Shown piece after piece: positions 1-64,000 of a stretch of DNA of 64,000 nucleotides (position 1 is the stretch's first letter; each line of letters begins with the position of its first letter). The stretch is from assembly GCA_021234155.1 (NCBI GenBank), contig JAJEKV010000775.1, positions 1 through 64,000 of the forward strand, read 5' to 3'. Under the pieces are notes generated by a model, which searched no databases, had not been told where the DNA came from, and worked only from the letters and a program-made list of their open reading frames with translations. A program made the position numbers and the translations under genes. The DNA is from Isoetes taiwanensis (Eukaryota > Streptophyta > Lycopodiopsida > Isoetales > Isoetaceae).

Positions 1-40
1 GAATACAATCACAAGGTGTCTAAACTCCACCTTGAGATCG

Positions 41-1179
41 TTAGTTCATGAAGCATAACTGAGCGATGGCAGAGAACGTCGATAGGCGAAGGCATTGCAG
101 TGAACTCTGGGTATGCCCATCACCGTTAGAAGGCGGTCGCTGAATATCTTCTTCCTTTAATCGTGGATACGGTAACACTGGGCTGTAAATTGATTTTGAA
201 GACCTTTTTATGGGTTGATCCATCAGATCTGAATACGGGGGCGTACTTTAATTCTTAATGTTGTGCTGATTCCTTTCTGATCTATGCATCGCTGGCTTCA
301 TCCTTCCATTCTTTACAAAGAGAATGGAAAAACTCCAATTAATGAGAATACTGGTCTATTGAAGCCTAGATGAACATCATCATTAACTGTACCCCAGCTC
401 GAGATCAACTCTGGTGATCATTATGGGGCCTTACTTGTGGCTTTGTTTCACGGTTGAGTGCTATCTCTTTTCGACTCCCCTTCTAAGAGGAAGGCGCTGA
501 AGATCATGGAACTCGTCGTGTCAGCTTAACTATTTGCTTGACAACCTGGCGAGCACCTTGTCTTCTTGCTTTCTTGACTACGGCTCATCAATTTCAAGCT
601 TGAAGATGTATGCCACTTGCTTGCTCTTGAAGCACTTGAACAACCGTTTAGAAGACATACACCGCATGATGGGGACAACTTCTTTACACGGGTGATCTCA
701 ATGATCTTGCCGTCGGTTGTTGGGAAGGTCACCTTCGCTTTCCCACAATCAATAATGGCTCCCTTTGGCCCAAGATACTCCATTCCTATGAGGGTCATAC
801 TTGCCAATGCCCATTACCGCCCCCATCCGGATATTAATCCACGGCAAGTCGATGTTGAAGTTAATTCTCTTACCCGCCGTCGCTTCTTTGCTCCACTTGC
901 TAAGACAACGGACCTCGGCTTTGACTTCGGCGGTTTCAACTTCAACATTTGAACCATTCGGGGATGCAAAGTTATGGCTGCTTCTGAGTCTATCGGGACT
1001 ATGAAAGACTTGGCCTTGGCCTTCCCTCTTTGGGAAATTACTTTATAATCGGCTCTGCCCCTCTCAGATCTATTGCGCAAAGATATGACACTCACCACTC
1101 GATGATAGTCGCGGGGCTTCCACCGGCCGTCGTCGTCCCGGACGGGGTGTCCCAATCCCAACTCAGCTAGTCTTTGCAC
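41..1179 (-). pseudogene. Ty3/Gypsy protease-region remnant
   Basis: On the minus strand the best-preserved piece (about 807 down to 670) reads like the C-terminal half of a Ty3/Gypsy aspartic protease, with LIGMEYLGPKGAIIDCGK followed by KVTF, the usual flap and second-strand pattern of plant Gypsy proteases. The upstream part (1179-814) carries basic gag-protease linker sequence. Frames switch around 814-950 and stops are frequent, so this is not a working gene. Reverse transcriptase should follow below position 500, but only short scraps are visible before the window edge. The family call rests on this motif and on its position downstream of the gag-like ORFs on the same strand. Confidence 0.5.
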
Positions 1180-1199
1180 TCATGATTGAGGGGGTTCGA

Positions 1200-2830
1200 A
1201 CGTCATGGCCCGGGCTGGAAGCACTCAGCAAAATTGCTTTTGCCTCTGTCTCTTTCTTGGGCATAGCACCAAAAGGATCGCCTTGCTTTGGAGTAGTTTG
1301 ACCCCCCCCGCTTGTCGTCATGGACACCCCTTTTTCTCCTGCTTGCTTCCCACGATTACCACCATATGGGGCTCTAGGCGGACTGGACGCCTAGGGCTAT
1401 AACTCCCTGTTGCCTTGCCTTTATTAATCTTTGCGCCTCTGCTTGGCGCTAATTCGAGGTCCCTGTTCCTTGCAAGCTTATTGCCTTGGACTGCGCCCAC
1501 GTCTTGTCCTAGGATTTATTGCCCGCCCAAACTGCGGGATCTCCTCATTCGGGCCCTCAATGTAGCTTTCCTGCATGCTTCTCACCCAGCTTTGTACGTC
1601 ACGACCTCGACCTCATGAATTCCTCTCTGTATATTTCTGGGGTGATTTGTTTTCCTGTTGCAGCTTGTAGAGAGCTGCTGCATCATCTTTGGACTTGTGC
1701 TCCCTTGGGGCGTAATGTAACGAAGGCTTTAGCAAACTACGAACTTACAAGCATCCTGCTTAAGCCATGTGCCTTTGCATAACCCTTCCACCAAATCGGT
1801 CGCGGCCCCTTTCAAGTTAGGCATTGCCACTCGCGCTTTGTCTTTATCTTTCATGCCATAAGCATTGCCCGTACTCCGCTCATTTAGATCAGCCATGCCT
1901 CTGCTTCTAATCGACCTGTTCTCCCAGGAAGCTGTTCGGTTCAGGGCTTTCCATACATTTCCCAATCACGGAATCTACCTTCTTACGATGGTGGAGGCTC
2001 GGTGTCCCTTTGTCGTCCATCACGGGGTGTCTCTCGCCTTCTATCTGCGGTGTTCCTTGCCTTCCATCTGTTCCGGTCCTGGGCCTGCTCTTCCTCTTCC
2101 TCGGGTCCGGTCGAATCGGAGGCTTGAGTCGGGAGGTCCAGGGGGACCTCCCCTCTTGCTCCTCTTCTTGTCCCTTCTGTTTTCAGGGTTGATGCTTGCG
2201 GCGCTTGGCGTTGCCGCAGCCCGCTCCACCTTATCTGACTAGCAAAAGCCTTTATCTGCTCAAGGTGGTCCTCATCACGGGATATTTCCTCTTGCGGGGT
2301 CATGGGTCCAAATTCCTCAAAGCGGGTTCCTTTGGGAGGTGGCACAGGCGGACTCTGTTCTTCCCTAAGGTCTTGGCGTTATCGATTCCCACGAGCCTAG
2401 GCCTCTAACTTCATACACAAGTAATTCATTGTTATCACGGTTAGTTTTACTTGTTCTTTTGCATTATATGTGGTTTGTTGGCATAGTTGTGGAACAAAAT
2501 ATATCAACAAAACATTTAGGGTGCAAAAGAAATTATATTTATATTCCATAATATTTTTGGTACAAAAAGTCTCAGGGATCAAGAGTTTAACTAGTCTTGA
2601 AATCGAAGGTAAAGACGGGTTGTCCTCAAGGAACTTCTTAACTTGGGCCGCTCCAAGAATGACCCAAGTTCCTGATGACGCTTTGCCGACGAAGCGCCAC
2701 AGAAGGCTCGCGCCAACTCTTCCACCCTAGCGGTCGGCCGTAAGGGCGGGTCCGCCAATCTCGCTGCGTCGATGGGGTATGGCGGTCGAAGAGGTCAAGT
2801 GCCATTGCTCTCTTGACTAGGGGACATAGT
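1200..2830 (-). pseudogene. Degenerate gag/linker segment
   Basis: Several short minus-strand open stretches (2345-1983, 1965-1729, 1500-1318) have the charged, low-hydrophobicity composition of retrotransposon gag. The 2345-1983 piece has an acidic/glutamine-rich segment with a run of Glu and several Arg-rich blocks. I see no intact CCHC zinc knuckle. The stretch lies between the two better gag-like ORFs (2843-4149) and the protease remnant, so it is most simply the decayed gag C-terminus and linker of the same element. No product can be claimed. Confidence 0.3.
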
Positions 2831-2842
2831 CGACGTTTGCCG

Positions 2843-3559
2843 CTATTCGAGCATGCCCGCCAAGCTGAGAGTGCAATAAGCATGAACACTCCCTTCTTCT
2901 CCTCGGGGCTGAACTTGCGGTGTATCACCGCTACTCTCCCCATCTAGCGCTTGGGTGGTAGTACCTCGTGGATCTGTCGTTGAAAGCGTCAGCGGATGAT
3001 TACGCACTTGTTTGGCCTCCCGCTCTATGCCGCCGTGGATTCGCCGACCTCTATCTCGGTGAGCTCCGGGGTAGTCTTCAATTGTGGAGTCGACTTCGCT
3101 GAGGTCGATTCTACTCCCTCTTGATGGAGGTGGTGTCGAAGGCCTCGGCATTAAAATGCTCATGGTCTTCCACGAATCCCCATCGTTCACGGAGGGCGCA
3201 GGAACTCCTCCTCCGTTGGCGGCTCTTGCTCCTCCATCATTTGCCTGATCTTTGCTGTAGGCTGGATGTAGGAAGTCGACTCCCACGGTAGGTGTCGGCT
3301 TCCGTACTTGAAGCGGGAAGTCTAAGGCTCCCCGGACGATGAAGTCGTCCATTTCTGGTTGCTGCCGTAGTTGGTGGAGCAGTTCATCGAGTCTGAGCTC
3401 CCTCTCCCTGCATTCCGGCAGGTTCTGGATGTCGCTGAGGAGTAGATACTCCTCTCCGTCGATGATGATAGGGGCTAGGCTTGTGATGCCTAGCCCAAGT
3501 GGGGGCGCAACTCTAAGGGTCGCCGGGCTCCGGCTCCATGTTGGCCGGCTCCTCCTCAA
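2843..3559 (-). CDS. Gag-like ORF, unknown function
   Basis: This is a 238-residue minus-strand ORF. It starts four bases inside the end of the upstream ORF (3556-4149), so the two overlap like the parts of one frameshifted gag. It is rich in Arg, Glu and Pro, has a DGEEYLLLSDIQNLPE segment near residue 33, a likely helical stretch of alternating Glu/Arg/Leu around residues 45-70, and a serine/proline-rich middle. There is no zinc knuckle or catalytic motif. I do not recognise the family; gag of the local Gypsy-like element is inferred from order and strand. Confidence 0.35.
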   Translation of the reverse strand: MRRSRPTWSRSPATLRVAPPLGLGITSLAPIIIDGEEYLLLSDIQNLPECRERELRLDELLHQLRQQPEMDDFIVRGALDFPLQVRKPTPTVGVDFLHPAYSKDQANDGGARAANGGGVPAPSVNDGDSWKTMSILMPRPSTPPPSRGSRIDLSEVDSTIEDYPGAHRDRGRRIHGGIEREAKQVRNHPLTLSTTDPRGTTTQALDGESSGDTPQVQPRGEEGSVHAYCTLSLAGMLE

Positions 3560-4149
3560 GCTTGGCCGTTCTTCACCGAAGTCGCAGCTCCGGTGTACTC
3601 CTCGTCGTCCGACTCCTCTTCTTCTTCCCTTCCCTCCTGCTCTTGCTGGTACTGCAAAAGCATCTGCTCTTCTGCTTGCACTGCTATGGGGTCCACCTCC
3701 ATCGGAGGGATAGAGGTTGCCCCCAATGGGTTTTCAGCACGGTGGGATAGGAAGATGGCTAAGGCGGCGGTGTAGGAGAAATACTTGGTCCTGTTAGCTG
3801 TCAGGACCATGTAGTCGGGTAGCCTCTGCGCCTTGTTAGTTAAGTACTTGGCGATGTTGGGGACATCACCCAAGGCTGCTTGAAGGGATGGGCGGGGAAC
3901 AAAATAGCCTATGCAAGGGCGGGGAACCTGAACAAGGGAGGGTCCTACCCTAGCTTGAAACTCTGCTAACACTTGCCTATATGCTGGGGTTGCATTTAGC
4001 ATAGCTTGGATATCAATTTCTTTCCCAAAGACTTGGAAGATGTCATTGACATCTGCTTCAGCAGCATGGGCACTGGCGCTGTATCGCCTGAAGTCAGCAG
4101 TGGCCATTGGTCTAGCGAAGAAGAGAGTATCAAACGGATGCAGAAGCAC
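3556..4149 (-). CDS. Gag-like ORF (N-terminal part), unknown function
   Basis: This is a 197-residue minus-strand ORF beginning about 75 bases downstream of a TATA box, so it is the likely first ORF of the transcript. A second Met at residue 16 (MATADF) is an equally good start. The first 120 residues are mixed alpha-helical in character, and the C-terminus is a highly acidic tract (EGREEEEESDDEE). No known domain is recognisable. Position and overlap with the next ORF suggest gag of a Gypsy-like retroelement. It could instead be a non-autonomous element's own ORF. Confidence 0.4.
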   Translation of the reverse strand: MLLHPFDTLFFARPMATADFRRYSASAHAAEADVNDIFQVFGKEIDIQAMLNATPAYRQVLAEFQARVGPSLVQVPRPCIGYFVPRPSLQAALGDVPNIAKYLTNKAQRLPDYMVLTANRTKYFSYTAALAIFLSHRAENPLGATSIPPMEVDPIAVQAEEQMLLQYQQEQEGREEEEESDDEEYTGAATSVKNGQA

Positions 4150-4220
4150 CTCAGGGAGCTGGAAGATTGCCTAAGCAGTGGAGAGCAAACTTGTAGGGTG
4201 CTAAATGAGAAATGGAGGAC

Positions 4221-4230
4221 CTATTTATAG
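4221..4230 (-). promoter_or_regulatory. TATA box for the minus-strand gag-like unit
   Basis: The sequence CTATAAATAG on the minus strand is a canonical plant TATA box. It lies about 70 bases upstream of the first ATG of the 3556-4149 ORF, a spacing that leaves room for a short leader. The same decamer recurs at 6141-6150 above a second charged coding stretch. Confidence 0.5.
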
Positions 4231-4406
4231 AAAAGGGGGAAAACCCTAATTTTTGGATGACCTAGAATTTGCTGAGATTGGGTGATTCTGATGTCTTAAA
4301 GGGTGCAATTGCAAGTTTGAAGACTACTTCTAGGGTTTGAACATGCTAGGATGGACTAATGAACCTATACAAATTGGAGATCACTTGGTGAAGAAAATGG
4401 GGCGAG

Positions 4407-4669
4407 GTCTCACACGTTGCGCCCAGACCGATAATGAAAAGTTCATTTTCTGTCCTGGCACGACGTGTGAGACATGTGTTCTAAATGGGCTAAACTTGAT
4501 TAATTTGGGTGATCTAAGGCAGTAATCCTACTAAACTCATCGAGTTAGGCAGAATTGACCCCTTATTTGGTCGATTTGGAGCATTTTGGGCATTTTCGGG
4601 CATGGTCTCACCGTTAGCCCGGCCGAAAATGAGAATCTCATTTTCTGTCCTGGCGCGACGTGTGAGACA
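4407..4669. repeat. Two copies of a 65-bp nested inverted repeat
   Basis: Copies at 4407-4473 and 4606-4669 each have outer arms of the type GTCTCACACGTTGCGCC facing GGCACGACGTGTGAGAC, and an inner palindrome (GAAAATGAGA / TCTCATTTTC in the second copy). Each could extrude as a cruciform or form an RNA hairpin. They lie upstream of the minus-strand TATA box, where promoter elements of an LTR would sit. Two related copies occur at 6224-6485 with the same spacing (about 195 bp). Confidence 0.6.
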
Positions 4670-4799
4670 TCGTCTCAATTTTGCTCAAAAACTCCAATTT
4701 TATCAAAACAACGCTAGAATTCTATAACTTAACTTAATTAAGCTAGATTAAACACATTACTTACCCACAAAATTCTTTATATTAACAAAATTTTCTGTT

Positions 4800-6110
4800 A
4801 TTTACAAAATCTCAAGGGCGTTCTCCCTTGATGTGCCTGGCAAAGGTACATATCCCGCCTCATGAGGGTGACCCTCTTGGCGTGTCTTGTGTGTGGCCAT
4901 GGAATCTTCAAAATGCTGCAATATTTTCGCCTCGCCGCCTCCCGTAAGCCTGGCAAGCATTTCATCGCCAGTCGCAGCGCATGTCCGTGTTGTACTCTTG
5001 GATTACTTCACCGGACCAAGCGTTGAAAGCGGTGCGGGGGGATCAAAAGTAAAGTAACTCTTCCCGAAGTGCCGGATTTCTTTGAGGGCTCTCACGCTCC
5101 TTCTCGCTTGCCCCCTTGCTCCTTCTTTCGGTGCTCAGGAGGCTTGGGCTTTGGTGGTGGCGGCTTGGTCGACTCCTCGTCCGGTGTCCACCTTCAATTG
5201 TCCTGTCTTTGCTTTGGTAATAGGCATTGTATGCCTCCCACTTCGCCATATAGGCGTTGTGCTCCTTAATCTTCTTGATAGACCTTGACCCGGGTCTATC
5301 CGTATGCCTCGTTGTGGTGGCGGGGCTTTAACCCTATCCCACGTCGCGAAAGGTGGGGCTTGCGGCTGTCAGCTGCTGCTCACGGTACCACCGCCGGGTA
5401 CTTCCTTCTCCCGCGGGGGTTGAAGAACTTCGCCCCTCGTGTTGGGGGCGTAATCATCGTCAGAGTTGATCCGGCCGGCGGGTCTGTTCACGGCGGCTCA
5501 TTGATGGCCGGGGCCCTGCGCGGAAACTTACCAACCTTGGCGACTCTTACGCGCCCGCCTTGATGCCCTTGGCCTTCCTCTTCTTGACCCGAAACTATGG
5601 TTGGATCGTCTTCCGGTTCTTCGTCCTCTTGCTCCGTGGCTCCTTGTCTTCATACTTAGCGATGAAAGGCGGAGTCTGCTTCTAACCCCGGGGCTAAGCT
5701 AAGCGGTGTCGCTGCCTCTCTCTCTCCTCCTCCTCTGCCGGAGGCGGGCCCAAGCCTCGAGTTGCTCCCTCTCGTTGTCGGTTGCCCTATCATTCCGTTG
5801 CTCCTGCTTCTCCTCTCCTCCTCTGCGATTTCCCTCGAATTTGCTCCATAATGCGGCGCTTCTCCTCTATGACCTCTGTTTGGTTGCTCACTGGTCGATC
5901 CCTCCTCCTGTTGGAAGAAGATTCGCCCAGCCGGGAAAAGGCGTTCTCGGTATTATAGTGCGGATGGAGGCGGGCTGGTTGGACGATCCACGCGATGGCG
6001 GGGCTTCCTAGTCAGGCTGTTTTGTGCGGGACATGCTTGACGGTTCGCCCGATCCGAGCTATCGCCCGAGAAGATCGCCTTTGGCAAAGAGGCCGGATTT
6101 TCTGCTGTGG
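4800..6110 (-). pseudogene. Second charged gag-like segment downstream of its own TATA box
   Basis: Reading the minus strand below the 6141-6150 TATA box gives a very Arg/Glu-rich, probably coiled-coil stretch around 5850-5690 (motif EEKRRIMEQI) and, after stops and frameshifts, a 68-residue ORF at 5249-5043 (start MAKWEAYNAYYQSK). The layout (TATA, charged ORF, cruciform repeats upstream) mirrors 2843-4669, so this is probably a diverged duplicate or a second LTR-proximal unit. It is interrupted throughout and no enzyme motif is visible. Confidence 0.35.
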
Positions 6111-6140
6111 CAATGCATAAAAATGAGGGGGGGTCGAGGT

Positions 6141-6150
6141 CTATTTATAG
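6141..6150 (-). promoter_or_regulatory. TATA box of the second unit
   Basis: An identical CTATAAATAG decamer on the minus strand lies above the charged segment at 4800-6110. Its context (a run of C/G then AT-rich sequence) resembles that at 4221-4230. Confidence 0.4.
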
Positions 6151-6223
6151 GGGGCAATTTTAGGTCAATTTTCAAACTACCTTTCGGGTGGCCTAAAACA
6201 TCTAAAACACCTAATTAATCAAG

Positions 6224-6485
6224 GTCTCCGCGTTCTTGACCAGAAAATGAAAAAGTCATTTTCACGTTCCGGCGGCGTGTGATTTTACATGGTGGGACTA
6301 CTAAATTTTGTACTTTTTAAACATGTAACATGCCAATTCTAACGATTCTTAGCTTAAAATTAGAATTATCGAGTTATTTTCGTGATTCATGACATTTCTT
6401 AATGTTCCAATTTGAATGTCTCACTGCGTTGCGCCAGCCGAAAATGAGAATCTCATTATCGTCGTCTGGCGCGACGTGTTGAGAC
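6224..6485. repeat. Two further copies of the cruciform repeat
   Basis: The copy at 6418-6485 is well preserved: outer arms GTCTCACTGCGTTGCGCC and GGCGCGACGTGTTGAGAC enclose GAAAATGAGA/TCTCATTATC. The copy at about 6224-6285 is degenerate. Spacing between the pair matches the pair at 4407-4669, so a block of roughly 450 bp containing TATA box plus two cruciforms has been duplicated. Confidence 0.55.
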
Positions 6486-6590
6486 TCCATTCCACTTTTT
6501 GAAGGTTGGCTCACCAATTTTAGTCTTTTTATGTTTTCATTCATTTTAACCGTTACTAGCTTAGCATGAACTACAAAAATGGAAAAACAA

Positions 6591-8260
6591 TTTTTTTTTT
6601 TTTTTTTTCGAGGTTTAAGGATCCTATCGGTTAGTACTAATGGGAGCATGGTGGTGCTTTGCTCTTGGTCACCAAGAACATTGCTCACGATACCACCGCG
6701 GACGTCCCCCTACTCATATACGGTGTACTCACCGTATACAACCCAGTTCATCCCCATACCAGCTCCATGCCGATGAGGGGCCCTCCACATGGCACCGCAC
6801 CGAGGACGGGTTCAGTGGGAAGAGTGAAGGGGTCATTTTACCCGCCTCCCTCGTGGCCTACCTAGGCTGCGGAAGCGTAAACATACATGTCGTAAGATAT
6901 AGCATAAGCATATATCCACCTCGAAGGGTGGTCCATCACATCTGCATAGACAAAGGTGAGCACGATACATATGGGAAGTCCTACCAAGGCTCGGGACTCA
7001 AGGGTGTGGCCCGGCGGCTTGGGTCTCGAGTGAGTTCATTGCGGTGAGAATTCATGGCAATGGATTTGGGCGGCATATGAACATGGCATAGGGTTGTCCA
7101 CTTCATCCGCCCCTCGTGCACACTGCGAGTAGGTTGAAAGTGTCGAGCGGATCAGCCCGGGATACATAGCCAAAGGGGCTACTCACGGGTTTCATCCCCA
7201 GTTCGATGGGGCAGGAAGGGATCACTCCCTCGAGAGATCGCATTGACTGACTAGAGGGCCCTTTGCCCGTAGACCGAGTGAACCCACTGGAAAGTGTACA
7301 CCACTTCGGGTGTCGGAGTCCATGCCTTACCCACACCTTTCGGTGGTAAGCCATTAGACCTAGTCACAATGATCCCTGGTAGGCCTTACACACCGAGGAG
7401 GGATCGTTCAAGAGTCGAGAACATGAACCTCCTTCTCGGCCCCCGGCCCCTTTCACCCACAACCCGGTGTGGTTCTTGTGCCAAAGGCGGAGAATCTATA
7501 GTGTGCTAGAGAGGCTAATCTAGGAGCATCTACTACCAAGCTTTAGGTCTCTACCCCCCTTCCCAACACAAGGAGTTCATAGAGATACATCATCCACATA
7601 CATCATGAGAGAACTAAAGAACAAGATCTAATCTATGTCATAGAGTTAGGTTCTTTAGTTAGAGTCTGGTATCTAGAGATCTAGAGGGCTGCTATGGGCA
7701 ATTTAATAGGCTAAACCTACTGATTCAATAACTAAAAGATGGTTTAAGCTATTAAATTGCCTAAATACCTGATCCTTGAGTGGCTCCTCCTGACCTGAGC
7801 TCGACCATCCTGCTGAAACGTTCGAATCAAGGGAAACTAATGGTGCAATTCTCCCAGGCAGAGTCTGGGAGGCGGTTTTGGCTCTTGAGGCAGCCAAAAT
7901 AGAGCTCTAAAACCCTAGAAACGAAAAATGGGTAGGTTAGGGTTTCCCTCCTTAAATAGACATGGGGGGGTGGCTAGGGTTTCCAATTATCCCCTTTAGG
8001 CATGTGGGATAATTGGGAATGGGCCCACTTGCCTTTAATGGCTAGGTGGCCAAATGTGCCCACATGGAAATGTGTGCCCACATTAATGTGTACATTGGTA
8101 AATGTGCACATTAATTGCACACTTGGGTATGGCCCACTTGGCATCAAGTGGCCACATTGGAATGTGTGCCCACATTAATGTGTACATTGGAAAATGTGCA
8201 CATTAATACTAATGCACATTCTAGCAAGTTGCCCCTAGGGCTACCTACGTCTTACCGCGT
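6591..8260 (-). other. LTR/leader-like region without convincing genes
   Basis: It begins with an 18-base poly(T) tract, followed by about 1 kb of GC-richer sequence containing several short hairpins (for example TATACGGTG/CACCGTATA at 6719-6740). A possible minus-strand TATA-like box (CTATTTAAG) is at 7951-7959. A 46-bp direct repeat occurs at 8069-8114 and 8161-8206. ORFs here are short and have no recognisable domain. The combination suggests the long terminal repeat and leader of the minus-strand element, but I could not find a second copy to prove it. Confidence 0.3.
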
Positions 8261-8699
8261 CGGTCGGCGCGGTAATCGTGTGGGCGGCGCGGTACAATAT
8301 CGGCACGGGACCATACGCCCCGGGTCTTTGGAACGTCACAATTTGGTATTCATGTTTGGTGCCTTTTTTTTTCTAACATCTCTGGTTATGGTTTGTAATG
8401 TCGCCCTTTTCCTCCGTCATCCCCATCTTGGCATCAACCCGGTGACCTCGATGATTTAGCCTCCTCTTCCGTTCGTTTTAGGTCGTCTTCTTGCGGCCTT
8501 ACCTTTTTGGCAATCATTCGCTCTTCACAACAAGTTTTGAGTTGGATCCAATTCGGTTATCGTCTCCCATAGTCCTCCCGAGCCCCCCTCAGCCCCTTTG
8601 TAGCTCCCAACCACTTTCGTCCGTCCCCCCATCATATAGAGTTTGCGGCTCTGTATTGTTGACCTTCTTAAAGCAGTGTGTCGCGTCTTTGGTCCCTTT

Positions 8700-9500
8700 C
8701 AGCCTTTTACGTTTCCCCTTGGGGTGGTCCCTAAAAGGTGGGATAAATTTCGCCTTATCTTAGATCTCTGCGAGTTTTGAACACCTTCCGTGCGACACCA
8801 TCCTTTCGATTTATGAGTCCTTAGAATTGCTTCCCCATTTATGTGAACATGATGACTTTCTCTTTGCGGTTGATCTGAAATCCGGCTATCATCATGTCAC
8901 CGCCATTTGGCCTCCCATTGCACATTCTTAGGGTTCGAGCTAGATGGTCAATTCTTTAATTTCGTGGTCCTTCCCTTTGGTTTAGCGACACGGCCCTTTT
9001 GTGTTTACCAAACTCGTCGGACAATTAATTCGCTTTTGGCGTGGCCAAGGCATCCATTGCTTACCTTATGTAGATGACATGTTATTCCTTTGTCGGTCAT
9101 TTCCAAGTTCTCTTCAATCTCATATCATCGTAGATTTGCGGCAAAGGCTTCCTTTTGGCCTGGAAAAAGTGTCGTTTTTGTCCGTCCCATCGCACCATTT
9201 TCTTAGGTTTCATTGTTGACTCTCATGAGGGGTATTTCGCATCTCGCCTTAAAAAAGAATAGAATCCGTCTATCTGTCTTTGATCTTCTTGGGTCAACTC
9301 AGTCTTTGCTCGTTAGAGTTGCTCAATTCTTGGGGTTCATCAATCCTTTAGCGCCCTAGTCTTTGGTCACTTATGTGCTGCCCTCGTCATAACGGCCTTC
9401 ATCTCGACCTTCATCAATCTTCGACCTATGGGACATCCCTTTTTGCCTTGTCATCACTTAGCGGCGTCAAGAGCTCCTCTTATGGCAAGCAGTTGTTTTC
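8700..9500 (+). pseudogene. DIRS-type reverse transcriptase
   Basis: Read across frames, the segment starts with a PLGVVPK-like motif and RLILDL (8708-8765), then FAVDLKSGYHHV (8860s), LPFGLAT (8970s), FVFTKLVGQLIRFWRGQGI (9000-9055) and the catalytic YVDD (9067-9078). The WRGQGI-x-CLPYVDDMLFL arrangement, with a short loop before YVDD, is typical of DIRS/Ngaro/PAT reverse transcriptases. After it comes a region resembling F-LGF-DS-EG-FRI (9205-9245) and a long Leu-rich thumb. There is a stop after the second motif and several frameshifts, so it cannot be active. Confidence 0.65.
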
Positions 9501-9539
9501 ACTTTGATAGATCCCCTTTGTGGCCCTGTTTGTTGTCAA

Positions 9540-10160
9540 GTCTACCTTGGGTTTTGATGCGATGATGAAGGATGGGGGTGGTTGGCTCTTAGTGCACGGT
9601 TAGAGATGATATCCTTTTGGAGTCTTCTCTCACGGGAGGAAGCGTGTGATCTTCTACTTGGCGGAATTGTTTGCCTTCTTTCAAGTTCTCCGGAGATGTA
9701 TCGGCTTATTAGTCAATTCTTTGTAATCGCTTCGTGATGACAACCGTGAGCGTGTTCTTTCTCTTGCAAAATGGTGGCTCGTTTTCTCCGTGTTACATAT
9801 TCTATTGTTAGAAGTCCTCATTTTTGTTATCACCATATCCGCCTCGAAACACGTGGTGGATCCCACGTTCTGAAAATGAATGGGCGATTACTTATCTAAG
9901 GTAAAGTAGCTTTGATGAGTTTTCCCTTTCTCCTGCGGTATTTCGATTGCTTGGGCTGCGGTGGGGTCCCCACCATGTTGACCGATTTGCTAGTCCCTCC
10001 AATGCTCTTCTACCCGTCTTCAACACTAAAGATGCTTATCCCCATCGCATCGCCCCGGATGCTTTCTCCTATAATTGGCGGTTATTTATTAACTCTTTTT
10101 TCCTCCTCGCCTTAGTTCAGGAGGTGTTACATCATGCTTTCGCCTTTGTCACGTAAGCTC
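9540..10160 (+). pseudogene. RNase H and following conserved segment of the DIRS-like element
   Basis: Across frames the segment includes LAELFAFFQVLR (9660s), a TDN-like position (about 9740) and a SENEWADYLSKV motif (9870-9905). These are the last part of an RNase H with the usual Asn-x-x-Ala-Asp-x-Leu-Ser ending. It continues in one frame (9947-10156) with WGPHHVDRFASPSNALLP, then DAFSYNW. That VDRFAS/DAF-x-x-x-W pattern is the region between RNase H and the recombinase in DIRS-like proteins. Stops occur at several points. Confidence 0.6.
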
Positions 10161-10499
10161 CGTTGATTGTATTTTCATGGCCCTCGCCCGTGGTGGCCTT
10201 TACTAGCGAAGGACTCTTCCACATGGCAGCCTTTTGTTCGTGATGCTCTCTTCTTTCCCGAAGTTCTCCTTTTTGCTCGCTACCCTCTACATCCTCTTAT
10301 ATTCTTGGCTCCGTCTTTGCATTCTTCCACAACACGATCAATGTTCCTTCCCTTGTGCAACCCCGCTTCCTATCTTAGTGCCCGGAAGGCTTACCACGCC
10401 ACGCAGTCAAACACGGTCTAGCCTCGCTTACCTCTTACTGGCATCCCATGTTCATCAAATCATTACATTGCTTGCCCATCCATCTTGATTACGGTAGCC

Positions 10500-11045
10500 T
10501 CATGAAAAAACCTCTCCGTCACGATTTGCTTTCTGGGGTTTTCTTATTATTTACGAGGCCCTTCACTTAAATTGGCGTGATCTCACCTTTTTCGGACCAT
10601 GTCCTTTTGATCATTCTGGAATCTAAATGTGATCAAACATTGCTAGAGGTCGAGGATGTCGTAATTGCCGTACTTCCTCTCCCTCCCGCCCGTTCGTTGT
10701 TGCAGCGTTTGCTAGCTAGTTGTTGCTTTCGTGTACTATTGATCCACGAAAGGGGCCCCTTTTCCGCCTGTTTATTTTCTCCTCGCCCATTATCTTACTC
10801 CTTTGCCGCTTCCCGGTGGTTTGAGGTTGTAAGCCTCATCGGCTTAGATCCCCACTTTTTTTGGCACCCATGCGGTCGGCGGGGGTGCCACCCGGCTAGC
10901 AATTTCGCGTCTATCCCTTACGAGGGTTGTTGGGCTCATCATGATGGGCTTCGGTATCTTCCCACTTCGCTACATTAGTCACGACATCCAAGATCGTCTC
11001 CATAGTATCACGCCAATCTTGGTCTTTGAGGTAGGTTCCTCTTCC
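10500..11045 (+). pseudogene. Tyrosine recombinase of the DIRS-like element
   Basis: An ESKCDQ motif (10620-10637) corresponds to the SKTDQ box found in many phage-type tyrosine recombinases. At 10863-11030 one frame reads GTHAVGGGATRLA, then a helix, then LRYISHDIQDRLHS. This matches the C-terminal box (HxLRRGGAT in relatives) with catalytic His at 10869-10871 and the nucleophile Tyr at 10971-10973. The catalytic Arg of the HxxR motif is Gly here, and frames change between the two motifs, so it is inactive. Without this domain the element could have been taken for a Gypsy fragment. Confidence 0.6.
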
Positions 11046-11054
11046 GTATTTGTG

Positions 11055-11080
11055 ATATGTGTGTTGTAGGACCCATCCTA
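11055..11080 (+). repeat. Split direct repeat, copy 1
   Basis: A 26-bp sequence (core GTGTGTTGTAGGACCCATCC) is repeated exactly at 11927-11952. It lies just after the recombinase. In Ngaro/PAT-type DIRS elements the 3' end has the order B1-A2-B2 with split direct repeats. These two copies would fit B1 and B2. Confidence 0.5.
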
Positions 11081-11132
11081 GAATGCCATGGTTCTATTGC
11101 ATGAGCAATAGAACCATCATTCCTGGATGGGG
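11072..11132. repeat. Hairpin with 28-bp arms and 4-base loop
   Basis: The left arm (11072-11100) and right arm (11105-11132) are complementary apart from a few mismatches and indels around the middle. The innermost 13 bases (GGTTCTATTGC region) pair perfectly around an ATGA loop. The outer end, CCCATCCTAGGAATG-like, is also the end of the 26-bp split repeat. It follows the recombinase and is a candidate internal complementary region or replication/recombination structure of the element. Confidence 0.6.
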
Positions 11133-11926
11133 GCGATCTTCCACCTTCCCCTCTTCGATTTCCTCTATTTATAGGTTCATGTCTCTCTTTAGCCTTTCCA
11201 TCGGGCGTTCTCTTGGTGTTGTTGGTCTTGCCTTAGTCTTCTAGCCTCCCACCTCACCCTCCCTATATGGTCTTTCTTAGCCCCGAGTAGTCTATAGTAT
11301 CCTGATTGTCTTTCTCCGATTTTTAGGAAAGGTCAGTTTTTTATTTATGGTGTTTTGCATGTTGTTTTGGCATAATTGTGCTTGGGTCTCTAGCGTAGTC
11401 TTGTGACTTCTAGGGATACTTGACCTTTTTTCTTTTCTCTCGACGTGGCAAAGTAGCCTGGGGAGGCATTACCATTTGGTGGTCTCCCATGCACCTTTAT
11501 GGAGTTTGCACCAAATTGGTCGACTGGTTTTAGCCTTTTTTCAATCCGGCGTGGTCCTACAACCTCCGGCGTGGTCCTACAACCTCCGGTCCTCCCCCTC
11601 CCCTTTTTCTTTTTATCTGCTTCGGCTATGTATCATATATCTCGTCCCTACTAAGGACTGCTAACCTTCTAACGTCTGGCGGTCTCAATTTTGTAGGTTG
11701 GTCTGGTGTTAGCGGCATTCTACAGGTCTTCTCACCTTTGCTTCGACCGAGTGGCAGATAAACCAATTTTTAGGTTATATTCTTTAGTATCATCATGCTC
11801 TCGATGATTGTCTAGTTTCGGAGCATTTAAAGTTCATATTTCCAAATTTATCTACCCCTAGTGAGGGATCCATTTGTACTCAATGTTTTTCAAAGCTCAA
11901 TGAGAACACCACTTCACTTCGGCCGT

Positions 11927-11952
11927 ATATGTGTGTTGTAGGACCCATCCTA
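11927..11952 (+). repeat. Split direct repeat, copy 2; likely right end of the DIRS-like element
   Basis: An exact repeat of 11055-11080, it continues with GGAATG as the hairpin's right arm does. Sequence beyond it changes to AT-rich plant DNA with no retroelement motif, so the element probably ends within a few bases of here. Confidence 0.5.
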
Positions 11953-11959
11953 GGAATGA

Positions 11960-12820
11960 GGTTATTCTTAGTAGAATTCTCTTCCAGCATAAACTGCAAT
12001 CATAGAAGTCCACGTAATAACAACTTATTCCTCATTCTTATCAAACAATTCCCTAGCATATTCTAGCTGCCCCTGTACTATATATACATAAACTATAAGA
12101 TTCCACGAAAATACGTCCCTTCTATCAATAGTCTCAAAGGCCAACCAAGCACAACATGGTATTCTACACTTATTAGCCTCGGCCTAATTTGTGCAAACGT
12201 TTTCTTTTCTTTTCTTTGCCTCGTAGTAGGAGCCATGGCATGTCTATGAACTCACATGAGCAACAAAAGCAACCTCTTATATTATGTTCTGTTTCTGCGG
12301 TGTCAATAAAGAGTTATAAGAATAAGTAGCTACAGAAACATTCCACCATAGGCCATGCATTCCATCTATAACCAATGGTCTGCTTAGTTCATAGGAAAGA
12401 ATTATAGGAAATGGATTCCAAAACACATGCATACAGCCTGGAATATATAGCGGAAATTCAAAAATTCAGTTGTATTAATCGCAGTCAATGGAAATCGTAA
12501 AGCGCAACTTTAAAATGTCATTCTGCATTGAAAATGTTATTCTGCATGCTAACATGAGAGTCAGATAATCTATAATGCCAAACTCTAGTAAAAGAGTCGA
12601 AGGACTTTCACATGAACTAAAGAAACTAACCCCTTATTCTCTATACTGTATACTCTGTCAGGAACACCATTATAAGGAAGCAATCCCTTACCCATTCACA
12701 TTACAGCAGTGCACTAAGTCATTGATGTCCTTTTATAGCATCAAGGCATTTCTGTACCTGGATCAGTGAGAAAAACTCATGAGCACTAAATGACTTGCTA
12801 TACTGGTGAGCATCGCATAC
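11960..12820. other. AT-rich stretch, nothing recognised
   Basis: There are only short ORFs without conserved residues. It has the composition of intergenic or intronic plant DNA. It follows the DIRS-like element and precedes minus-strand exons. Confidence 0.4.
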
Positions 12821-13124
12821 GTGGAGAACCATTCTTGTGTAGCTCCTTCTGAAAGCACCCGACTAAGAGAGACATGTATGGAACAATGCCATGTTGCCGT
12901 GCCACAAAATCTTCAGTGAAAATGGCTTCCATGGCTTCCATAAGCGCAGACATAAACTCATCAACGATCTGCAGCAGAGCAGACTAGAAGATATAGTGCC
13001 TGAATCTCAGTATAAACTACTTTAGTCATGAAAGATATGGAAAGGAGAAAATACCGTCTGAGAGTCCGAGATGCTGCCCAAAATTGTTGATATTTTAGAA
13101 GCAATTGTTCCAAATCCGACACGT
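12821..13124 (-). CDS. Two spliced exons of an unidentified protein
   Basis: Exon a (13124-13055) and exon b (12968-12821) are flanked by plausible splice sites: an acceptor ending TTTGCAAG and donor GTATTTTC for exon a, acceptor CTCTGCTGCAG and donor GTATGC for exon b. Joined, they keep one open frame of about 72 codons that includes ISDSQTIVDEFMSALMEAME and FVARQHGIVPYMSLLVGC. The consistent frame across the intron suggests a real gene. I do not recognise the family. Further exons presumably lie on both sides; short open pieces flanked by GT/AG occur at 13200-13330 but are uncertain. Confidence 0.35.
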
Positions 13125-13139
13125 CTTGCAAACGTAATA

Positions 13140-16100
13140 TTAAAGAATACATCAAACTTTTATATCACAAGTTCTTACATGATATGTTCGCAACCTGCGT
13201 CAAGAACAAAAATGTTAAGTACAGCATTTACACCATTTTGCCTTCAAAAGTCACAACAAAGTACCTTGACTACCTTAATGTCTGACAAAGCTCCGCCATA
13301 CCTGCATATTGGAATTGCTGGAAGTTGAAACCTATCAAATGGCATTGCAACTCATCCTTCACCCTCAGACAGGGAAAAAATGCCTCAAAATATGGCTGCT
13401 CCTGTCACGACAAGTTTCGGCAGCCCAGCAAAACTATGGCTCTTCAAATACGACTGACCCACTTGTTTGTTAACAAATTAAGAACTCAAGCATGATTCAA
13501 TCAAGGAAACACATGCACAATCAAGCTATGGCGAGCAGAGCCTAGCATATTGCTATCAAAACTAAAACTTTCTGCCTGTCAAGGAGGCTGTTATACAAAG
13601 CCAGCCTTCATTATATGATGCCCTCCACTGGGCCCAATAAGCAGATGATCCCAGCAAGCTTGATGCCGTTTACAAAAGGAATGGAAGCATGGCATGGCCG
13701 TTGAACCAAAAACCCTGAGGTCGTGAGGACATAGGATAGGAATATCGTGATGGAGGTAGCCTATGGGAACTAAGGCGAACAAAAGACTAAAAAAATTTCT
13801 GGTTGCTTTTGCCTTGGTCTGTGAAAGATCAGGTAAAATGTAAAATGGCCGAACGAATCTCCTTGCCATATCAGATTCCGGAGCAAAAGACAGCCAAAAT
13901 GCCTTTCACAGCTCCATCTATGTCTCTTCAAAATCCGTCTGCCAACTTATGATGCCAACTAAAAAACTCCCGATTCAACAACTAAAATCCTAACCTTCAT
14001 CGATATATTTTCCTGTAGATGAAAGCTGCTCTACCCAAAAGCAAGAGTTTGTCTACCGCTTGTCCACTCCGCAGAGGGTTTGGCTCTATCTGGAGCAGAG
14101 GGAAGCAAGGATAGATGGTTTTGTTACCTGAGGAAAAGTTTTGAATCCCTGAACAGGTCACAAAGACGGAGGGCACAAAATGAAATCAATAGAACAACTT
14201 CGACGCAAGAACGCAAGAATAAGTTATTTCATGACTCTTCCCATCTCAGTGCCCATTTGTGACCGAATTTCTAATTTCCCTGGCCTTAAGATTTGTAAAA
14301 GCAGAGATCTGATGGTGAAAAATAAGCCACATCAGATTTTGATGAGATGAAAATTACATGTGGATAGGCTAGGAAAGGCTGTAGGCCCGGTAGGGCTGGT
14401 GTGCTAAAAAGAGGAGTTTTTCCTCTATATTCTCGCGTTACCTATTACAAAATATCAATCCTTATTCAGAATTAGTTGCAGCAGACTCCAAAGATATGAT
14501 ATCTCTGTGCGAGATGCCAGCGGAGATGCCAGTGGAGATGTATCACCACATCCAGATAATCAGAATGGATTGGGGGCCTTGCCACCTCTTCTAACTACCC
14601 ATTCATGGGTATACCACGGTTTTTCAGCTTTCAGATGTCCAAATTATTCATCCGGCAGGTCTGGCATTCCAACCAGTTGCTGGGCATAGTATTATGGAAT
14701 TCTCTTGCGCATGACACTGATAGTCTCTTCCCTCCACTCTGCTTCACTCTTATATAAACCACCGGTTTAACGCTCTGCCACGCTGGCAAAATTGCCATCA
14801 TTTCATATGTCCCACCTTCATGCTTTCAGGAATTTCCTCCTTGAAGACGATGGTGATTTTTGTTTCTGTTGAATATTTCCCTTCCTCCAATCTACTTTCT
14901 CCAATCTTTCATCTCTTATGTGGAATCTACATTAATCATTGGCTGCAACGTGATAGTAGTTCCATCCCACTCAAAATATGATCAAAACATCTTCCTAGCT
15001 CGACATGGCCATGCAAAGATTTCTACCTCATCAAGGTATCATACTCGACTAAGAAGATCAACTATACAGGCATAATGTGCAGGGATCGATATGGTGAAGC
15101 ATTGAGTCAGTAGAACGAACACAATGTTCCAATAAGTCATGGACACAAGCAAGGTGGTGGATTGAATTTTTATATATGTCAAATTCGATTCAACTAGATA
15201 ACAGAGTTTTGCCACTATTTATTGTAGACAACAGAGGAATCTGGGCAGACCACGCAGAGCAGCAATCATATTAAATGCATCACAATGCATTACATCACAA
15301 GAAACTGCGGCTTATGTCCTTTTGCTTCTGGTAGTTTAAAAACTTTGGTATATAGTCACTGTTTAGCCATGTAGCTTGGATCTGCAAGACAGTCTGAACA
15401 ATTTTTGGACATTCATTGCCCCTTCTCTATTATCACTTATGTCCATTAGTACTCATAGATAGTCCATGTCACAAGCTCTTACTCCCTGCAGATTAAAGGC
15501 CGCAATGCATGAGATGTATGCTGTATTATGGCTAGATGGTTGCATCACAAAAGAGCTTCCTTACAAGTTGCATTACTTAGACTGTCCAAGGGGTGCGCTA
15601 AGTAGTACGCTTGATATGTCCGACTTCCAGCATGCAGCCATCTCCAATGACAGTCTATACTAGAGAATAAATAAGCTTGTGAGGGGCTGTCAATTAACTT
15701 CTACGCGCTGCCTATGCACTCTGTTGTAATAAATCGCCCAGAAACATTTGTAACAAAATATCAATAGTAATCAAATAATAACAAAAGGAATCAAAGCTCA
15801 TAGCCAAGGACATTTACCATATTCTAGTTGCAGCGCAAGAATGGACAGGCCTCAAAACATGCAAAACAAGGTCACCTTATTATATTAGTAATTAAACAGC
15901 AATCCCTATAGATGCTTTCAAGTTGCATCAGTTTCGAGATGGAAAAAGTACTGGACAAGATGGCACCCAAGCTCCGCACTAGGATCCAGATCATTCCTCT
16001 TGGCTAGAATGCATATTCAGATAGCACCATGATCAGATTATCAGAAGCGTAAATCATACAACTGAATAGCATGTAACAGACGAATGGTATGACAAACACG

Positions 16101-16570
16101 ATAACTTATCCTACTCTAGATAAATTTTCAAGGTAGGAGGACACCTGACAGCAAACAAATGGCTATGAAGACTGGACCTGGTAGATGAATTTTTTCCCCA
16201 TTGAAATTTTGTCTGGAAATGATTTCTTTGACAATTCCACAAGCATCTAGAAAACGAAATTGATATTATACATGGACTGCTGTACTGTTCTCTTACTTTA
16301 TCATTCTACTGCATGCTAATTTCATGCGAAGTGTACAATCGTCACAAATTGGCGCAACAAAACCACTGTGTGCAACGTATACAAGCTGAAGCAGAAGTTA
16401 AATGGAAAAAATGAATGCCATGAAAAATTTGTACAAATTAATATTACAAACCTGGCAGACATTTACATGCTTATACACAGCATGACATATGATGTGCCAT
16501 ATACTGCATGTGCTTCTCAAAGTAATAATGCACTATGATACGCACCTGTCATTTGCTTAATGTTGATGTT
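13140..16570. other. Mostly non-coding, intron- or intergenic-like
   Basis: No ORF with a recognisable domain occurs in these 3.4 kb. The longest is a 92-codon minus-strand frame (13869-13591) rich in Phe, His and Pro with no motif I know. Composition and lack of repeats fit introns or spacer next to the minus-strand exons at 12.8-13.1 kb and the FtsZ-like fragment at 16.6 kb. Confidence 0.35.
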
Positions 16571-16574
16571 GCGT

Positions 16575-17090
16575 TTATATCTCATGACCTCTTGCTGGAT
16601 CTCCTCCATAAGAATTCAGGGACTTGAGATATCTTACTTCTATGTGAGATATCTTACTTCTATGTCCACTCTGTTCCCGATTAAACATATCATCCTCCAT
16701 TATTGGGGATGGAACTCGAGGATGTAGGTACTTGAATCCAGTAGCAATAACAGTGATACGTATTGTACCCTTAAAACTCTCATCAATGACAACTCCAAAT
16801 ATCATATGTGCATTTGTGTCTGCCATGCTACGGATTATATTTGCCGCTCTATTCACATCATTAAGAGTAAGATCAGATCCTCCTGTAACATTATAAGTAA
16901 TTCCTGGCAAACTTAGCTACAATCTCTACCGCACTTCCTGCATTTGACATAAATGCTTTCACATTTGCAAAATCCAAATTCACTAGTCCTGGCACAGTAA
17001 TTATATCTTGCACTCCTTTAGGGTTTATAAGAGAAATCCATCCATGGCTGTTACCTGCCTTTCCAGTTAAGAGTTCCAGACTGGCCTTGC
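16575..17090 (-). pseudogene. FtsZ-like fragment with internal deletion
   Basis: Two adjoining minus-strand frames match FtsZ, the tubulin-like GTPase of plastid division in plants. One (about 17060-16905) contains GVQDIITVPGLVNLDFANVK and MSNAGS, i.e. the loop and helix before the synergy region. The other (16910-16720) contains GITYNVTGGSDLTL, NRAANII, MIFGVVIDESFKG and TVIATGF, the C-terminal domain. In intact FtsZ about 35 residues (with the GKTRA segment) lie between the blocks. Here they are missing and the frame changes, so this is a truncated pseudogene or a mis-spliced relic. The N-terminal GTP-binding GGGTGSG motif is not seen upstream. Confidence 0.6.
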
Positions 17091-17287
17091 TTAGGGCACA
17101 TTCCCATTACTCGGCATAAATTGTGACGGTACCATAGCTTGGCAGCCATGGGCAGCTACTAACAAAACTGCACCATTAACATAATTTAAGATGCAATGCG
17201 AACCACTTATGTATATATGCCTAAAGACTAGGGATAACCAGAGAGATCCGCTTACCAATAGACATCCAGTCGTATTGCCAAAAATGG

Positions 17288-17933
17288 ATGCCTCCTTGCT
17301 CTTCGTCCAAGCCAAAAAAAAGGCAAAAAAAAAGGCTATCTGGGGAGGACCTTTTTTCAGAGTCCTTTTCCGGAGCCTTTTATGCTCACGCAAAGATCAT
17401 ACCATTGAAAGCATTAAAGAAGAAGGTGCCTCCAAATTCATCAAGCTCACCAGATATGGCCGATCAGCTGCCTACACTCGACCTAATCAGCCTCATAGAC
17501 AAGATCAATATGCCATCTGCTCCAGATCCTGCTCAAATTGCTACCCCAAGTCAAAGTCAAGCTTTTGAGGGTCCACGTCTGACCCTTGACTCCCAAAGTC
17601 TTCCGATCTCACCAGTTTTGTTACGACGGTATCTATGAAGTTTCTTCTTTATCTCTTCTCCAAAAATTGGAAATTCCATATCGGCCCCAAAGGGAAGTAA
17701 TGAACCAAACTCTCATAATGGATTTGAATTTGGATTTGAAAATGTGGTTTGCTAACCATGATGCAGATTCGCCTCAAACTTCACAAGAGATATGGTTTGC
17801 TAACCAGAATGTAGATTCGACTCAAACTTTGGGGGGCAAAGGCATTAAAATTGCAAGCAATCATGAAGGTGAAGGACCAACCTCAACTTGTAAATCACAT
17901 TCCATCAAGAACTCTCAAAAGGAAAGAGATTAA
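17288..17933 (+). other. Two overlapping plus-strand ORFs, unknown
   Basis: A 116-codon frame (17288-17638) with a Lys-rich start and a Pro/Ser/Gln-rich end overlaps a 115-codon frame (17586-17933). The second frame contains a twofold repeat of the pattern WFAN-x3-DS-x-QT. The composition looks protein-like and the two may be one gene with a frameshift, but no domain is recognisable and there is no promoter evidence. Confidence 0.2.
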
Positions 17934-17939
17934 AAGGGG

Positions 17940-18590
17940 AAATTTTGGACAAAATATATAGCACCCATAACTATAAAAGTTTACATGTACATAGTGTATC
18001 TAATATATGCCCAATTTGGTGGGTTATCAAAACATTTTTACCCATTGTTTGTGTCTTGAAATTTATATATACTTTTCCATACAACTTTAATGCATAAATG
18101 ATTACAAGTTAAAGGGCAAAAGGTGTTATAACTACAGTTTCAGTTAATCTATTTTGGCTAGATTCGTAGTTCTAAGTTCTGGATGCTATGAATTAGATGC
18201 AAAGTTCTTGATCCTGGATCAACATATCAAAAAACAGGATGGGGATACTGGCAACTGTGCTTGTACAATCTAGTATAGTGGGGAGTTTTAATTTGACTAG
18301 GGTGCCCGACAACGTAAATTTAAGTGTTCTAGAAGTGTTTTAGTTGATGCATTTGCACTTTGGTACGTAATCCATCAATCTGGAATGTATTCTTGGAATT
18401 GTATTCTTGGAATTGTATTCTTGGATTGTATCCTCTTGGACTGCTCATTAATTGAGGGATCACTATTTACATGCGTTCATTGTTGGTGCTTCTTCTCATG
18501 TTCTCTGAATTGTTCTGTCTTGGTCTAGCTTGTCCTGATTGATAATTCCTTTCATCCGTTGCCTTGAAGAATGAAAGTCCTTTTTTTAAT
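17940..18590. other. AT-rich spacer, nothing recognised
   Basis: No open frame of note. A short tandem repeat of GTATTCTTGGAATT-type units lies at about 18388-18430. It separates the plus-strand ORFs from the WD40 gene. Confidence 0.4.
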
Positions 18591-18703
18591 CGGACGTAAT
18601 CTCCTCATAGCCGAACTCTCTAATGGCCCCGTTCCTTCCATCTATACCCAAAACCACAAAGCTTAATATAAAGATATGCCATTAGTGAAGTGAAAATAAA
18701 TAC

Positions 18704-20060
18704 CATAATAGGATTGGTCAGTCCACCGCGACGGAGGGCAAGAGCACCCTCTTTGTGAATGAAGTAGCCTCCCAGATTGTACACTCCAAATTCTAATTGT
18801 GTTATCCACCCCACCTGCCAAACAACAAACTTCTTCTAAATTGGCAACTATGCCATCAAAACACTCAGCCAAATGCATGGGATAGTTGAATACAACCTGA
18901 AGCAAAAAGCGATCCTGTCGGATCAATAGCCATGCGTAGTTCCACATCTGTATTCTCATGTCCTTCGAAATATTGAACTGCTTTAGTTGTCATCCTAAGA
19001 TCCCACAGACATATCTGCGCATAAAACTTTGCTTTGTTCACTTTGTGACTATATTCTTAGATTAGTCCTAGACATACGCTCAATTGGATTACTATGCAAA
19101 CAACTCAATGAAATAGAATACAATCGCTGTTCTAGGACTTCCTTTTTAAGCTTCGAAGGCGGTCGCATCCCTCATGTCCATATTTAAAAATTCTTTCCTG
19201 GTGAAGAAACAGAAACGGAAAAGACATGGAGGTATAACATGTAGCTAGCACTTATATTTGCCAGATACACTTGAAGTACTGGAGTACTGAAGAAAATGTA
19301 CCTGAATATATATTCCTCCGGCCTCAAGCGTTCGGCTGAACCTCACCTTGCTCTATAGCCTTCCCTCGACATGATTAAGCTTCACTCAATCACCATATAC
19401 GGCCAATCTATACACCACCTAGTTTAAATTACACATAAAGTATTGACTAACTTTATTGTTCATAGCACTTGCAAGCAGATATTGGTCATCAAGTGGTAAA
19501 ATGTCCAAACTACAAAGCAAACATTCAGATTCAATTTGTAAGACACAAACACCATCTTCAATTATGAGATAATAAATGATTCAGGTATCTAATGCAACCT
19601 ATTGCAAGGGAATTTTGACCTTGACCGAGTAATTTGAGGAAGTACATTACCTGCAGACAGCTGAACCCATTTGTATAGCTGTAGAATGTAAATTTCCTTC
19701 CACTTCGTCCTGTATTTAGAAGGATGTTTACAAGCTTTGGGAAAAAAAAAATACCATGAAGGTATTTTTGAATGAAATGCTCACGACAGAAAGGAATGAT
19801 CGAGTATCAAGAGGACAAATAAAATCATTTCGAAAACCGACATAGACAATATTTCCCTGCCATTTTATAGCAAGTTTAAAAAATAAAAAAAACCACATCA
19901 AATCTTTTGGATTGAACCATGAGCTTATCATCACACGTAATTACCAGATATTTTTGGGATAGACAACCATTTTTGCTTCGACATATCCGTGTCATTGGAC
20001 CGCTCTCTTTGTCAATTATACGAACTCCCTTTGTTGTATCTAGCAAGAATGAACTCTCAA
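18704..20060 (-). CDS. WD40-repeat protein gene (spliced; DCAF4-like?)
   Basis: Exon A (about 19020-18897) reads LWDLRMTTKAVQYFEGHEN, then ELRMAIDPTGSLFASG. Exon B (18814-18704) reads GVDNTIRIWSVQSGRLLHS. The 82-base intron between them has GT and AG ends (donor GTTGTATT, acceptor TTGGCAG), and the join keeps frame to give a classical WD40 SGG-x-DNTIRIW blade. Possible further exons upstream are about 19870-19780 (GNIVYVGFRNDF, LDTRSF) and 20050-19965 (TKGVRIIDKESG). The blade pattern recalls DCAF4, a substrate receptor of CUL4-DDB1 ubiquitin ligase, but that is tentative. Exons and start codon are not fully resolved. Confidence 0.5.
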
Positions 20061-20391
20061 TCTCAAAAAAAGTATTCTAGAATTTATTAATGACTACATT
20101 CCAGTGACCAATGAAGACAGGGGATTACAACTTGGTTGGATCTTGCATACTACTTATAACTGCCTTACTACTGATTCTGGATCTTGAAATGCAAGCCTCA
20201 CATTGAAGTTCCCAAAATGCTCTCTTTGTGGGCTTCCTCATGTACCTTACTTTTGATGAAATATTCACTCCAGGGCTTCTGAAGAGACTATATGGAGGAA
20301 AGAAATCATATAGAGCAGATGCTATCAAAATATCCACATACCAATGCATGCCTTTGTGCTATCATCGTTGCAATCAGCAATCCAGAAATCA

Positions 20392-20994
20392 TAGCCAGAT
20401 GTACATCTCCATACTCCTGAGAGAGTCTGGTCTTGCCCATCCAATTGCATTACCTGCAAAGTACCATGGCTTTCTACCCATCCTGATGATGTCATGCTGA
20501 TTATGATCCATATCATAAAGAATATATATGATATATTTAACAAAATTTGGACTTATTCAAATCTAATAGATATACTTTAAAAATGCCATGATAAGATTAT
20601 ATGTATTTTTAGCTTTTACTAATTTTAATAATTTATTCAATTATCATTAGATCAAAAGTATGATGGTTGCTAAAGCGTAAAATTGCTTTCTAATTTAAAT
20701 TTCACTTTAATCTATTTTTACTTTCGAATTAAAATGTTATTTTTTAAAAATATTTAAAGAAGAAAATTTTGGATTGAAATTAACCAAATGATTATGTTTA
20801 TGTTTTAATATAGAAAAAAAATAGTTTATTACTGATTAAACTCAATATATTTTATTTAATCAATAATAAATTATTCAATAGTTATTATTAAAACATTAAC
20901 ACTATGATTTAATTAATTTCAACCTAAAACTTTTTTTAGAGTATTTTTAAAAGTGCAAAAATTTATAAATTGTGAAATTCTCATAATAGTCTTT
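20392..20994 (-). repeat. Segmental duplication, copy 1
   Basis: About 600 bp that recur with few differences at 21768-22386 in the same orientation. The shared block starts in coding-like sequence (CTGAGAGAGTCTGGTCTTGC) with a possible minus-strand splice donor (GTAATGCAATTGG) and runs into AT-rich sequence. It lies upstream of the WD40 exons, so one copy may hold an exon of that gene. Confidence 0.7.
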
Positions 20995-20999
20995 AAGTC

Positions 21000-21767
21000 A
21001 ATCCATTATCAACCCATTATATTTTATTTAGAAATTATAATGATTGCCAAATTTTAAATTTTTTAAATCAATGAAAGTTAAAATTTTATATTCTTGAAAT
21101 GTTTAATTCTGAATAAATTCAAGTGAAAATTAGTTTGGAAAGCAATTTTATTTTTTGAGTTTTAAATTAAAGATAAACTTTTATAAAAAAAAAATTAACA
21201 ATCAAGAAGAATTAAACAATACATATATTCTTATAATGGCATCCTTGAAGTGTTATCTATTAAAACTGAATAAGTCCAAGTTTTGTTGAATATGTCATAT
21301 ATGCAATATACAAGAAAAGGATACATAAAACGTTGAAAGCAAAGATCAGGGTGCCTTTCTAGAGGCTTGATACAGGTTATACTGGAATATCCAATGTCCC
21401 ATGTATTCAGGAAGATCTTGGGAAGTGCGATTTGCCCCCGTTCATCTAGTTTCGGATTGCTTGTGAGACATTGATCAGGTCGAAGACACCGGCCCCAAGA
21501 GTCGTTACCTCCAGTAGTCATGCAAGCCCTTCGCTTACAAGTGTGGTATCAGAAGCTGAATCTAAACAAAGGTCAAAATAGATCATTGAATGATTACCCA
21601 AGAATGCCGCCGCTTGCACCTGCGAGAAGAAAATTAGCATGGGTTAAGCCATTGCTAGTCTGCACCATGAAGTTAACTTGCTCTAAAAAAGCATCAAACG
21701 TAGCTTTTTTTCGTTCATATTCCCAAAGCTGTAGATAATTTAAATTAGGATTATGCTGTAAATTACC
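21000..21767. other. Between the duplicated copies
   Basis: AT-rich sequence, then a 96-codon minus-strand frame (21521-21231; MTTGGNDSWGRCLRPDQC) whose Trp/Cys-rich start looks protein-like but is unrecognised. It may contain another exon of the WD40 gene or of a neighbour. Confidence 0.2.
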
Positions 21768-22386
21768 TAGCCAGATGTGCATCTCCATACTCCTGAGAGA
21801 GTCTGGTCTTGCCCATCCAATTGCATTACCTGCAAAGTACCACGGCTTTCTAACCACCCTGATGATATCATGCTGAGATTGTTATAAAAAATGTATGATC
21901 CATATCATAAAGAATATATATGATATATTTAACAAAATTTGGATTTATTCAAATCTAATAGATATACTTTAAAAATGCCACGATAAGATTATATGTATTT
22001 TTAGCTTTTACTAATTTTAATAATTTGTTCAATTTATCATTAGATTAAAAGTGTGATGGTTACTAAAGCATAAAATTGCTTTCTAATTTAAATTTCACTT
22101 TAATCTATTTTTACTTTCGAATTTAAATGTTATTTTTTAAAAATATTTAAAGAAGAAAATTTTAGATTGAAATTAATCAAATGATTATGTTTATGTTTTA
22201 ATATAGATAAAAAATAGTTTATTACTGATTAAACTCAATATATTTTATTTCATCAATAATAAATTATTCAATAGTTATTATTAAAACATTAACACTATGA
22301 TTTAATTAATTTCAACCTAAAACTTTTTTTAAAGTATTTTTAAAAGTGTAAAAATTTATAAATTGTGAAATTCTCATAATAGTTTT
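21768..22386 (-). repeat. Segmental duplication, copy 2, ended by Copia insertion
   Basis: A near copy of 20392-20994 with one 16-base insertion near 21876. It stops exactly where the Copia LTR begins (22387), whereas copy 1 continues. So the duplication predates the Copia insertion. Confidence 0.65.
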
Positions 22387-23072
22387 TGTGGAAAATTAGA
22401 GCACAATTCATACACTCAGATTTACAGAATCATTGAAGAAAGCAATAAGCATGTGAGATCATTGCATTTATTCTATAACATAATTTTAAAGATCACAATT
22501 GAACCATAGACCATAGACATGAAATAATTCGCTTATATGAAATTCATTGTAGCAATGTATTTCCAATCAATGATCAAACCATACTGATCGATATTTGGTC
22601 GAAAATGTTCGCCTTGTCTGTGAGAGAATACCCTGTTTCATCTCTGCCTCTCGTTCTTATCATCATCTGTCTATATAGAAATCAGCTTCGACGGTTATGG
22701 AGGGGAATTAGCAGATCGGTCCGCCTATGTCTTCGAGTTTCCATTTTGATTTCGATTTGCCTCCAATACTCGTTTCATAATATTACTATAACAATAGTAA
22801 TATCAACCATTAACCATGCAATTTTATAATGTCAATAGTTGAATGAACTTCTCCCATTAAGGTTGCACCTTTGAACCTTAAGTCTCTAAGGTTCCACAAA
22901 GTTCACACAACTCTCGAAATCTTAACCCTATTGTGAAACCATTCTTCTGAGATAACATCTGGTGTGATATTTGCAGTGAATAACTTATGTCTTGAGCAAT
23001 CAACATTATTTGGTCTTTCTTTCAGATATGGCATTTAGCCTAAGCAAGATTATGCAATAACAAATTCCAACA
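22387..23072 (-). repeat. Copia 3' LTR
   Basis: A 686-bp LTR on the minus strand beginning TGTTGGAATTTG and ending TTTTCCACA, i.e. TG...CA limits with the TGTTGGAA start typical of plant Copia LTRs. It directly follows a purine-rich tract. Its end coincides with the break in the duplicated segment at 22386. Confidence 0.7.
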
Positions 23073-23085
23073 CACCTCCTTTATT
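23073..23085 (-). promoter_or_regulatory. Copia polypurine tract
   Basis: Minus-strand AATAAAGGAGGTG lies directly before the TGTTGGAA start of the LTR, the expected place for plus-strand DNA priming. A second purine tract (AAGGAGGAGGT) lies at about 23366-23377. Confidence 0.6.
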
Positions 23086-23383
23086 GCATAATCATATAAC
23101 CTTCTGTCCAACCGTATTATGCAATGTTCATTTAATTTTCAGTGTATGTCTGAGCTGTGCCAATTTGCTGAGTAAGGCTTTTAGCCTGAGTTGCATAAGC
23201 AAGTTTCCAGTGCATGTCTGAACTGTACTATTTTTCTCGCAATGATTATTTCATTTCCAGTGCATGTCTGAACTGCACCTTTTTCTGAATAAAGTCTTTG
23301 GCTTAGGTTGCATAAGCAGGATTCCAGTGCATGTCTTCAACCACATTATGTAATAAACTTCAACCTCCTCCTTCACTGTATAA

Positions 23384-25099
23384 TCACACAACTTTAAGTG
23401 CATTTCTAAAGTGTACAAATTTGCTTTCTGCCAATGCTTTTGTGAATACATCTGCTACTTGATCAGAGGTATTCACATACACTAATTTGACATAATTCTT
23501 TGAAACCATATCTCTGATAAAATGCATATTTAACTCAATATGCTTTGTTCTCTCATGGTCAATAAGATTTTTAGCAATGGCTATACAACTTTGACTGTCA
23601 GTGAATATTTCTGTAGGTGCTATCTGTTTGCAATTTAATTCTTCTAATAACCTTCTCAACCATGCAATTTCCCTTGCCACTGGAGAGGATGCTGAATATT
23701 CAGCTTCCGCTGAAAACATTGCTATGGCACTCTGTTTTTTACACTTCCAATTAATTGCTCCTCCTGCTAAGAATACCACATAGCCTGAGGTAGATTTTCG
23801 TGAAGCCAGATCTCCACCCCAATCTGCATCACTATAAGCATAAATATTAAGATCCTTTGAATCAAACATTATTCCATGATTTATGGTACCCTTGAGATAT
23901 TTTAGTACCCTTTTCCCTGCCAACCAATGTTCTTTAGTAGGATTGTTGCATTTTCTGCTCAAGATGTTGACTATGTAAGAAATGTCAGGTCTGCTATTGT
24001 TAACTAGATACAATAAACATCCAACCAATTCTCTATAAGGTATCTTCTCCATTTCTTTCATTTCTTTTTCAGTCACCTCCTTTTCTGCTGTCAGTTTATG
24101 CCCTGGAACCATTGGTGTTTTGACCACATGAGCGTCTACCAAATTGAACCTGTTTAACATATTATCAATTTGTCTGCTTTGAGTTAACTTCAGCCAGTTC
24201 TTTTCTCTATCTCTTGTGACTTCAATGCCCAAGAAATGTTTTAACTCTCCCAAGTTTGTCATCTTATATCTGGCTTTCAATATATTTTTGCACAGATCCA
24301 AGGTTTTAGTATCATTAACAATCATGATACAATCGTCTACATACAAGGCTATAATACAATACTTGTTCTTAACCTTGTATCTATATATATTCCCATCATT
24401 TTGCATTTTCTCAAAGCCCTGTTCTTTGAGATAATTATTTATGCACGGGTACCATTCCCTTGGAGCCTGTTTTAGCCCATAAACTGCTCTATTCAATCTC
24501 CATACCTTATTTTTGCCCTTTTCATAACCTGGAGCTTGCTTCATATAGACTTTTTCATCTAATTTTGCATTTAAAAATGTTATTTTCACATCCATGTGAT
24601 GTAGTTCTAGATTTAATGCATTTGATAATCCCAAAAGTACCCTTATACTAGTAAGCTTCACAATAGGTGAATAAGTTTCTTCAAAATCTTTCCCTTTCTT
24701 TTGTGTAAAACCTTGAGCAACAAGACGAGCTTTGTACTTTTTTGTACCATTCACTCCTCCTTTAATTTTAAATATCCATTTACTGCCAATTATATTGTGA
24801 TCAGCTGGGTAATCAACAAGTTCATAAGTTTCTGTCTCCTCAAATGATAAAAGTTCATCCTTCATTGCTTCTTCCCAGTTGGTTTTATCTGGGCAAGTTA
24901 ATGCCTCATCTATTGTCCTTGGAATGTCTCCATCTGCTACTAATGCCATGATCTGATCATAATCATGACCTAAGGTTTCAAGTCTTTTACTTCTGCCTGT
25001 GTCAGTTCTTCCATAAATTTCTTTGTCTATGTTGGCTTCCTCCAACAGCCTTTCAACTTGTGATCTCCTCTTGTTTTTGCCATCTGGGTCAAAGCACAA
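23384..25099 (-). CDS. Copia reverse transcriptase-RNase H
   Basis: An open 571-codon frame, the best preserved ORF in the window. The RT domain runs from about residue 75 with NWEEAMKDEL, WIFKIK, KARLVAQGFTQ, the DVK-x-x-FLN segment, GLKQAPREWY, and the catalytic YVDD at residues 253-256. RNase H follows with YSDADWGGD, the SAEAEY acidic site and TDSQSCIAIAKN, ending in the HIELNMHFIRD and DVFTKAL motifs of Copia polyproteins. DVKTAFLNG is changed to DVKITFLNA. The frame opens just inside the nested TIR-like insertion at 25085, so it has lost its connection to the integrase and cannot be made as a normal polyprotein. Confidence 0.85.
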   Translation of the reverse strand: MCFDPDGKNKRRSQVERLLEEANIDKEIYGRTDTGRSKRLETLGHDYDQIMALVADGDIPRTIDEALTCPDKTNWEEAMKDELLSFEETETYELVDYPADHNIIGSKWIFKIKGGVNGTKKYKARLVAQGFTQKKGKDFEETYSPIVKLTSIRVLLGLSNALNLELHHMDVKITFLNAKLDEKVYMKQAPGYEKGKNKVWRLNRAVYGLKQAPREWYPCINNYLKEQGFEKMQNDGNIYRYKVKNKYCIIALYVDDCIMIVNDTKTLDLCKNILKARYKMTNLGELKHFLGIEVTRDREKNWLKLTQSRQIDNMLNRFNLVDAHVVKTPMVPGHKLTAEKEVTEKEMKEMEKIPYRELVGCLLYLVNNSRPDISYIVNILSRKCNNPTKEHWLAGKRVLKYLKGTINHGIMFDSKDLNIYAYSDADWGGDLASRKSTSGYVVFLAGGAINWKCKKQSAIAMFSAEAEYSASSPVAREIAWLRRLLEELNCKQIAPTEIFTDSQSCIAIAKNLIDHERTKHIELNMHFIRDMVSKNYVKLVYVNTSDQVADVFTKALAESKFVHFRNALKVV

Positions 25100-25112
25100 T
25101 ATAGTGTCTCAA

Positions 25113-26180
25113 AAAAGTCGAATTTCTAACTACAAAAATAGTTAAAAATGTAGTGGGTTTGTTAGGTTGTATTTTGAATTTTGCGAAAATTAAGGGGAAA
25201 AGGAGGGATTCGGTTCGGGAGGAAATAGCAAGAAATGAGAATGGGAGGGAATCGTTTCGGACTCTCTAGCTCTCTTCCACTGCACGGTTTACCTCATTTC
25301 GGTCTTTCTAGCTCTCTTCATAACTGTACTTTGTTGCAAGGTATGCAGCTTCTCAGGTTTCTCTTTCGCCATGACAAAATGGCATCGTATAAAGCTCTGA
25401 ATTAATTTCTTTATTTGCGGTATATTTGCTCACGAATTTATATGACCTTTTGTTAGCTCTACTCTACCATTTTGATTTATTGCTTTTGCAACGTTTGCAT
25501 ACATCTCCATGCTTCTCAACAGAACCTTTAGACCAATTAATATTTCTTGTTATTTGTCCTTCTTATATTGCCATTGTATTTCATGTTATAATGTTATGTT
25601 ATATATTGAACATTTCGGCCTCTCTAGCTCTCCACCGAATCAAATACTTGAAGAAAAGTATGTACTCATCTCAATTTTCTGTTTTGCCATCATGTATGTT
25701 ACATGTAGTTTCATTCTTTGTGGAAGATGCAATACTAAGAAGAACGGGAATTTATAATGGGAAAGTAATCTGACAAAATGGCATCATATAAAACTTCCTA
25801 CATTTTTATTTCTTCCTTTAGATTTTATGTGATAGATGTAAGGCTTTAATCATGGTAAGCTTTGAACCCTTAAGGTTGTGATGCTGATTTACGAGGCGGA
25901 GGCGTGTCGGTTTGATAATTTGTTGTGATAGGCAATAGATGGAGTCTTTTATAGATAGGCAATAGATGCACCTCTTAGACCATAGTATTTCTTTTGTCCT
26001 TATATTGCAATTGTATTTTATGATGTCAGAAATCTAATGTAAAGTTGCATTGCGAGGTCATCGGCTTGTGATCTCATGGAAGCGGTTCCAAATCATGCGA
26101 TTCCGATTTGAGTGACAAAGGCTTTACCTATAAAGAGTTGTATAGATCGGAAGGCATGTTGATGATAATGAGATCACGGA
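25113..26180. other. Left subterminal region of the nested element
   Basis: AT-rich sequence with repeats of the phrase TCTAGCTCTCTTC/TCTAGCTCTCCACC and of ATGGCATCRTATAAA, but no domain-bearing ORF. It may hold promoter and 5' exons of the plus-strand gene. Confidence 0.25.
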
Positions 26181-26184
26181 AGAT

Positions 26185-28110
26185 GTGGGGTCGAAGGTAA
26201 ATGGAAAGGCTTATTCTGAGGTTCAAATTATTAAAGGAAAACAAGAAGGAAGAATTCTTGTCATTATACAAAAAATACATGATCGAACCAAGGTTTTAGG
26301 AGGCGGTACCCCAAGCAGCAGCAATGGCATTTTGTTACATTGTAATGGGCGTGAAATAGGCTGGATGAGCTTCTATGAGCATGCAAAATCAGCTTCAAAA
26401 GTAGAGCACTTGCAAACAATGTGGATGATGAGCTAGAAAGTGGCACGCAGAAAGCGTTACTCCTCCGGTGGGTTTTGTCTCAGACTTGCTTTTGGTTCCT
26501 CATAAGTTAACTTCACAAAACCTTGGGAGCTCAAGCGTGACAAATGATGCCAATTATACAAGGAAAATCCGTATTATTCAACTCTAGTTTTTTTATATTC
26601 ATTTATTCTCTTAGCTCCATTGTCATAGTAATTCTTAGTCGATTTTAAGTGTAAGTCTAATTAAGTCTTAATCTAAGTCTAAGTCTGTCTAACTCTAAAT
26701 CTAAGTCTAAATTAGTCTAGTTCTCAAGTGCATTGTAAGTCTAAGTGGGTCTAACTGTCTAAGTCTGTCTTAGTCTGAAGGTCTAATTCTGTCTAAGTAC
26801 GTCCCAAGTCTAAGTGGGTCTAGTCTAATTTGTCTAAGTCTAAGTCGGGTCTAAGTCTATCTAAGTCTAGCTGTAAGTCTCTGTCTAAGTATGTCTTAGT
26901 CTAAGTTAGTGTAAGTCTAAGTGGGTCTAAATCGGCATCTAAGTCAGCTGTCTAAGTCGTTCTAAGTCTAAAGTCGGTCTAAGTCGGTCATTACGTCTAA
27001 GTGTAAGTCTAATTCTAAGTCTAAATGTCTAAGTCTGTCTTGAAGTTATGTTTGTAATCTAATTCAATCTGGGTTTCATTAAATTAGTTATGTTTTAATC
27101 TAATTATCTTCTTGCATTATAGAAATGTCAAGGATCTTGAAGGAATGGATTGCAAATGCGAACATGATGTCACAAACCTGACACTTGAGCTGTGCATGAT
27201 GATAAGTGCTTTGACATAAGAGAAAATATGAAAGATCTAGAAGTTAAGCAGGTTTGTTGAAATAAAAAAACACGTGATTTATCAAGTCAAGTGCGACAAA
27301 AGGAAGGTATTGAGGCGGTCATTGACCTTCAAATCGGGGAACTTGAAGAGGTGCGGTTAGCTTTGAGTCAAGCATCAAAAGACTTGTCAATCTCGAAATT
27401 TGTAGAGATGCGGGCTGGGCGGTTGAACAACTTGAGGCCACGCCTTCACGAGGCTTTTGGCAGCTCGCCAAAATTATGTGCCGACCATTTCGGTTAAGTC
27501 CCTCTTTGCCACAAACGCTTGTTCTTGGTGCTAGCGAGAAATGAATATTCAAGCATCAATTTGAAGGAAACATGCCCATTTTGTGAAAGATCACTCAATA
27601 CTAGTGAGATGCTTCTACCGGTCATAATTGTTAAGTGCAAGCATGCATATCATGTCACATCTTTGCCTAAGCGCATTTCGGGTAGCATCTTCCCATCTAT
27701 AATTTTTAAATTTGTAGGATTATCTAACATAGTTTTTCTTGTGTAGTGGCACTCGATGTGTTCGCGATAAGCGGTTGTGGACATAGCATGTCGGACAATT
27801 GGTTGTTTTTCTTGGTTTAAAGAAGCATCATGGGACCAAGATTAATGTGATAGCATATTGAATGGTTGGTCTATATGCATATTTTTTTTTCATCTTCATA
27901 GTATGTTTTTAATATGCATATTTTTTTTTCATCTTCATAGTATGTTTTAGTATCTTTGGTTTGATATTGGAACAGAAAATTTGCCTTCAAAGGCATTGGC
28001 TCCACTCCGGCATCCTTATCATTTATCAAAGAGCATAAGCTTGTGCCTAGGCGTTTGGCGAGCTTTAACAACTACAGAGGATGTGCATGTGATCAATGAT
28101 GTTTAAAGGA
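26185..28110 (+). pseudogene. Upstream part of plus-strand gene, RING-like motif
   Basis: An 83-codon frame (26185-26436) is followed, beyond a satellite, by coding-like pieces. One at 27150-27200 has CKCEHDVTNLTLELC. One at 27562-27680 has CPFCERSLN and, 28 residues after the first Cys, CKHAYH. This C-x2-C ... C-x-H-x2-H spacing resembles part of a RING or related zinc-binding finger. Pieces are in different frames and may be exons of the gene that ends with the FCP1-like domain. Function unknown. Confidence 0.25.
26640..27050 (+). repeat. (TCTAAG)n-type satellite
   Basis: About 400 bp of imperfect repeats of TCTAAG and TCTAAGTC, with units such as GTCTAAGTGGGTC. It lies between coding pieces of the plus-strand gene, probably in an intron. 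Confidence 0.8.
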
Positions 28111-28799
28111 AGGAACAAATTGACAACAATGATGGTAAGTGAAGTCATTCCTAGATTGCTAGTAATGATTGTTGGTTCCTAGATTCCAAGATTCATGTCT
28201 TTTTTTGATTGCTAGTTTTTTAATTTATGTATGATCTAGATATTCAAGGCCACTCATGACAATGTTTTTTTTTATTTATGTATGATCTAGCTATTCAAGG
28301 CCACTCATCAAAGATAGGTACTCTTGTAGAAGTTGAAGGTAACAACAAAAATTATTTTTTCATGAAGAGAATGAGCCAAAGGCGGCGATGATTTCCTTGA
28401 GTAATACATGCTTTCTGCGGAGGGAAAATATTTGTTATCACATATTTTCAATTTTTGTAATGCTTGTAGGGTTAAAGAGGCGCAAGATGGGAAAGATATA
28501 GTGACACCGCTTCATCACCTTTTGAAAAAATGAATGTGGGCAATCCGCCTTGACAATGGGAAGGCTACTTTGTCTCAATCAAAGTTTGATGGTGTAGTGA
28601 GAGGATAATAAAGGCCATTGAAACCCATCGAGTCTTCCAATTTCATCATGTAGTCAATTGTGAAGACAAAGAAAGAGACATCTCATCGATCACAATCGAA
28701 GAATCACATTTCACTGGTAATTCTTTATTTTTTTTTGTATGAAGTGATTATGTTTGTTTATTTGAAAGCATTTTCTTCAGGGAAATAAAAAAGGGCTTT

Positions 28800-29512
28800 A
28801 ATTCTGCAACGAGGAAAAGTATGCGGTGGTGAAGTTTTGGCGGTCCCTCAAGTCCCCATGTACCAAAAGGATAAAGTCGCATAAAAAGCTTTTGATTTTT
28901 GAGCTAGATGGAGTGTTGATGAAGCTATTTGAAAATCTGAGCCATTGCCAAGTTGTGTCATGGATGGTGCAAAACTTAAGCACCTTAATCATACAAAGAT
29001 AGGCTGTATTGCGCCCCGAGCCAAGGAGCTTCTAGAGTGGTGCATGGAGCACTTCAAGATTGCCATTTGGACAACATTGAGCAGCACCGCAACTAATCTT
29101 ATTCTGAATCAAATGTTTGAAAATTTTGTTCGAGAAAAATTACGGTTTACATGGTCTTGACTAAGTGCACAAATCGGCATTCAAAGTTGAAAGGAAACCC
29201 TGTCTTGTTGAAGGAGTTGAACAAAGTTTATTCTGAAATAAAGGGAGGTTGGATGGACAAAAATACATTGCTAGTCGATGATATGGCGCATCGTGGTTTT
29301 AAGAAGAAGTCCACATACAATGGTATGCCCTAATACTTATCAACCATCGAGGAAGAGATGGTGACTTCCTATTCGAACATCTAAGAGACCATGGAACTAT
29401 GTTAGAAGGCGAGAATGTGGAAGTGTATCTTCAAGCCAATCCATTAACTAACTTTGCGGATAAGCTTTCGAAGAAAGCAATTGATACTCTCAAGAAATAC
29501 AGATATCGTTGA
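28800..29512 (+). pseudogene. FCP1/SCP-like phosphatase domain (HAD fold)
   Basis: Read across two or three frames, the segment has LLIFELDGVLMK (28887-28922), PRAKELLEWCMEHFKIAIWT (29011-29070), ATNLILNQMFE, WSLTKCTN, VLLKELNKVY (29206-29236), KNTLLVDDM (29260s) and LFEHLRDHG, VEVYLQANPL, FADKLSKK (29380-29475). This order matches FCP1-homology (NLI-interacting factor-like) proteins of the kind with DLNGLL in place of DLDETL. The nucleophile Asp of the first motif is Glu here, so phosphatase activity is doubtful. It lies inside the nested TIR-like element and is probably its passenger or accessory gene. Confidence 0.5.
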
Positions 29513-29924
29513 CATCAATATGGTTTTGTTTAGTGAAATTGTATCATTGTAACTGTTGCTGTATTTTCTCACACAAGATAAGTGACCAAGTCTTGGCTCT
29601 TGTGTTGAATTAATAAAATTCATGCCTTGAGGGAGTTCTTTGATAAGTTGTGTATAAGCCTTCATGTTCTTTGGGTTCTTTGGGATACACATGTCTATGG
29701 AGTATTTTGGAAATGGATTGCAGGCTGAACATTCTGCAAACATGAAACTTTTCACATCTTTTTCAAACTGATAGTACTAGTTTCCTTCTTCCAAAAAACT
29801 AAGTGAAGCATTCTGTTCTGTTAATGGTACACGTTGGTGACACAAGGCTTTGATTTCTAACATGACCTTGATCTATCTTGATCTCTCTTTGTTTAAGAGG
29901 TTCAATTGTTTTGCTTAGGTTTCT

Positions 29925-30070
29925 TTTAGCCTAAGCGTGGAATGGTTTTAGTTTGCAAAGGTTTAGTTTGCACATGTTTTAGTTAGCAATGGTTTAGTTT
30001 GCAATGGTTTAGTTAGCAATGGTTTAGTTTGCCTGAGTCTAGTTTATTCGATAGTTTATTCAATGCTTTA
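29925..30070 (+). repeat. Tandem repeat of TTAGTTWGCAATGG units
   Basis: About eight imperfect units of GGTTTAGTTTGCAAT/GGTTTAGTTAGCAAT. It lies between the FCP1-like gene and a polypyrimidine-rich spacer inside the nested element. Confidence 0.7.
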
Positions 30071-30549
30071 GTTTGCATTGCTTTTTGTTTGCGATTTCAG
30101 TTCAACAAGAAGGAGAATCCGGTAGCTTCCATATTCCTGTATGCGGATGCTCTTGATGGGGACAAACGGTCGACCCACTTGAACTTTATTCGAGACTTTG
30201 GCTCCTTGTTCCGCATTGAACCACCTCCGAGGCGGAGAATTTTGCAACAGGTCATTTCCATGCACGGATGTGAGGAAGAAGAGGACTCTTCCTCAACTTT
30301 GGGCTTTTGGCGATATTTAAGCTGGCCATGAAGATAGGAAGATAGGAAGATAGGAAATAGGCTTTTGAAATCTCGAGGAAGGGCTTGCTTGGGATGAAGG
30401 AATGCACGAGTCCTGGACAAGTTCTTCTCTTATAGGAGCAATGGGCGTCAATCAAAGGGCCAATTATGGTCATAATGTTGCATCAGGGGCTTTCGACCGA
30501 GGCCCCCTAGCCATGCAATAATAGTACATTCTTATATAGATTTAATTTT

Positions 30550-31830
30550 TTGGTTTCATATCCTAGATCTAAATATCAGGCATATTCTTGCCCATATTCT
30601 AATATGCTAATATGCCATAATTCTAATGTGCCCATAATTCTAATATGCCATATTATTTGTTTGAAGAAAATGTTACATTTTTTAAACAAATTTGTGTATC
30701 TATCAAAATGCATGTGCCATCATCATGCCATGTCATCATACCAGGTGATGCCATGTGGACAAGTATTTTTTTTTTTTTTTTTTTTTAGGGCTAGATGTTT
30801 AGGTTAATATGTTAATGTTAAGTTAATATGTTAATGTTTAGTACAAGTTAATGTTAATGTTGTATGTTATGTTGTAAGTTTATAAGTTAACTTAAATAAG
30901 TTAACTTACAACTATTAAGATTAACTTGTTAGTCCATGTGGCGGTCCAAGTGACAGTCCATATCGACATTCAATGAGCCAAGTCATCAAACCGTGTTATG
31001 CCATCCTAGTCATCATCACCACATATTGTCATCATGTGCGGTCAAGTGGCGGTCCATGTAAGTAGTCCATGTGGCATGGCATCTGTTAGCCCATGTGGCA
31101 ATCCATGCTTGGAGTCCATGTGGAGTCCATGTGCATTTGGAAGTATGTCGTGGACAAGTAAAAGTTTTTTTTTTTTTTTTTTGATCGGTAGTTATTAAGG
31201 TTAATATGTTAATTTATAAGTTAATCATTATGTTGTAAGTTTATAGGTTAACTTAAATAAGTTATATTACAACTTGTTGAGTTAACTTGTTAGTCCATGT
31301 GGCGGTCAAGTGGCTTGGTCCATGTCGGCATTCAATGAGCCAAGTCATCAAACACGTGTTATGCCATCCTAGTCATCATCACCACATATTGTCATCATGT
31401 GCCGGTCAAGTGGCGGTTCATGTAAGTAGTCCATGTGGCGGTCAAGTGCCGGTCCATGTCGCATTCATTCAATGAGCCACGTCATCAAACACGTGTTATG
31501 CCATCCTAGTCATCATCACCACATCCGAGTCATCATCACCACATCCTAGTCATCCTAGTCCAAGTGGCGGTCCATGTAAGTAGTCCATGTGGCATGGCAT
31601 CTCAGTAGCCCATGTGGCAGTCCATGTAAGCAGTCCATGTGAAGTTTTTTTTTGAGGTCTAGTTATTTAGGGTAATATGTTAATCTTAAGTTAATATGTT
31701 AATGTTAAGTGTAAGTTAATGTGGCACTACATGTGCCACATCACCATGTGCCAAGCCAAGTGGCAGTCCATGTGCCAGTCCAACTGGCGACCCACATCTT
31801 GAAGCAGCCCATGTTGTTTTTTAAAAGGGG
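30550..31830 (+). repeat. Complex tandem repeat, about 340-bp units
   Basis: Three diverged units (roughly 30780-31150, 31165-31480, 31490-31800) share poly(T), a TTAATATGTTAATGTTAAG block, GTCCATGTGGCGGTC, CATTCAATGAGCCAAGTCAT and GTTATGCCATCCTAGTCATC. Within each unit GTCCATGTGGC recurs. The ORFs here are short and repeat-derived. Confidence 0.65.
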
Positions 31831-32430
31831 AAAATTTGTGACAGAGTATGTTGAATGTTTTTGTGATGGATATTTAATTCCTAAGTATACTGATTTCCTG
31901 ATCTAACTCTAAGTCTGCTACAAGTCCTGGCAAGTCTAGTACAACCTCGATAATCGACATAACAAGGTTTATACATGTTTTCAGGTCTCCAAGCAAAATC
32001 GGATGATCTTGGCAAGTCTAGTACAACCCCGATGTCGACATAACAGGTTTATCTGAGGGTTTACGAGGTTTATCTGAGGTTTACCGGGTTTCTGATCTCA
32101 AGCCTAAACTCCTAAACAGAACCATGCATTTAAAATTCGGTTTACTCTTCCAAAATAACATGCAATTGACAAAGACTTTATTGATAATCGGGACAATCGA
32201 TAAATCGATAAATCAAAAATATGGTACATAGCCAAAAAAGACAAAATCGATAGAGTCAGATACCTAGTCTTCATCATCGGATAGAACATCGGGGAGATTG
32301 TCTAAAATCTTCTCACTATCGGCTTCACTAAGTGTGTATACAACTGGTTTCCCTTCAATCGATGTTTTGCACGTGGCATGACCAATTTAATTGCACAAAA
32401 CTTGACTTGTGTAGACTATGGCTTTTGGCT
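31830..32430. other. Spacer between convergent genes of the nested element
   Basis: AT-rich, with a short repeat of GGTTTATCTGAGG/GTCTAGTACAACC. It is probably the 3' flank of the minus-strand transposase-like gene. No gene seen. Confidence 0.3.
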
Positions 32431-32432
32431 CG

Positions 32433-35256
32433 TCACGAACAATAGATATAGCTTATGCGTGATCTTGGTGCCTTTTTATAATAAATACCTTCAAAGCTCC
32501 TCTCACCTGCATAAAATATTTGCCCATTTACCTCAAAGTCTTCCTTAACAACATACTCTGTCTTTGTACAACACACCAACCAAAATAGTGCTCCCTCTTC
32601 ATTATATTTTGGAGCAGCAACAGCAAAATTGTCGCCTACTCCTATGCTATCTTTTAGAGCGATGAATGGCTCAAAGAATCTTGTTCTTTGAGATTTCACG
32701 TTCCTCATATTCATCCGTAGAACATTGCTTGGTTGAATAATCCAAGCTCCCAATAAATCTACATATTCTTTGTTCATGCATTTTTCCCATTACGCATCAA
32801 AGCAATTTGCACAAAAAGCAAGACAAGCGTCTTACATGCAATTGCGTAGGGCATTCTAAATTGAATGCATGAGCGGAATGAATGTTCCTTGTGTCCTCCA
32901 CGGTCTCGCTGCCCAAAGGTTGTTCTGTTCACCCCACCACTTCCCAAAACCATCTTCTCCTTTGGTTTTTTTTTCAAACTAGAAGATGGAGCACTAGGAC
33001 GAAAAACCATCCACGGCTACTTTAACTATATATTTTGCATTTTTCAATTTTTATGGATTTGTACTCTCTTCATCAATTCCCTAAGCCACCGTTTTAATTT
33101 CATGCGGCTTTGCCATCATGCTCTCCCTTCCCATGGTTTGAGCCAAAAAATTCCACATCATCTCAATTTTTGTGGCAATTGCATACCTTCCAACAAAGTA
33201 GAAGGGTCTTCTTTGCTTTGAACCGTGATCTTTGCTCCATCCGAAAAAGACCTAGGTGCTTATCATCGGATCTATACCTTGTTGTTTCATAAACTCATAA
33301 TGCATCATAAATGCATCTTTGAACAAACGATTGTATCGTGCTTTGTATCATCGGATATATAATAATGATTGTCTTTGATCACATCCCACGACATAGGGTC
33401 TACAAAGCACGTAATATGCACCAAGATGGTAATCAGTATGCTAATCCAATATGCGGTGCACTTGGTTCTACAAATTTGGATAGAAAAATTCTCGGCAAAG
33501 TCCACTCTTGATACAAGAATACACGGAGGAAGATTTTCCAACAACTCCTTGAAGCTGCTTTGCACGCCACTTGTGCTGAAACTATGCAAAGGAAATTTAT
33601 CCAACCTCTCAATCAATTTATGAATTAAAGTTAGTGGTTCGGTCTCTCTCCATAAAGCGCTTTAGAACCTTCTTTGGGTTTCCTTTCTTATCCTTACCAC
33701 CTTCCTCATAATCCCGGTACTCCCAACTAATAGATCCTTCATTTGATAACTCTAGTGGGCATATCGACAAACGAGAGATACCACAAGTGCTACAAAGCCT
33801 GTATATGCAATCTTTTTTATGAAATTCTTGATTTTCCTCTCTTGGGCAAAGAATAGACTGCCACAACTCTGTAGTTGTCTTATACTTTTTTGTCTTGGCG
33901 ACACAAACTTCTTCTTCTTCTGCTCCACATACTTCACATGCTTAATTGCAAGGATTCACATCTTTGGTTCCTCAATTTATTAAAACCATCCAAAAGCATT
34001 TGTAGCCTCACATGATGTATCACAACAACAAGAGTTGAATTGCTTCAACTTCATGACATACCATGGCTTTAATTTCTCAAAAGCTCTTTGGCCGGATCGC
34101 ACCTCTGGATATTGCTCTTTGAACTTAAAAACGACTCATTTGCACAACAATAAGAGTAGTGAGCTTACATAACTGTATGTTGGATACAACAAAGACCTCA
34201 CAAATGAAAAACCTAATTAAAGCTATAACTAGTGGACAAAGATGCTCAAGTTTGAAGACTAAGGCTGAATTGATCAACAACTAAAACTATTAGCATCTAC
34301 TTATAACAATTATTGTCTCTACATCTATCACCTACAACTTCCACCTCTAACTATAAGCGTGATCATCACGACATTTGTAACCTTCAGACCAGAATCGCGA
34401 ATCGGATTGATTTGTAACACGGAACTTGAACTAACTGGATTTGAAACCTACAACTTTAACTAATCGTAACTATAATCAGTAACCTCGACTACTAGCCATG
34501 ACGCAACTTTAACTAAATGACCCTTGCTATAACTATGGCAACCGGCCTAGAACTAACTTATCGTAACACGTAACTTTTTAACTAACTTTTTGTAACCATT
34601 GTCTAGCACTAACTCAATTCACAACTAACAATACCTTACCAACCATAATTTTAGTTCCTTCAAAGAATGAGGAGGGGAATTACACATGTGTCCTCCAAAT
34701 AGTGAGTGGCATGTTCTTGTTTTAATATTCTTTGCCAATCTTTTTATATCTCCGTCCTTCGCATTAGGCGAGACCCTTGTATTTGCATCCCAAAACTCCT
34801 GAATCAGCTCAATAACATCATCTCCAATTGAATCAAACCTTACGGATCGCTTTGTAAAAGACCCATCCACCTTTATCAATATCTATTTGTTCACGTTTAT
34901 TCCTTGCCATTTTAATATTTCTCGGATGGACTCCCAAAACTTTTCCCAAACTTCTCTTACTAACAATTTGACCTGTGCAATCCTTGCCAATAGCCATTGC
35001 AAGTACATTTTTCTTCTGACCATGGAATCTATGCTTGTAGAAGCTTTTATTGATTGAATGCTTTTCTAATATTGCCAATCAAATGATTCTTAACTCCCAT
35101 ATTCTTGAATTCATCACTAAGAAATTCTTTGATTTCTTTTTCCTTTATGAAGTCACTCAAAATTTCTTTCTTCGTTTCAGTGTCCATTTCTGAAGTATTC
35201 TTCATAAATGACGAGACAATATTAGCCAAGGCTCTATGCTTTTTAGTGTTGCTCAC
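32433..35256 (-). pseudogene. Transposase-like gene of the nested element
   Basis: Pieces on the minus strand follow a pattern I know from uncharacterised transposase-like proteins of plants and animals. An N-terminal helical part (35256-34625) contains KRSLGKVLGVHPRNI. Next comes FKEQYPEV, then QRAFEKLKPWYV and a CCC segment (34140-34000). A cysteine-bearing part (33866-33640) has YRLCSTCG and CPLE. A core (33616-33305) has RVDFAENFSIQICR and YYISDDTKHDT. A C-terminal part (32777-32433) has ALKDSIGVGDNF. DFAEN and SDD-x-x-HD are probable acidic active-site positions by analogy. Frameshifts separate the pieces; some gaps could be introns. Confidence 0.45.
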
Positions 35257-35259
35257 TTA

Positions 35260-35861
35260 GGCATTGAAACATTCTTGCATAATAACATGTTTTCCTCATT
35301 TCTCACGCTTCCTCTGTCTTCTCTTTTTAAGGTCTCTTGCTCTGCTGTTCTCTTCTTTTTCCCCTTTGACTTGCTTGCATCCCCATCTCCCATGTTTAAC
35401 TATGAAGATGAAGAGAAAGGATTGATGCTTACTGATATCTTTGGCCTTGTGGGATGGCTTCAACAAGGTGGTCTCAATCTGAAAAAAGATGCTCTAAGTT
35501 TATCTAGTATATCCAACGGCAATAAGAAAGTGGCTTTGAAATCTTTCGTTTGCTCCAATTCGTTAACAAGGGAGCTTCCATTTCATTGCTTTGCAAGAAA
35601 TTTTGTAAAAGAATTTGAGAAGTTTTTCACTTAGTACTTATTAGGTTCACGATTTTGGCATGGCCGCATCAGTAAGTCTTGATTCATGGGATCATCCTCA
35701 CGGTACAAGCCGAGACCACCGACTCGATAGCAGAAGGCGGGATAGAATCTTTGGCCCAGGTTCTTCGCAGTGAATTTTCAAAATGTTCTCGTGGCAAAAG
35801 AAGTTAGTTGGGACGACCTACTTTTCGAACTAGTTTGGGGGGCGAGGGGGGACAAAGCTAA
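35260..35861. other. Right subterminal region of the nested element
   Basis: It includes a plus-strand open frame (35236-35634) with no recognised domain, then G-rich sequence leading to the right terminal repeat. It probably contains the promoter of the minus-strand gene. Confidence 0.25.
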
Positions 35862-35889
35862 TTGAGACGCTATTGCATGCTTTAACCCA

Positions 35890-37229
35890 CTTGTTTCTTC
35901 AATGTTGCTCCCATGTAGGTCCTGTTCTGTCATTTGCATGTTCTCTGTACGGTCTGCTTCAACTATTTCATTATTCTCAGCATCTAATACTGTATCTATT
36001 GGTTTTCTACAAGTTTCTTCAATTTGATCCCTGTTTGCTTCAGCCTTTTTCTTTTGCTGTCTATCTTTATAAATAACATTTTCATCAAACAATACATCTC
36101 TACTGACTATTATTGACTTTGAGCTTGGGACAAAAATTCTGAACCCTTTACTTTCTTCATCATATCCTACTAGATACCCGATTTTAGCTTTGTTATCCAG
36201 CTTTTTTCTCAACTCAGAGGGTATGTGTGCATATGTTAAGCATCCATACGCCTTAAACATGTCATAATCTAAGTTATTTGACCAGACAAGTTCAGGAATA
36301 TTACCTTGTATGCTTGAAGATGGCAGTCTATTTTGTATTGTCACAGCAGTCTTCAATGCTTCCTCCTATAGGTAGTTGGGCAGACCACTAGCCTTAATCA
36401 TTGATCTGACAGCATCCATCAAGGTCCTGTTTCTTCTTTCTACAGCACCATTCTGCTGAGGAGTGTACCTACAAGTCAATTGCCTTTTTATCCCATTAGC
36501 AATGCAAAAAAGTCTGAATTTTGAGGACAAGTATTTTCCTCCTCTATTTGATCGAATGCACTTCACCTTTTTTCCAATTTGTCTTTCCATTTCAGTCACA
36601 TAATGTTTAAAAGCATTCAATGCTTGTGATTTTCTTTCTAAGCAATAGCATTTGCATTTTCTTGAATAATCATCTATGAATGATATAAAATACCTTTTGT
36701 TTGATTTTCCTCTCACATTTAGTGGTCCACACAAGTCAGTGTGCACAAGTTCCAATATTTCTCCTACTCTATTCTTACTTCTTTTAAAAGGTAACCTGTT
36801 AAGTTTTTCCAATGCACATCCTTCACAAACTAATTTCCCTGGGTCAGCACTATGGCATTCAATCCAACCTTTCTTGGCTAAGCTCTTAATATTGTTAAAG
36901 TGAGTGTGAGCTAACCTGTTATGCCACAATTTGAAATCTGGAGTACACACAGTATTAATTTCATTGTAAACTGAATTTTCCAACTGAAAAAGGTTCCCAA
37001 CACGTTTTGCAATAAACTTCTTTTCATTTCCCATAAAGATGTTACATCCTTGAGAGTCAAAATTGACTCTATATCCAAGATCTACTAACTGACTAACAGA
37101 AATCAAATTTTTAATTATGCTAGGCACACATAATATATTTTCAATGTCAAGTACATTCCCTTCTAGGTCTGTTAACTGCAATAATTCTCTTCCTTCGATG
37201 GTTTGCAAAGCTCCATTTCCCACTTGCAC
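35890..37229 (-). pseudogene. Copia GAG-pre-integrase and integrase
   Basis: The 37229-36366 frame carries the pre-integrase region (ENILCVPSIIKNLISVSQL), the HHCC zinc site (LWHNRLAHTHF, then CEGCALEK), and the catalytic core with HTDLCGPL, FIDDYSRK and NGAVERRNRTLMDA, giving the D,D,E residues. A stop separates it from 36356-35890, which continues with PELVWSNNLDYD, KAYGCLTYAHIP, GYDEESKGFRIFVP and SRDVLFDENVIY, the usual C-terminal integrase region. The last codons of the open frame (35889 onward) belong to the nested element's terminal repeat. Confidence 0.8.
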
Positions 37230-37470
37230 ACTTCTTGTATGATTCTTGGAGACTTTCTTGAGTAGATCAGTACTTTGTACTACTGATCTTTCAGTTCCAC
37301 TATCAACTATAAGAGAATGAGAGGTTTTGTTAGCAATCTTATCATCAATTATGGCAAATGCATTGATTACCTCTTCCTCATCTTCAGTACACTCTTTGTC
37401 TTCTTGTTCATGCTCCTTAGCAATGAAAGTTCCAGCAGGTTTTCTTCCCCCTTTGCCTCTTGTATCTACC
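37230..37470 (-). pseudogene. Copia aspartic protease
   Basis: The minus strand shows LIVDSGTERSVV (about 37313-37278), the DSG-T active site of retroviral-type aspartic proteases, followed by the link into the pre-integrase region. Upstream to 37470 it is acidic and has a stop near 37473, so the frame is broken. Confidence 0.55.
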
Positions 37471-37472
37471 TT

Positions 37473-37903
37473 TTACCCTTTTCCTTTATAATCCTTTGGA
37501 GTTGGGCATTTAGCTGCCAAATGTCCCCTGCCTCCACAGTTGTAGCAGTTGAACTCCCTTTTCATTTTTGGACAATTATTCTTAACTTGCCCTTCCTCAT
37601 TGCAAGCAAGTGATTTTTCTGGTTGAGCCTTTCCCCTTTTTTCCAGCAAAAAGAATCTCAGTTCCCTCATCATCATTATTTCTAGCAACCTTCTTTTGTT
37701 CTATTTATGTTCTCAAAATGCTTTCTGCCTCATCTCTATCCTTGGCAACATTCCTTATAAACAGTCCCAATTGCTCATTTTCAATCACTGCTCTAGCAAT
37801 GGTAAGTACTTGGAACCTTTCTGATAAATCTACTCCAGCAGCAGCTAAATCAGCCACAATATTGTCGAATTTGTTAAAAAAATCTGACAGATCATCCTCA
37901 TCA
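37473..37903 (-). pseudogene. Copia gag C-terminal part with CCHC knuckle
   Basis: The 37688-37473 frame contains CYNCGGRGHLAAKCP, a perfect C-x2-C-x4-H-x4-C zinc knuckle. Upstream (37903-37690) a different frame reads DLSDFFNKFDNIVADLAAAG and AVIENEQLGLF, helical gag sequence. The gag is cut at 37903 by the Gypsy insertion and resumes at 45624. Confidence 0.7.
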
Positions 37904-38012
37904 TGTAATTATTGACCAACAAAGCATGTATTAAAATTATTTCATGAATACCAATGGTCAAGTATGATGGGATATCCAATTATCATGGGGATAACCGGCC
38001 AGGCCCGTCACA
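37904..38012 (+). repeat. Gypsy 5' LTR, internally deleted to 109 bp
   Basis: It starts TGTAA, like the 3' LTR, then jumps to sequence matching the last 105 bases of that LTR (TTATTGACCAAYAAAGCATG to GTCACA). About 2.6 kb is therefore missing from the 5' copy, with the junction at a short AA microhomology. Confidence 0.75.
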
Positions 38013-38014
38013 GT

Positions 38015-38030
38015 TGGTATCAGAGCCTAG
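38015..38030 (+). promoter_or_regulatory. Primer binding site (initiator Met tRNA type)
   Basis: TGGTATCAGAGCCTAG begins two bases after the 5' LTR end. TGGTATCAGAGC is complementary to the 3' end of plant initiator methionine tRNA, the common primer of chromoviruses and Copia. Confidence 0.8.
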
Positions 38031-38120
38031 GTTTGGTCATGGGCAATGCTTGGTATGGTTTAGGATTGTGAGATGTTTAACCATTGATATTCTTTGTCTT
38101 GGTTACAGATCATCATAGAG

Positions 38121-39250
38121 ATGGATTCTTTAGGAGGTGCTAGACAATCCAGTGGAGTTGGAGTTAGTGGAACTCCTGATGTAGCTGCAATTCTGCAAAC
38201 TATTCAGCAAGTGTTACAGCAGAATGCCTCTCAAGAAAAGACAAAATCTGACAAGGCAGTAGAGAAGGTTTTGAAGGATACCAAGAGAGAAGTTTTTACT
38301 GGGGAAAACGTCACAGGTGATGATGTTGATGCATGGTTGCGTGGTGTCGAGTTCTATTTTAATCTCATCCATGCTGAGGATTCCGTCAAGTCTGTATTGG
38401 CTCAAGCAAGGATTTGCTAGGGTATGGTGGGAGAATCATTTGCGTGATCTAAATAAGGTAGCGGGCCAGGCTACATGGGAAGAATTCAAGAGCGCATTTG
38501 AGGGACACTTTAGGGTAAAAGAATGCTAGGGTGTCCTACATTTGGCCAAATGTAGAGTAAGAGATGTATCACATTTCAAATACATAACCACCGCCTCCTA
38601 TAATTTCGAATGGGTAACGTGGCTAATCCCAATAATTCCATATCCCAACCAACTTTAATTAAAAAAGAAAACAATAATAGGTGCCTACATTATCCTACAT
38701 TATACGTAATGTAAGGGCATTTTTTTTAGACACCCTAGCATTCTTTTACCCTTTATGCCTCCAGGATACAAGGTTGATAAGATGAATGAATTTCTAGACT
38801 TAACGCAGAAGGGTACTGTGACCGAGTACAATGAGAAGTTTAGGACATTGCAATACCATTGTCCTTTTGATGACAAAGAGAAACTGTGTGCTAGATTTGT
38901 GAAAGGTCTTCATGTGGATATTAGAAGCAGTACGTCTGGTGTAGCTTATAAAGACCTAGAGGAGGTAGTTTGGATCGCTAAGCGTGAAGCTGATCTTGTT
39001 GAGAAGGTAAGGCTGGAGGCTCAAAGAAAAAGGCAGCACCTTCCACATGGCAGGCTGGAAACGTCATGAGTAAAGGTAGATCCTTTCATTGAGAAGTTAT
39101 GGTTGCACGGGCTATGAGTGCCCAAGGTGGTCAAAATCAGGGAGGTCGTTCCGCACTTGCGCCATTGACTGATGAAACTAGGGCGAACTGTATCAGTGAG
39201 AACTGATGTTTTAGATGTCGAGAGGTTGGGCATTATGGACGAGATTGCCC
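38121..39250 (+). pseudogene. Gypsy gag, interrupted by MITE
   Basis: Gag starts at MDSLGG and has the usual pre-retrotransposon-gag fold: REVFTGENVTGDDVDAWLRG, a frameshift at about 38410, WWENHLRD and WEEFKSAFEGHF. The MITE follows, then 38755-39069 (KVDKMNEFLDLTQKGTVTEY, LCARFVKGL). The zinc knuckle CFRCREVGHYGRDC lies at 39207-39248 in another frame. In intact relatives these form one ORF of 350-400 residues. At least two frameshifts plus the insertion have broken it. Confidence 0.75.
38513..38751. mobile_element. 239-bp MITE with perfect 23-bp TIRs and TTTA duplication
   Basis: The ends 38513-38535 and 38729-38751 are perfect inverted repeats (outer 20 bases GGGTAAAAGAATGCTAGGGT). TTTA lies on both sides (38509-38512 and 38752-38755). 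Removing the insert and one TTTA restores continuous gag sequence. It contains no ORF. It is a non-autonomous DNA transposon. The 4-bp TTTA duplication does not fit the usual TTA/TAA of Tourist-type elements exactly, so the superfamily is open. Confidence 0.9.
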
Positions 39251-39257
39251 AAGGACA

Positions 39258-40058
39258 ATGTGGGCAGATAGTACAGCCTCATCCGCTGGTCCTCAACGTG
39301 AAGGATGTCCAAATCAATGGTCTAGACAAAATAGTGCGTATGGACAAGGTCAAGGCAGAGGAATGCAGGGGAAAGGAAATAGAGGTGGTCATGGAGGGCC
39401 TTCTAATAGCAACAGAGGGGGGCGAGGAGAACTTACAGATAATAACAGGCCAATAGTTCCAGCAAATCCGACAGTTGAAGTTAGAGCTGCAAGGATCATG
39501 GATCCTCCTGAAGAAAGGATGCATGTGTATGCTGTCGTGGATCAAGGCAATGTGGACAATCAAGCTGTGGTTATCCGAGTGCCAGGAACTCATGTTTTGT
39601 TTCTTATTGATTGCGGTAGCACCCATTGTTTTATCTCTCCAAGCTTGGTTAAGAAATTAAATTTGAATATGATTAGTCGAGTTCCCAAATATGTGGAGTT
39701 CGCTGATGGAAACATTAAGACTTCTGATTTCATGATAGAAAATGTTAAGTTCAGAATAGGGAACTTGGAGTCTCAAACTAGTTTTGAAGTATTGAGCCTA
39801 GGAAAATATGATGCTATTTTGGGGATGTCATGGTTGAAACCATGTAAGGCTCGCATTGACTCCGAAAAGCAGCTAATTACTTGTCAAGATCCTAGTGGAC
39901 ATAATTATGTTTTGGAGGGAATGCCTTCATCAACTGTTGTATCACCTTTGTCCTGGAAAGGTTTTAAGAAACAGATTAAAAGGGGTTGCGTAGATATGGG
40001 ATGTGCTGTCTTAGTCTTAGCCACAACAAAAATTACAAGAACAAGTTATTGCCCCTGA
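39258..40058 (+). pseudogene. Gypsy protease
   Basis: The open frame runs from the Gly/Arg-rich gag tail through the aspartic protease. The active site is LIDCGSTHCFIS (the usual DSGATHSFI with Ser to Cys and Ala to Ser), then FADGNIKTSDF, and the C-terminal GKYDAILGMSWL motif. The frame ends at 40058, shortly before RT begins in another frame. In chromoviruses gag, protease and RT are normally one frame. Confidence 0.8.
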
Positions 40059-40104
40059 GATTCAGCAGGTATTAAATGAGTTTTCAGATGTATTTCTTAA
40101 AGAT

Positions 40105-40782
40105 TTGACAGAATTGCCTCCACATAGGATGGTAGACCATGAGATAGAACTTATTCCAGGGGCTGAGCCCACATCCAGGCCCCCATATAGATTTCATGCC
40201 TTAGAAATGGCCGAACTAAAGAAGCAATTGGCAGAGTTATTGGATCAAGGGTTTATACGCCCAAGTACTTCTCCTTTTGGTGCTCCAGTCCTGTTTGTCA
40301 AAAAGAAAGATGGTACATTGAGGCTTTGCATTGACTATCGAATGCTAAACCACATTACTGTCAAAAATAAATATGCATGGCGTCGTGTCGATAAGATATT
40401 TGACCAGTTAGGTGGAGCCAAGTACTTCACAAAAATAGATTTGCGGTCTGGATATCACCAAATAAGGATTAAGGATTCTGACATTCATAAGACTGCATTC
40501 CGGACAAGATATGGACACTACGAATTTGTGCTGATGCCCTTTGGCTTGATAAATGCTCCTGCTACATTTATGCAGTTGATGAATGATATATTTCAGCCTT
40601 TCCTGGATAAATTTATCCTAGTATTCTTTGATGATATTTTAATATATTCAAAGAACTTACAGGAGCATGTGGAACATGTAAGACAGACATTGGCAATCCT
40701 GAGACATGAGAAATTGTATGGAAAGATATCAAAGTGCAGTTTTGCTCAACGTAAATTGGTGTACCTCGGACATATTATTTAA
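40105..40782 (+). pseudogene. Gypsy reverse transcriptase
   Basis: A 225-codon frame with [82 protein letters not shown] and the catalytic [11 protein letters not shown] (usual FIDD or YVDD, so one substitution). It ends at a stop within GHII-x-ENG. Upstream a short piece ([14 protein letters not shown]) continues the normal RT N-terminus. Confidence 0.85.
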
Positions 40783-40848
40783 GAAAATGGGGTAGAACCT
40801 GATCCTTCAAAGATAGAGGCCGTCAGAGACTGGCCAGCCCCAAAGAAT

Positions 40849-41448
40849 GTGAAGGAGGTAAGATCATTTTTGGGATTAGCGGGGTATTATCGTAAATTTG
40901 TGCCAAAATTTGCCAAAGTTGCTGCTCCTCTCACATCTTTGTTGAGTAAGAAGAATGCTTTGGTTTGGACAGAAAGTTGCCAAGAAAGCTTTAAAAAATT
41001 GAAGGATGCATTGACTACAGCGCCAATTTTAAAGATTCCTAATATGAGTAAACCTTTCCATATAGTCACAGATGCATCAGGAAAAGCTATTGGTGGAAAC
41101 TTGTTGCAAGATGGCCGAGTTTGTGCTTATGAATCATGCAAGTTATCTCCGGCAGAGCAGAATTATCCAGCGTATGATTTGGAAATGCTAGCTATAATTC
41201 ATGCCTTGAGGGTATGGAGGCATTACTTGTTAGGTCAGCGTTTCTTTTTAAAGACCGATCATCAGAATTTAAGGTATTTTGTTAAGCAGCCACATTTAAA
41301 CAACCGACAGCGACGGTGGATGCAGCTACGGGAAGAGTATGACTTTGAGATTGAATATCAGCATGGAAAAGAGAATGTGATAGAAAATGATTTGTCTCGA
41401 AGGTCATTTCTAACCTCTATCAGTGTGCTTCAAGGTCAATGGATGTAG
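40849..41448 (+). pseudogene. Gypsy connection and RNase H
   Basis: This continues the RT after one stop in the same order: [35 protein letters not shown] (first RNase H Asp), [19 protein letters not shown] (Glu site), [12 protein letters not shown] and the end [14 protein letters not shown]. Key acids are present. The frame overlaps the integrase frame by a few bases (41439-41448) because of a frameshift. Confidence 0.85.
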
Positions 41449-42117
41449 ATATCCTTGATAAACTGAGAAAGGATCCATATTTTGCATCTGTAGTTGAGAA
41501 GCCTCAAGAATTTCCAGGGTACGCATTGACTAATGGAATGTTCTATTACAAGGGCCGCATGTGCATTCCTAACGACCAAGAACTTAGGATGAAACTGCTA
41601 TATGAAGACCATGATAGTCCTTTGGCAGGCCATCCAGGGATGCATAAGATATTAAGAAAAATTTGGCAGAATTTCCTTTGGCCTGGACAAAAGAAGATGG
41701 TGAAGGAATATGTGGCCAGATGCTTTTCTTGTCAGAAAGTGAAAGCATCACGATTTAAGGAACCAGGGGAATTACAACCCTTGGAAATTCCATCATCTAA
41801 GTGGAAATATTGGTATGGATTTTATTGTTGGGCTTCCTCATACTCGTTCAGGATATGATGCGATCTTTGTTGTAGTTGACAGGTTAACAAAGCAAGCACA
41901 CTTTATGCCAACAAGGACGATGGATACAGCTTTAGATATTTCTAAGTTGTTTGTGAAGGAAATTTTTAGATTGCACGGAATGCCACGAACTATTAGCTCT
42001 GACCGAGATTCAAAATTTATGGGTCAGTTTTGGCAGGGGTTGTTTCAAAACATTGGGACTAAGTTGAACACCAGTACATCCTATCATCCTCAGACAGACG
42101 GCCAGGGAGTTAACTGA
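41439..42117 (+). pseudogene. Gypsy integrase (zinc domain and catalytic core)
   Basis: The zinc-binding part has HDSPLAGHPGMHK (His/His) and CFSCQKVKAS (Cys/Cys). The core continues after a frameshift at about 41815 with MDFIVGLP, VVVDRLTKQAHF, ISSDRDSKFMGQFW and SYHPQTDGQ. Both Asp residues are present. The catalytic Glu that should follow DGQ is replaced (codon GGA) and a stop comes three codons later (42115-42117), so integrase is dead. Confidence 0.85.
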
Positions 42118-42840
42118 GCTCTAGAAGATATGTTGCGGATGTATGTGCCTAGTCAGCCAAGTGTTTGGAATTCGTATTTATATTTGGCTGAGTTTGCTTA
42201 CAACAACACTTACCAAAATTCCATCAAAATGAGCCCCTTTGAAGCAATGTATGGCAAGGAGTGACATTGCCCTCTTAATTGGAGAGATCCCAAGTGCAAT
42301 GTAGAGGTGGCTAATGAAGTAACTGAAGATATGGATGCTCGGTTACGGAAACTTCGACAGAATTTAGCTGTAGCACAAAATTGACAGAAACAATATGCAG
42401 ATAAACGACGCAAGCCACTTGAATTCCAAGAAGGCCAGTATGTGTTCTTGAGAATAAATCCTATGCAAAGTTCCTTGGCACTTAAGAGTGCAGGAAAATA
42501 GGCTCCCAGGTATGCAGGACCATATAAGATTCTAAAACGTATTAAAAGGGTGGCTTACAGGTTGGAATTACCTTCGCACTTAAAGATGCATAATGTCTTC
42601 CATGTGAGTAATTTGCGAAAGTATGTGTTTGACCCTTCCCATATGTTGGGGGATGATGATTTGGTAAGTAGAGAAGACTACTTATACCCTCGACCTGAAC
42701 GTAATCTACGAGAAGAGACCCGAAAATTACAGAGGCGAACGATACAGATTTTTAATTCAATGAGCAGGTTGTCTACTGGAAGATGCCACGTGGGAAGATG
42801 CAAACTGGATCTTGCGGGAATTCCCAAAACTTACCCATGA
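42118..42840 (+). pseudogene. Gypsy integrase C-terminus with degenerate chromodomain
   Basis: After the stop the sequence goes on with ALEDMLRMYVP, LAEFAYNNTYQNSIKMSPFE, KPLEFQEGQYVFLR and YAGPYKILKRI, and in the final 96-codon frame NVFHVSNLRKYVFDPSH, EDYLYPRPERNL, LQRRTIQ. That is the position and spacing of a chromodomain. Its aromatic cage residues are not clearly kept after a frameshift near 42750. Further stops occur at 42262, 42382 and 42500. Confidence 0.75.
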
Positions 42841-42859
42841 GGACATGGGTTGAATTTTC

Positions 42860-42870
42860 GTAGGGGAGAC
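42860..42870 (+). promoter_or_regulatory. Gypsy polypurine tract
   Basis: GTAGGGGAGAC directly precedes the TGTAACGAG start of the 3' LTR. This GGGGGAGAC-like tract is the usual plus-strand primer of chromoviruses. Confidence 0.75.
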
Positions 42871-45623
42871 TGTAACGAGCCTAAGGTCTAGCCGGGAAAA
42901 TCAAGTAAGGAACATTTATCTTTCATATTTCTTCTAAGCATTGAAGTTATTTTTCAGTATTATCACATATGTCAAAAAGCTAGTTAAATACAAACCTTAC
43001 GTATACATGGGTGCATGACATGACAAGGATTAGATGAAAATACTAAGCTGGATAATAGCAAGGTGCATAAATGCTGCTGCCATACGTTGCTTTGCATCAT
43101 TAAGAAAGACTAATAATTTACAATTAAGGAAGCATTTAAATATGAAATGGATACCTCATAAATGTAAATAGCCACGTCATGCAAGAAGCCAGCATTATGT
43201 TGTCACATGGGCATAGGGCCTAGCTTAGTATAAAAAGAGAGAAGGCAAATTCGTTGGCTAATTTTTAGGAGAAGGAGAAATCAGAGAAGGGAAATCAAAG
43301 AAAACCGAGAAGGCATATAAGATCGTAAGGCAGAAAGAAGGGATTATATTCAGGTGGGTGGTTTTGCCTTACACCAGGGGATGCTGGTTCTTACATTCAT
43401 GTGATTTTTCCTTAAAAACATGGAAAGGAAATTGGATTGATTGCTAGTTTCACTGGAATGCAGCATTCTAGCGTTTAAATTGATCTGGCTGATTATTGGA
43501 TTCATGGCAGTTTTTTATTGTAATCTAAATTTCTTAGGAAGAAGGATAAGGTAGTATAGAAAACTAGAAAGCTTGCTCTGTGAATTCAGTGGGTCGCAAT
43601 CAGTTATCTGGATCCATCTGCTTCTATGCATAGGCTAAATCCAATAATGAATCTCTGCTATCCAAAAGAGTTCCCAGCCCGAAAATTAGATTTTTGTTTG
43701 ATTTGATATGACCTGCTCTGGCATGCATAGCTTTAACTCTAGAGGTCTGCCGGATGGCCGTAAACCTACTCCGGGATGTGGTAAACCCGGTCACATGTCC
43801 GGGTTAACCACTGCTGCTCAGTTTCAAGCTCAAAAGACAACGATTTCTGCATATTTTTTCACTGGTCTTGCTTCATCCATGCTCAAATCTCTTGCTCTCT
43901 TGATAGAATGAGGTTTTTAGGGGCTCCCAAGGTGATTCCAATGGTGTTTAAACCGGATTGAACCGTTCAATAAATTGATTGCAAGCTCTATTCAAAGATC
44001 AACATGCTAAAACACAGTCCCAAGCTCAGTTCACCGCATGGTTATCCCAGCCAAAAAAAAAAATGGTTAACTCGGACAAAAGTGTGGTTAACTCGGACAT
44101 GACAGTGGTTGACCCCGACATGTGTCCGGGTTTACCATATCTTGGAGTAGATATACGGCGTTCCAGGTCTGCCAGGATGCCTTTGTCTCCATATTTCTCT
44201 TATTTTCTACAACCAGCTGACTATCTATACCTCCAGTTCTTAGTTCTTACCTGATGGGATGGGCATTCATGGTCCATATTAAAGCTCTGATTTGATCGGA
44301 TGGGCTGCAACTTCTCTTTGGGAGAGTAGCCGAAAAGCCACCGGCGCTTTGTCTTCGCCGCCAATGCACTATACCCTACAAATAAATAAAAAAACATATA
44401 AGGTTATCGCTTTTAAATAAAACTTAGTATTCCTATTATAATAATCGCTATTGTAGAATTGGTTAAGGGAACTTATTAAGACCTCTGGTGCTACCTTAGG
44501 TCTAGGGTTCAAATCTGAATAAGGTCATTTTGTCCCATAGCTTCTTTTGTTCTTGAAGATAGGACATTAATGGTGTTGTTTCTCTTCTTAGTTATGTGTT
44601 ATTTTTCCTTGCTAAATTGTTTGTATTGCACTAGGATTATTAAGTTGTTTCTTCGCTTTCTTGATATGTATTTGCCATGTTGTTGACGTCTAATGTGCTT
44701 GCATTGCCATGAAAATTACTTTGGATTGAATTCATAGTCCATGTAATATGCTCTTCTTTGATATAGTCCTCTGGGGGCCGAAGACTAGATGCCATGGTCT
44801 AAGTCTAATGGCTGATATATTGTCGCCAAAGTTGTTAGCACATATTCATGAAATATGGGGCGTTGATACCCAACATGGGTGCAACGTCAAGCTCATGGTT
44901 AAGTGGTCCTCCAATGCTGGACGCAGCGTGGAAGGGTGTGTACACACAAGGCTTACCCTGCCCCTATGCCACTGGCCCGATCAGCCGAGTTGGCCATCTC
45001 AGTACCCAGAGGAATATTGGTTGCACCTTATGATTGTCCTAGTTACTTGTCTTATTTTTAACATGGCGATGTGCATGATATCTTGAAGATTAGGTGCCAT
45101 GATAATATATTTGTAGACATGTGTTAACAAGTGTGATTACAGGGATAGGCGCATGATGGTAAGTCTTGATTGAATAACGTTTCGGACTATACATTGCATG
45201 TTGTATGTCTAGATATCTAGGAGATTACCAGCGCCTCAACCCCCACTTAGTCCTTGTAGCTAACCCCTTTTATTTCATGGTGTAAGCAGAGTTGAGGGAG
45301 CAACCTGAGTGTAGCAGAGCAGTTGAGCGACTGGATTAGTAGAGTCATGTTGATATCTAGAATTTCCTAGTGTGAGACTTCATGGATATTATATACCTAT
45401 GTTGTACATGTTACTCGAGTGTAGCCTTTGGGCCTATGATAAATATAAGTTTTATTTTTCCCTTTTAAAGGATAAAGAGTAAATTCGTTACCATATTTTT
45501 GGGCTTGATTGCATTGTCAATTATTGACCAATAAAGCATGTATTAAAATTATTTCATGAATACCAGTGGTCAAGTATGATGGGATATCTAGTTATCATGG
45601 GGATAACCGGCCAGGCCATCACA
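42871..45623 (+). repeat. Gypsy 3' LTR, about 2.75 kb
   Basis: It starts TGTAACGAGCC after the polypurine tract and ends ATCACA, matching the remnant 5' LTR over its last 105 bp. Features include possible TATA boxes (AGTATAAAAAG at about 43228), a small cluster of GTGGTTAACTCGGACA repeats (44065-44130) whose complement appears at 43795-43815, and polyadenylation-type AT sequence. It has no ORF with a domain. The long LTR suits some chromovirus lineages. Confidence 0.75.
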
Positions 45624-45800
45624 ACTCCAATCAATGTTGTCCAACTTCTTTAACACTGCCATCAAGAACAAGACTGCAGAATCTTTTTGGATAATTTGCT
45701 TTGCATGCCCAGAACACAATTTTGTTGTCTCCTCAGTGTTGGATAACCTGGACTCTAGATCCAGAGTTTATATTACCATGATGAGTACAAGAATCTAGCA
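45624..45800 (-). pseudogene. Copia gag N-terminal piece
   Basis: The minus strand reads LKKLDNIDWS at the border and, upstream, an NTEETTKLCSGHAKQIIQK-like stretch, in frame with the gag at 37903 once the Gypsy element is removed. Beyond 45800 the match is lost and no Copia 5' LTR could be found. Confidence 0.5.
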
Positions 45801-46203
45801 CCACTGAGGAGTCTTTGGAACCGCATGCTCGTCTCGCCACCAGAAGGTCCCTGCCTCACATTTGTTGTCGAAGAGATTGACCTCGGGTTTTCCTATGCCC
45901 GATCACCCCAAATCTTCCACCACTTCACGATCAAAGCTCGAATAAGAGGCCGGACGGGAGAGTGAGGCCATGGTGAAAACTCTTTCGCAGTGATTCAGGG
46001 CGATTTGGCAAGGCTTGCCTAGGGCAATCAACCTGTTCCTACCTGGTGCAGGAGCTGGTACAGCCAGGTACATGAGTGTTCGATTACTTCTCTTGTGGTG
46101 CTTTTGGCAAAGTTGTGTTGATTCACAAAAGGTTCTGCATCGTGTTCGACATGATTCGGTCAAACAGTAGTGCCTGAAGGGGATTCTCGATAGGCTAGAC
46201 CGC

Positions 46204-46482
46204 GTGCTCAATCCTATCCTGGCTGCAGTCCCTGTTTCCCAGCATCAAGGTGCTGTTGAACATGGAGTTGAGGAACATGCAGAGGCAAGCCAAGCAGCGA
46301 AATCACCTGAGATTGCTGACGTTGACTACGAGGCTATTAAAGAAGCTAAGTTCGACCTCAACAATCTCGATGAAGCTGACCTCACTACCCATGCTTTTGA
46401 TTTTGATCCTATCAATTGTGCCGGGCCATCTAATCCTATTGCTATCATTGAGGAGCCTGATACAGCGGAGAAAATCTTGTAA
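46204..46482 (+). other. Acidic 92-codon ORF, unknown
   Basis: Starts MLNPILAAVPV, then a Glu/Ala-rich middle and an acidic FDLNNLDEADLTTHAFDFD segment. Strong codon-like composition and a clean stop suggest a remnant of a real coding sequence, perhaps gag or an acidic activator-like tail. Upstream (45900-46200) plus and minus frames are open but unconvincing. No family recognised. Confidence 0.2.
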
Positions 46483-46499
46483 ATTATGTGTACCTCAAA

Positions 46500-46921
46500 T
46501 GTAGTTTTTGGTATGATATATAGATATTAGGACATTTTGCATCTACTTCTTCAAACTTCCAGTGCTTATCTATGTTGGTAGCATGTTAACTGACACATGT
46601 CTAAATGTCTGACACCGCTATGGTCTATAAGTTCCAGAGCATGTGGTCTCTAGGTTTGAAATATCCTAATGATAATATTATTCCTATCTCTACGTTATCT
46701 ATTCCATATTGGATGCCCTGTTAGCTGTTTTATTATCGTTGCTTCAATTTCTTATTAGTTGTAATGCACATTGTAATTACTGAACTATAATATATAATGT
46801 AATAATTACGACTAGGTTCACATTTTTAAGAATCCGAAAAGACCATATTGTGTGTGTGTGTGTGTGTTTTTTTTTTGGACCAACACAAACCATTGTCCCT
46901 TTACACTTACGATTAGATTCC
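46500..46921. other. AT-rich spacer with (GT)n, left flank of the 8.8-kb element
   Basis: No gene. A (TG)8 run and poly(T) lie at about 46850-46877. The last four bases, TTCC (46918-46921), are repeated just outside the right terminus of the neighbouring element (55733-55736). Confidence 0.5.
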
Positions 46922-46951
46922 AACAAGGTTTAAAATGAAACGCACTTATTT
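46922..46951 (+). repeat. Left terminal inverted repeat of the 8.8-kb element
   Basis: Thirty bases (starting AACAAGGTTTAAAATGAAAC) match the complement of 55703-55732 at 28 of 30 positions. Directly inside is a hairpin AAACGCACTT...AAGTGCGTTT (46938-46964). Confidence 0.8.
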
Positions 46952-47404
46952 AAGAAGTGCGTTTGAAAGATTCCTTTATAAAAATTGAAAACTTGAAAAA
47001 AACAGACAAAATAGGGAGCAAAATAGATTGTTGAGCAATTAGCATTCGAAATACCCCCAAAAAAGCAACATTTTTGAAGCCTTTTCATTTTTAAAAGAAG
47101 GCAAAAAAAAAAAAAATGCTTGTTTTGAGGAGAGAGACATTAAATTTGAAAACTCAATAAGTATTTATTGTTGAAATTAGAAGGAAATATAGTTTGTCTT
47201 TTTGCAAGCTTAATATAAGTACTAAGAAAATCAAACATAGGAAAGACAAAGAGTGTGAAATCATGGAGCAAGAAAGAGTTGTTCTAATTAAGCATTGTTG
47301 AAGAGACAAAGCTTTCAGCTTAAAAATCTTCATCAAAATATATTATAATATACTTAGCACATAGTTTACAATGAAAGTTAGTTTATAATCCTGACTGTAT
47401 AAAT
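46952..47404. other. Left subterminal region and 3' flank of the minus-strand gene
   Basis: AT-rich non-coding sequence between the terminal repeat and the stop codon at 47405-47407. One exact palindrome core (GTATAAATTTATAC, 47397-47410) overlaps the stop. Confidence 0.5.
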
Positions 47405-47619
47405 TTATACGGGAGGTGGAGGAGGTGGGTCTTCCCAGTCCACAGGAGTCTCGTACCCCTTAGGATCTGTCTCTTGCGAGGGTACAATAGCAGAGACGCC
47501 TGCTTCTGATTCCAATGCTACGAGGCGGTTTCTCGGGCTCAGGCACCACAGGCTCCGGGTCGACAAACTCCACATCCTCATCTCTTCTTCCCGTAAAAGG
47601 AAATTTTGGATTTACGTAT

Positions 47620-48110
47620 ATGTGCCTTTAACATCGCCAAAGACCGTTCTTTGCTCGGTTCTCGTTTTCATGGAAAGGATTCACAAGAGCTTATCCTAGT
47701 CCTGATGAAACTTATTTTATCCGGGTCTATGTCGACAGAGACAACATTGCGCCCACAGCAAGGAAAGCTAAGTGGTGCGTGAGTGAAAATGCATCCAAAA
47801 TCCGGTCTCGGGAAAAACCATCAGTATTAAATTATTAATTAGCCTCGCGGGTTTCGATAATGGGATACCACAGTAGCTTTGTCACGTGGGTCTCTCAATT
47901 TTGCGAAGCAGTAGGAACCGAAAAGCATTGCGGGGAGGAGTCTTCTCATTCGCGTATTGAAATGAGCAAGTGGTCTTTTTTGGCGTCCGTATTTGTAAAA
48001 CCTATATGGAAATGCTCAAAGCAACTTACTAAAAAGTGGACCACCACCATGTCCCTTAACATTTGTTTTAGCACGCCAAACAATGGTGATTAAAAATTAG
48101 TAGAAAGAAA
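47620..48110 (-). pseudogene. DNA methyltransferase-like domain (N6/N4 type)
   Basis: Minus-strand reading across two frames gives SKPARLINNLI, then RILDAFS-x-TH-x-x-LA and GRNVVSVDIDPDKISFIRTR (47790-47660). In N6-adenine/N4-cytosine methyltransferases of the beta arrangement, EKP-x-x-LI, the AdoMet loop (D-x-F-x-G-x-G-T) and a strand-2 acid (V-x-V-D-x-D) follow in this order at the C-terminus. Here the glycines of the loop are degraded (FSLTHH). The catalytic DPPY/SPPW motif should lie upstream; DVCLSHW (about 48360) is a possible but weak match. HIGFTNTDAKKDHLLISI (48020-47955) may be the region preceding it. Confidence 0.4.
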
Positions 48111-48143
48111 ACAAAGAAAATAAGTTAGTTCGATTGGTGTGGC

Positions 48144-48277
48144 GGTATAAATTTATACCACAATTGCCTTCTTTGTATAAACTTATACCACGGTGCCGTG
48201 TCCGTATAGATTTATCTGAAGGTTGCCTTCTTTGTATAAATTTATACCCACGAGGCAATTTTGTATAAATTTATACC
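48144..48277. repeat. Palindrome cluster 1 (five units, intronic)
   Basis: Units start at 48144, 48175, 48204, 48234 and 48263, i.e. 29-31 bp apart. The first is the perfect GGTATAAATTTATACC; the second and third carry one or two changes. The cluster lies in the putative intron after donor 48320. Confidence 0.85.
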
Positions 48278-49056
48278 GAGGTGTTACTGATAAATGAAAA
48301 GCAATAAATTTAAAGCTTACCATACGCAGTTTTGAAGCCGGAGTTATGAGGCCGACTCCCAATGGCTTAAGCAGACATCATCTGCGGTCGGAATGAAAAA
48401 TGATGACCCTCCGGTTTGCGGATGTCGTGACTTCCTTCGGCCGTCAAAAAGCATCGGACTTACGCGTGCGTGAAGGCCTCCCTCGTCAAAAGCGCTGATA
48501 TGGAATATCACGCGAATGCCTTTGTGTAAAATTTTGCTTGTCAAAAGAGTTCTCGACCTCGTGCAATCTCCACTGAACAACCACAGCCAAAGCGAGTCGA
48601 CCATATGTTGTAAATCTCTCATAGCTAGTGTCAAAGCTGCTAGTGCCGACTTCTTTTCCTGCTCAATTGCCTTGGTCTACCGCCTCTCCTCCTTGGCCCT
48701 ACAAACCAGGTTTTAAAAACACATTTGGTAGCCCTTTCTTCTTGTTACGTAAGAAAAGCGTAGAGACAAAGGCACGAAAACAAAAGTATTTTACGCAAAA
48801 CTTACCCGACCCACTTTTGAAGTTAACGGCGTGCTCTCGATAATACTATCGTAGTACAAGTTGGATATAAAAAGCTTGCACTCCTCGGTCCTCGGGTTTA
48901 GTTGCTTCATTAACTTTCGGCTGGCGGGTGACAACGTCTTTTCGGCTGCGAGAGGGAAAAATGTTGTAAGACAAAATGAGGGAAAAAAGAACCGGCATAG
49001 CAAAACGTGGCTTACGTCTTAGCTTTCTTGGCCATTTCGTCTAGAGTGAATTCCTT

Positions 49057-49503
49057 ATCAGCTTCCTTTTTCTAGCCTCAATCTCTATCTGCAACAGTAC
49101 CTCTTGCCATAATCCCAGTTGCTCAGTACATAATCTTTCTCTTGTCTAACACTTCAAACAGGTACTTGGAGTTCAATTTTGTACTTGCAGGATTTTGGAG
49201 CTCGTTTGGCCAGATGGAAATCTTCAATTCAGCAAGCTGTACCCGACTTACTCTCTTTGGTTCAAATCGGCATTCAAGATAATTTTCTCTTTGAGAACAA
49301 CGACACTTTACGGTCTTTTGTACTTTTGGTGACTTGTTACTGTCTAAACATTATGCTCATTCCATGAAGATACTTCTTTATTTTATCTCTAAGATGTAAC
49401 TAATGGGAAATCTTGTTCCTTCATTAGTTGCACATATATGTATGGCTTTTATTAATTAATGGAAAAAACATCTCTTAACCTCAAAAAAAAAAAAAAAGAA
49501 AAA
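49057..49503 (+). mobile_element. 447-bp retroposon with poly(A) and 14-bp target duplication
   Basis: AGAGTGAATTCCTT occurs at 49043-49056 and again at 49504-49517. Between them is a sequence ending in A-rich tail (AAAAAAAAAAAAAAAGAAAA). Removing it restores the minus-strand exon frame (KEFTLDEMAKKAK). Its own plus-strand frame (49179-49367, YLQDFGARLARWKSSIQQ) looks like the extreme 3' end of a LINE ORF2, so it is a 5'-truncated LINE or a SINE derived from one. Confidence 0.8.
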
Positions 49504-49809
49504 AGAGTGAATTCCTTGGCCACTACTTTTTCTAAGAGTCGCACAAAAATTTATTTGCTTTTTAAACCCTGTAGCTGCGTCCAGGGTACAATGCTCATGT
49601 TTTTTTGTTTTGCTTCACCACCTTTCTTTGGTTTTTTTCCTGCAGAGCTAGCTTGTTCTTTCAGCTCACCATCCTCGAACATACAAAATATTCTTTCTTG
49701 AAGATCCCACACCTGTTAATAATCGAACACAAGTAGTTTAGTGTTGAATGGCGTACAAGTGTTTGTTCTTGCTTGATCTGGTCTAAATGCACCGCGGTGG
49801 CACAGTCGC

Positions 49810-49885
49810 GGTATAAATTTATACCGTGTCCAGGCACTGTTTAAATTTATACCGTGACCAGGCTTCCATGGTTGGTGTGAATTTA
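49810..49885. repeat. Palindrome cluster 2 (intronic)
   Basis: One perfect GGTATAAATTTATACC at 49810-49825, then half-degenerate units at about 49840 and 49873 keeping a 30-bp step. The cluster lies inside the putative intron 49713-49960, which has clean GTAAGT and TTAACAG ends. Confidence 0.8.
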
Positions 49886-50045
49886 TAAAGTTCGATGTTA
49901 ATACACAAATTAAGCTATGCTAAGCATACTACAGAGGACTAAATTAAAACTTTTACTTACTTGACCATCTCTGAAAGCAATTTTGGAAGTAATTGTAAAT
50001 CTTGCTTCATGACCATTATGGGCTTCTTATGCGAATCATGGCACT

Positions 50046-50480
50046 CTACGTGACACAAGCTTCTCGAAGTTCTTGGAGCTTGTTTTTTTGGTTTTTAAAG
50101 TCCTCTCCATGCACTTGTTTGAACTCCACGTACTCTCGGTGCATAAAGCGGATCTTGTCTATTAGGCTCATTTTCAATCTGAAGTCATTGTCGAGATTAT
50201 GACTCACGGCAATGACTTTTGCTTCTTCATCTGTTACACCCACGTAAATATGCGCTTCCAGGCTCTTCCACACTTCGTTACGGCTTTCTTCCTTTGATAG
50301 TTCTTTCCTTGCCTTGTAACCATGTGTGCCTCCAAGAACATAATAGGTGTAATCTTGAAGTCGACCTTTTTGTAATCTTTTAATTGGTTGTGACCGACTC
50401 TGTCAACCATTACAACTAGTGGCGACACATGGGCATGAGGATTCCTTCTCATTCTTTGCTTGGTATAGCCACATGTGCGC
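50046..50480 (-). pseudogene. ParB-like (N-terminal nuclease fold) domain
   Basis: Two overlapping frames give SPLVVMVDRVGHNQLKDYKK, DFKITPIMF, a THGYKARKEL segment (GGTHG in the alternative frame, like the GGHR/GNHR box of ParB), VWKSLEAHIYVGVTDEEAK, VAVSHNLDNDFRLKM and IRFMHREYVEF. The order (conserved hydrophobic strand, G-x-H-x-x-x-A-x-x-L, then a TDEEA helix followed by HN) matches the ParB/Srx-like fold used for DNA-linked NTP binding or nuclease activity. In phages this fold is often joined to DNA methyltransferases. A frameshift splits it at about 50290. Confidence 0.5.
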
Positions 50481-50652
50481 GTTCGACTTAGAACACGAAG
50501 CACTTTCGACACCATCTTCATTTTTAGGTGGCCTCTTTATAGTGCTCAATGTCAAAGAAATGGTTTGCTTGAGCGGTTTAGTGTCATTAACCCGTTTTAA
50601 AATAGCACTTGACTTATCTGCGGGCTTCACAACAATATCTGCTCCAGGAGCC

Positions 50653-50904
50653 TTACGGAGAGCCTGTGACTCCCTCTATAGTCAAAGGTCTTTGTGGTTC
50701 TTGACTTTTTTTTTTGGTGGGAGGCGTGTATCTGTTACCAATGCGACTCTCTTGCTCCCTCCCTTTTGTTACCACTGGTTCCTCCTCTTCCTCTTCTTCT
50801 TCTATTTCCTCGTCCTTCTCTAAATCTTCGTTAGGAATGGGGTACCAAAGACCTTTGACCATGACCTGTTGCTCACAAAGTACTACTGACATCAAAATGT
50901 CCAC
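50653..50904 (-). pseudogene. Exon with acidic linker of the ParB-methyltransferase gene
   Basis: It reads VDILMSVVLCEQQVMVKGLW, PIPNEDLEKDEEIEEEEEEE and a Lys/Pro-rich tail. It begins after a probable acceptor (CTAAC branch, GGGACATAG) and joins to the exon 2 end at 50987 (FNGY-like donor GTAAGT). A frameshift links it to the ParB-like frame upstream of 50640. Likely a flexible linker between an N-terminal domain and the ParB-like domain. Confidence 0.45.
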
Positions 50905-51407
50905 TATGTCCCATGTGAATGCGAGGTTTAAGTTAGGAGGATGGCCGGTATAAATTTATCACGTAAAGCCACTAAGAACAACTTACATAGCCATTCACGT
51001 AATTTTTCGCTATGTAGTCATACCGTCTTTAGGGTTTGCACATGCTTATTCTAAGCATTCTACTATTCGAGAATATAGTAGACTTCCCCATCGTCATTCA
51101 TGCACTTCATCAAAAGTTCATTTTCATTCTCAGCAGCAATGATGGGTTTACCACTTCGCCGGCAGGGTAATAATCATTAGTCTTATACTTGCCCCTCCCT
51201 CACTGATTACACAAATAAAGGTACGCTCCAGTGGGTTTGCTCTCCCTTGCGCCCTTGTGGGCGTACCACGTCCAGTCTTTCAGTTCATAAACGTGGCTCT
51301 CTTTGGGGGCAGCCTTTGATGGTTGGCCTTTCTGTGTAAACTTGATCCTGGGGCTGGAAAAAGCGTAAAAAAACCCATTAAACACTCGACACCAATATTG
51401 TCTTCTC

Positions 51408-51761
51408 GTATAAATTTATACCCATGTGTCTACCTAGTTGTTGTTGAAACGCCTACTGTGTTTTGAAACGGTATAAATTTATCTCCCCGGCTTCTGGCCG
51501 GTATAAATTTATCCGTTCGAAGAATACGGTCGGTATAAATTTATCGCCAGAACACGCAGCGGTATAAATTTATATAAACGAACGATTTGCGGTATAAATT
51601 TATACTAGAATGTGTTCGAAGGGTATAAATTTATACCGCTCTTCTTCAGGGCATATAAATTTATCAAGAATGTGTTCTGAGGCGGTATAAATTTATACCG
51701 CTCGTGCTTGGAGCGTATAAATTTATACCATTTCAAAACCATTTCGGTATAAATTTATACA
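51408..51761. repeat. Palindrome array 3 (11-12 units, intron 1)
   Basis: Units begin at 51408, then regularly at 51470, 51500, 51532, 51561, 51591, 51622, 51653, 51684, 51714 and 51746, steps of 29-32 bp. Most have the core TATAAATTTAT; ends are TATACC or TATC. Spacers are unrelated or weakly related (GAATGTGTTC appears twice). The array lies inside the putative first intron of the minus-strand gene (51354-51827). Confidence 0.9.
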
Positions 51762-51869
51762 GAACGAGCTTAGACTGAACAGCTTAAAAGATAGGAGAAA
51801 CTAGAATAGTACGGATTAGAGACTTACGTGGCCATGGCCGTATGGTGCTTATAGCCAATGGTGAGAGCA

Positions 51870-51886
51870 ATTTATATATATATAAA
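51870..51886. promoter_or_regulatory. Divergent TATA region
   Basis: TTTATATATATATAAAG reads as a TATA box on both strands. It is about 40 bases upstream of the minus-strand ATG (51835) and 385 bases upstream of the first plus-strand ATG (52269). Palindrome arrays lie on both sides. Confidence 0.45.
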
Positions 51887-52013
51887 GGCTTGGACCGACG
51901 CTCCGGCGTATGGAGAAAATAGATCGGTCGGCAAGGCAAAAGTACCCCTTTTCGAGCCTTTTAGTATAAGCGGTTCTCCATAAACTCTCCCATACAAGTA
52001 TCTGTGAATTTTC

Positions 52014-52206
52014 GTATAAATTTATACAGTTTTTGTTCTGAGTTGCTCTTCTCTGTATAAATTTAAACTATCTCTGTATAAATTTATACCATCTCTGTAT
52101 AAATTTATACTGTCTGCTGCGAGAAGTTGCTTTGTCCAGGCACAAATTTATACCTTCTACGTATAAATTTTTATACCGTCTATACATTAATTATAAATTT
52201 ATACCG
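52014..52206. repeat. Palindrome array 4 (promoter/leader of plus-strand gene)
   Basis: Seven units at 52014, 52055, 52075, 52097, 52143, 52160 and 52190, with more variation in sequence and spacing (17-46 bp) than array 3. The last lies about 65 bases before the first plus-strand ATG, so it would be in the promoter or 5' leader. Confidence 0.85.
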
Positions 52207-52268
52207 TATGGCTAGAAAAAAAATTTGCGAGAGCCCCCCACTCCTGCTTTCGTAGGCTTCCTCCTTCG

Positions 52269-55262
52269 ATGACTTTCACACCTCCTCAAATGTCCCCAGG
52301 AAGTAGCCACAAAACTTCTATTCTGATATTCAAAGCCCCAGCCCAGTTCAGTATACTCCACCACGACCACCTCGGCTTCCACCACCGGTTCAATTTACTC
52401 CACCACACCCCGCTCACAAGGCGTCGTTTGCCTTTACCGTCGTTTTACTCCACCACAGGCTCTGAGGCTCCGGACTCCCTCCTCCAGTTCATTTTAGTAC
52501 GTCTCCCATAGTCCAGCGTAGACCGCCTCCCCGGAGCCATATCACCCCAACTCCATCCATTTCGTTAGTTGACACTACAATAAGTGGAGGCAGTCGGCGC
52601 CATGCAACTCCAGTATTCTACGACACTTCAGGAACTGGTCAACTACGTCACCAACCTTGACTACTTTTTCCTAGAGAGAGGGCTAGCAGCTCCCCTCAAG
52701 ACTTGCCCACAGTAAACCTCTCATCTACTAGTACGCCATCTGTTGGTCCCGTGTCAGACGAAGAAACACCTCATGTTGATCTCTCAGACGAGGATTTACC
52801 GAAGCCACAAGACTCTATGTTCGAATTCAAAGCTCCTCCAAGTAAAAATCTTAGGCGAGATTTGCACAAGAAAGCATGTGCATCCCAAAGAAGAAAAAAC
52901 TTATGGGCCGAGGGGCTCACTTGGGGGCAACACATACAAAAAAACATTTGCTCTCAACATTGTTTGCTTAAGATTGGACTAAAGGAATTGAGGTTGATTC
53001 GTGATAGTTCTGAGTTCAATGACTTTGTTAGACCAAAGGGACTACTTAGCCTTCAATATTAGGGGCGATTATGGTGAAAGGTTTACTTACACGGTGGTGT
53101 TTTGCGGAATACGTCAAGCGACCTTCAAATTGATTCATGCTTTAGGCGTGACGACTTGACCGCCTTTAAGAAAAGGCTTGACAAGAATCCGGCATTAATG
53201 ACTACACGCCACTCGGGAGGTATATCCGAATTCATGCCCTTCAATGTGTTTCTGGATGGAAGATTTCTTTAAGGAGTCTTGCGAGAAACTCCCTAACAGC
53301 CCTATGTACCACTTGAGTGACGGGCTTTCACGAAGCGTGAAGTCGATAATTATAAGAACATGTGTGTTGAGGCTAGAGAATGCCATGTATGCTACTCTTA
53401 CTTCAACGTGCTCTGGAAAAAAAGAGTTTTTCGGCGTGTCCATAAAGCTTGGGATGTCATTTTGTGCTACATGCTCGAATTAAAAGCTTAGAGACAAAAT
53501 GCAAGGACACTTCACACTAAAAGTAAGCTTCGGGGATGTGTTCTTGCCTAGTTCAACTTAAAAGTAGGTTCTTTCCTAAACATGTTTTCATTTTCGGATG
53601 CATTGAAAGAAAGCGAACAAGCACGAGAACAACAATCTTTGGAAAGGAGAAAATTGACAAAACATAGGAAGAAACCTTTGGAACAACCACTCAACTACAT
53701 ACAGGTTGTTATTGATGGAATGGACGAAGAAGACCACCCTACCACATTTTGTCAATGTGCCTAAGGATCTTCTTGAAGAAGATTTCATACACGCATGTTG
53801 TTGGTGCTATGGTATTTAATGGAAAACTATCTTGCAAGGCATTTTTGAACTATCCAAACATTCATGCTGATCCAAATCTCACTATCACAATATTGAATAA
53901 GCTTCTTTCCAATCTAGAACATATACCACTGGTTCTGTATCTTCAGCTTGACAACACGACAAGAGAAAATAAGAATCAGGCGTTGTTTGCTTACTGTGCT
54001 ATGCTAGTTGAGAAACAAATCTTCAAGAAGGTGAAGATTGGTTTCCTGCTTGTTGGTCATACACACGATCAAATTGATCAGATGTTCAGTAGGTTCTCTA
54101 AGCGTCTTGCTCGAAAAAAAGCACTCAGCCTCCCAGCAATGATTGAGGTTATCCAAGATTCCTACAATCCTCGTCCAGACATCGAGTTATTAGAAGAAAC
54201 TTATGATTTCAAGGAATGGATTTTTCGGAGAGATCACTGCGCTATTGAGCCCTTGAGAAACATTACATTTCAGCATCAGATCAAAATTTCACTTGTAGAT
54301 GGCAAGGCCAACTTACAAGGAAAGAAATATGCCACATCCTTGCAATGGCAGCCAGCAGCAGGTATTCAATTCATTAGCACCATCCCAATACTAATTCCAT
54401 GCTCTCTGCAGATCAAATGCCTCTAAAAAGCTTGAAAGAAATCACAAAGAGTAAAAAGGAGGGAAGAGCATTTGACTCAAACAAATCATTGGATTACATT
54501 GAGACAAGTATTGTGGTCGTGCTCTAACCACTTTGGGGGCGAGATGCTTTATGGTGGCCTCAGTTTTTTTTCTCGACAGCGTGACATGTTGCAAGCTTTA
54601 TTACAAAGGTCGAAGACCGGTTACATTCAGCGGCCATCTAGGCAAACTCTCCCCTGTGCAAGTCGAGAATCAAGAGGAACATGTAGAGATATTGGCTAGC
54701 TTAGATGAAGATGTGAGTCATGTACAGCGGCCCCGGGCATGCGGCACAACAAGTTGCTTTCGAGTCTACGGTTGAGTCTCGGAGATTGAGAAAGGAATGC
54801 TCATAGCTGTCCCGGTGATAATGATGAATCACGGGAAGCCATTACGGCTAGCTAAAATGCTTGGAGGTAACAAGAGAGGATGGAATTCCCACTCAATTAA
54901 AAGTGCAATCTGGATGAGAACAAATCGCCAATGCTTTCGATTGGGAGTTATACTTTGGAGATGGTAAAAGCGGGATTTGGAAAAAGAGCAAAGTCCAAAG
55001 CAAACACTCTTTGTCATAGATCTAGCTGAAGTAAAGGTTCTTGCATATGACTTTGTTACATTTGCTGCTAATAAGTTACGTATGGTCACTCAAACTTTAA
55101 TAAAGGTCGGCATGTGGATTAGACAAACAACCTAGAAAGATGGCCAAAAAAGATGATGATGAAGACTCACTTGTAGGCGGTGAGGGAAGAAGATCGTTCG
55201 AAGTACATCCGGTTTTGAGAGTGAAGGCGAGGATGAAGGCTCAAGTGATCGGGGATTAAATG
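52269..55262 (+). pseudogene. DUF7869-like gene, probable transposase
   Basis: A Pro-rich N-terminal part (52269-52680) is followed by an acidic linker and a conserved region (52703-53062, with AEGLTWGQH). Next come a frameshifted region (FTYTVVFCGIRQATFKLIHA, then ESCEKLPNSPMYHLSDG) and FNVLWKK with VILCYMLELK. The core is VVIDGMDE (53710s), FLNYPNIHADPNLT, LYLQLDNTTRENKNQ (Asp at 53950-53952), FLLVGHTHDQIDQMFSRF (54043-54096) and a tail to 55262. The DGMD, QLDN and GHTH-x-x-ID acids are spaced like a DDE/RNase H fold; that function is my inference. It has at least five frameshifts or stops. Confidence 0.6.
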
Positions 55263-55702
55263 AGTCGAGGATGAGATGCATCACGATATTCTTTGCAAAA
55301 TGTAAGTTTGTCAGATGGCTTCGAACATGTAAAGAACGAGAAAGTCACGGTGGTGAGTGTTTGTTAAAATGTCCTATATTTTTGACAATTTTGTTCATAA
55401 TTTTGTACAATTTTCACAACCTTGAATATATCACTTCTTTGTCAATCTACTACCCTTGCTATTTTTTTTATTGCCCCTTTTTTGCTACACTTTATATAAG
55501 TAACTATTTTTTGTTCTAAATTAGGAGGATGAAAATTGCTATTTAAAATTTTTGCATGGAAGTTATGTTCAATCAACCCCTCAAAAAGGGTACCTAAATT
55601 ACCTAAATTGTCACACCTATCACAAAAAAACCTTAAAAATGGACTTTTTAAGGGGAATTTTAGGGAATCTTTTAAAGATTCCTTTTGAAGTGCGTTTGGA
55701 GC
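55263..55702. other. Right subterminal region of the 8.8-kb element
   Basis: AT-rich, non-coding, with repeated ACCTAAATT and a GGGAATCTTTTAAAGATTCCC palindrome at about 55662-55683. Just inside the terminal repeat it has AAGTGCGTTT (55689-55698), the same decamer found inside the left end in inverted relation. Confidence 0.45.
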
Positions 55703-55732
55703 AAATAAGTGTGTTTCATTTTAAACTTTGTT
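55703..55732 (-). repeat. Right terminal inverted repeat of the 8.8-kb element
   Basis: The complement of this 30-base block matches 46922-46951 at 28 positions. TTCC follows at 55733-55736, as it precedes the left end. Confidence 0.8.
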
Positions 55733-55736
55733 TTCC

Positions 55737-56200
55737 CCCTAAGACCCTCTTTTTGTTTGAGTGCATAGTCATATGGGGGATGTCTTTGGGCATCGAGAGC
55801 TATTGGATGGGCATATTTATGAATTGTGCTTTACTCCGGGCCATAGATAGCAATCCTTGTTTGTGGGGTCTAGTCCCATAAGATGGGATATAATGTGTAG
55901 AAAAGTTGGCGATGTACTGTAAGGTTTAGAGCAAATATATTTAAGGATGTTAATTTGAAATTGTACAATTGAAAGAAAGGAAAAACAAAAGGACGAGAAT
56001 ATCTCATCGGAGAAAAGTTTGTGGAACTCCCTGACTAGGTTGCCAATAGCTTTTGGTAACTTGCTAACAACGTTTTCTAGCTTGGACAAAGGTTCAATGG
56101 ACGCCAACTTTATAATACAGGTAAAACCTTATTTTGTTTAATGGCTCTATCCAACTAATTTAACGAAATACGATGCCATAATTGAATTAACTTGGTTACT
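55737..56200. other. No gene seen
   Basis: AT-rich flank of the element with one minus-strand 96-codon frame (56107-55817) that lacks conserved features. Confidence 0.4.
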
Positions 56201-56920
56201 GCTATCATTATGCGTGTGGCATTGGGTGCCGTGAAAGTTGCTTCTCGCTTATGGCAGCTATGTTGGCTTTTGGAGGTGCCAAAAATTCCATGCCAATGAT
56301 TAAATCATACTTGCCTATATTCATGATTTTTGCCCCTATAGTTGCTCCTGGCAACTATATCTCCATGTTAAGCCTATGACCTTGTGTATTTCTAATTGAC
56401 CTATTTGCCAATACTATTGTCTAAGCTTAGATTTCAAGGGTGAAAATTGCAATATTTCTGCCATCCTAGCACATGCAAAATTCTGAGTACTTCACATACC
56501 CATGAGAATGACAAAAGATCTAAAACTTTATTTTGCCCGTGGCGGATATAACAGTGGACTGGCTTGGCTATCTACAATCTCAGTTTCTATAGCAGCAGAA
56601 TTATGGGACTCACCTTCAATAAAATCCTTCGATCAAGCTGGGTAATGTCTCCCAATCCACTTCCGCAACGACCCTTGAGTCATGTGCATCATGTAAAGAC
56701 AATCCTGCATTCGGTGACCCAAGCATTGAAAGCATGATTTATCCCTCCTAAGTTGTTCCTTTATTTCCTATGGAATAGTTTGAAGTATTTGTTGCACTGT
56801 GTCGGTAAGGTCGTCAAGCACTGAAACCAACCTTTTTGCATTTCTCTAGTACGATGGCTGCAATGAAGATCCCCGACTAGGAGATCTATGCCTATATGTA
56901 TGACCTCCCACCATTATGAT
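56200..56920 (-). pseudogene. Gypsy gag zinc knuckle and protease remnant
   Basis: On the minus strand DKSCFQCLGHRMQDCL (about 56755-56705) is a C-x2-C-x3-H-x4-C zinc knuckle, preceded by a QQILQTIP helix. Further on, NIGKYDLIIGMEFLAPPKAN (56320-56260) is the C-terminal protease motif of Gypsy elements, related to LIGMEYLGPKGA in the remnant at the window start. The active-site DSG is not clear. Plus-strand frames here are shadows. The element may extend upstream to about 59 kb. Confidence 0.55.
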
Positions 56921-59900
56921 TGTTAGACAACCCTTCAATTTGCCAGACAACCCTTCAATAGCTAGCCTCTTTGTTATCGCCTATACATATAAACAGATTC
57001 GCATAAACCTGTCAGTGTAGGCAATTCTGACAAATTCATTTGTTCCAACCTGTAAAAGACCTAAATTTTCTGATACTTATGTGCGCAGGGAATATAATGG
57101 GCTTGAAAAGCCTTACCAACTCCTCGAACTTGCATTTGTTCCTCGTGAGGCTATTAGCTTAAAATTTCCACCAAATCCGAGTGGGTCCGGTGAGGCTAGT
57201 GGTGGCCACCTTCACCGTGTTCTTGTCTGCCATTCCATAAGAGGTACCAAACTCTTATATCTCGTCCAATCAAAATTCAGCATCCGTACCAGAATTGTGC
57301 AAGCTTTCGGTTCTTCCAGATGCTTATCATTGCAGAATCGACAATTTTATGGTAGTCCTTTTTATTTGAGTTCTCAAGTTTAGTTTCAGAGTGCAAAGGG
57401 TTGTTAAAGTCAGAACCAGAGAGAAGTCTGATAATATCGCTTACGCTTATCAATGCCTGCGTTTGAGATCCCTTATGGGTGTAGGTGGTCGATGCATCGG
57501 ATTGGATTCCATAGTAGGTATGGCAGGCCCATACTCGGGAACCATAGATGGATGGTTGCTATCCTGATTAGAGGAAATAATTGCATATTGAAATGAACCA
57601 ACTTTATAAGATTTCATACACAATAATCAGCCACATTATTGCTATTCACTAGACCGAGAAAAAACAAAATATTTATATTAATAGAAAATCAACATATAAT
57701 TTTTTCATCTGGTATATTACAATATTGATTGATCATATATAACAAGATTAATGTATGTTATATCATTGATGAGGAGATGGTGGCTGGAGACATTCTCATT
57801 GGCACAAAACTGCCACACCGGGGTTGGAGATAGTGGCCAAGGTCGTCGATATTGGCTCTAGATGCTGCATAGAAAATGGCCCAATGACCAAGGTCTTCAT
57901 GTCCATCCAAGGTGCAAAGTTCTACCCAAGAGTTGTTAGAGTTAAATCCCTTTTAACAAGGACAATAGTGACTTGGCGGGATGGTACTTTCTTATCTTCT
58001 GCCAACCTGGACAAAGCTCTCAATGCCCAGCAAGAGTAATTGCCCTGTGAGGATAAATCCTCGGCAAGAAAGGAACCTCTTCTTCTTGAAAAGCAGAGAG
58101 GAAGAACCTAGTGATGTGGTTACCTAAGGCAACAGTCCAAGGAAATACCGTTATATCCACCTCTTTATCCAAATCCACCGTGGGTCAATCCTGATTTTGC
58201 TCTTCGTGCTCTTCTTCCTGGTACACCATGTTGTCCTCAGTAATCCCCTCACTCCATTCATCGTGCTCATTAGAAATTTCGGCATCATTCATATCAGATA
58301 TGTGGGATCCCAGAGTAGTGAAATCTTTCTGCTTTGGTGCATTCACAAGTCTTGCATGACCAAGGTCCTCAAATCAAGGAGTATAATTTGCACCGATTCA
58401 CTTGACTGTGGCTTATAGGCAAGAGTTTATTGCACAGATGGTGGAAGCTCTTGCAGTGTAAAGTCCACAAATTGGTCCATGCAATACTCGGCAAGCTTAT
58501 AGAGTATATGAGCTATTTTCTTGCTTAGCATGCCGAATTCCCTATACATCAAAACCATATCATCAGAAAGTAAGTAGGCCTAGCAATTGAAATACACGGA
58601 AGGTAATATGTCAAGGCCCCATAATTTGGATGCTTCAATCTATCTATGGGCATCTTATTGCTAATCATTCCACCTTTAATAATCATCATTTCCTACTTCT
58701 TCATCGTCCTCTTCAGACTTAGAAAGTGGAGGTATCCCTTTTCCTTCTCAACTGTTACGTCAAGTGTATACCGCTTCCATAAGCATGGCCAAAACATAAG
58801 TCGCCTCCAAAAAAGTGTCAGGCCTGCGAGAGATAGTAGGTAACTATTTAACACTGTCGTGTAATGCCTCGGAGAATGTCACGAGATGACTTGACCTCAC
58901 CTAACATCTCATTCATCATGCTGCCAGGAAGAAGAAGTCGGGATGGATCCCATATCAACTAACACTAGGATACAATCTCATTAGAGTAGAATGCAATCCA
59001 ATTTCCATAAGTAGGATATTGGCTTGCACATAAGTAAGAAGGTCGATCTCGTTGACAAGGTGGGGTTCAAGCTGCATATGAGACCTTGGGATCCCAATGC
59101 TCGACATCGAGATACCATGCGAGACGACGTTGAGCATCCAATAGTTAGAACAAAGGTAGTCAAGGAGGAGGAGGATGAACTGCTTAAGCAACTTTAAATA
59201 CGAAGCTCTAAATTTCATTAGAGATTTGATGGGATCACCTAAGGGCCCTCCAAGCCGTCCCCAAATTTAATTGCAAACCTATTCTCAAACTTGGAGGTTG
59301 GACAAAAAGCCCTCCCTCTCCCCCTTCAAAAGCTGATAAACCTAATTATGATGGGTTGTTGAGCAGGCCAGGCATGTAACCATGAAGAGGATTGTCTAAT
59401 TCCCTATCGACTAGCTTCAGGTTCATGCACTCCATCAAGCAGGATCAGCTAAAGAACCTCCAAATTGAGCACCAAATTTTGGAGGGCGATGTTTAAATTT
59501 GATTTGGTGCAATTCACTGTCAAAATCCAAAGGCAAAACTCTGTCTTCCCTTTAATTTTGACAAATAATCCCATCAATTTGGCTGTCGGAACTTTCGGCA
59601 GTGAGAATATTGGAGAAGCATGATTGAGGCGAGAAGCTTCGTGCAAATGGAAAAGATTTTACACGTTTCCTCTCCATTTTCTTATTTTTTAGAGCAAGTA
59701 GAATAAGAAATCTATAACTTTAGAGCTGCTCTCACCTAGTTGAATACTTCTTCACTTCGTGTTGCTCATTTTCCTATACAAACTCGGTGCCACCAAAAGC
59801 ACAGACCATATGGAAGACATCATGTGTTGACATTTGCAATGTTTTATATGTATAACTAGATTTGAAAAGAGATCCTGAACTATAGAAGCCTAATGATTGC

Positions 59901-59940
59901 CTCAAATGATAGCTTAAACACGAGATATGATACCATTGAT
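56920..59940. other. Degenerate sequence, probably gag side of the Gypsy remnant
   Basis: Several ORFs of 60-100 codons on both strands, none with a domain I recognise. A plus-strand frame at about 59026-59200 (VDLVDKVGFKLHMRPWDPNA, ending in EEEDELLKQL) has coding-like composition. The region could combine decayed gag with other old insertions. Confidence 0.25.
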
Positions 59941-59945
59941 TGCAT

Positions 59946-61492
59946 TCAGCTAACACAACTGACAAGGCTACTCCTGTGGGCATTCATATTTCTACCTCCG
60001 ATGCTTGGGATATTATCATAGAAGGGCTGCGAAAGCATTTGTTTTCGTGGAATACTGCTAAGCTCTCTCTGCCAGCACGAATAACTGTTGCTAAGCATGT
60101 TTTAAGTGATTCCCATGTCTATATGGCCTCTGCCCTTCTGGCTTCTCAGTCAAAATTTCAGTTGATTGTTACCATTGTCCATAATTTTATTTGGGGGGGA
60201 CGAGGAGCATGCTGTGGTCAAGGTTGCATGGTCCAAATGCACTAGGCCAAAATTTGCAGGTGGTTTGGGTATGTATGACTTCCATCTGCAGAGTAAGATT
60301 CTGATTTTTAAGTTCATTTGGAGGATCCTTAGGGATATGCTTGACTCACCTGGAATGAGGTTGATGAAGCAGTCACTTGCACATTATGTTCCCTTTGGGA
60401 AAGCTTCGTTAAAACCTCTTTTTCCTTGAAGTCTCTTTTATCAGCTATGCCCTTTTCCTAATGCCTCCCCTTTTTTGAAAGGCTTGCTGGAGTCTTGGGA
60501 GATAATACGGACCTTATTTCGTATTGATCTTGTTGCATGTCATCAGTTGAGTGCCCCTTGTTGGTGGATACCTGTGAAAAATAATCTTCCACTTTGTGAT
60601 CCATTAAACTCCTTACCTTTGGAGGTTAGCGAGGAATCTTAGCCGATTCGGCATGGTATGATTCTGGCCAATTAGCAACATGGCAAATCTTTCAAACAAA
60701 ATTCTTATTGTCTCGATGGGATAGATCTATTTGGCAAAAGGTTGCTAGTACTCTGTCATTGGTTGCTCCAGAGGCTATTGAAGTGTGCATGTGGGTTTCT
60801 CACAAAAGTGTGCACGAGCATAGGCTTGTGAGCTCTGTGTATAGGTTGCTGGTCAATGGTGATATCCTTCTGCAATCCACTAAGTGGTCCCTTCAGCTCT
60901 CACCTCCTAGTTGGAGACGAATGTGGACTTGGGCTTGGGATAAACTACTCCATCCTAAGGTGGTTGTGTTTTGGTGGCAGATTCTTCACAGATGCCCGCA
61001 TGTGAATGTGCTTGTCCACAGATTTGATCCTCAAGTGTCAGCACTCTGCCCACTGTGCAAGCAAAGGGACGAGACCATTGAGCATTGTTTCTTTTTATGT
61101 GATCAGCTCCGACTGTTTGGTCTTGGGCTTTCTCTTTTCATGTGACATTGACAAGTCGGCCAAGTGCTTACGGCTATTTATCGATACTTGGAATAAGTTG
61201 TGGAGCCAAGCATTTCATTTAGCATCCAGGGATGGTTCTTTGTGGTCTATCAGGCTTGAGAAGGTGTGTATCTTCGGGGTTTGGATATTCCTCTAGAATC
61301 GTTAAGGCCTACCATTGTTCTTCGCTTGCTCCTGCCAAGCGACAGTTGATATTTGAGTCCTATTTGAATGTGTTGTCTTATGCATAGGCTGGTGGTTTTA
61401 CTCAGTGGATCATGATTATCCTCTGCGATTTTATTCCCTTATATCTGGCTTTTGGCTTGGGGTTTCAATAAAGTTTGTCGTTCTTCAAAAAA
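59946..61492 (+). pseudogene. LINE (L1-type) ORF2 3' end with zf-RVT domain and poly(A)
   Basis: Plus-strand pieces follow the C-terminal third of plant LINE ORF2. They include LRKHLFSWNTAKLSLPARIT, SALLASQSKFQLIV and FIWGG (59985-60200), then GGLGMYDFHLQSKILIFKF (60255-60320). The zinc-finger reverse-transcriptase-associated domain reads WTWAWDKLLHPKVVVFWWQI, CPLCKQRDETIEHCFFLC (60925-61105). It ends with an AATAAAG-like signal and a 12-base A run at 61488-61499. The polymerase and endonuclease parts are missing (5' truncation) and there are several stops. Confidence 0.75.
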
Positions 61493-61663
61493 AAAAAACA
61501 AACCGACAATAGTTGCCCCTACCATAAAAAGGACTGTCTCATTCTAATTCTATTGCTAATGGTAGAAGTGGCAATGTTGGACCAAGAGGAAGATGATGTT
61601 ATCCTTCTCCATGCACAACAGAATATCTAAAATTTTGAGCTCTAGCTTAGATGTATTTCAAAT

Positions 61664-61703
61664 GGCGCGCGCGCACACACATACACACACACGCACACAC
61701 ACA
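61664..61703. repeat. (CA)n microsatellite
   Basis: GCGCGCGCACACACATACACACACACGC-type dinucleotide run of about 40 bases; alternating purine-pyrimidine. Confidence 0.9.
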
Positions 61704-61961
61704 GAGCTACATTCTCATATCACGCAATGTCATGAATGCCTCTCTCAATGCTACGATGGGAGGAGAATCATATCATAATATCTACACAATGCAACATCAC
61801 ATCCTACCAACGACATCTTTTTTATATTATAAAATTATAGCATGTGTCTTCAATGGAGCCCTAGATCGGACGGTCGAGGATTTGATTGACCAACGGTGGA
61901 GATGATATATGCGTGTCTTCAACTAAAATTGCTATGACTTCAATATGATTCCTAATTCACG

Positions 61962-63345
61962 GTCAAATGATGAAAGGAAAAGGGAAAAAGGGAAGGGGAA
62001 AAGGAGAGTGGAAAGGGAAAAGGGAAAAGGGGAGAAAGGACAAAAGGAAAGGGGAAAGCAAAGGAAAGAGGAGAAATGACAATAGAAAAAAAAAGGAAAA
62101 GAAAAAAAGAAATAAAAAGGGGAAGAAGGAAAGGAATAAAAAAAAAAGGTAAGGAAGAAAAAAAAAAAAGAGAAGGAGAAAAGGAAAAGGAAAAGAAAAA
62201 AAGGAAGAAGAAAAGGGATAAAAAAGGAATAGGGGAGGGAATGGGAAAAAAGGGAAAGAGAAGGGTAACAAGTAAGGGTGGGGAAAAGGAGAAAAAGGTA
62301 AAAGGGAAAATAAAGAAAAGGTTGGGGAAGAAGATGAACAAAGCTTATGGGAAAAGGAAAAGGAAAAGGAAAAAGAAAAAGAGGGAAAAGGCAAAAGAGG
62401 GCTTGGGAAAGAGAAAAGAAAAAGGGAAAAAGAAAGGGAAGTGGAAAAAGGGAAGAAAAGAGGGAAGGGTGAAGAACCAAGGAAAACAGAATCAAAAAGA
62501 GCAAAATCTAAAAGAGAGAGGGAAAGGATGGAAAAGGGAGGAAAAGGGTGGAGAGGAAGGTAGAATAGGGCAAAGGGTAGGAGCAAGGAATAGATAAAGA
62601 ATAAAATAAGAATAGATTTTTAGGCGCCCAAAGAGGAAGGCGAAAGCAAAAGACCTTTGGAAAAAAGGAAGACGGAAAGAGGTGAGGAAATGGGGAAAAG
62701 ACAGGAAAAAGGAGTATGAAGGAAGAGGAAAAAAAAAAAAAGAAAAAGGGAAAGGGGAAAGGAGAAAGTGGAAAGGGGAAAAGGGGAAGAGGATGGGGAA
62801 AGAAGGGAAAAAGGGGCACATAAAAAGGTTAAAAGATACAAAGGGAATGGAAAGAGGCATATAGAAAAAGACAAAGGAAGGGGAAAGGGAAAATGAAAAA
62901 AAAGGAAGATGAAAAGGGAAAAAAAAAAGGGAAAAAGAACCACGAGCAAAACGAAGGGGTGGGGGAAAGTATGAAAAGTGGAAAGTTGAAAGAAAAAAGG
63001 AAGGCGAAAAAAGGAAAAAAAGGAAGGAAAGCAAAAAAGGGCATAAGGAGGAAAGGGGAGGGAAATGGAAAAAAAAGATGGGAAAAGGGCCAGGAAGAGG
63101 AAAGTGGGAAAAGGAAGAAAAGGCACATGAAAAAGGTAAGCAAAAGAGAACAAAAAAAATGCATGGAAATGGGAAAGAGAAAAGGAAAGGGAAAAGGAAG
63201 AGGAAGAGGAGAGGGGGGAAAAGAAAAGGAAAAAAGGGTAAGTGGCAAAAGGAAGGGAAAAAGGCAAATCTAAAAAGAGAAAAAAAAAAAGGGGAAGGGG
63301 AAGGAAGGTAAAGGGAGGGAGAAGGGGGTTAGAAAAAAGAAAAAA
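61962..63345 (+). repeat. 1.4-kb polypurine tract
   Basis: Nearly 1.4 kb of almost only A and G on the plus strand, in units such as GGGAAAAGG, AAAGGAAAAG and GAAAAAAGG, broken by rare C/T. It has no period strong enough to call one satellite unit. All ORFs in it (Lys/Arg/Gly/Glu-rich on plus, Phe/Ser/Pro/Leu-rich on minus) are products of composition. Confidence 0.9.
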
Positions 63346-63386
63346 GGGAGAATGAATAAAGGGAGAATTTAAAGGTTCCTAATTTA

Positions 63387-63405
63387 TGCCCAGCAACGCT
63401 GGGCA
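63387..63405. repeat. Short perfect hairpin
   Basis: TGCCCAGC-AAC-GCTGGGCA: 8-bp arms and a 3-base loop just after the polypurine tract. It could be a remnant of a small element end or a transcription-related hairpin; function unknown. Confidence 0.4.
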
Positions 63406-63649
63406 CCATTACTAGTACCACCTAATGTTTAAAATTATCATTAATTTGGGGACAAGTATTGCAAGTTTTTAATAACATGTTCGAATTCTATTATCTTAAT
63501 TCACAATTACAAAAGTGCATATCATCCTACTTATGGAGTAGACAACATTTCATAACATTACATGATATCATATTATTTGGCACACCTTAGGATATCATAG
63601 CCTTCTTCCTTATATTCTGAGGTATTGTAACTCTCACATTTCAATCTGA

Positions 63650-63906
63650 AATAGTTTGAGAAGCAATGACCTTCTGAACTTGATGATCCTTGGCTACAAC
63701 TGATTGATCCCAATATGTCCACACAGTTGTACAGAATTCAGGCTCTGGCTGAAATCGGGAAAGGAGGTTAGCACAGCCTTTTAATGATCCCCATGTCTAA
63801 ATGGTACCCACCAAGTAATGGTACAATGAACCAGCAGACCCCAATATGTCATGGAAGGTATTCCATTGGTTTGGTAATGAAGGGTAGAAGCTCAATATAT
63901 CTGGAT
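63650..63906 (-). CDS. Two spliced exons of an unidentified protein
   Basis: Exon a (63906-63814) follows an excellent acceptor (CTAACTGCAG) and ends at donor GTGGGT. Exon b starts at 63748 after TTTCCCGATTTCAG. The join keeps the frame: PDILSFYPSLPNQWNTFHDI, SAGSLYHYL, then PEPEFCTTVWTYWDQSVVAK. The in-frame join across a short intron (63749-63813, 65 bases) argues for a real gene whose 5' part lies beyond the window. The protein family is not recognised. Confidence 0.3.
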
Positions 63907-64000
63907 CTGCAGTTAGGACAAGAAAAGTTCCATGCATAATTATAATGACAACTCTTTAACAACAATTATATATATCTGTATCAACTCCCGATGTAATAAA

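Follow-up and report, generated by a model that had tools for sequence, protein, structure and literature searches.

Positions 46922-55732 of the window, a 64-kb stretch of the Isoetes taiwanensis genome, comprise one copy, now decayed, of a DNA transposon that has terminal inverted repeats and is abundant in this genome. Its left (46922-46951, forward strand) and right (55703-55732, reverse strand) terminal inverted repeats match at 28 of 30 positions, and each adjoins a copy of the target-site duplication TTCC, at 46918-46921 and 55733-55736, respectively. These are the ends and flanks proposed in an initial annotation of the DNA, and no rival pairing was found within the window at up to 8 mismatches.

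We observed that both ends recur throughout the 1.66-Gb genome. The left 69 bp gave 1,137 first-look candidates (all 40 scored copies 100% identical), and the right 69 bp gave 1,146 (40 scored copies, 97-100%). Exact 4-bp target-site duplications of the kind the annotation had anticipated flank six of the seven copies in which both ends were seen (TTCC in the window, ATAG in C1018, ATTT in C922, CCAA in C24, ATAG in L054, and AAAT in L056), the exception being L055, whose flanks disagree (CCCG/CAGG). This count omits L039, L040, L057, and L058, in each of which a single end was seen, as well as L049, whose right end was not found within the 1.1 kb examined. More than 1,100 candidates exist for each end, and both a DUF7869 gene and a methylase gene were found. 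The suggestion of a plant DNA transposon whose two genes diverge is borne out, and we regard an abundant element with 4-bp target duplications as almost certain.

Two divergent genes in a broken copy

The DUF7869 transposase gene remnant occupies 52210-54874 on the forward strand, as located by a PF25273 match and by tblastn with the L041 frame. The conserved tblastn matches lie at 52949-53731, 53794-54387, 54384-54572, and 54770-54874, and the proline-rich N-terminus, placed by eye, begins at about 52210. The piece spanning 53716-54426 matches PF25273 (DUF7869) with an E value of 6e-53, and in a fold comparison the predicted DUF7869 structure matched the RNase-H/DDE transposase fold, displaying an RNase-H-like core with three acidic residues, as expected of a DDE/D transposase-integrase. 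The structural model thereby indicates that DUF7869 is an RNase-H/DDE transposase core, in line with the transposase gene first proposed. DUF7869 occurs in plants and animals; a literature search on it returned nothing, and a PDB sequence search with a DUF7869 alignment gave no meaningful match. What we supply here is fold evidence for its role as a transposase core.

On the opposite strand lies the remnant of a ParB-like plus DNA methyltransferase gene (47656-51349, reverse), mapped by tblastn using the less decayed copy L040 as the query. Matches cover 51349-50987, 50928-50677, 50765-49965, 49733-49512, 49056-49015, 48953-48354, and 48081-47656. The window copy is broken, with frameshifts in both genes and an altered methylase motif I. 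Sequence reading and tblastn also revealed a 447-bp insertion with a poly-A tail inside an exon (49057-49503, forward strand), flanked by the 14-bp repeat AGAGTGAATTCCTT at 49043-49056 and 49504-49517; this insertion looks retroposed.

No Pfam model matched the ParB/methylase pieces of the window copy above the cut-off. In L040, the methylase matches N6_N4_Mtase (PF01555; E value, 6.5e-16), motif IV precedes motif I (ADIPYG ... DAFSGSGTT, representing the D-x-P-Y and FxGxG motifs), and the protein also aligned with CcrM, making the predicted assignment to beta-class N6/N4 DNA methyltransferases a clear one. The ParB half of the fusion that had been proposed fared less well than the methylase half: profile matches to the N-terminal domain were all sub-threshold, the structure model was of low confidence (pLDDT, 42.6), and the sequence weakly suggests a ParB-like identity. 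The GERR-type motif, which is the canonical nucleotide-binding motif of the ParB-CTPase fold, is absent, and GGTHSYKAR or GGNHSFKAR was read by eye in its place. None of 1,044 candidates was confirmed when the decayed ParB region was used as a homolog query, nor was any of 189 pattern matches when viral contigs were searched with a ParB alignment, and a PDB sequence search with that alignment gave no meaningful match.

Palindrome arrays and their two families

The element also carries arrays of one palindrome, as the annotation had noted: allowing up to 2 mismatches, GTATAAATTTATAC occurs 27 times in the 64-kb window, and all but 2 of these sites (25) fall within the element. A site scan placed one palindrome just beyond the 3' end of the methyltransferase gene (47397-47410), where in L040 it overlaps the stop codon. 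Others lie in an intron array (sites at 48145, 48175, 48234, and 48263; 48145-48276), in the intron following the ParB exon (49811 and 49839; 49811-49852), and singly in an intron upstream of the ParB exon (50948-50961), while the main array of 17 sites lies upstream of both genes (51408-52204). Half of the spacings in the main array (8 of 16) measure 29 to 32 bp. Helical phasing of the sites was rejected, because the 28-bp intron spacing does not fit it.

Examination of further loci revealed two families. Family-1 loci carry 7 to 25 GGTATAAATTTATACC-like sites, located in introns and in the region separating the two genes, whereas family-2 loci have TGTATTCCGGAATACA-type sites in their place at similar positions, and each family's palindrome is absent from the examined loci of the other. 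Between the families, the transposase is about 65% identical and ParB-methylase segments are 33-56% identical. Tandem palindrome pairs number 6,222 (family 1) and 3,812 (family 2) genome-wide, compared to 33 and 5 for the controls; no additional address family with the GTAT frame emerged when one was sought. Three 2.2-kb derivatives that lack the genes but have both ends retain 9 or 10 sites, whose divergence is two- to threefold lower than that of the intervening spacers.

Proposed role of the palindromes

We propose that the DUF7869 protein, an RNase-H-fold transposase, would act on the terminal repeats and that the second gene would encode a fusion of a ParB-like DNA-binding protein with a beta-class N6-adenine/N4-cytosine methyltransferase. 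This ParB-methylase would recognize the element through arrays of a 16- to 18-bp family-specific palindrome, and binding together with nearby methylation would mark the element's own DNA. The benefit, most likely regulation or escape from host silencing, would extend to every address-bearing element, gene-less ones included. The palindromes are likely to serve as cis-sites for a protein that the element itself encodes; if so, the ParB-methylase is on balance the putative binder, and it may methylate DNA. We lean, at a similar strength, toward the explanation as a whole, in which the element is recognized and marked by its own ParB-methylase via the palindrome arrays.

One alternative is that the palindromes bind the transposase, or its N-terminal domain, much as subterminal repeats do in CACTA or MULE elements, with the ParB-methylase acting elsewhere or non-specifically. 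Gene-less copies, which need only cis sites to transpose, keep the arrays along with both ends, and the main array partly adjoins the start of the transposase gene, as this alternative would have it. However, the sites are internal rather than subterminal (they lie upstream of both genes, within introns, and beyond the stop codon of the methylase), many of them fall within the ParB-methylase gene, and 16-bp palindromes are typical targets of ParB proteins, so we consider transposase sites rather unlikely. The arrays might instead be promoter or intron elements for expression, read by a host factor, as their placement in introns and upstream of both genes would allow. A single host factor predicts one motif, and the different palindromes at similar places in two families of one genome, each absent from the examined loci of the other family, therefore argue against it, as does retention of the arrays in gene-less copies; we view this as improbable.

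Still less probable, and already disfavored, is that the ParB-methylase is a passenger anciently captured from phage and contributes nothing to the life of the element. Fusions of ParB folds to N6_N4 methylases are indeed common in phages, according to the accessible text of one survey (PMC12704722), and we found distant phage matches in 12 records (best E value, 1e-7), the methylase alone being covered in the 8 listed. Yet the gene is under strong constraint (pN/pS, 0.052) and recurs with the divergent DUF7869 gene across copies of family 1 and also in L042, the single locus of family 2 that was read. It also has a relative in a fern, and the available literature places relatives in transposons of brown, red, and green algae (PMC12477816).

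Taken together, these data make transposon self-recognition the best reading, probably with a regulatory or anti-silencing function like that of VANC. We rate anti-silencing, as opposed to some other form of regulation, at somewhat less than an even chance of being the benefit. The CpG observed/expected ratio of the window element is 0.80, against 0.12 and 0.20 for the window's Copia stretches, 0.45 for its Gypsy stretches, and 0.57 for the remaining window; because this ratio is 0.34-0.64 in the L039-L042 stretches and age is uncontrolled, it is only a hint of escape from methylation, and we rejected it as proof. We advance more tentatively that this land plant harbors a transposon-borne, parS-like address code, in which each family would have its own array and a matching ParB-methyltransferase that finds and chemically marks, at N6-adenine or N4-cytosine, only its own kind, gene-less relatives included. 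If the proposal is true, this would be a eukaryotic self-marking system assembled from prokaryotic parts; we know of no earlier such system with a visible code. The ParB-methylase may also be where N6-adenine or N4-cytosine methylation could arise in a plant.

Comparison with known systems

The initial annotation took the element to be undescribed, which is wrong for the gene pair. The Ectocarpus transposon Sola1-1_Ec32 likewise has a gene for a ParB-like protein with an N4mC/N6mA DNA methyltransferase opposite the transposase, and we therefore rejected novelty of the pair itself (PMC12477816). As described in the available text, Sola1-1_Ec32 is a 21.5-kb element of a brown alga with 2 intact copies in its table row, and self-binding and self-modification have already been proposed for it (PMC12477816). 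The same text attributes similar accessory proteins in green and red algal transposons to Iyer, Abhiman and Aravind 2011 and Petroll et al. 2025 (cited in PMC12477816). The available account of Sola1-1_Ec32 mentions neither arrays of palindromes nor address families, and it names no derivatives lacking the genes and no target site for the ParB-methylase proteins (PMC12477816). Neither palindrome arrays nor lycophyte members of this element were found in open-licence PMC papers, and the main text of a eukaryote-covering ParB survey contains neither "transpos" nor "plant" (PMC12704722). The palindrome address arrays thus appear to be new, the protein pairing being already known from algae. Candidate targets are visible here: a single genome has two different palindromes, their tandem pairs run into the thousands, and copies without genes retain them. 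A test of the self-binding proposal would therefore need just one protein and a pair of oligonucleotides.

A 4-bp target-site duplication is the rule for Sola elements, and the Isoetes element has it in six of seven copies; its DUF7869 fold evidence bears on the DDE type and not on Sola1 identity, and a ParB-methylase opposite the transposase is a feature of Sola1-1_Ec32, not of the superfamily. KDZ transposons with TET/JBP enzymes are also DNA transposons carrying a DNA-modifying accessory enzyme, but they have another transposase family and 8-bp duplications, and TET/JBP oxidizes modified bases instead of methylating. The Isoetes element has DUF7869, 4-bp duplications, and no KDZ Pfam model among its matches, setting it apart from the KDZ transposons that PMC12477816 cites.

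Among bacterial systems, the accessible text describes VirB as a ParB-type anti-silencer that binds a specific DNA site (PMC10770331), and VirB and ParB-parS systems resemble our proposal in combining a ParB-type protein with such a site (PMC10770331, PMC12704722). Unlike them, the Isoetes protein lacks a conserved canonical nucleotide-binding motif, no ParA partner was seen, and the arrays are long.

VANC is not known to be ParB-like or to have a methyltransferase. In outline, it nevertheless resembles the Isoetes system: the available text describes VANC of Arabidopsis VANDAL as an element-encoded factor with dense short-motif arrays in non-coding regions, the motif differing between related VANDAL families (PMC5735166). 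VANC motifs are arrayed in one orientation (PMC5735166), whereas those of the Isoetes element are perfect palindromes. The Isoetes element may thereby be set beside the arms race over silencing in which VANC takes part.

Copies of the element and linkage of its genes

The element at window positions 46922-55732 has inverted ends that match at 28 of 30 positions, with TTCC flanking both sides. In the I. taiwanensis genome (1,658,258,908 bases, 1,110 contigs), searches with the terminal 69 bases of either side gave >1,100 first-look candidates per end; every one of the 40 left ends scored was identical, and among the 40 right ends scored identity was 97-100%. Three further full-size copies, on contigs C1018, C922 and C24, measure 8,846, 8,600 and 9,434 bp from their coordinates, and the 4-bp duplication was exact in six of the seven copies in which both ends were observed and inexact in the seventh. 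The initial annotation had predicted several 8-9 kb copies with these ends and duplications. Membership of the Sola1 superfamily is plausible because of the 4-bp duplication and because Sola1 is listed for Physcomitrella (PMC9033089).

The initial annotation had held that copies sharing only one gene would count against its reading. In the linkage counts the two divergent genes, a plus-strand DUF7869 transposase and a minus-strand ParB-like protein joined to an N6_N4 DNA methyltransferase (ParB-methylase), recur together. Among the best 150 ParB matches of thousands of candidates, 32 had an opposite-strand DUF7869 match within 12 kb, 26 of them 3.4-4.2 kb away (115 of 155 DUF7869 matches entered the count, also the best of thousands), while none of the same 150 did after a 500-kb shift. 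Among the matches listed, a ParB match lay within 12 kb of 14 of the 40 left ends (13 at 2.6-3.7 kb), and visual inspection of the 40 right ends placed 8 of them, the window's included, 1.3-1.9 kb from a DUF7869 match.

The window copy is mosaic: its transposase half (52470-55732) is 87-89% identical to L039 and the less decayed family-1 copy L040, and its ParB-methylase half (46922-51400) 66-78%, as if gene modules had been swapped between copies, perhaps across the shared palindrome array.

Elsewhere in the window, polyprotein frames that by eye resemble those of Copia and Gypsy elements occupy 23384-25108, 35778-37472 and 39207-41448, the Copia stretches having very low CpG o/e (0.12 and 0.20). 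A zf-RVT domain, as in LINE-type elements, lies at 60630-61145 (E 1.1e-10), and an extreme polypyrimidine/polypurine stretch of ~1.4 kb (61932-63378) yields long spurious frames. Long minus-strand frames at 2843-4170 gave no Pfam match; locus L041 bears frames that look similar by eye where its ParB gene is disrupted, and both point to a repeat-encoded protein.

The ParB-methylase gene

The window's minus-strand ParB-methylase gene is badly decayed and carries within an exon a 447-bp insertion (49057-49503) with poly-A and a 14-bp target repeat; this looks like a retroposed SINE or processed pseudogene, and two of its frames had no Pfam match. Read by eye, the L040 gene has about six exons: after an N-terminal domain come a ParB-like exon, linkers and then a methyltransferase that is permuted and interrupted by an intron. 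Profile searches, expected to return both ParB and N6_N4 methyltransferase folds, did so convincingly for the methyltransferase (PF01555, E 6.5e-16), which also aligned with CcrM (E 2.8e-10) and whose identity we regard as secure, but gave weak scores for ParB (0.0018-0.18). The family-1 region matched phrog_723 (0.012) and phrog_6392 (0.036); that of family 2 matched TIGR03764 (0.0052), phrog_723 (0.18) and DUF6551 (0.0018), which in phages is, according to PMC12704722, a ParB-fold fusion partner. Against this identity, the unrelated model IgA0_D2 scores 0.0035-0.016 in family 1, and we consider the ParB assignment likely, not secure.

The sole match of one homolog search was a protein of the fern Adiantum nelumboides, with 46% identity over 135 aa at the end of the ParB region and 30% over 122 aa around methylase motif IV, in the same order. 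Sequence comparison indicates strong constraint on the ParB domain, with a pN/pS of 0.052 (465 pairs from 31 copies), subject to the caveat that these copies were chosen by protein similarity. The N-terminal domain, WYTHRGARERYPT..., lies at about 4413-4859 (reversed) in L040 and 51349-50987 in the window; it had no match in a Pfam search and might serve to read DNA or chromatin.

Two families with distinct palindromes, and gene-less copies

Each of 32 family-1 loci (L009-L040, window copy included) has 7-25 sites within two mismatches of GTATAAATTTATAC, 529 in total. When one half was used as a seed on both strands of 31 loci, GTATAAA ran on into the mirror half in 738 of 902 cases, whereas none of 186 occurrences of eight permuted seeds did so. 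Information drops beyond CGGTATAAATTTATACCG. Locus L042 is, on protein identity, a second family: its ParB-methylase is 33-56% identical to family 1 in five segments of 46-445 aa (60% in a sixth of 15 aa), and its transposase 66% identical to the window's. L042-L046 (L043 lying within L042) have 9-13 sites of GTATTCCGGAATAC each; no family-1 palindromes were found in them, nor family-2 palindromes in L039 and L040. L041 contains 8 family-2 sites; its transposase frame is open over 987 aa, and its ParB gene is disrupted. Sites in L040 and L042 occupy introns and the region upstream of the divergent genes, and one in L040 overlaps the methylase stop codon.

Genome-wide, tandem pairs of GTATANNNNTATAC number 6,222 (control 33) and those of GTATTNNNNAATAC 3,812 (control 5), versus 1 for the GTATG version (control 1) and 0 for GTATC (control 0). 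Among the loci and places listed, family-2 tandem palindromes are often 41-42 bp apart, start to start, unlike family 1, where 28-32 bp is common.

Five loci (L054-L058) were picked by eye from the listed tandem-pair places, their spacers appearing unlike those of full-size copies. L054, L055 and L056 have both ends (2,168, 2,200 and 2,203 bp) and keep 10, 9 and 10 sites; L057 and L058 show a single end. L054 matched neither gene, L055 and L056 have faint first-exon traces, and the short DUF7869 match found at L055 falls beyond the element's boundaries. With L054, L055 and L056 each as reference, site columns differed in 10/280, 10/250 and 14/278 comparisons, compared to 91/793, 103/817 and 92/788 for array spacers and 285/3984, 349/4034 and 302/4020 for all non-site columns, a result somewhat biased as sites were defined by match. 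Because gene-less copies keep both ends and sites that differ less than spacers, we take the sites to matter in cis in elements that lack genes.

A candidate reader and known parallels

The arrays would probably be read by an element-encoded protein. The ParB-methylase is the best candidate, since many sites fall inside its gene, palindromes of such length are typical targets of ParB-type proteins, and the site changes between families whose ParB-methylases have diverged. Methylation is a possible output. The window element has a higher CpG o/e than the retrotransposons near it, which is no more than a hint of escape from methylation.

The gene pair was known before, contrary to the claim that it had not been described: Ectocarpus Sola1-1_Ec32 carries a ParB-methylase and a transposase gene as the Isoetes element does, and PMC12477816 cites green and red algae and already proposes self-modification for Sola1-1_Ec32. 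For such transposons, we found no report in the open-licence literature of palindrome arrays, two address families, gene-less copies that keep arrays, or a vascular-plant member. VirB is a ParB-type protein able to act as an anti-silencer (PMC10770331). The nearest functional parallel is VANC (PMC5735166), an element-encoded factor with family-specific motif arrays in non-coding DNA, with which silencing is lost.
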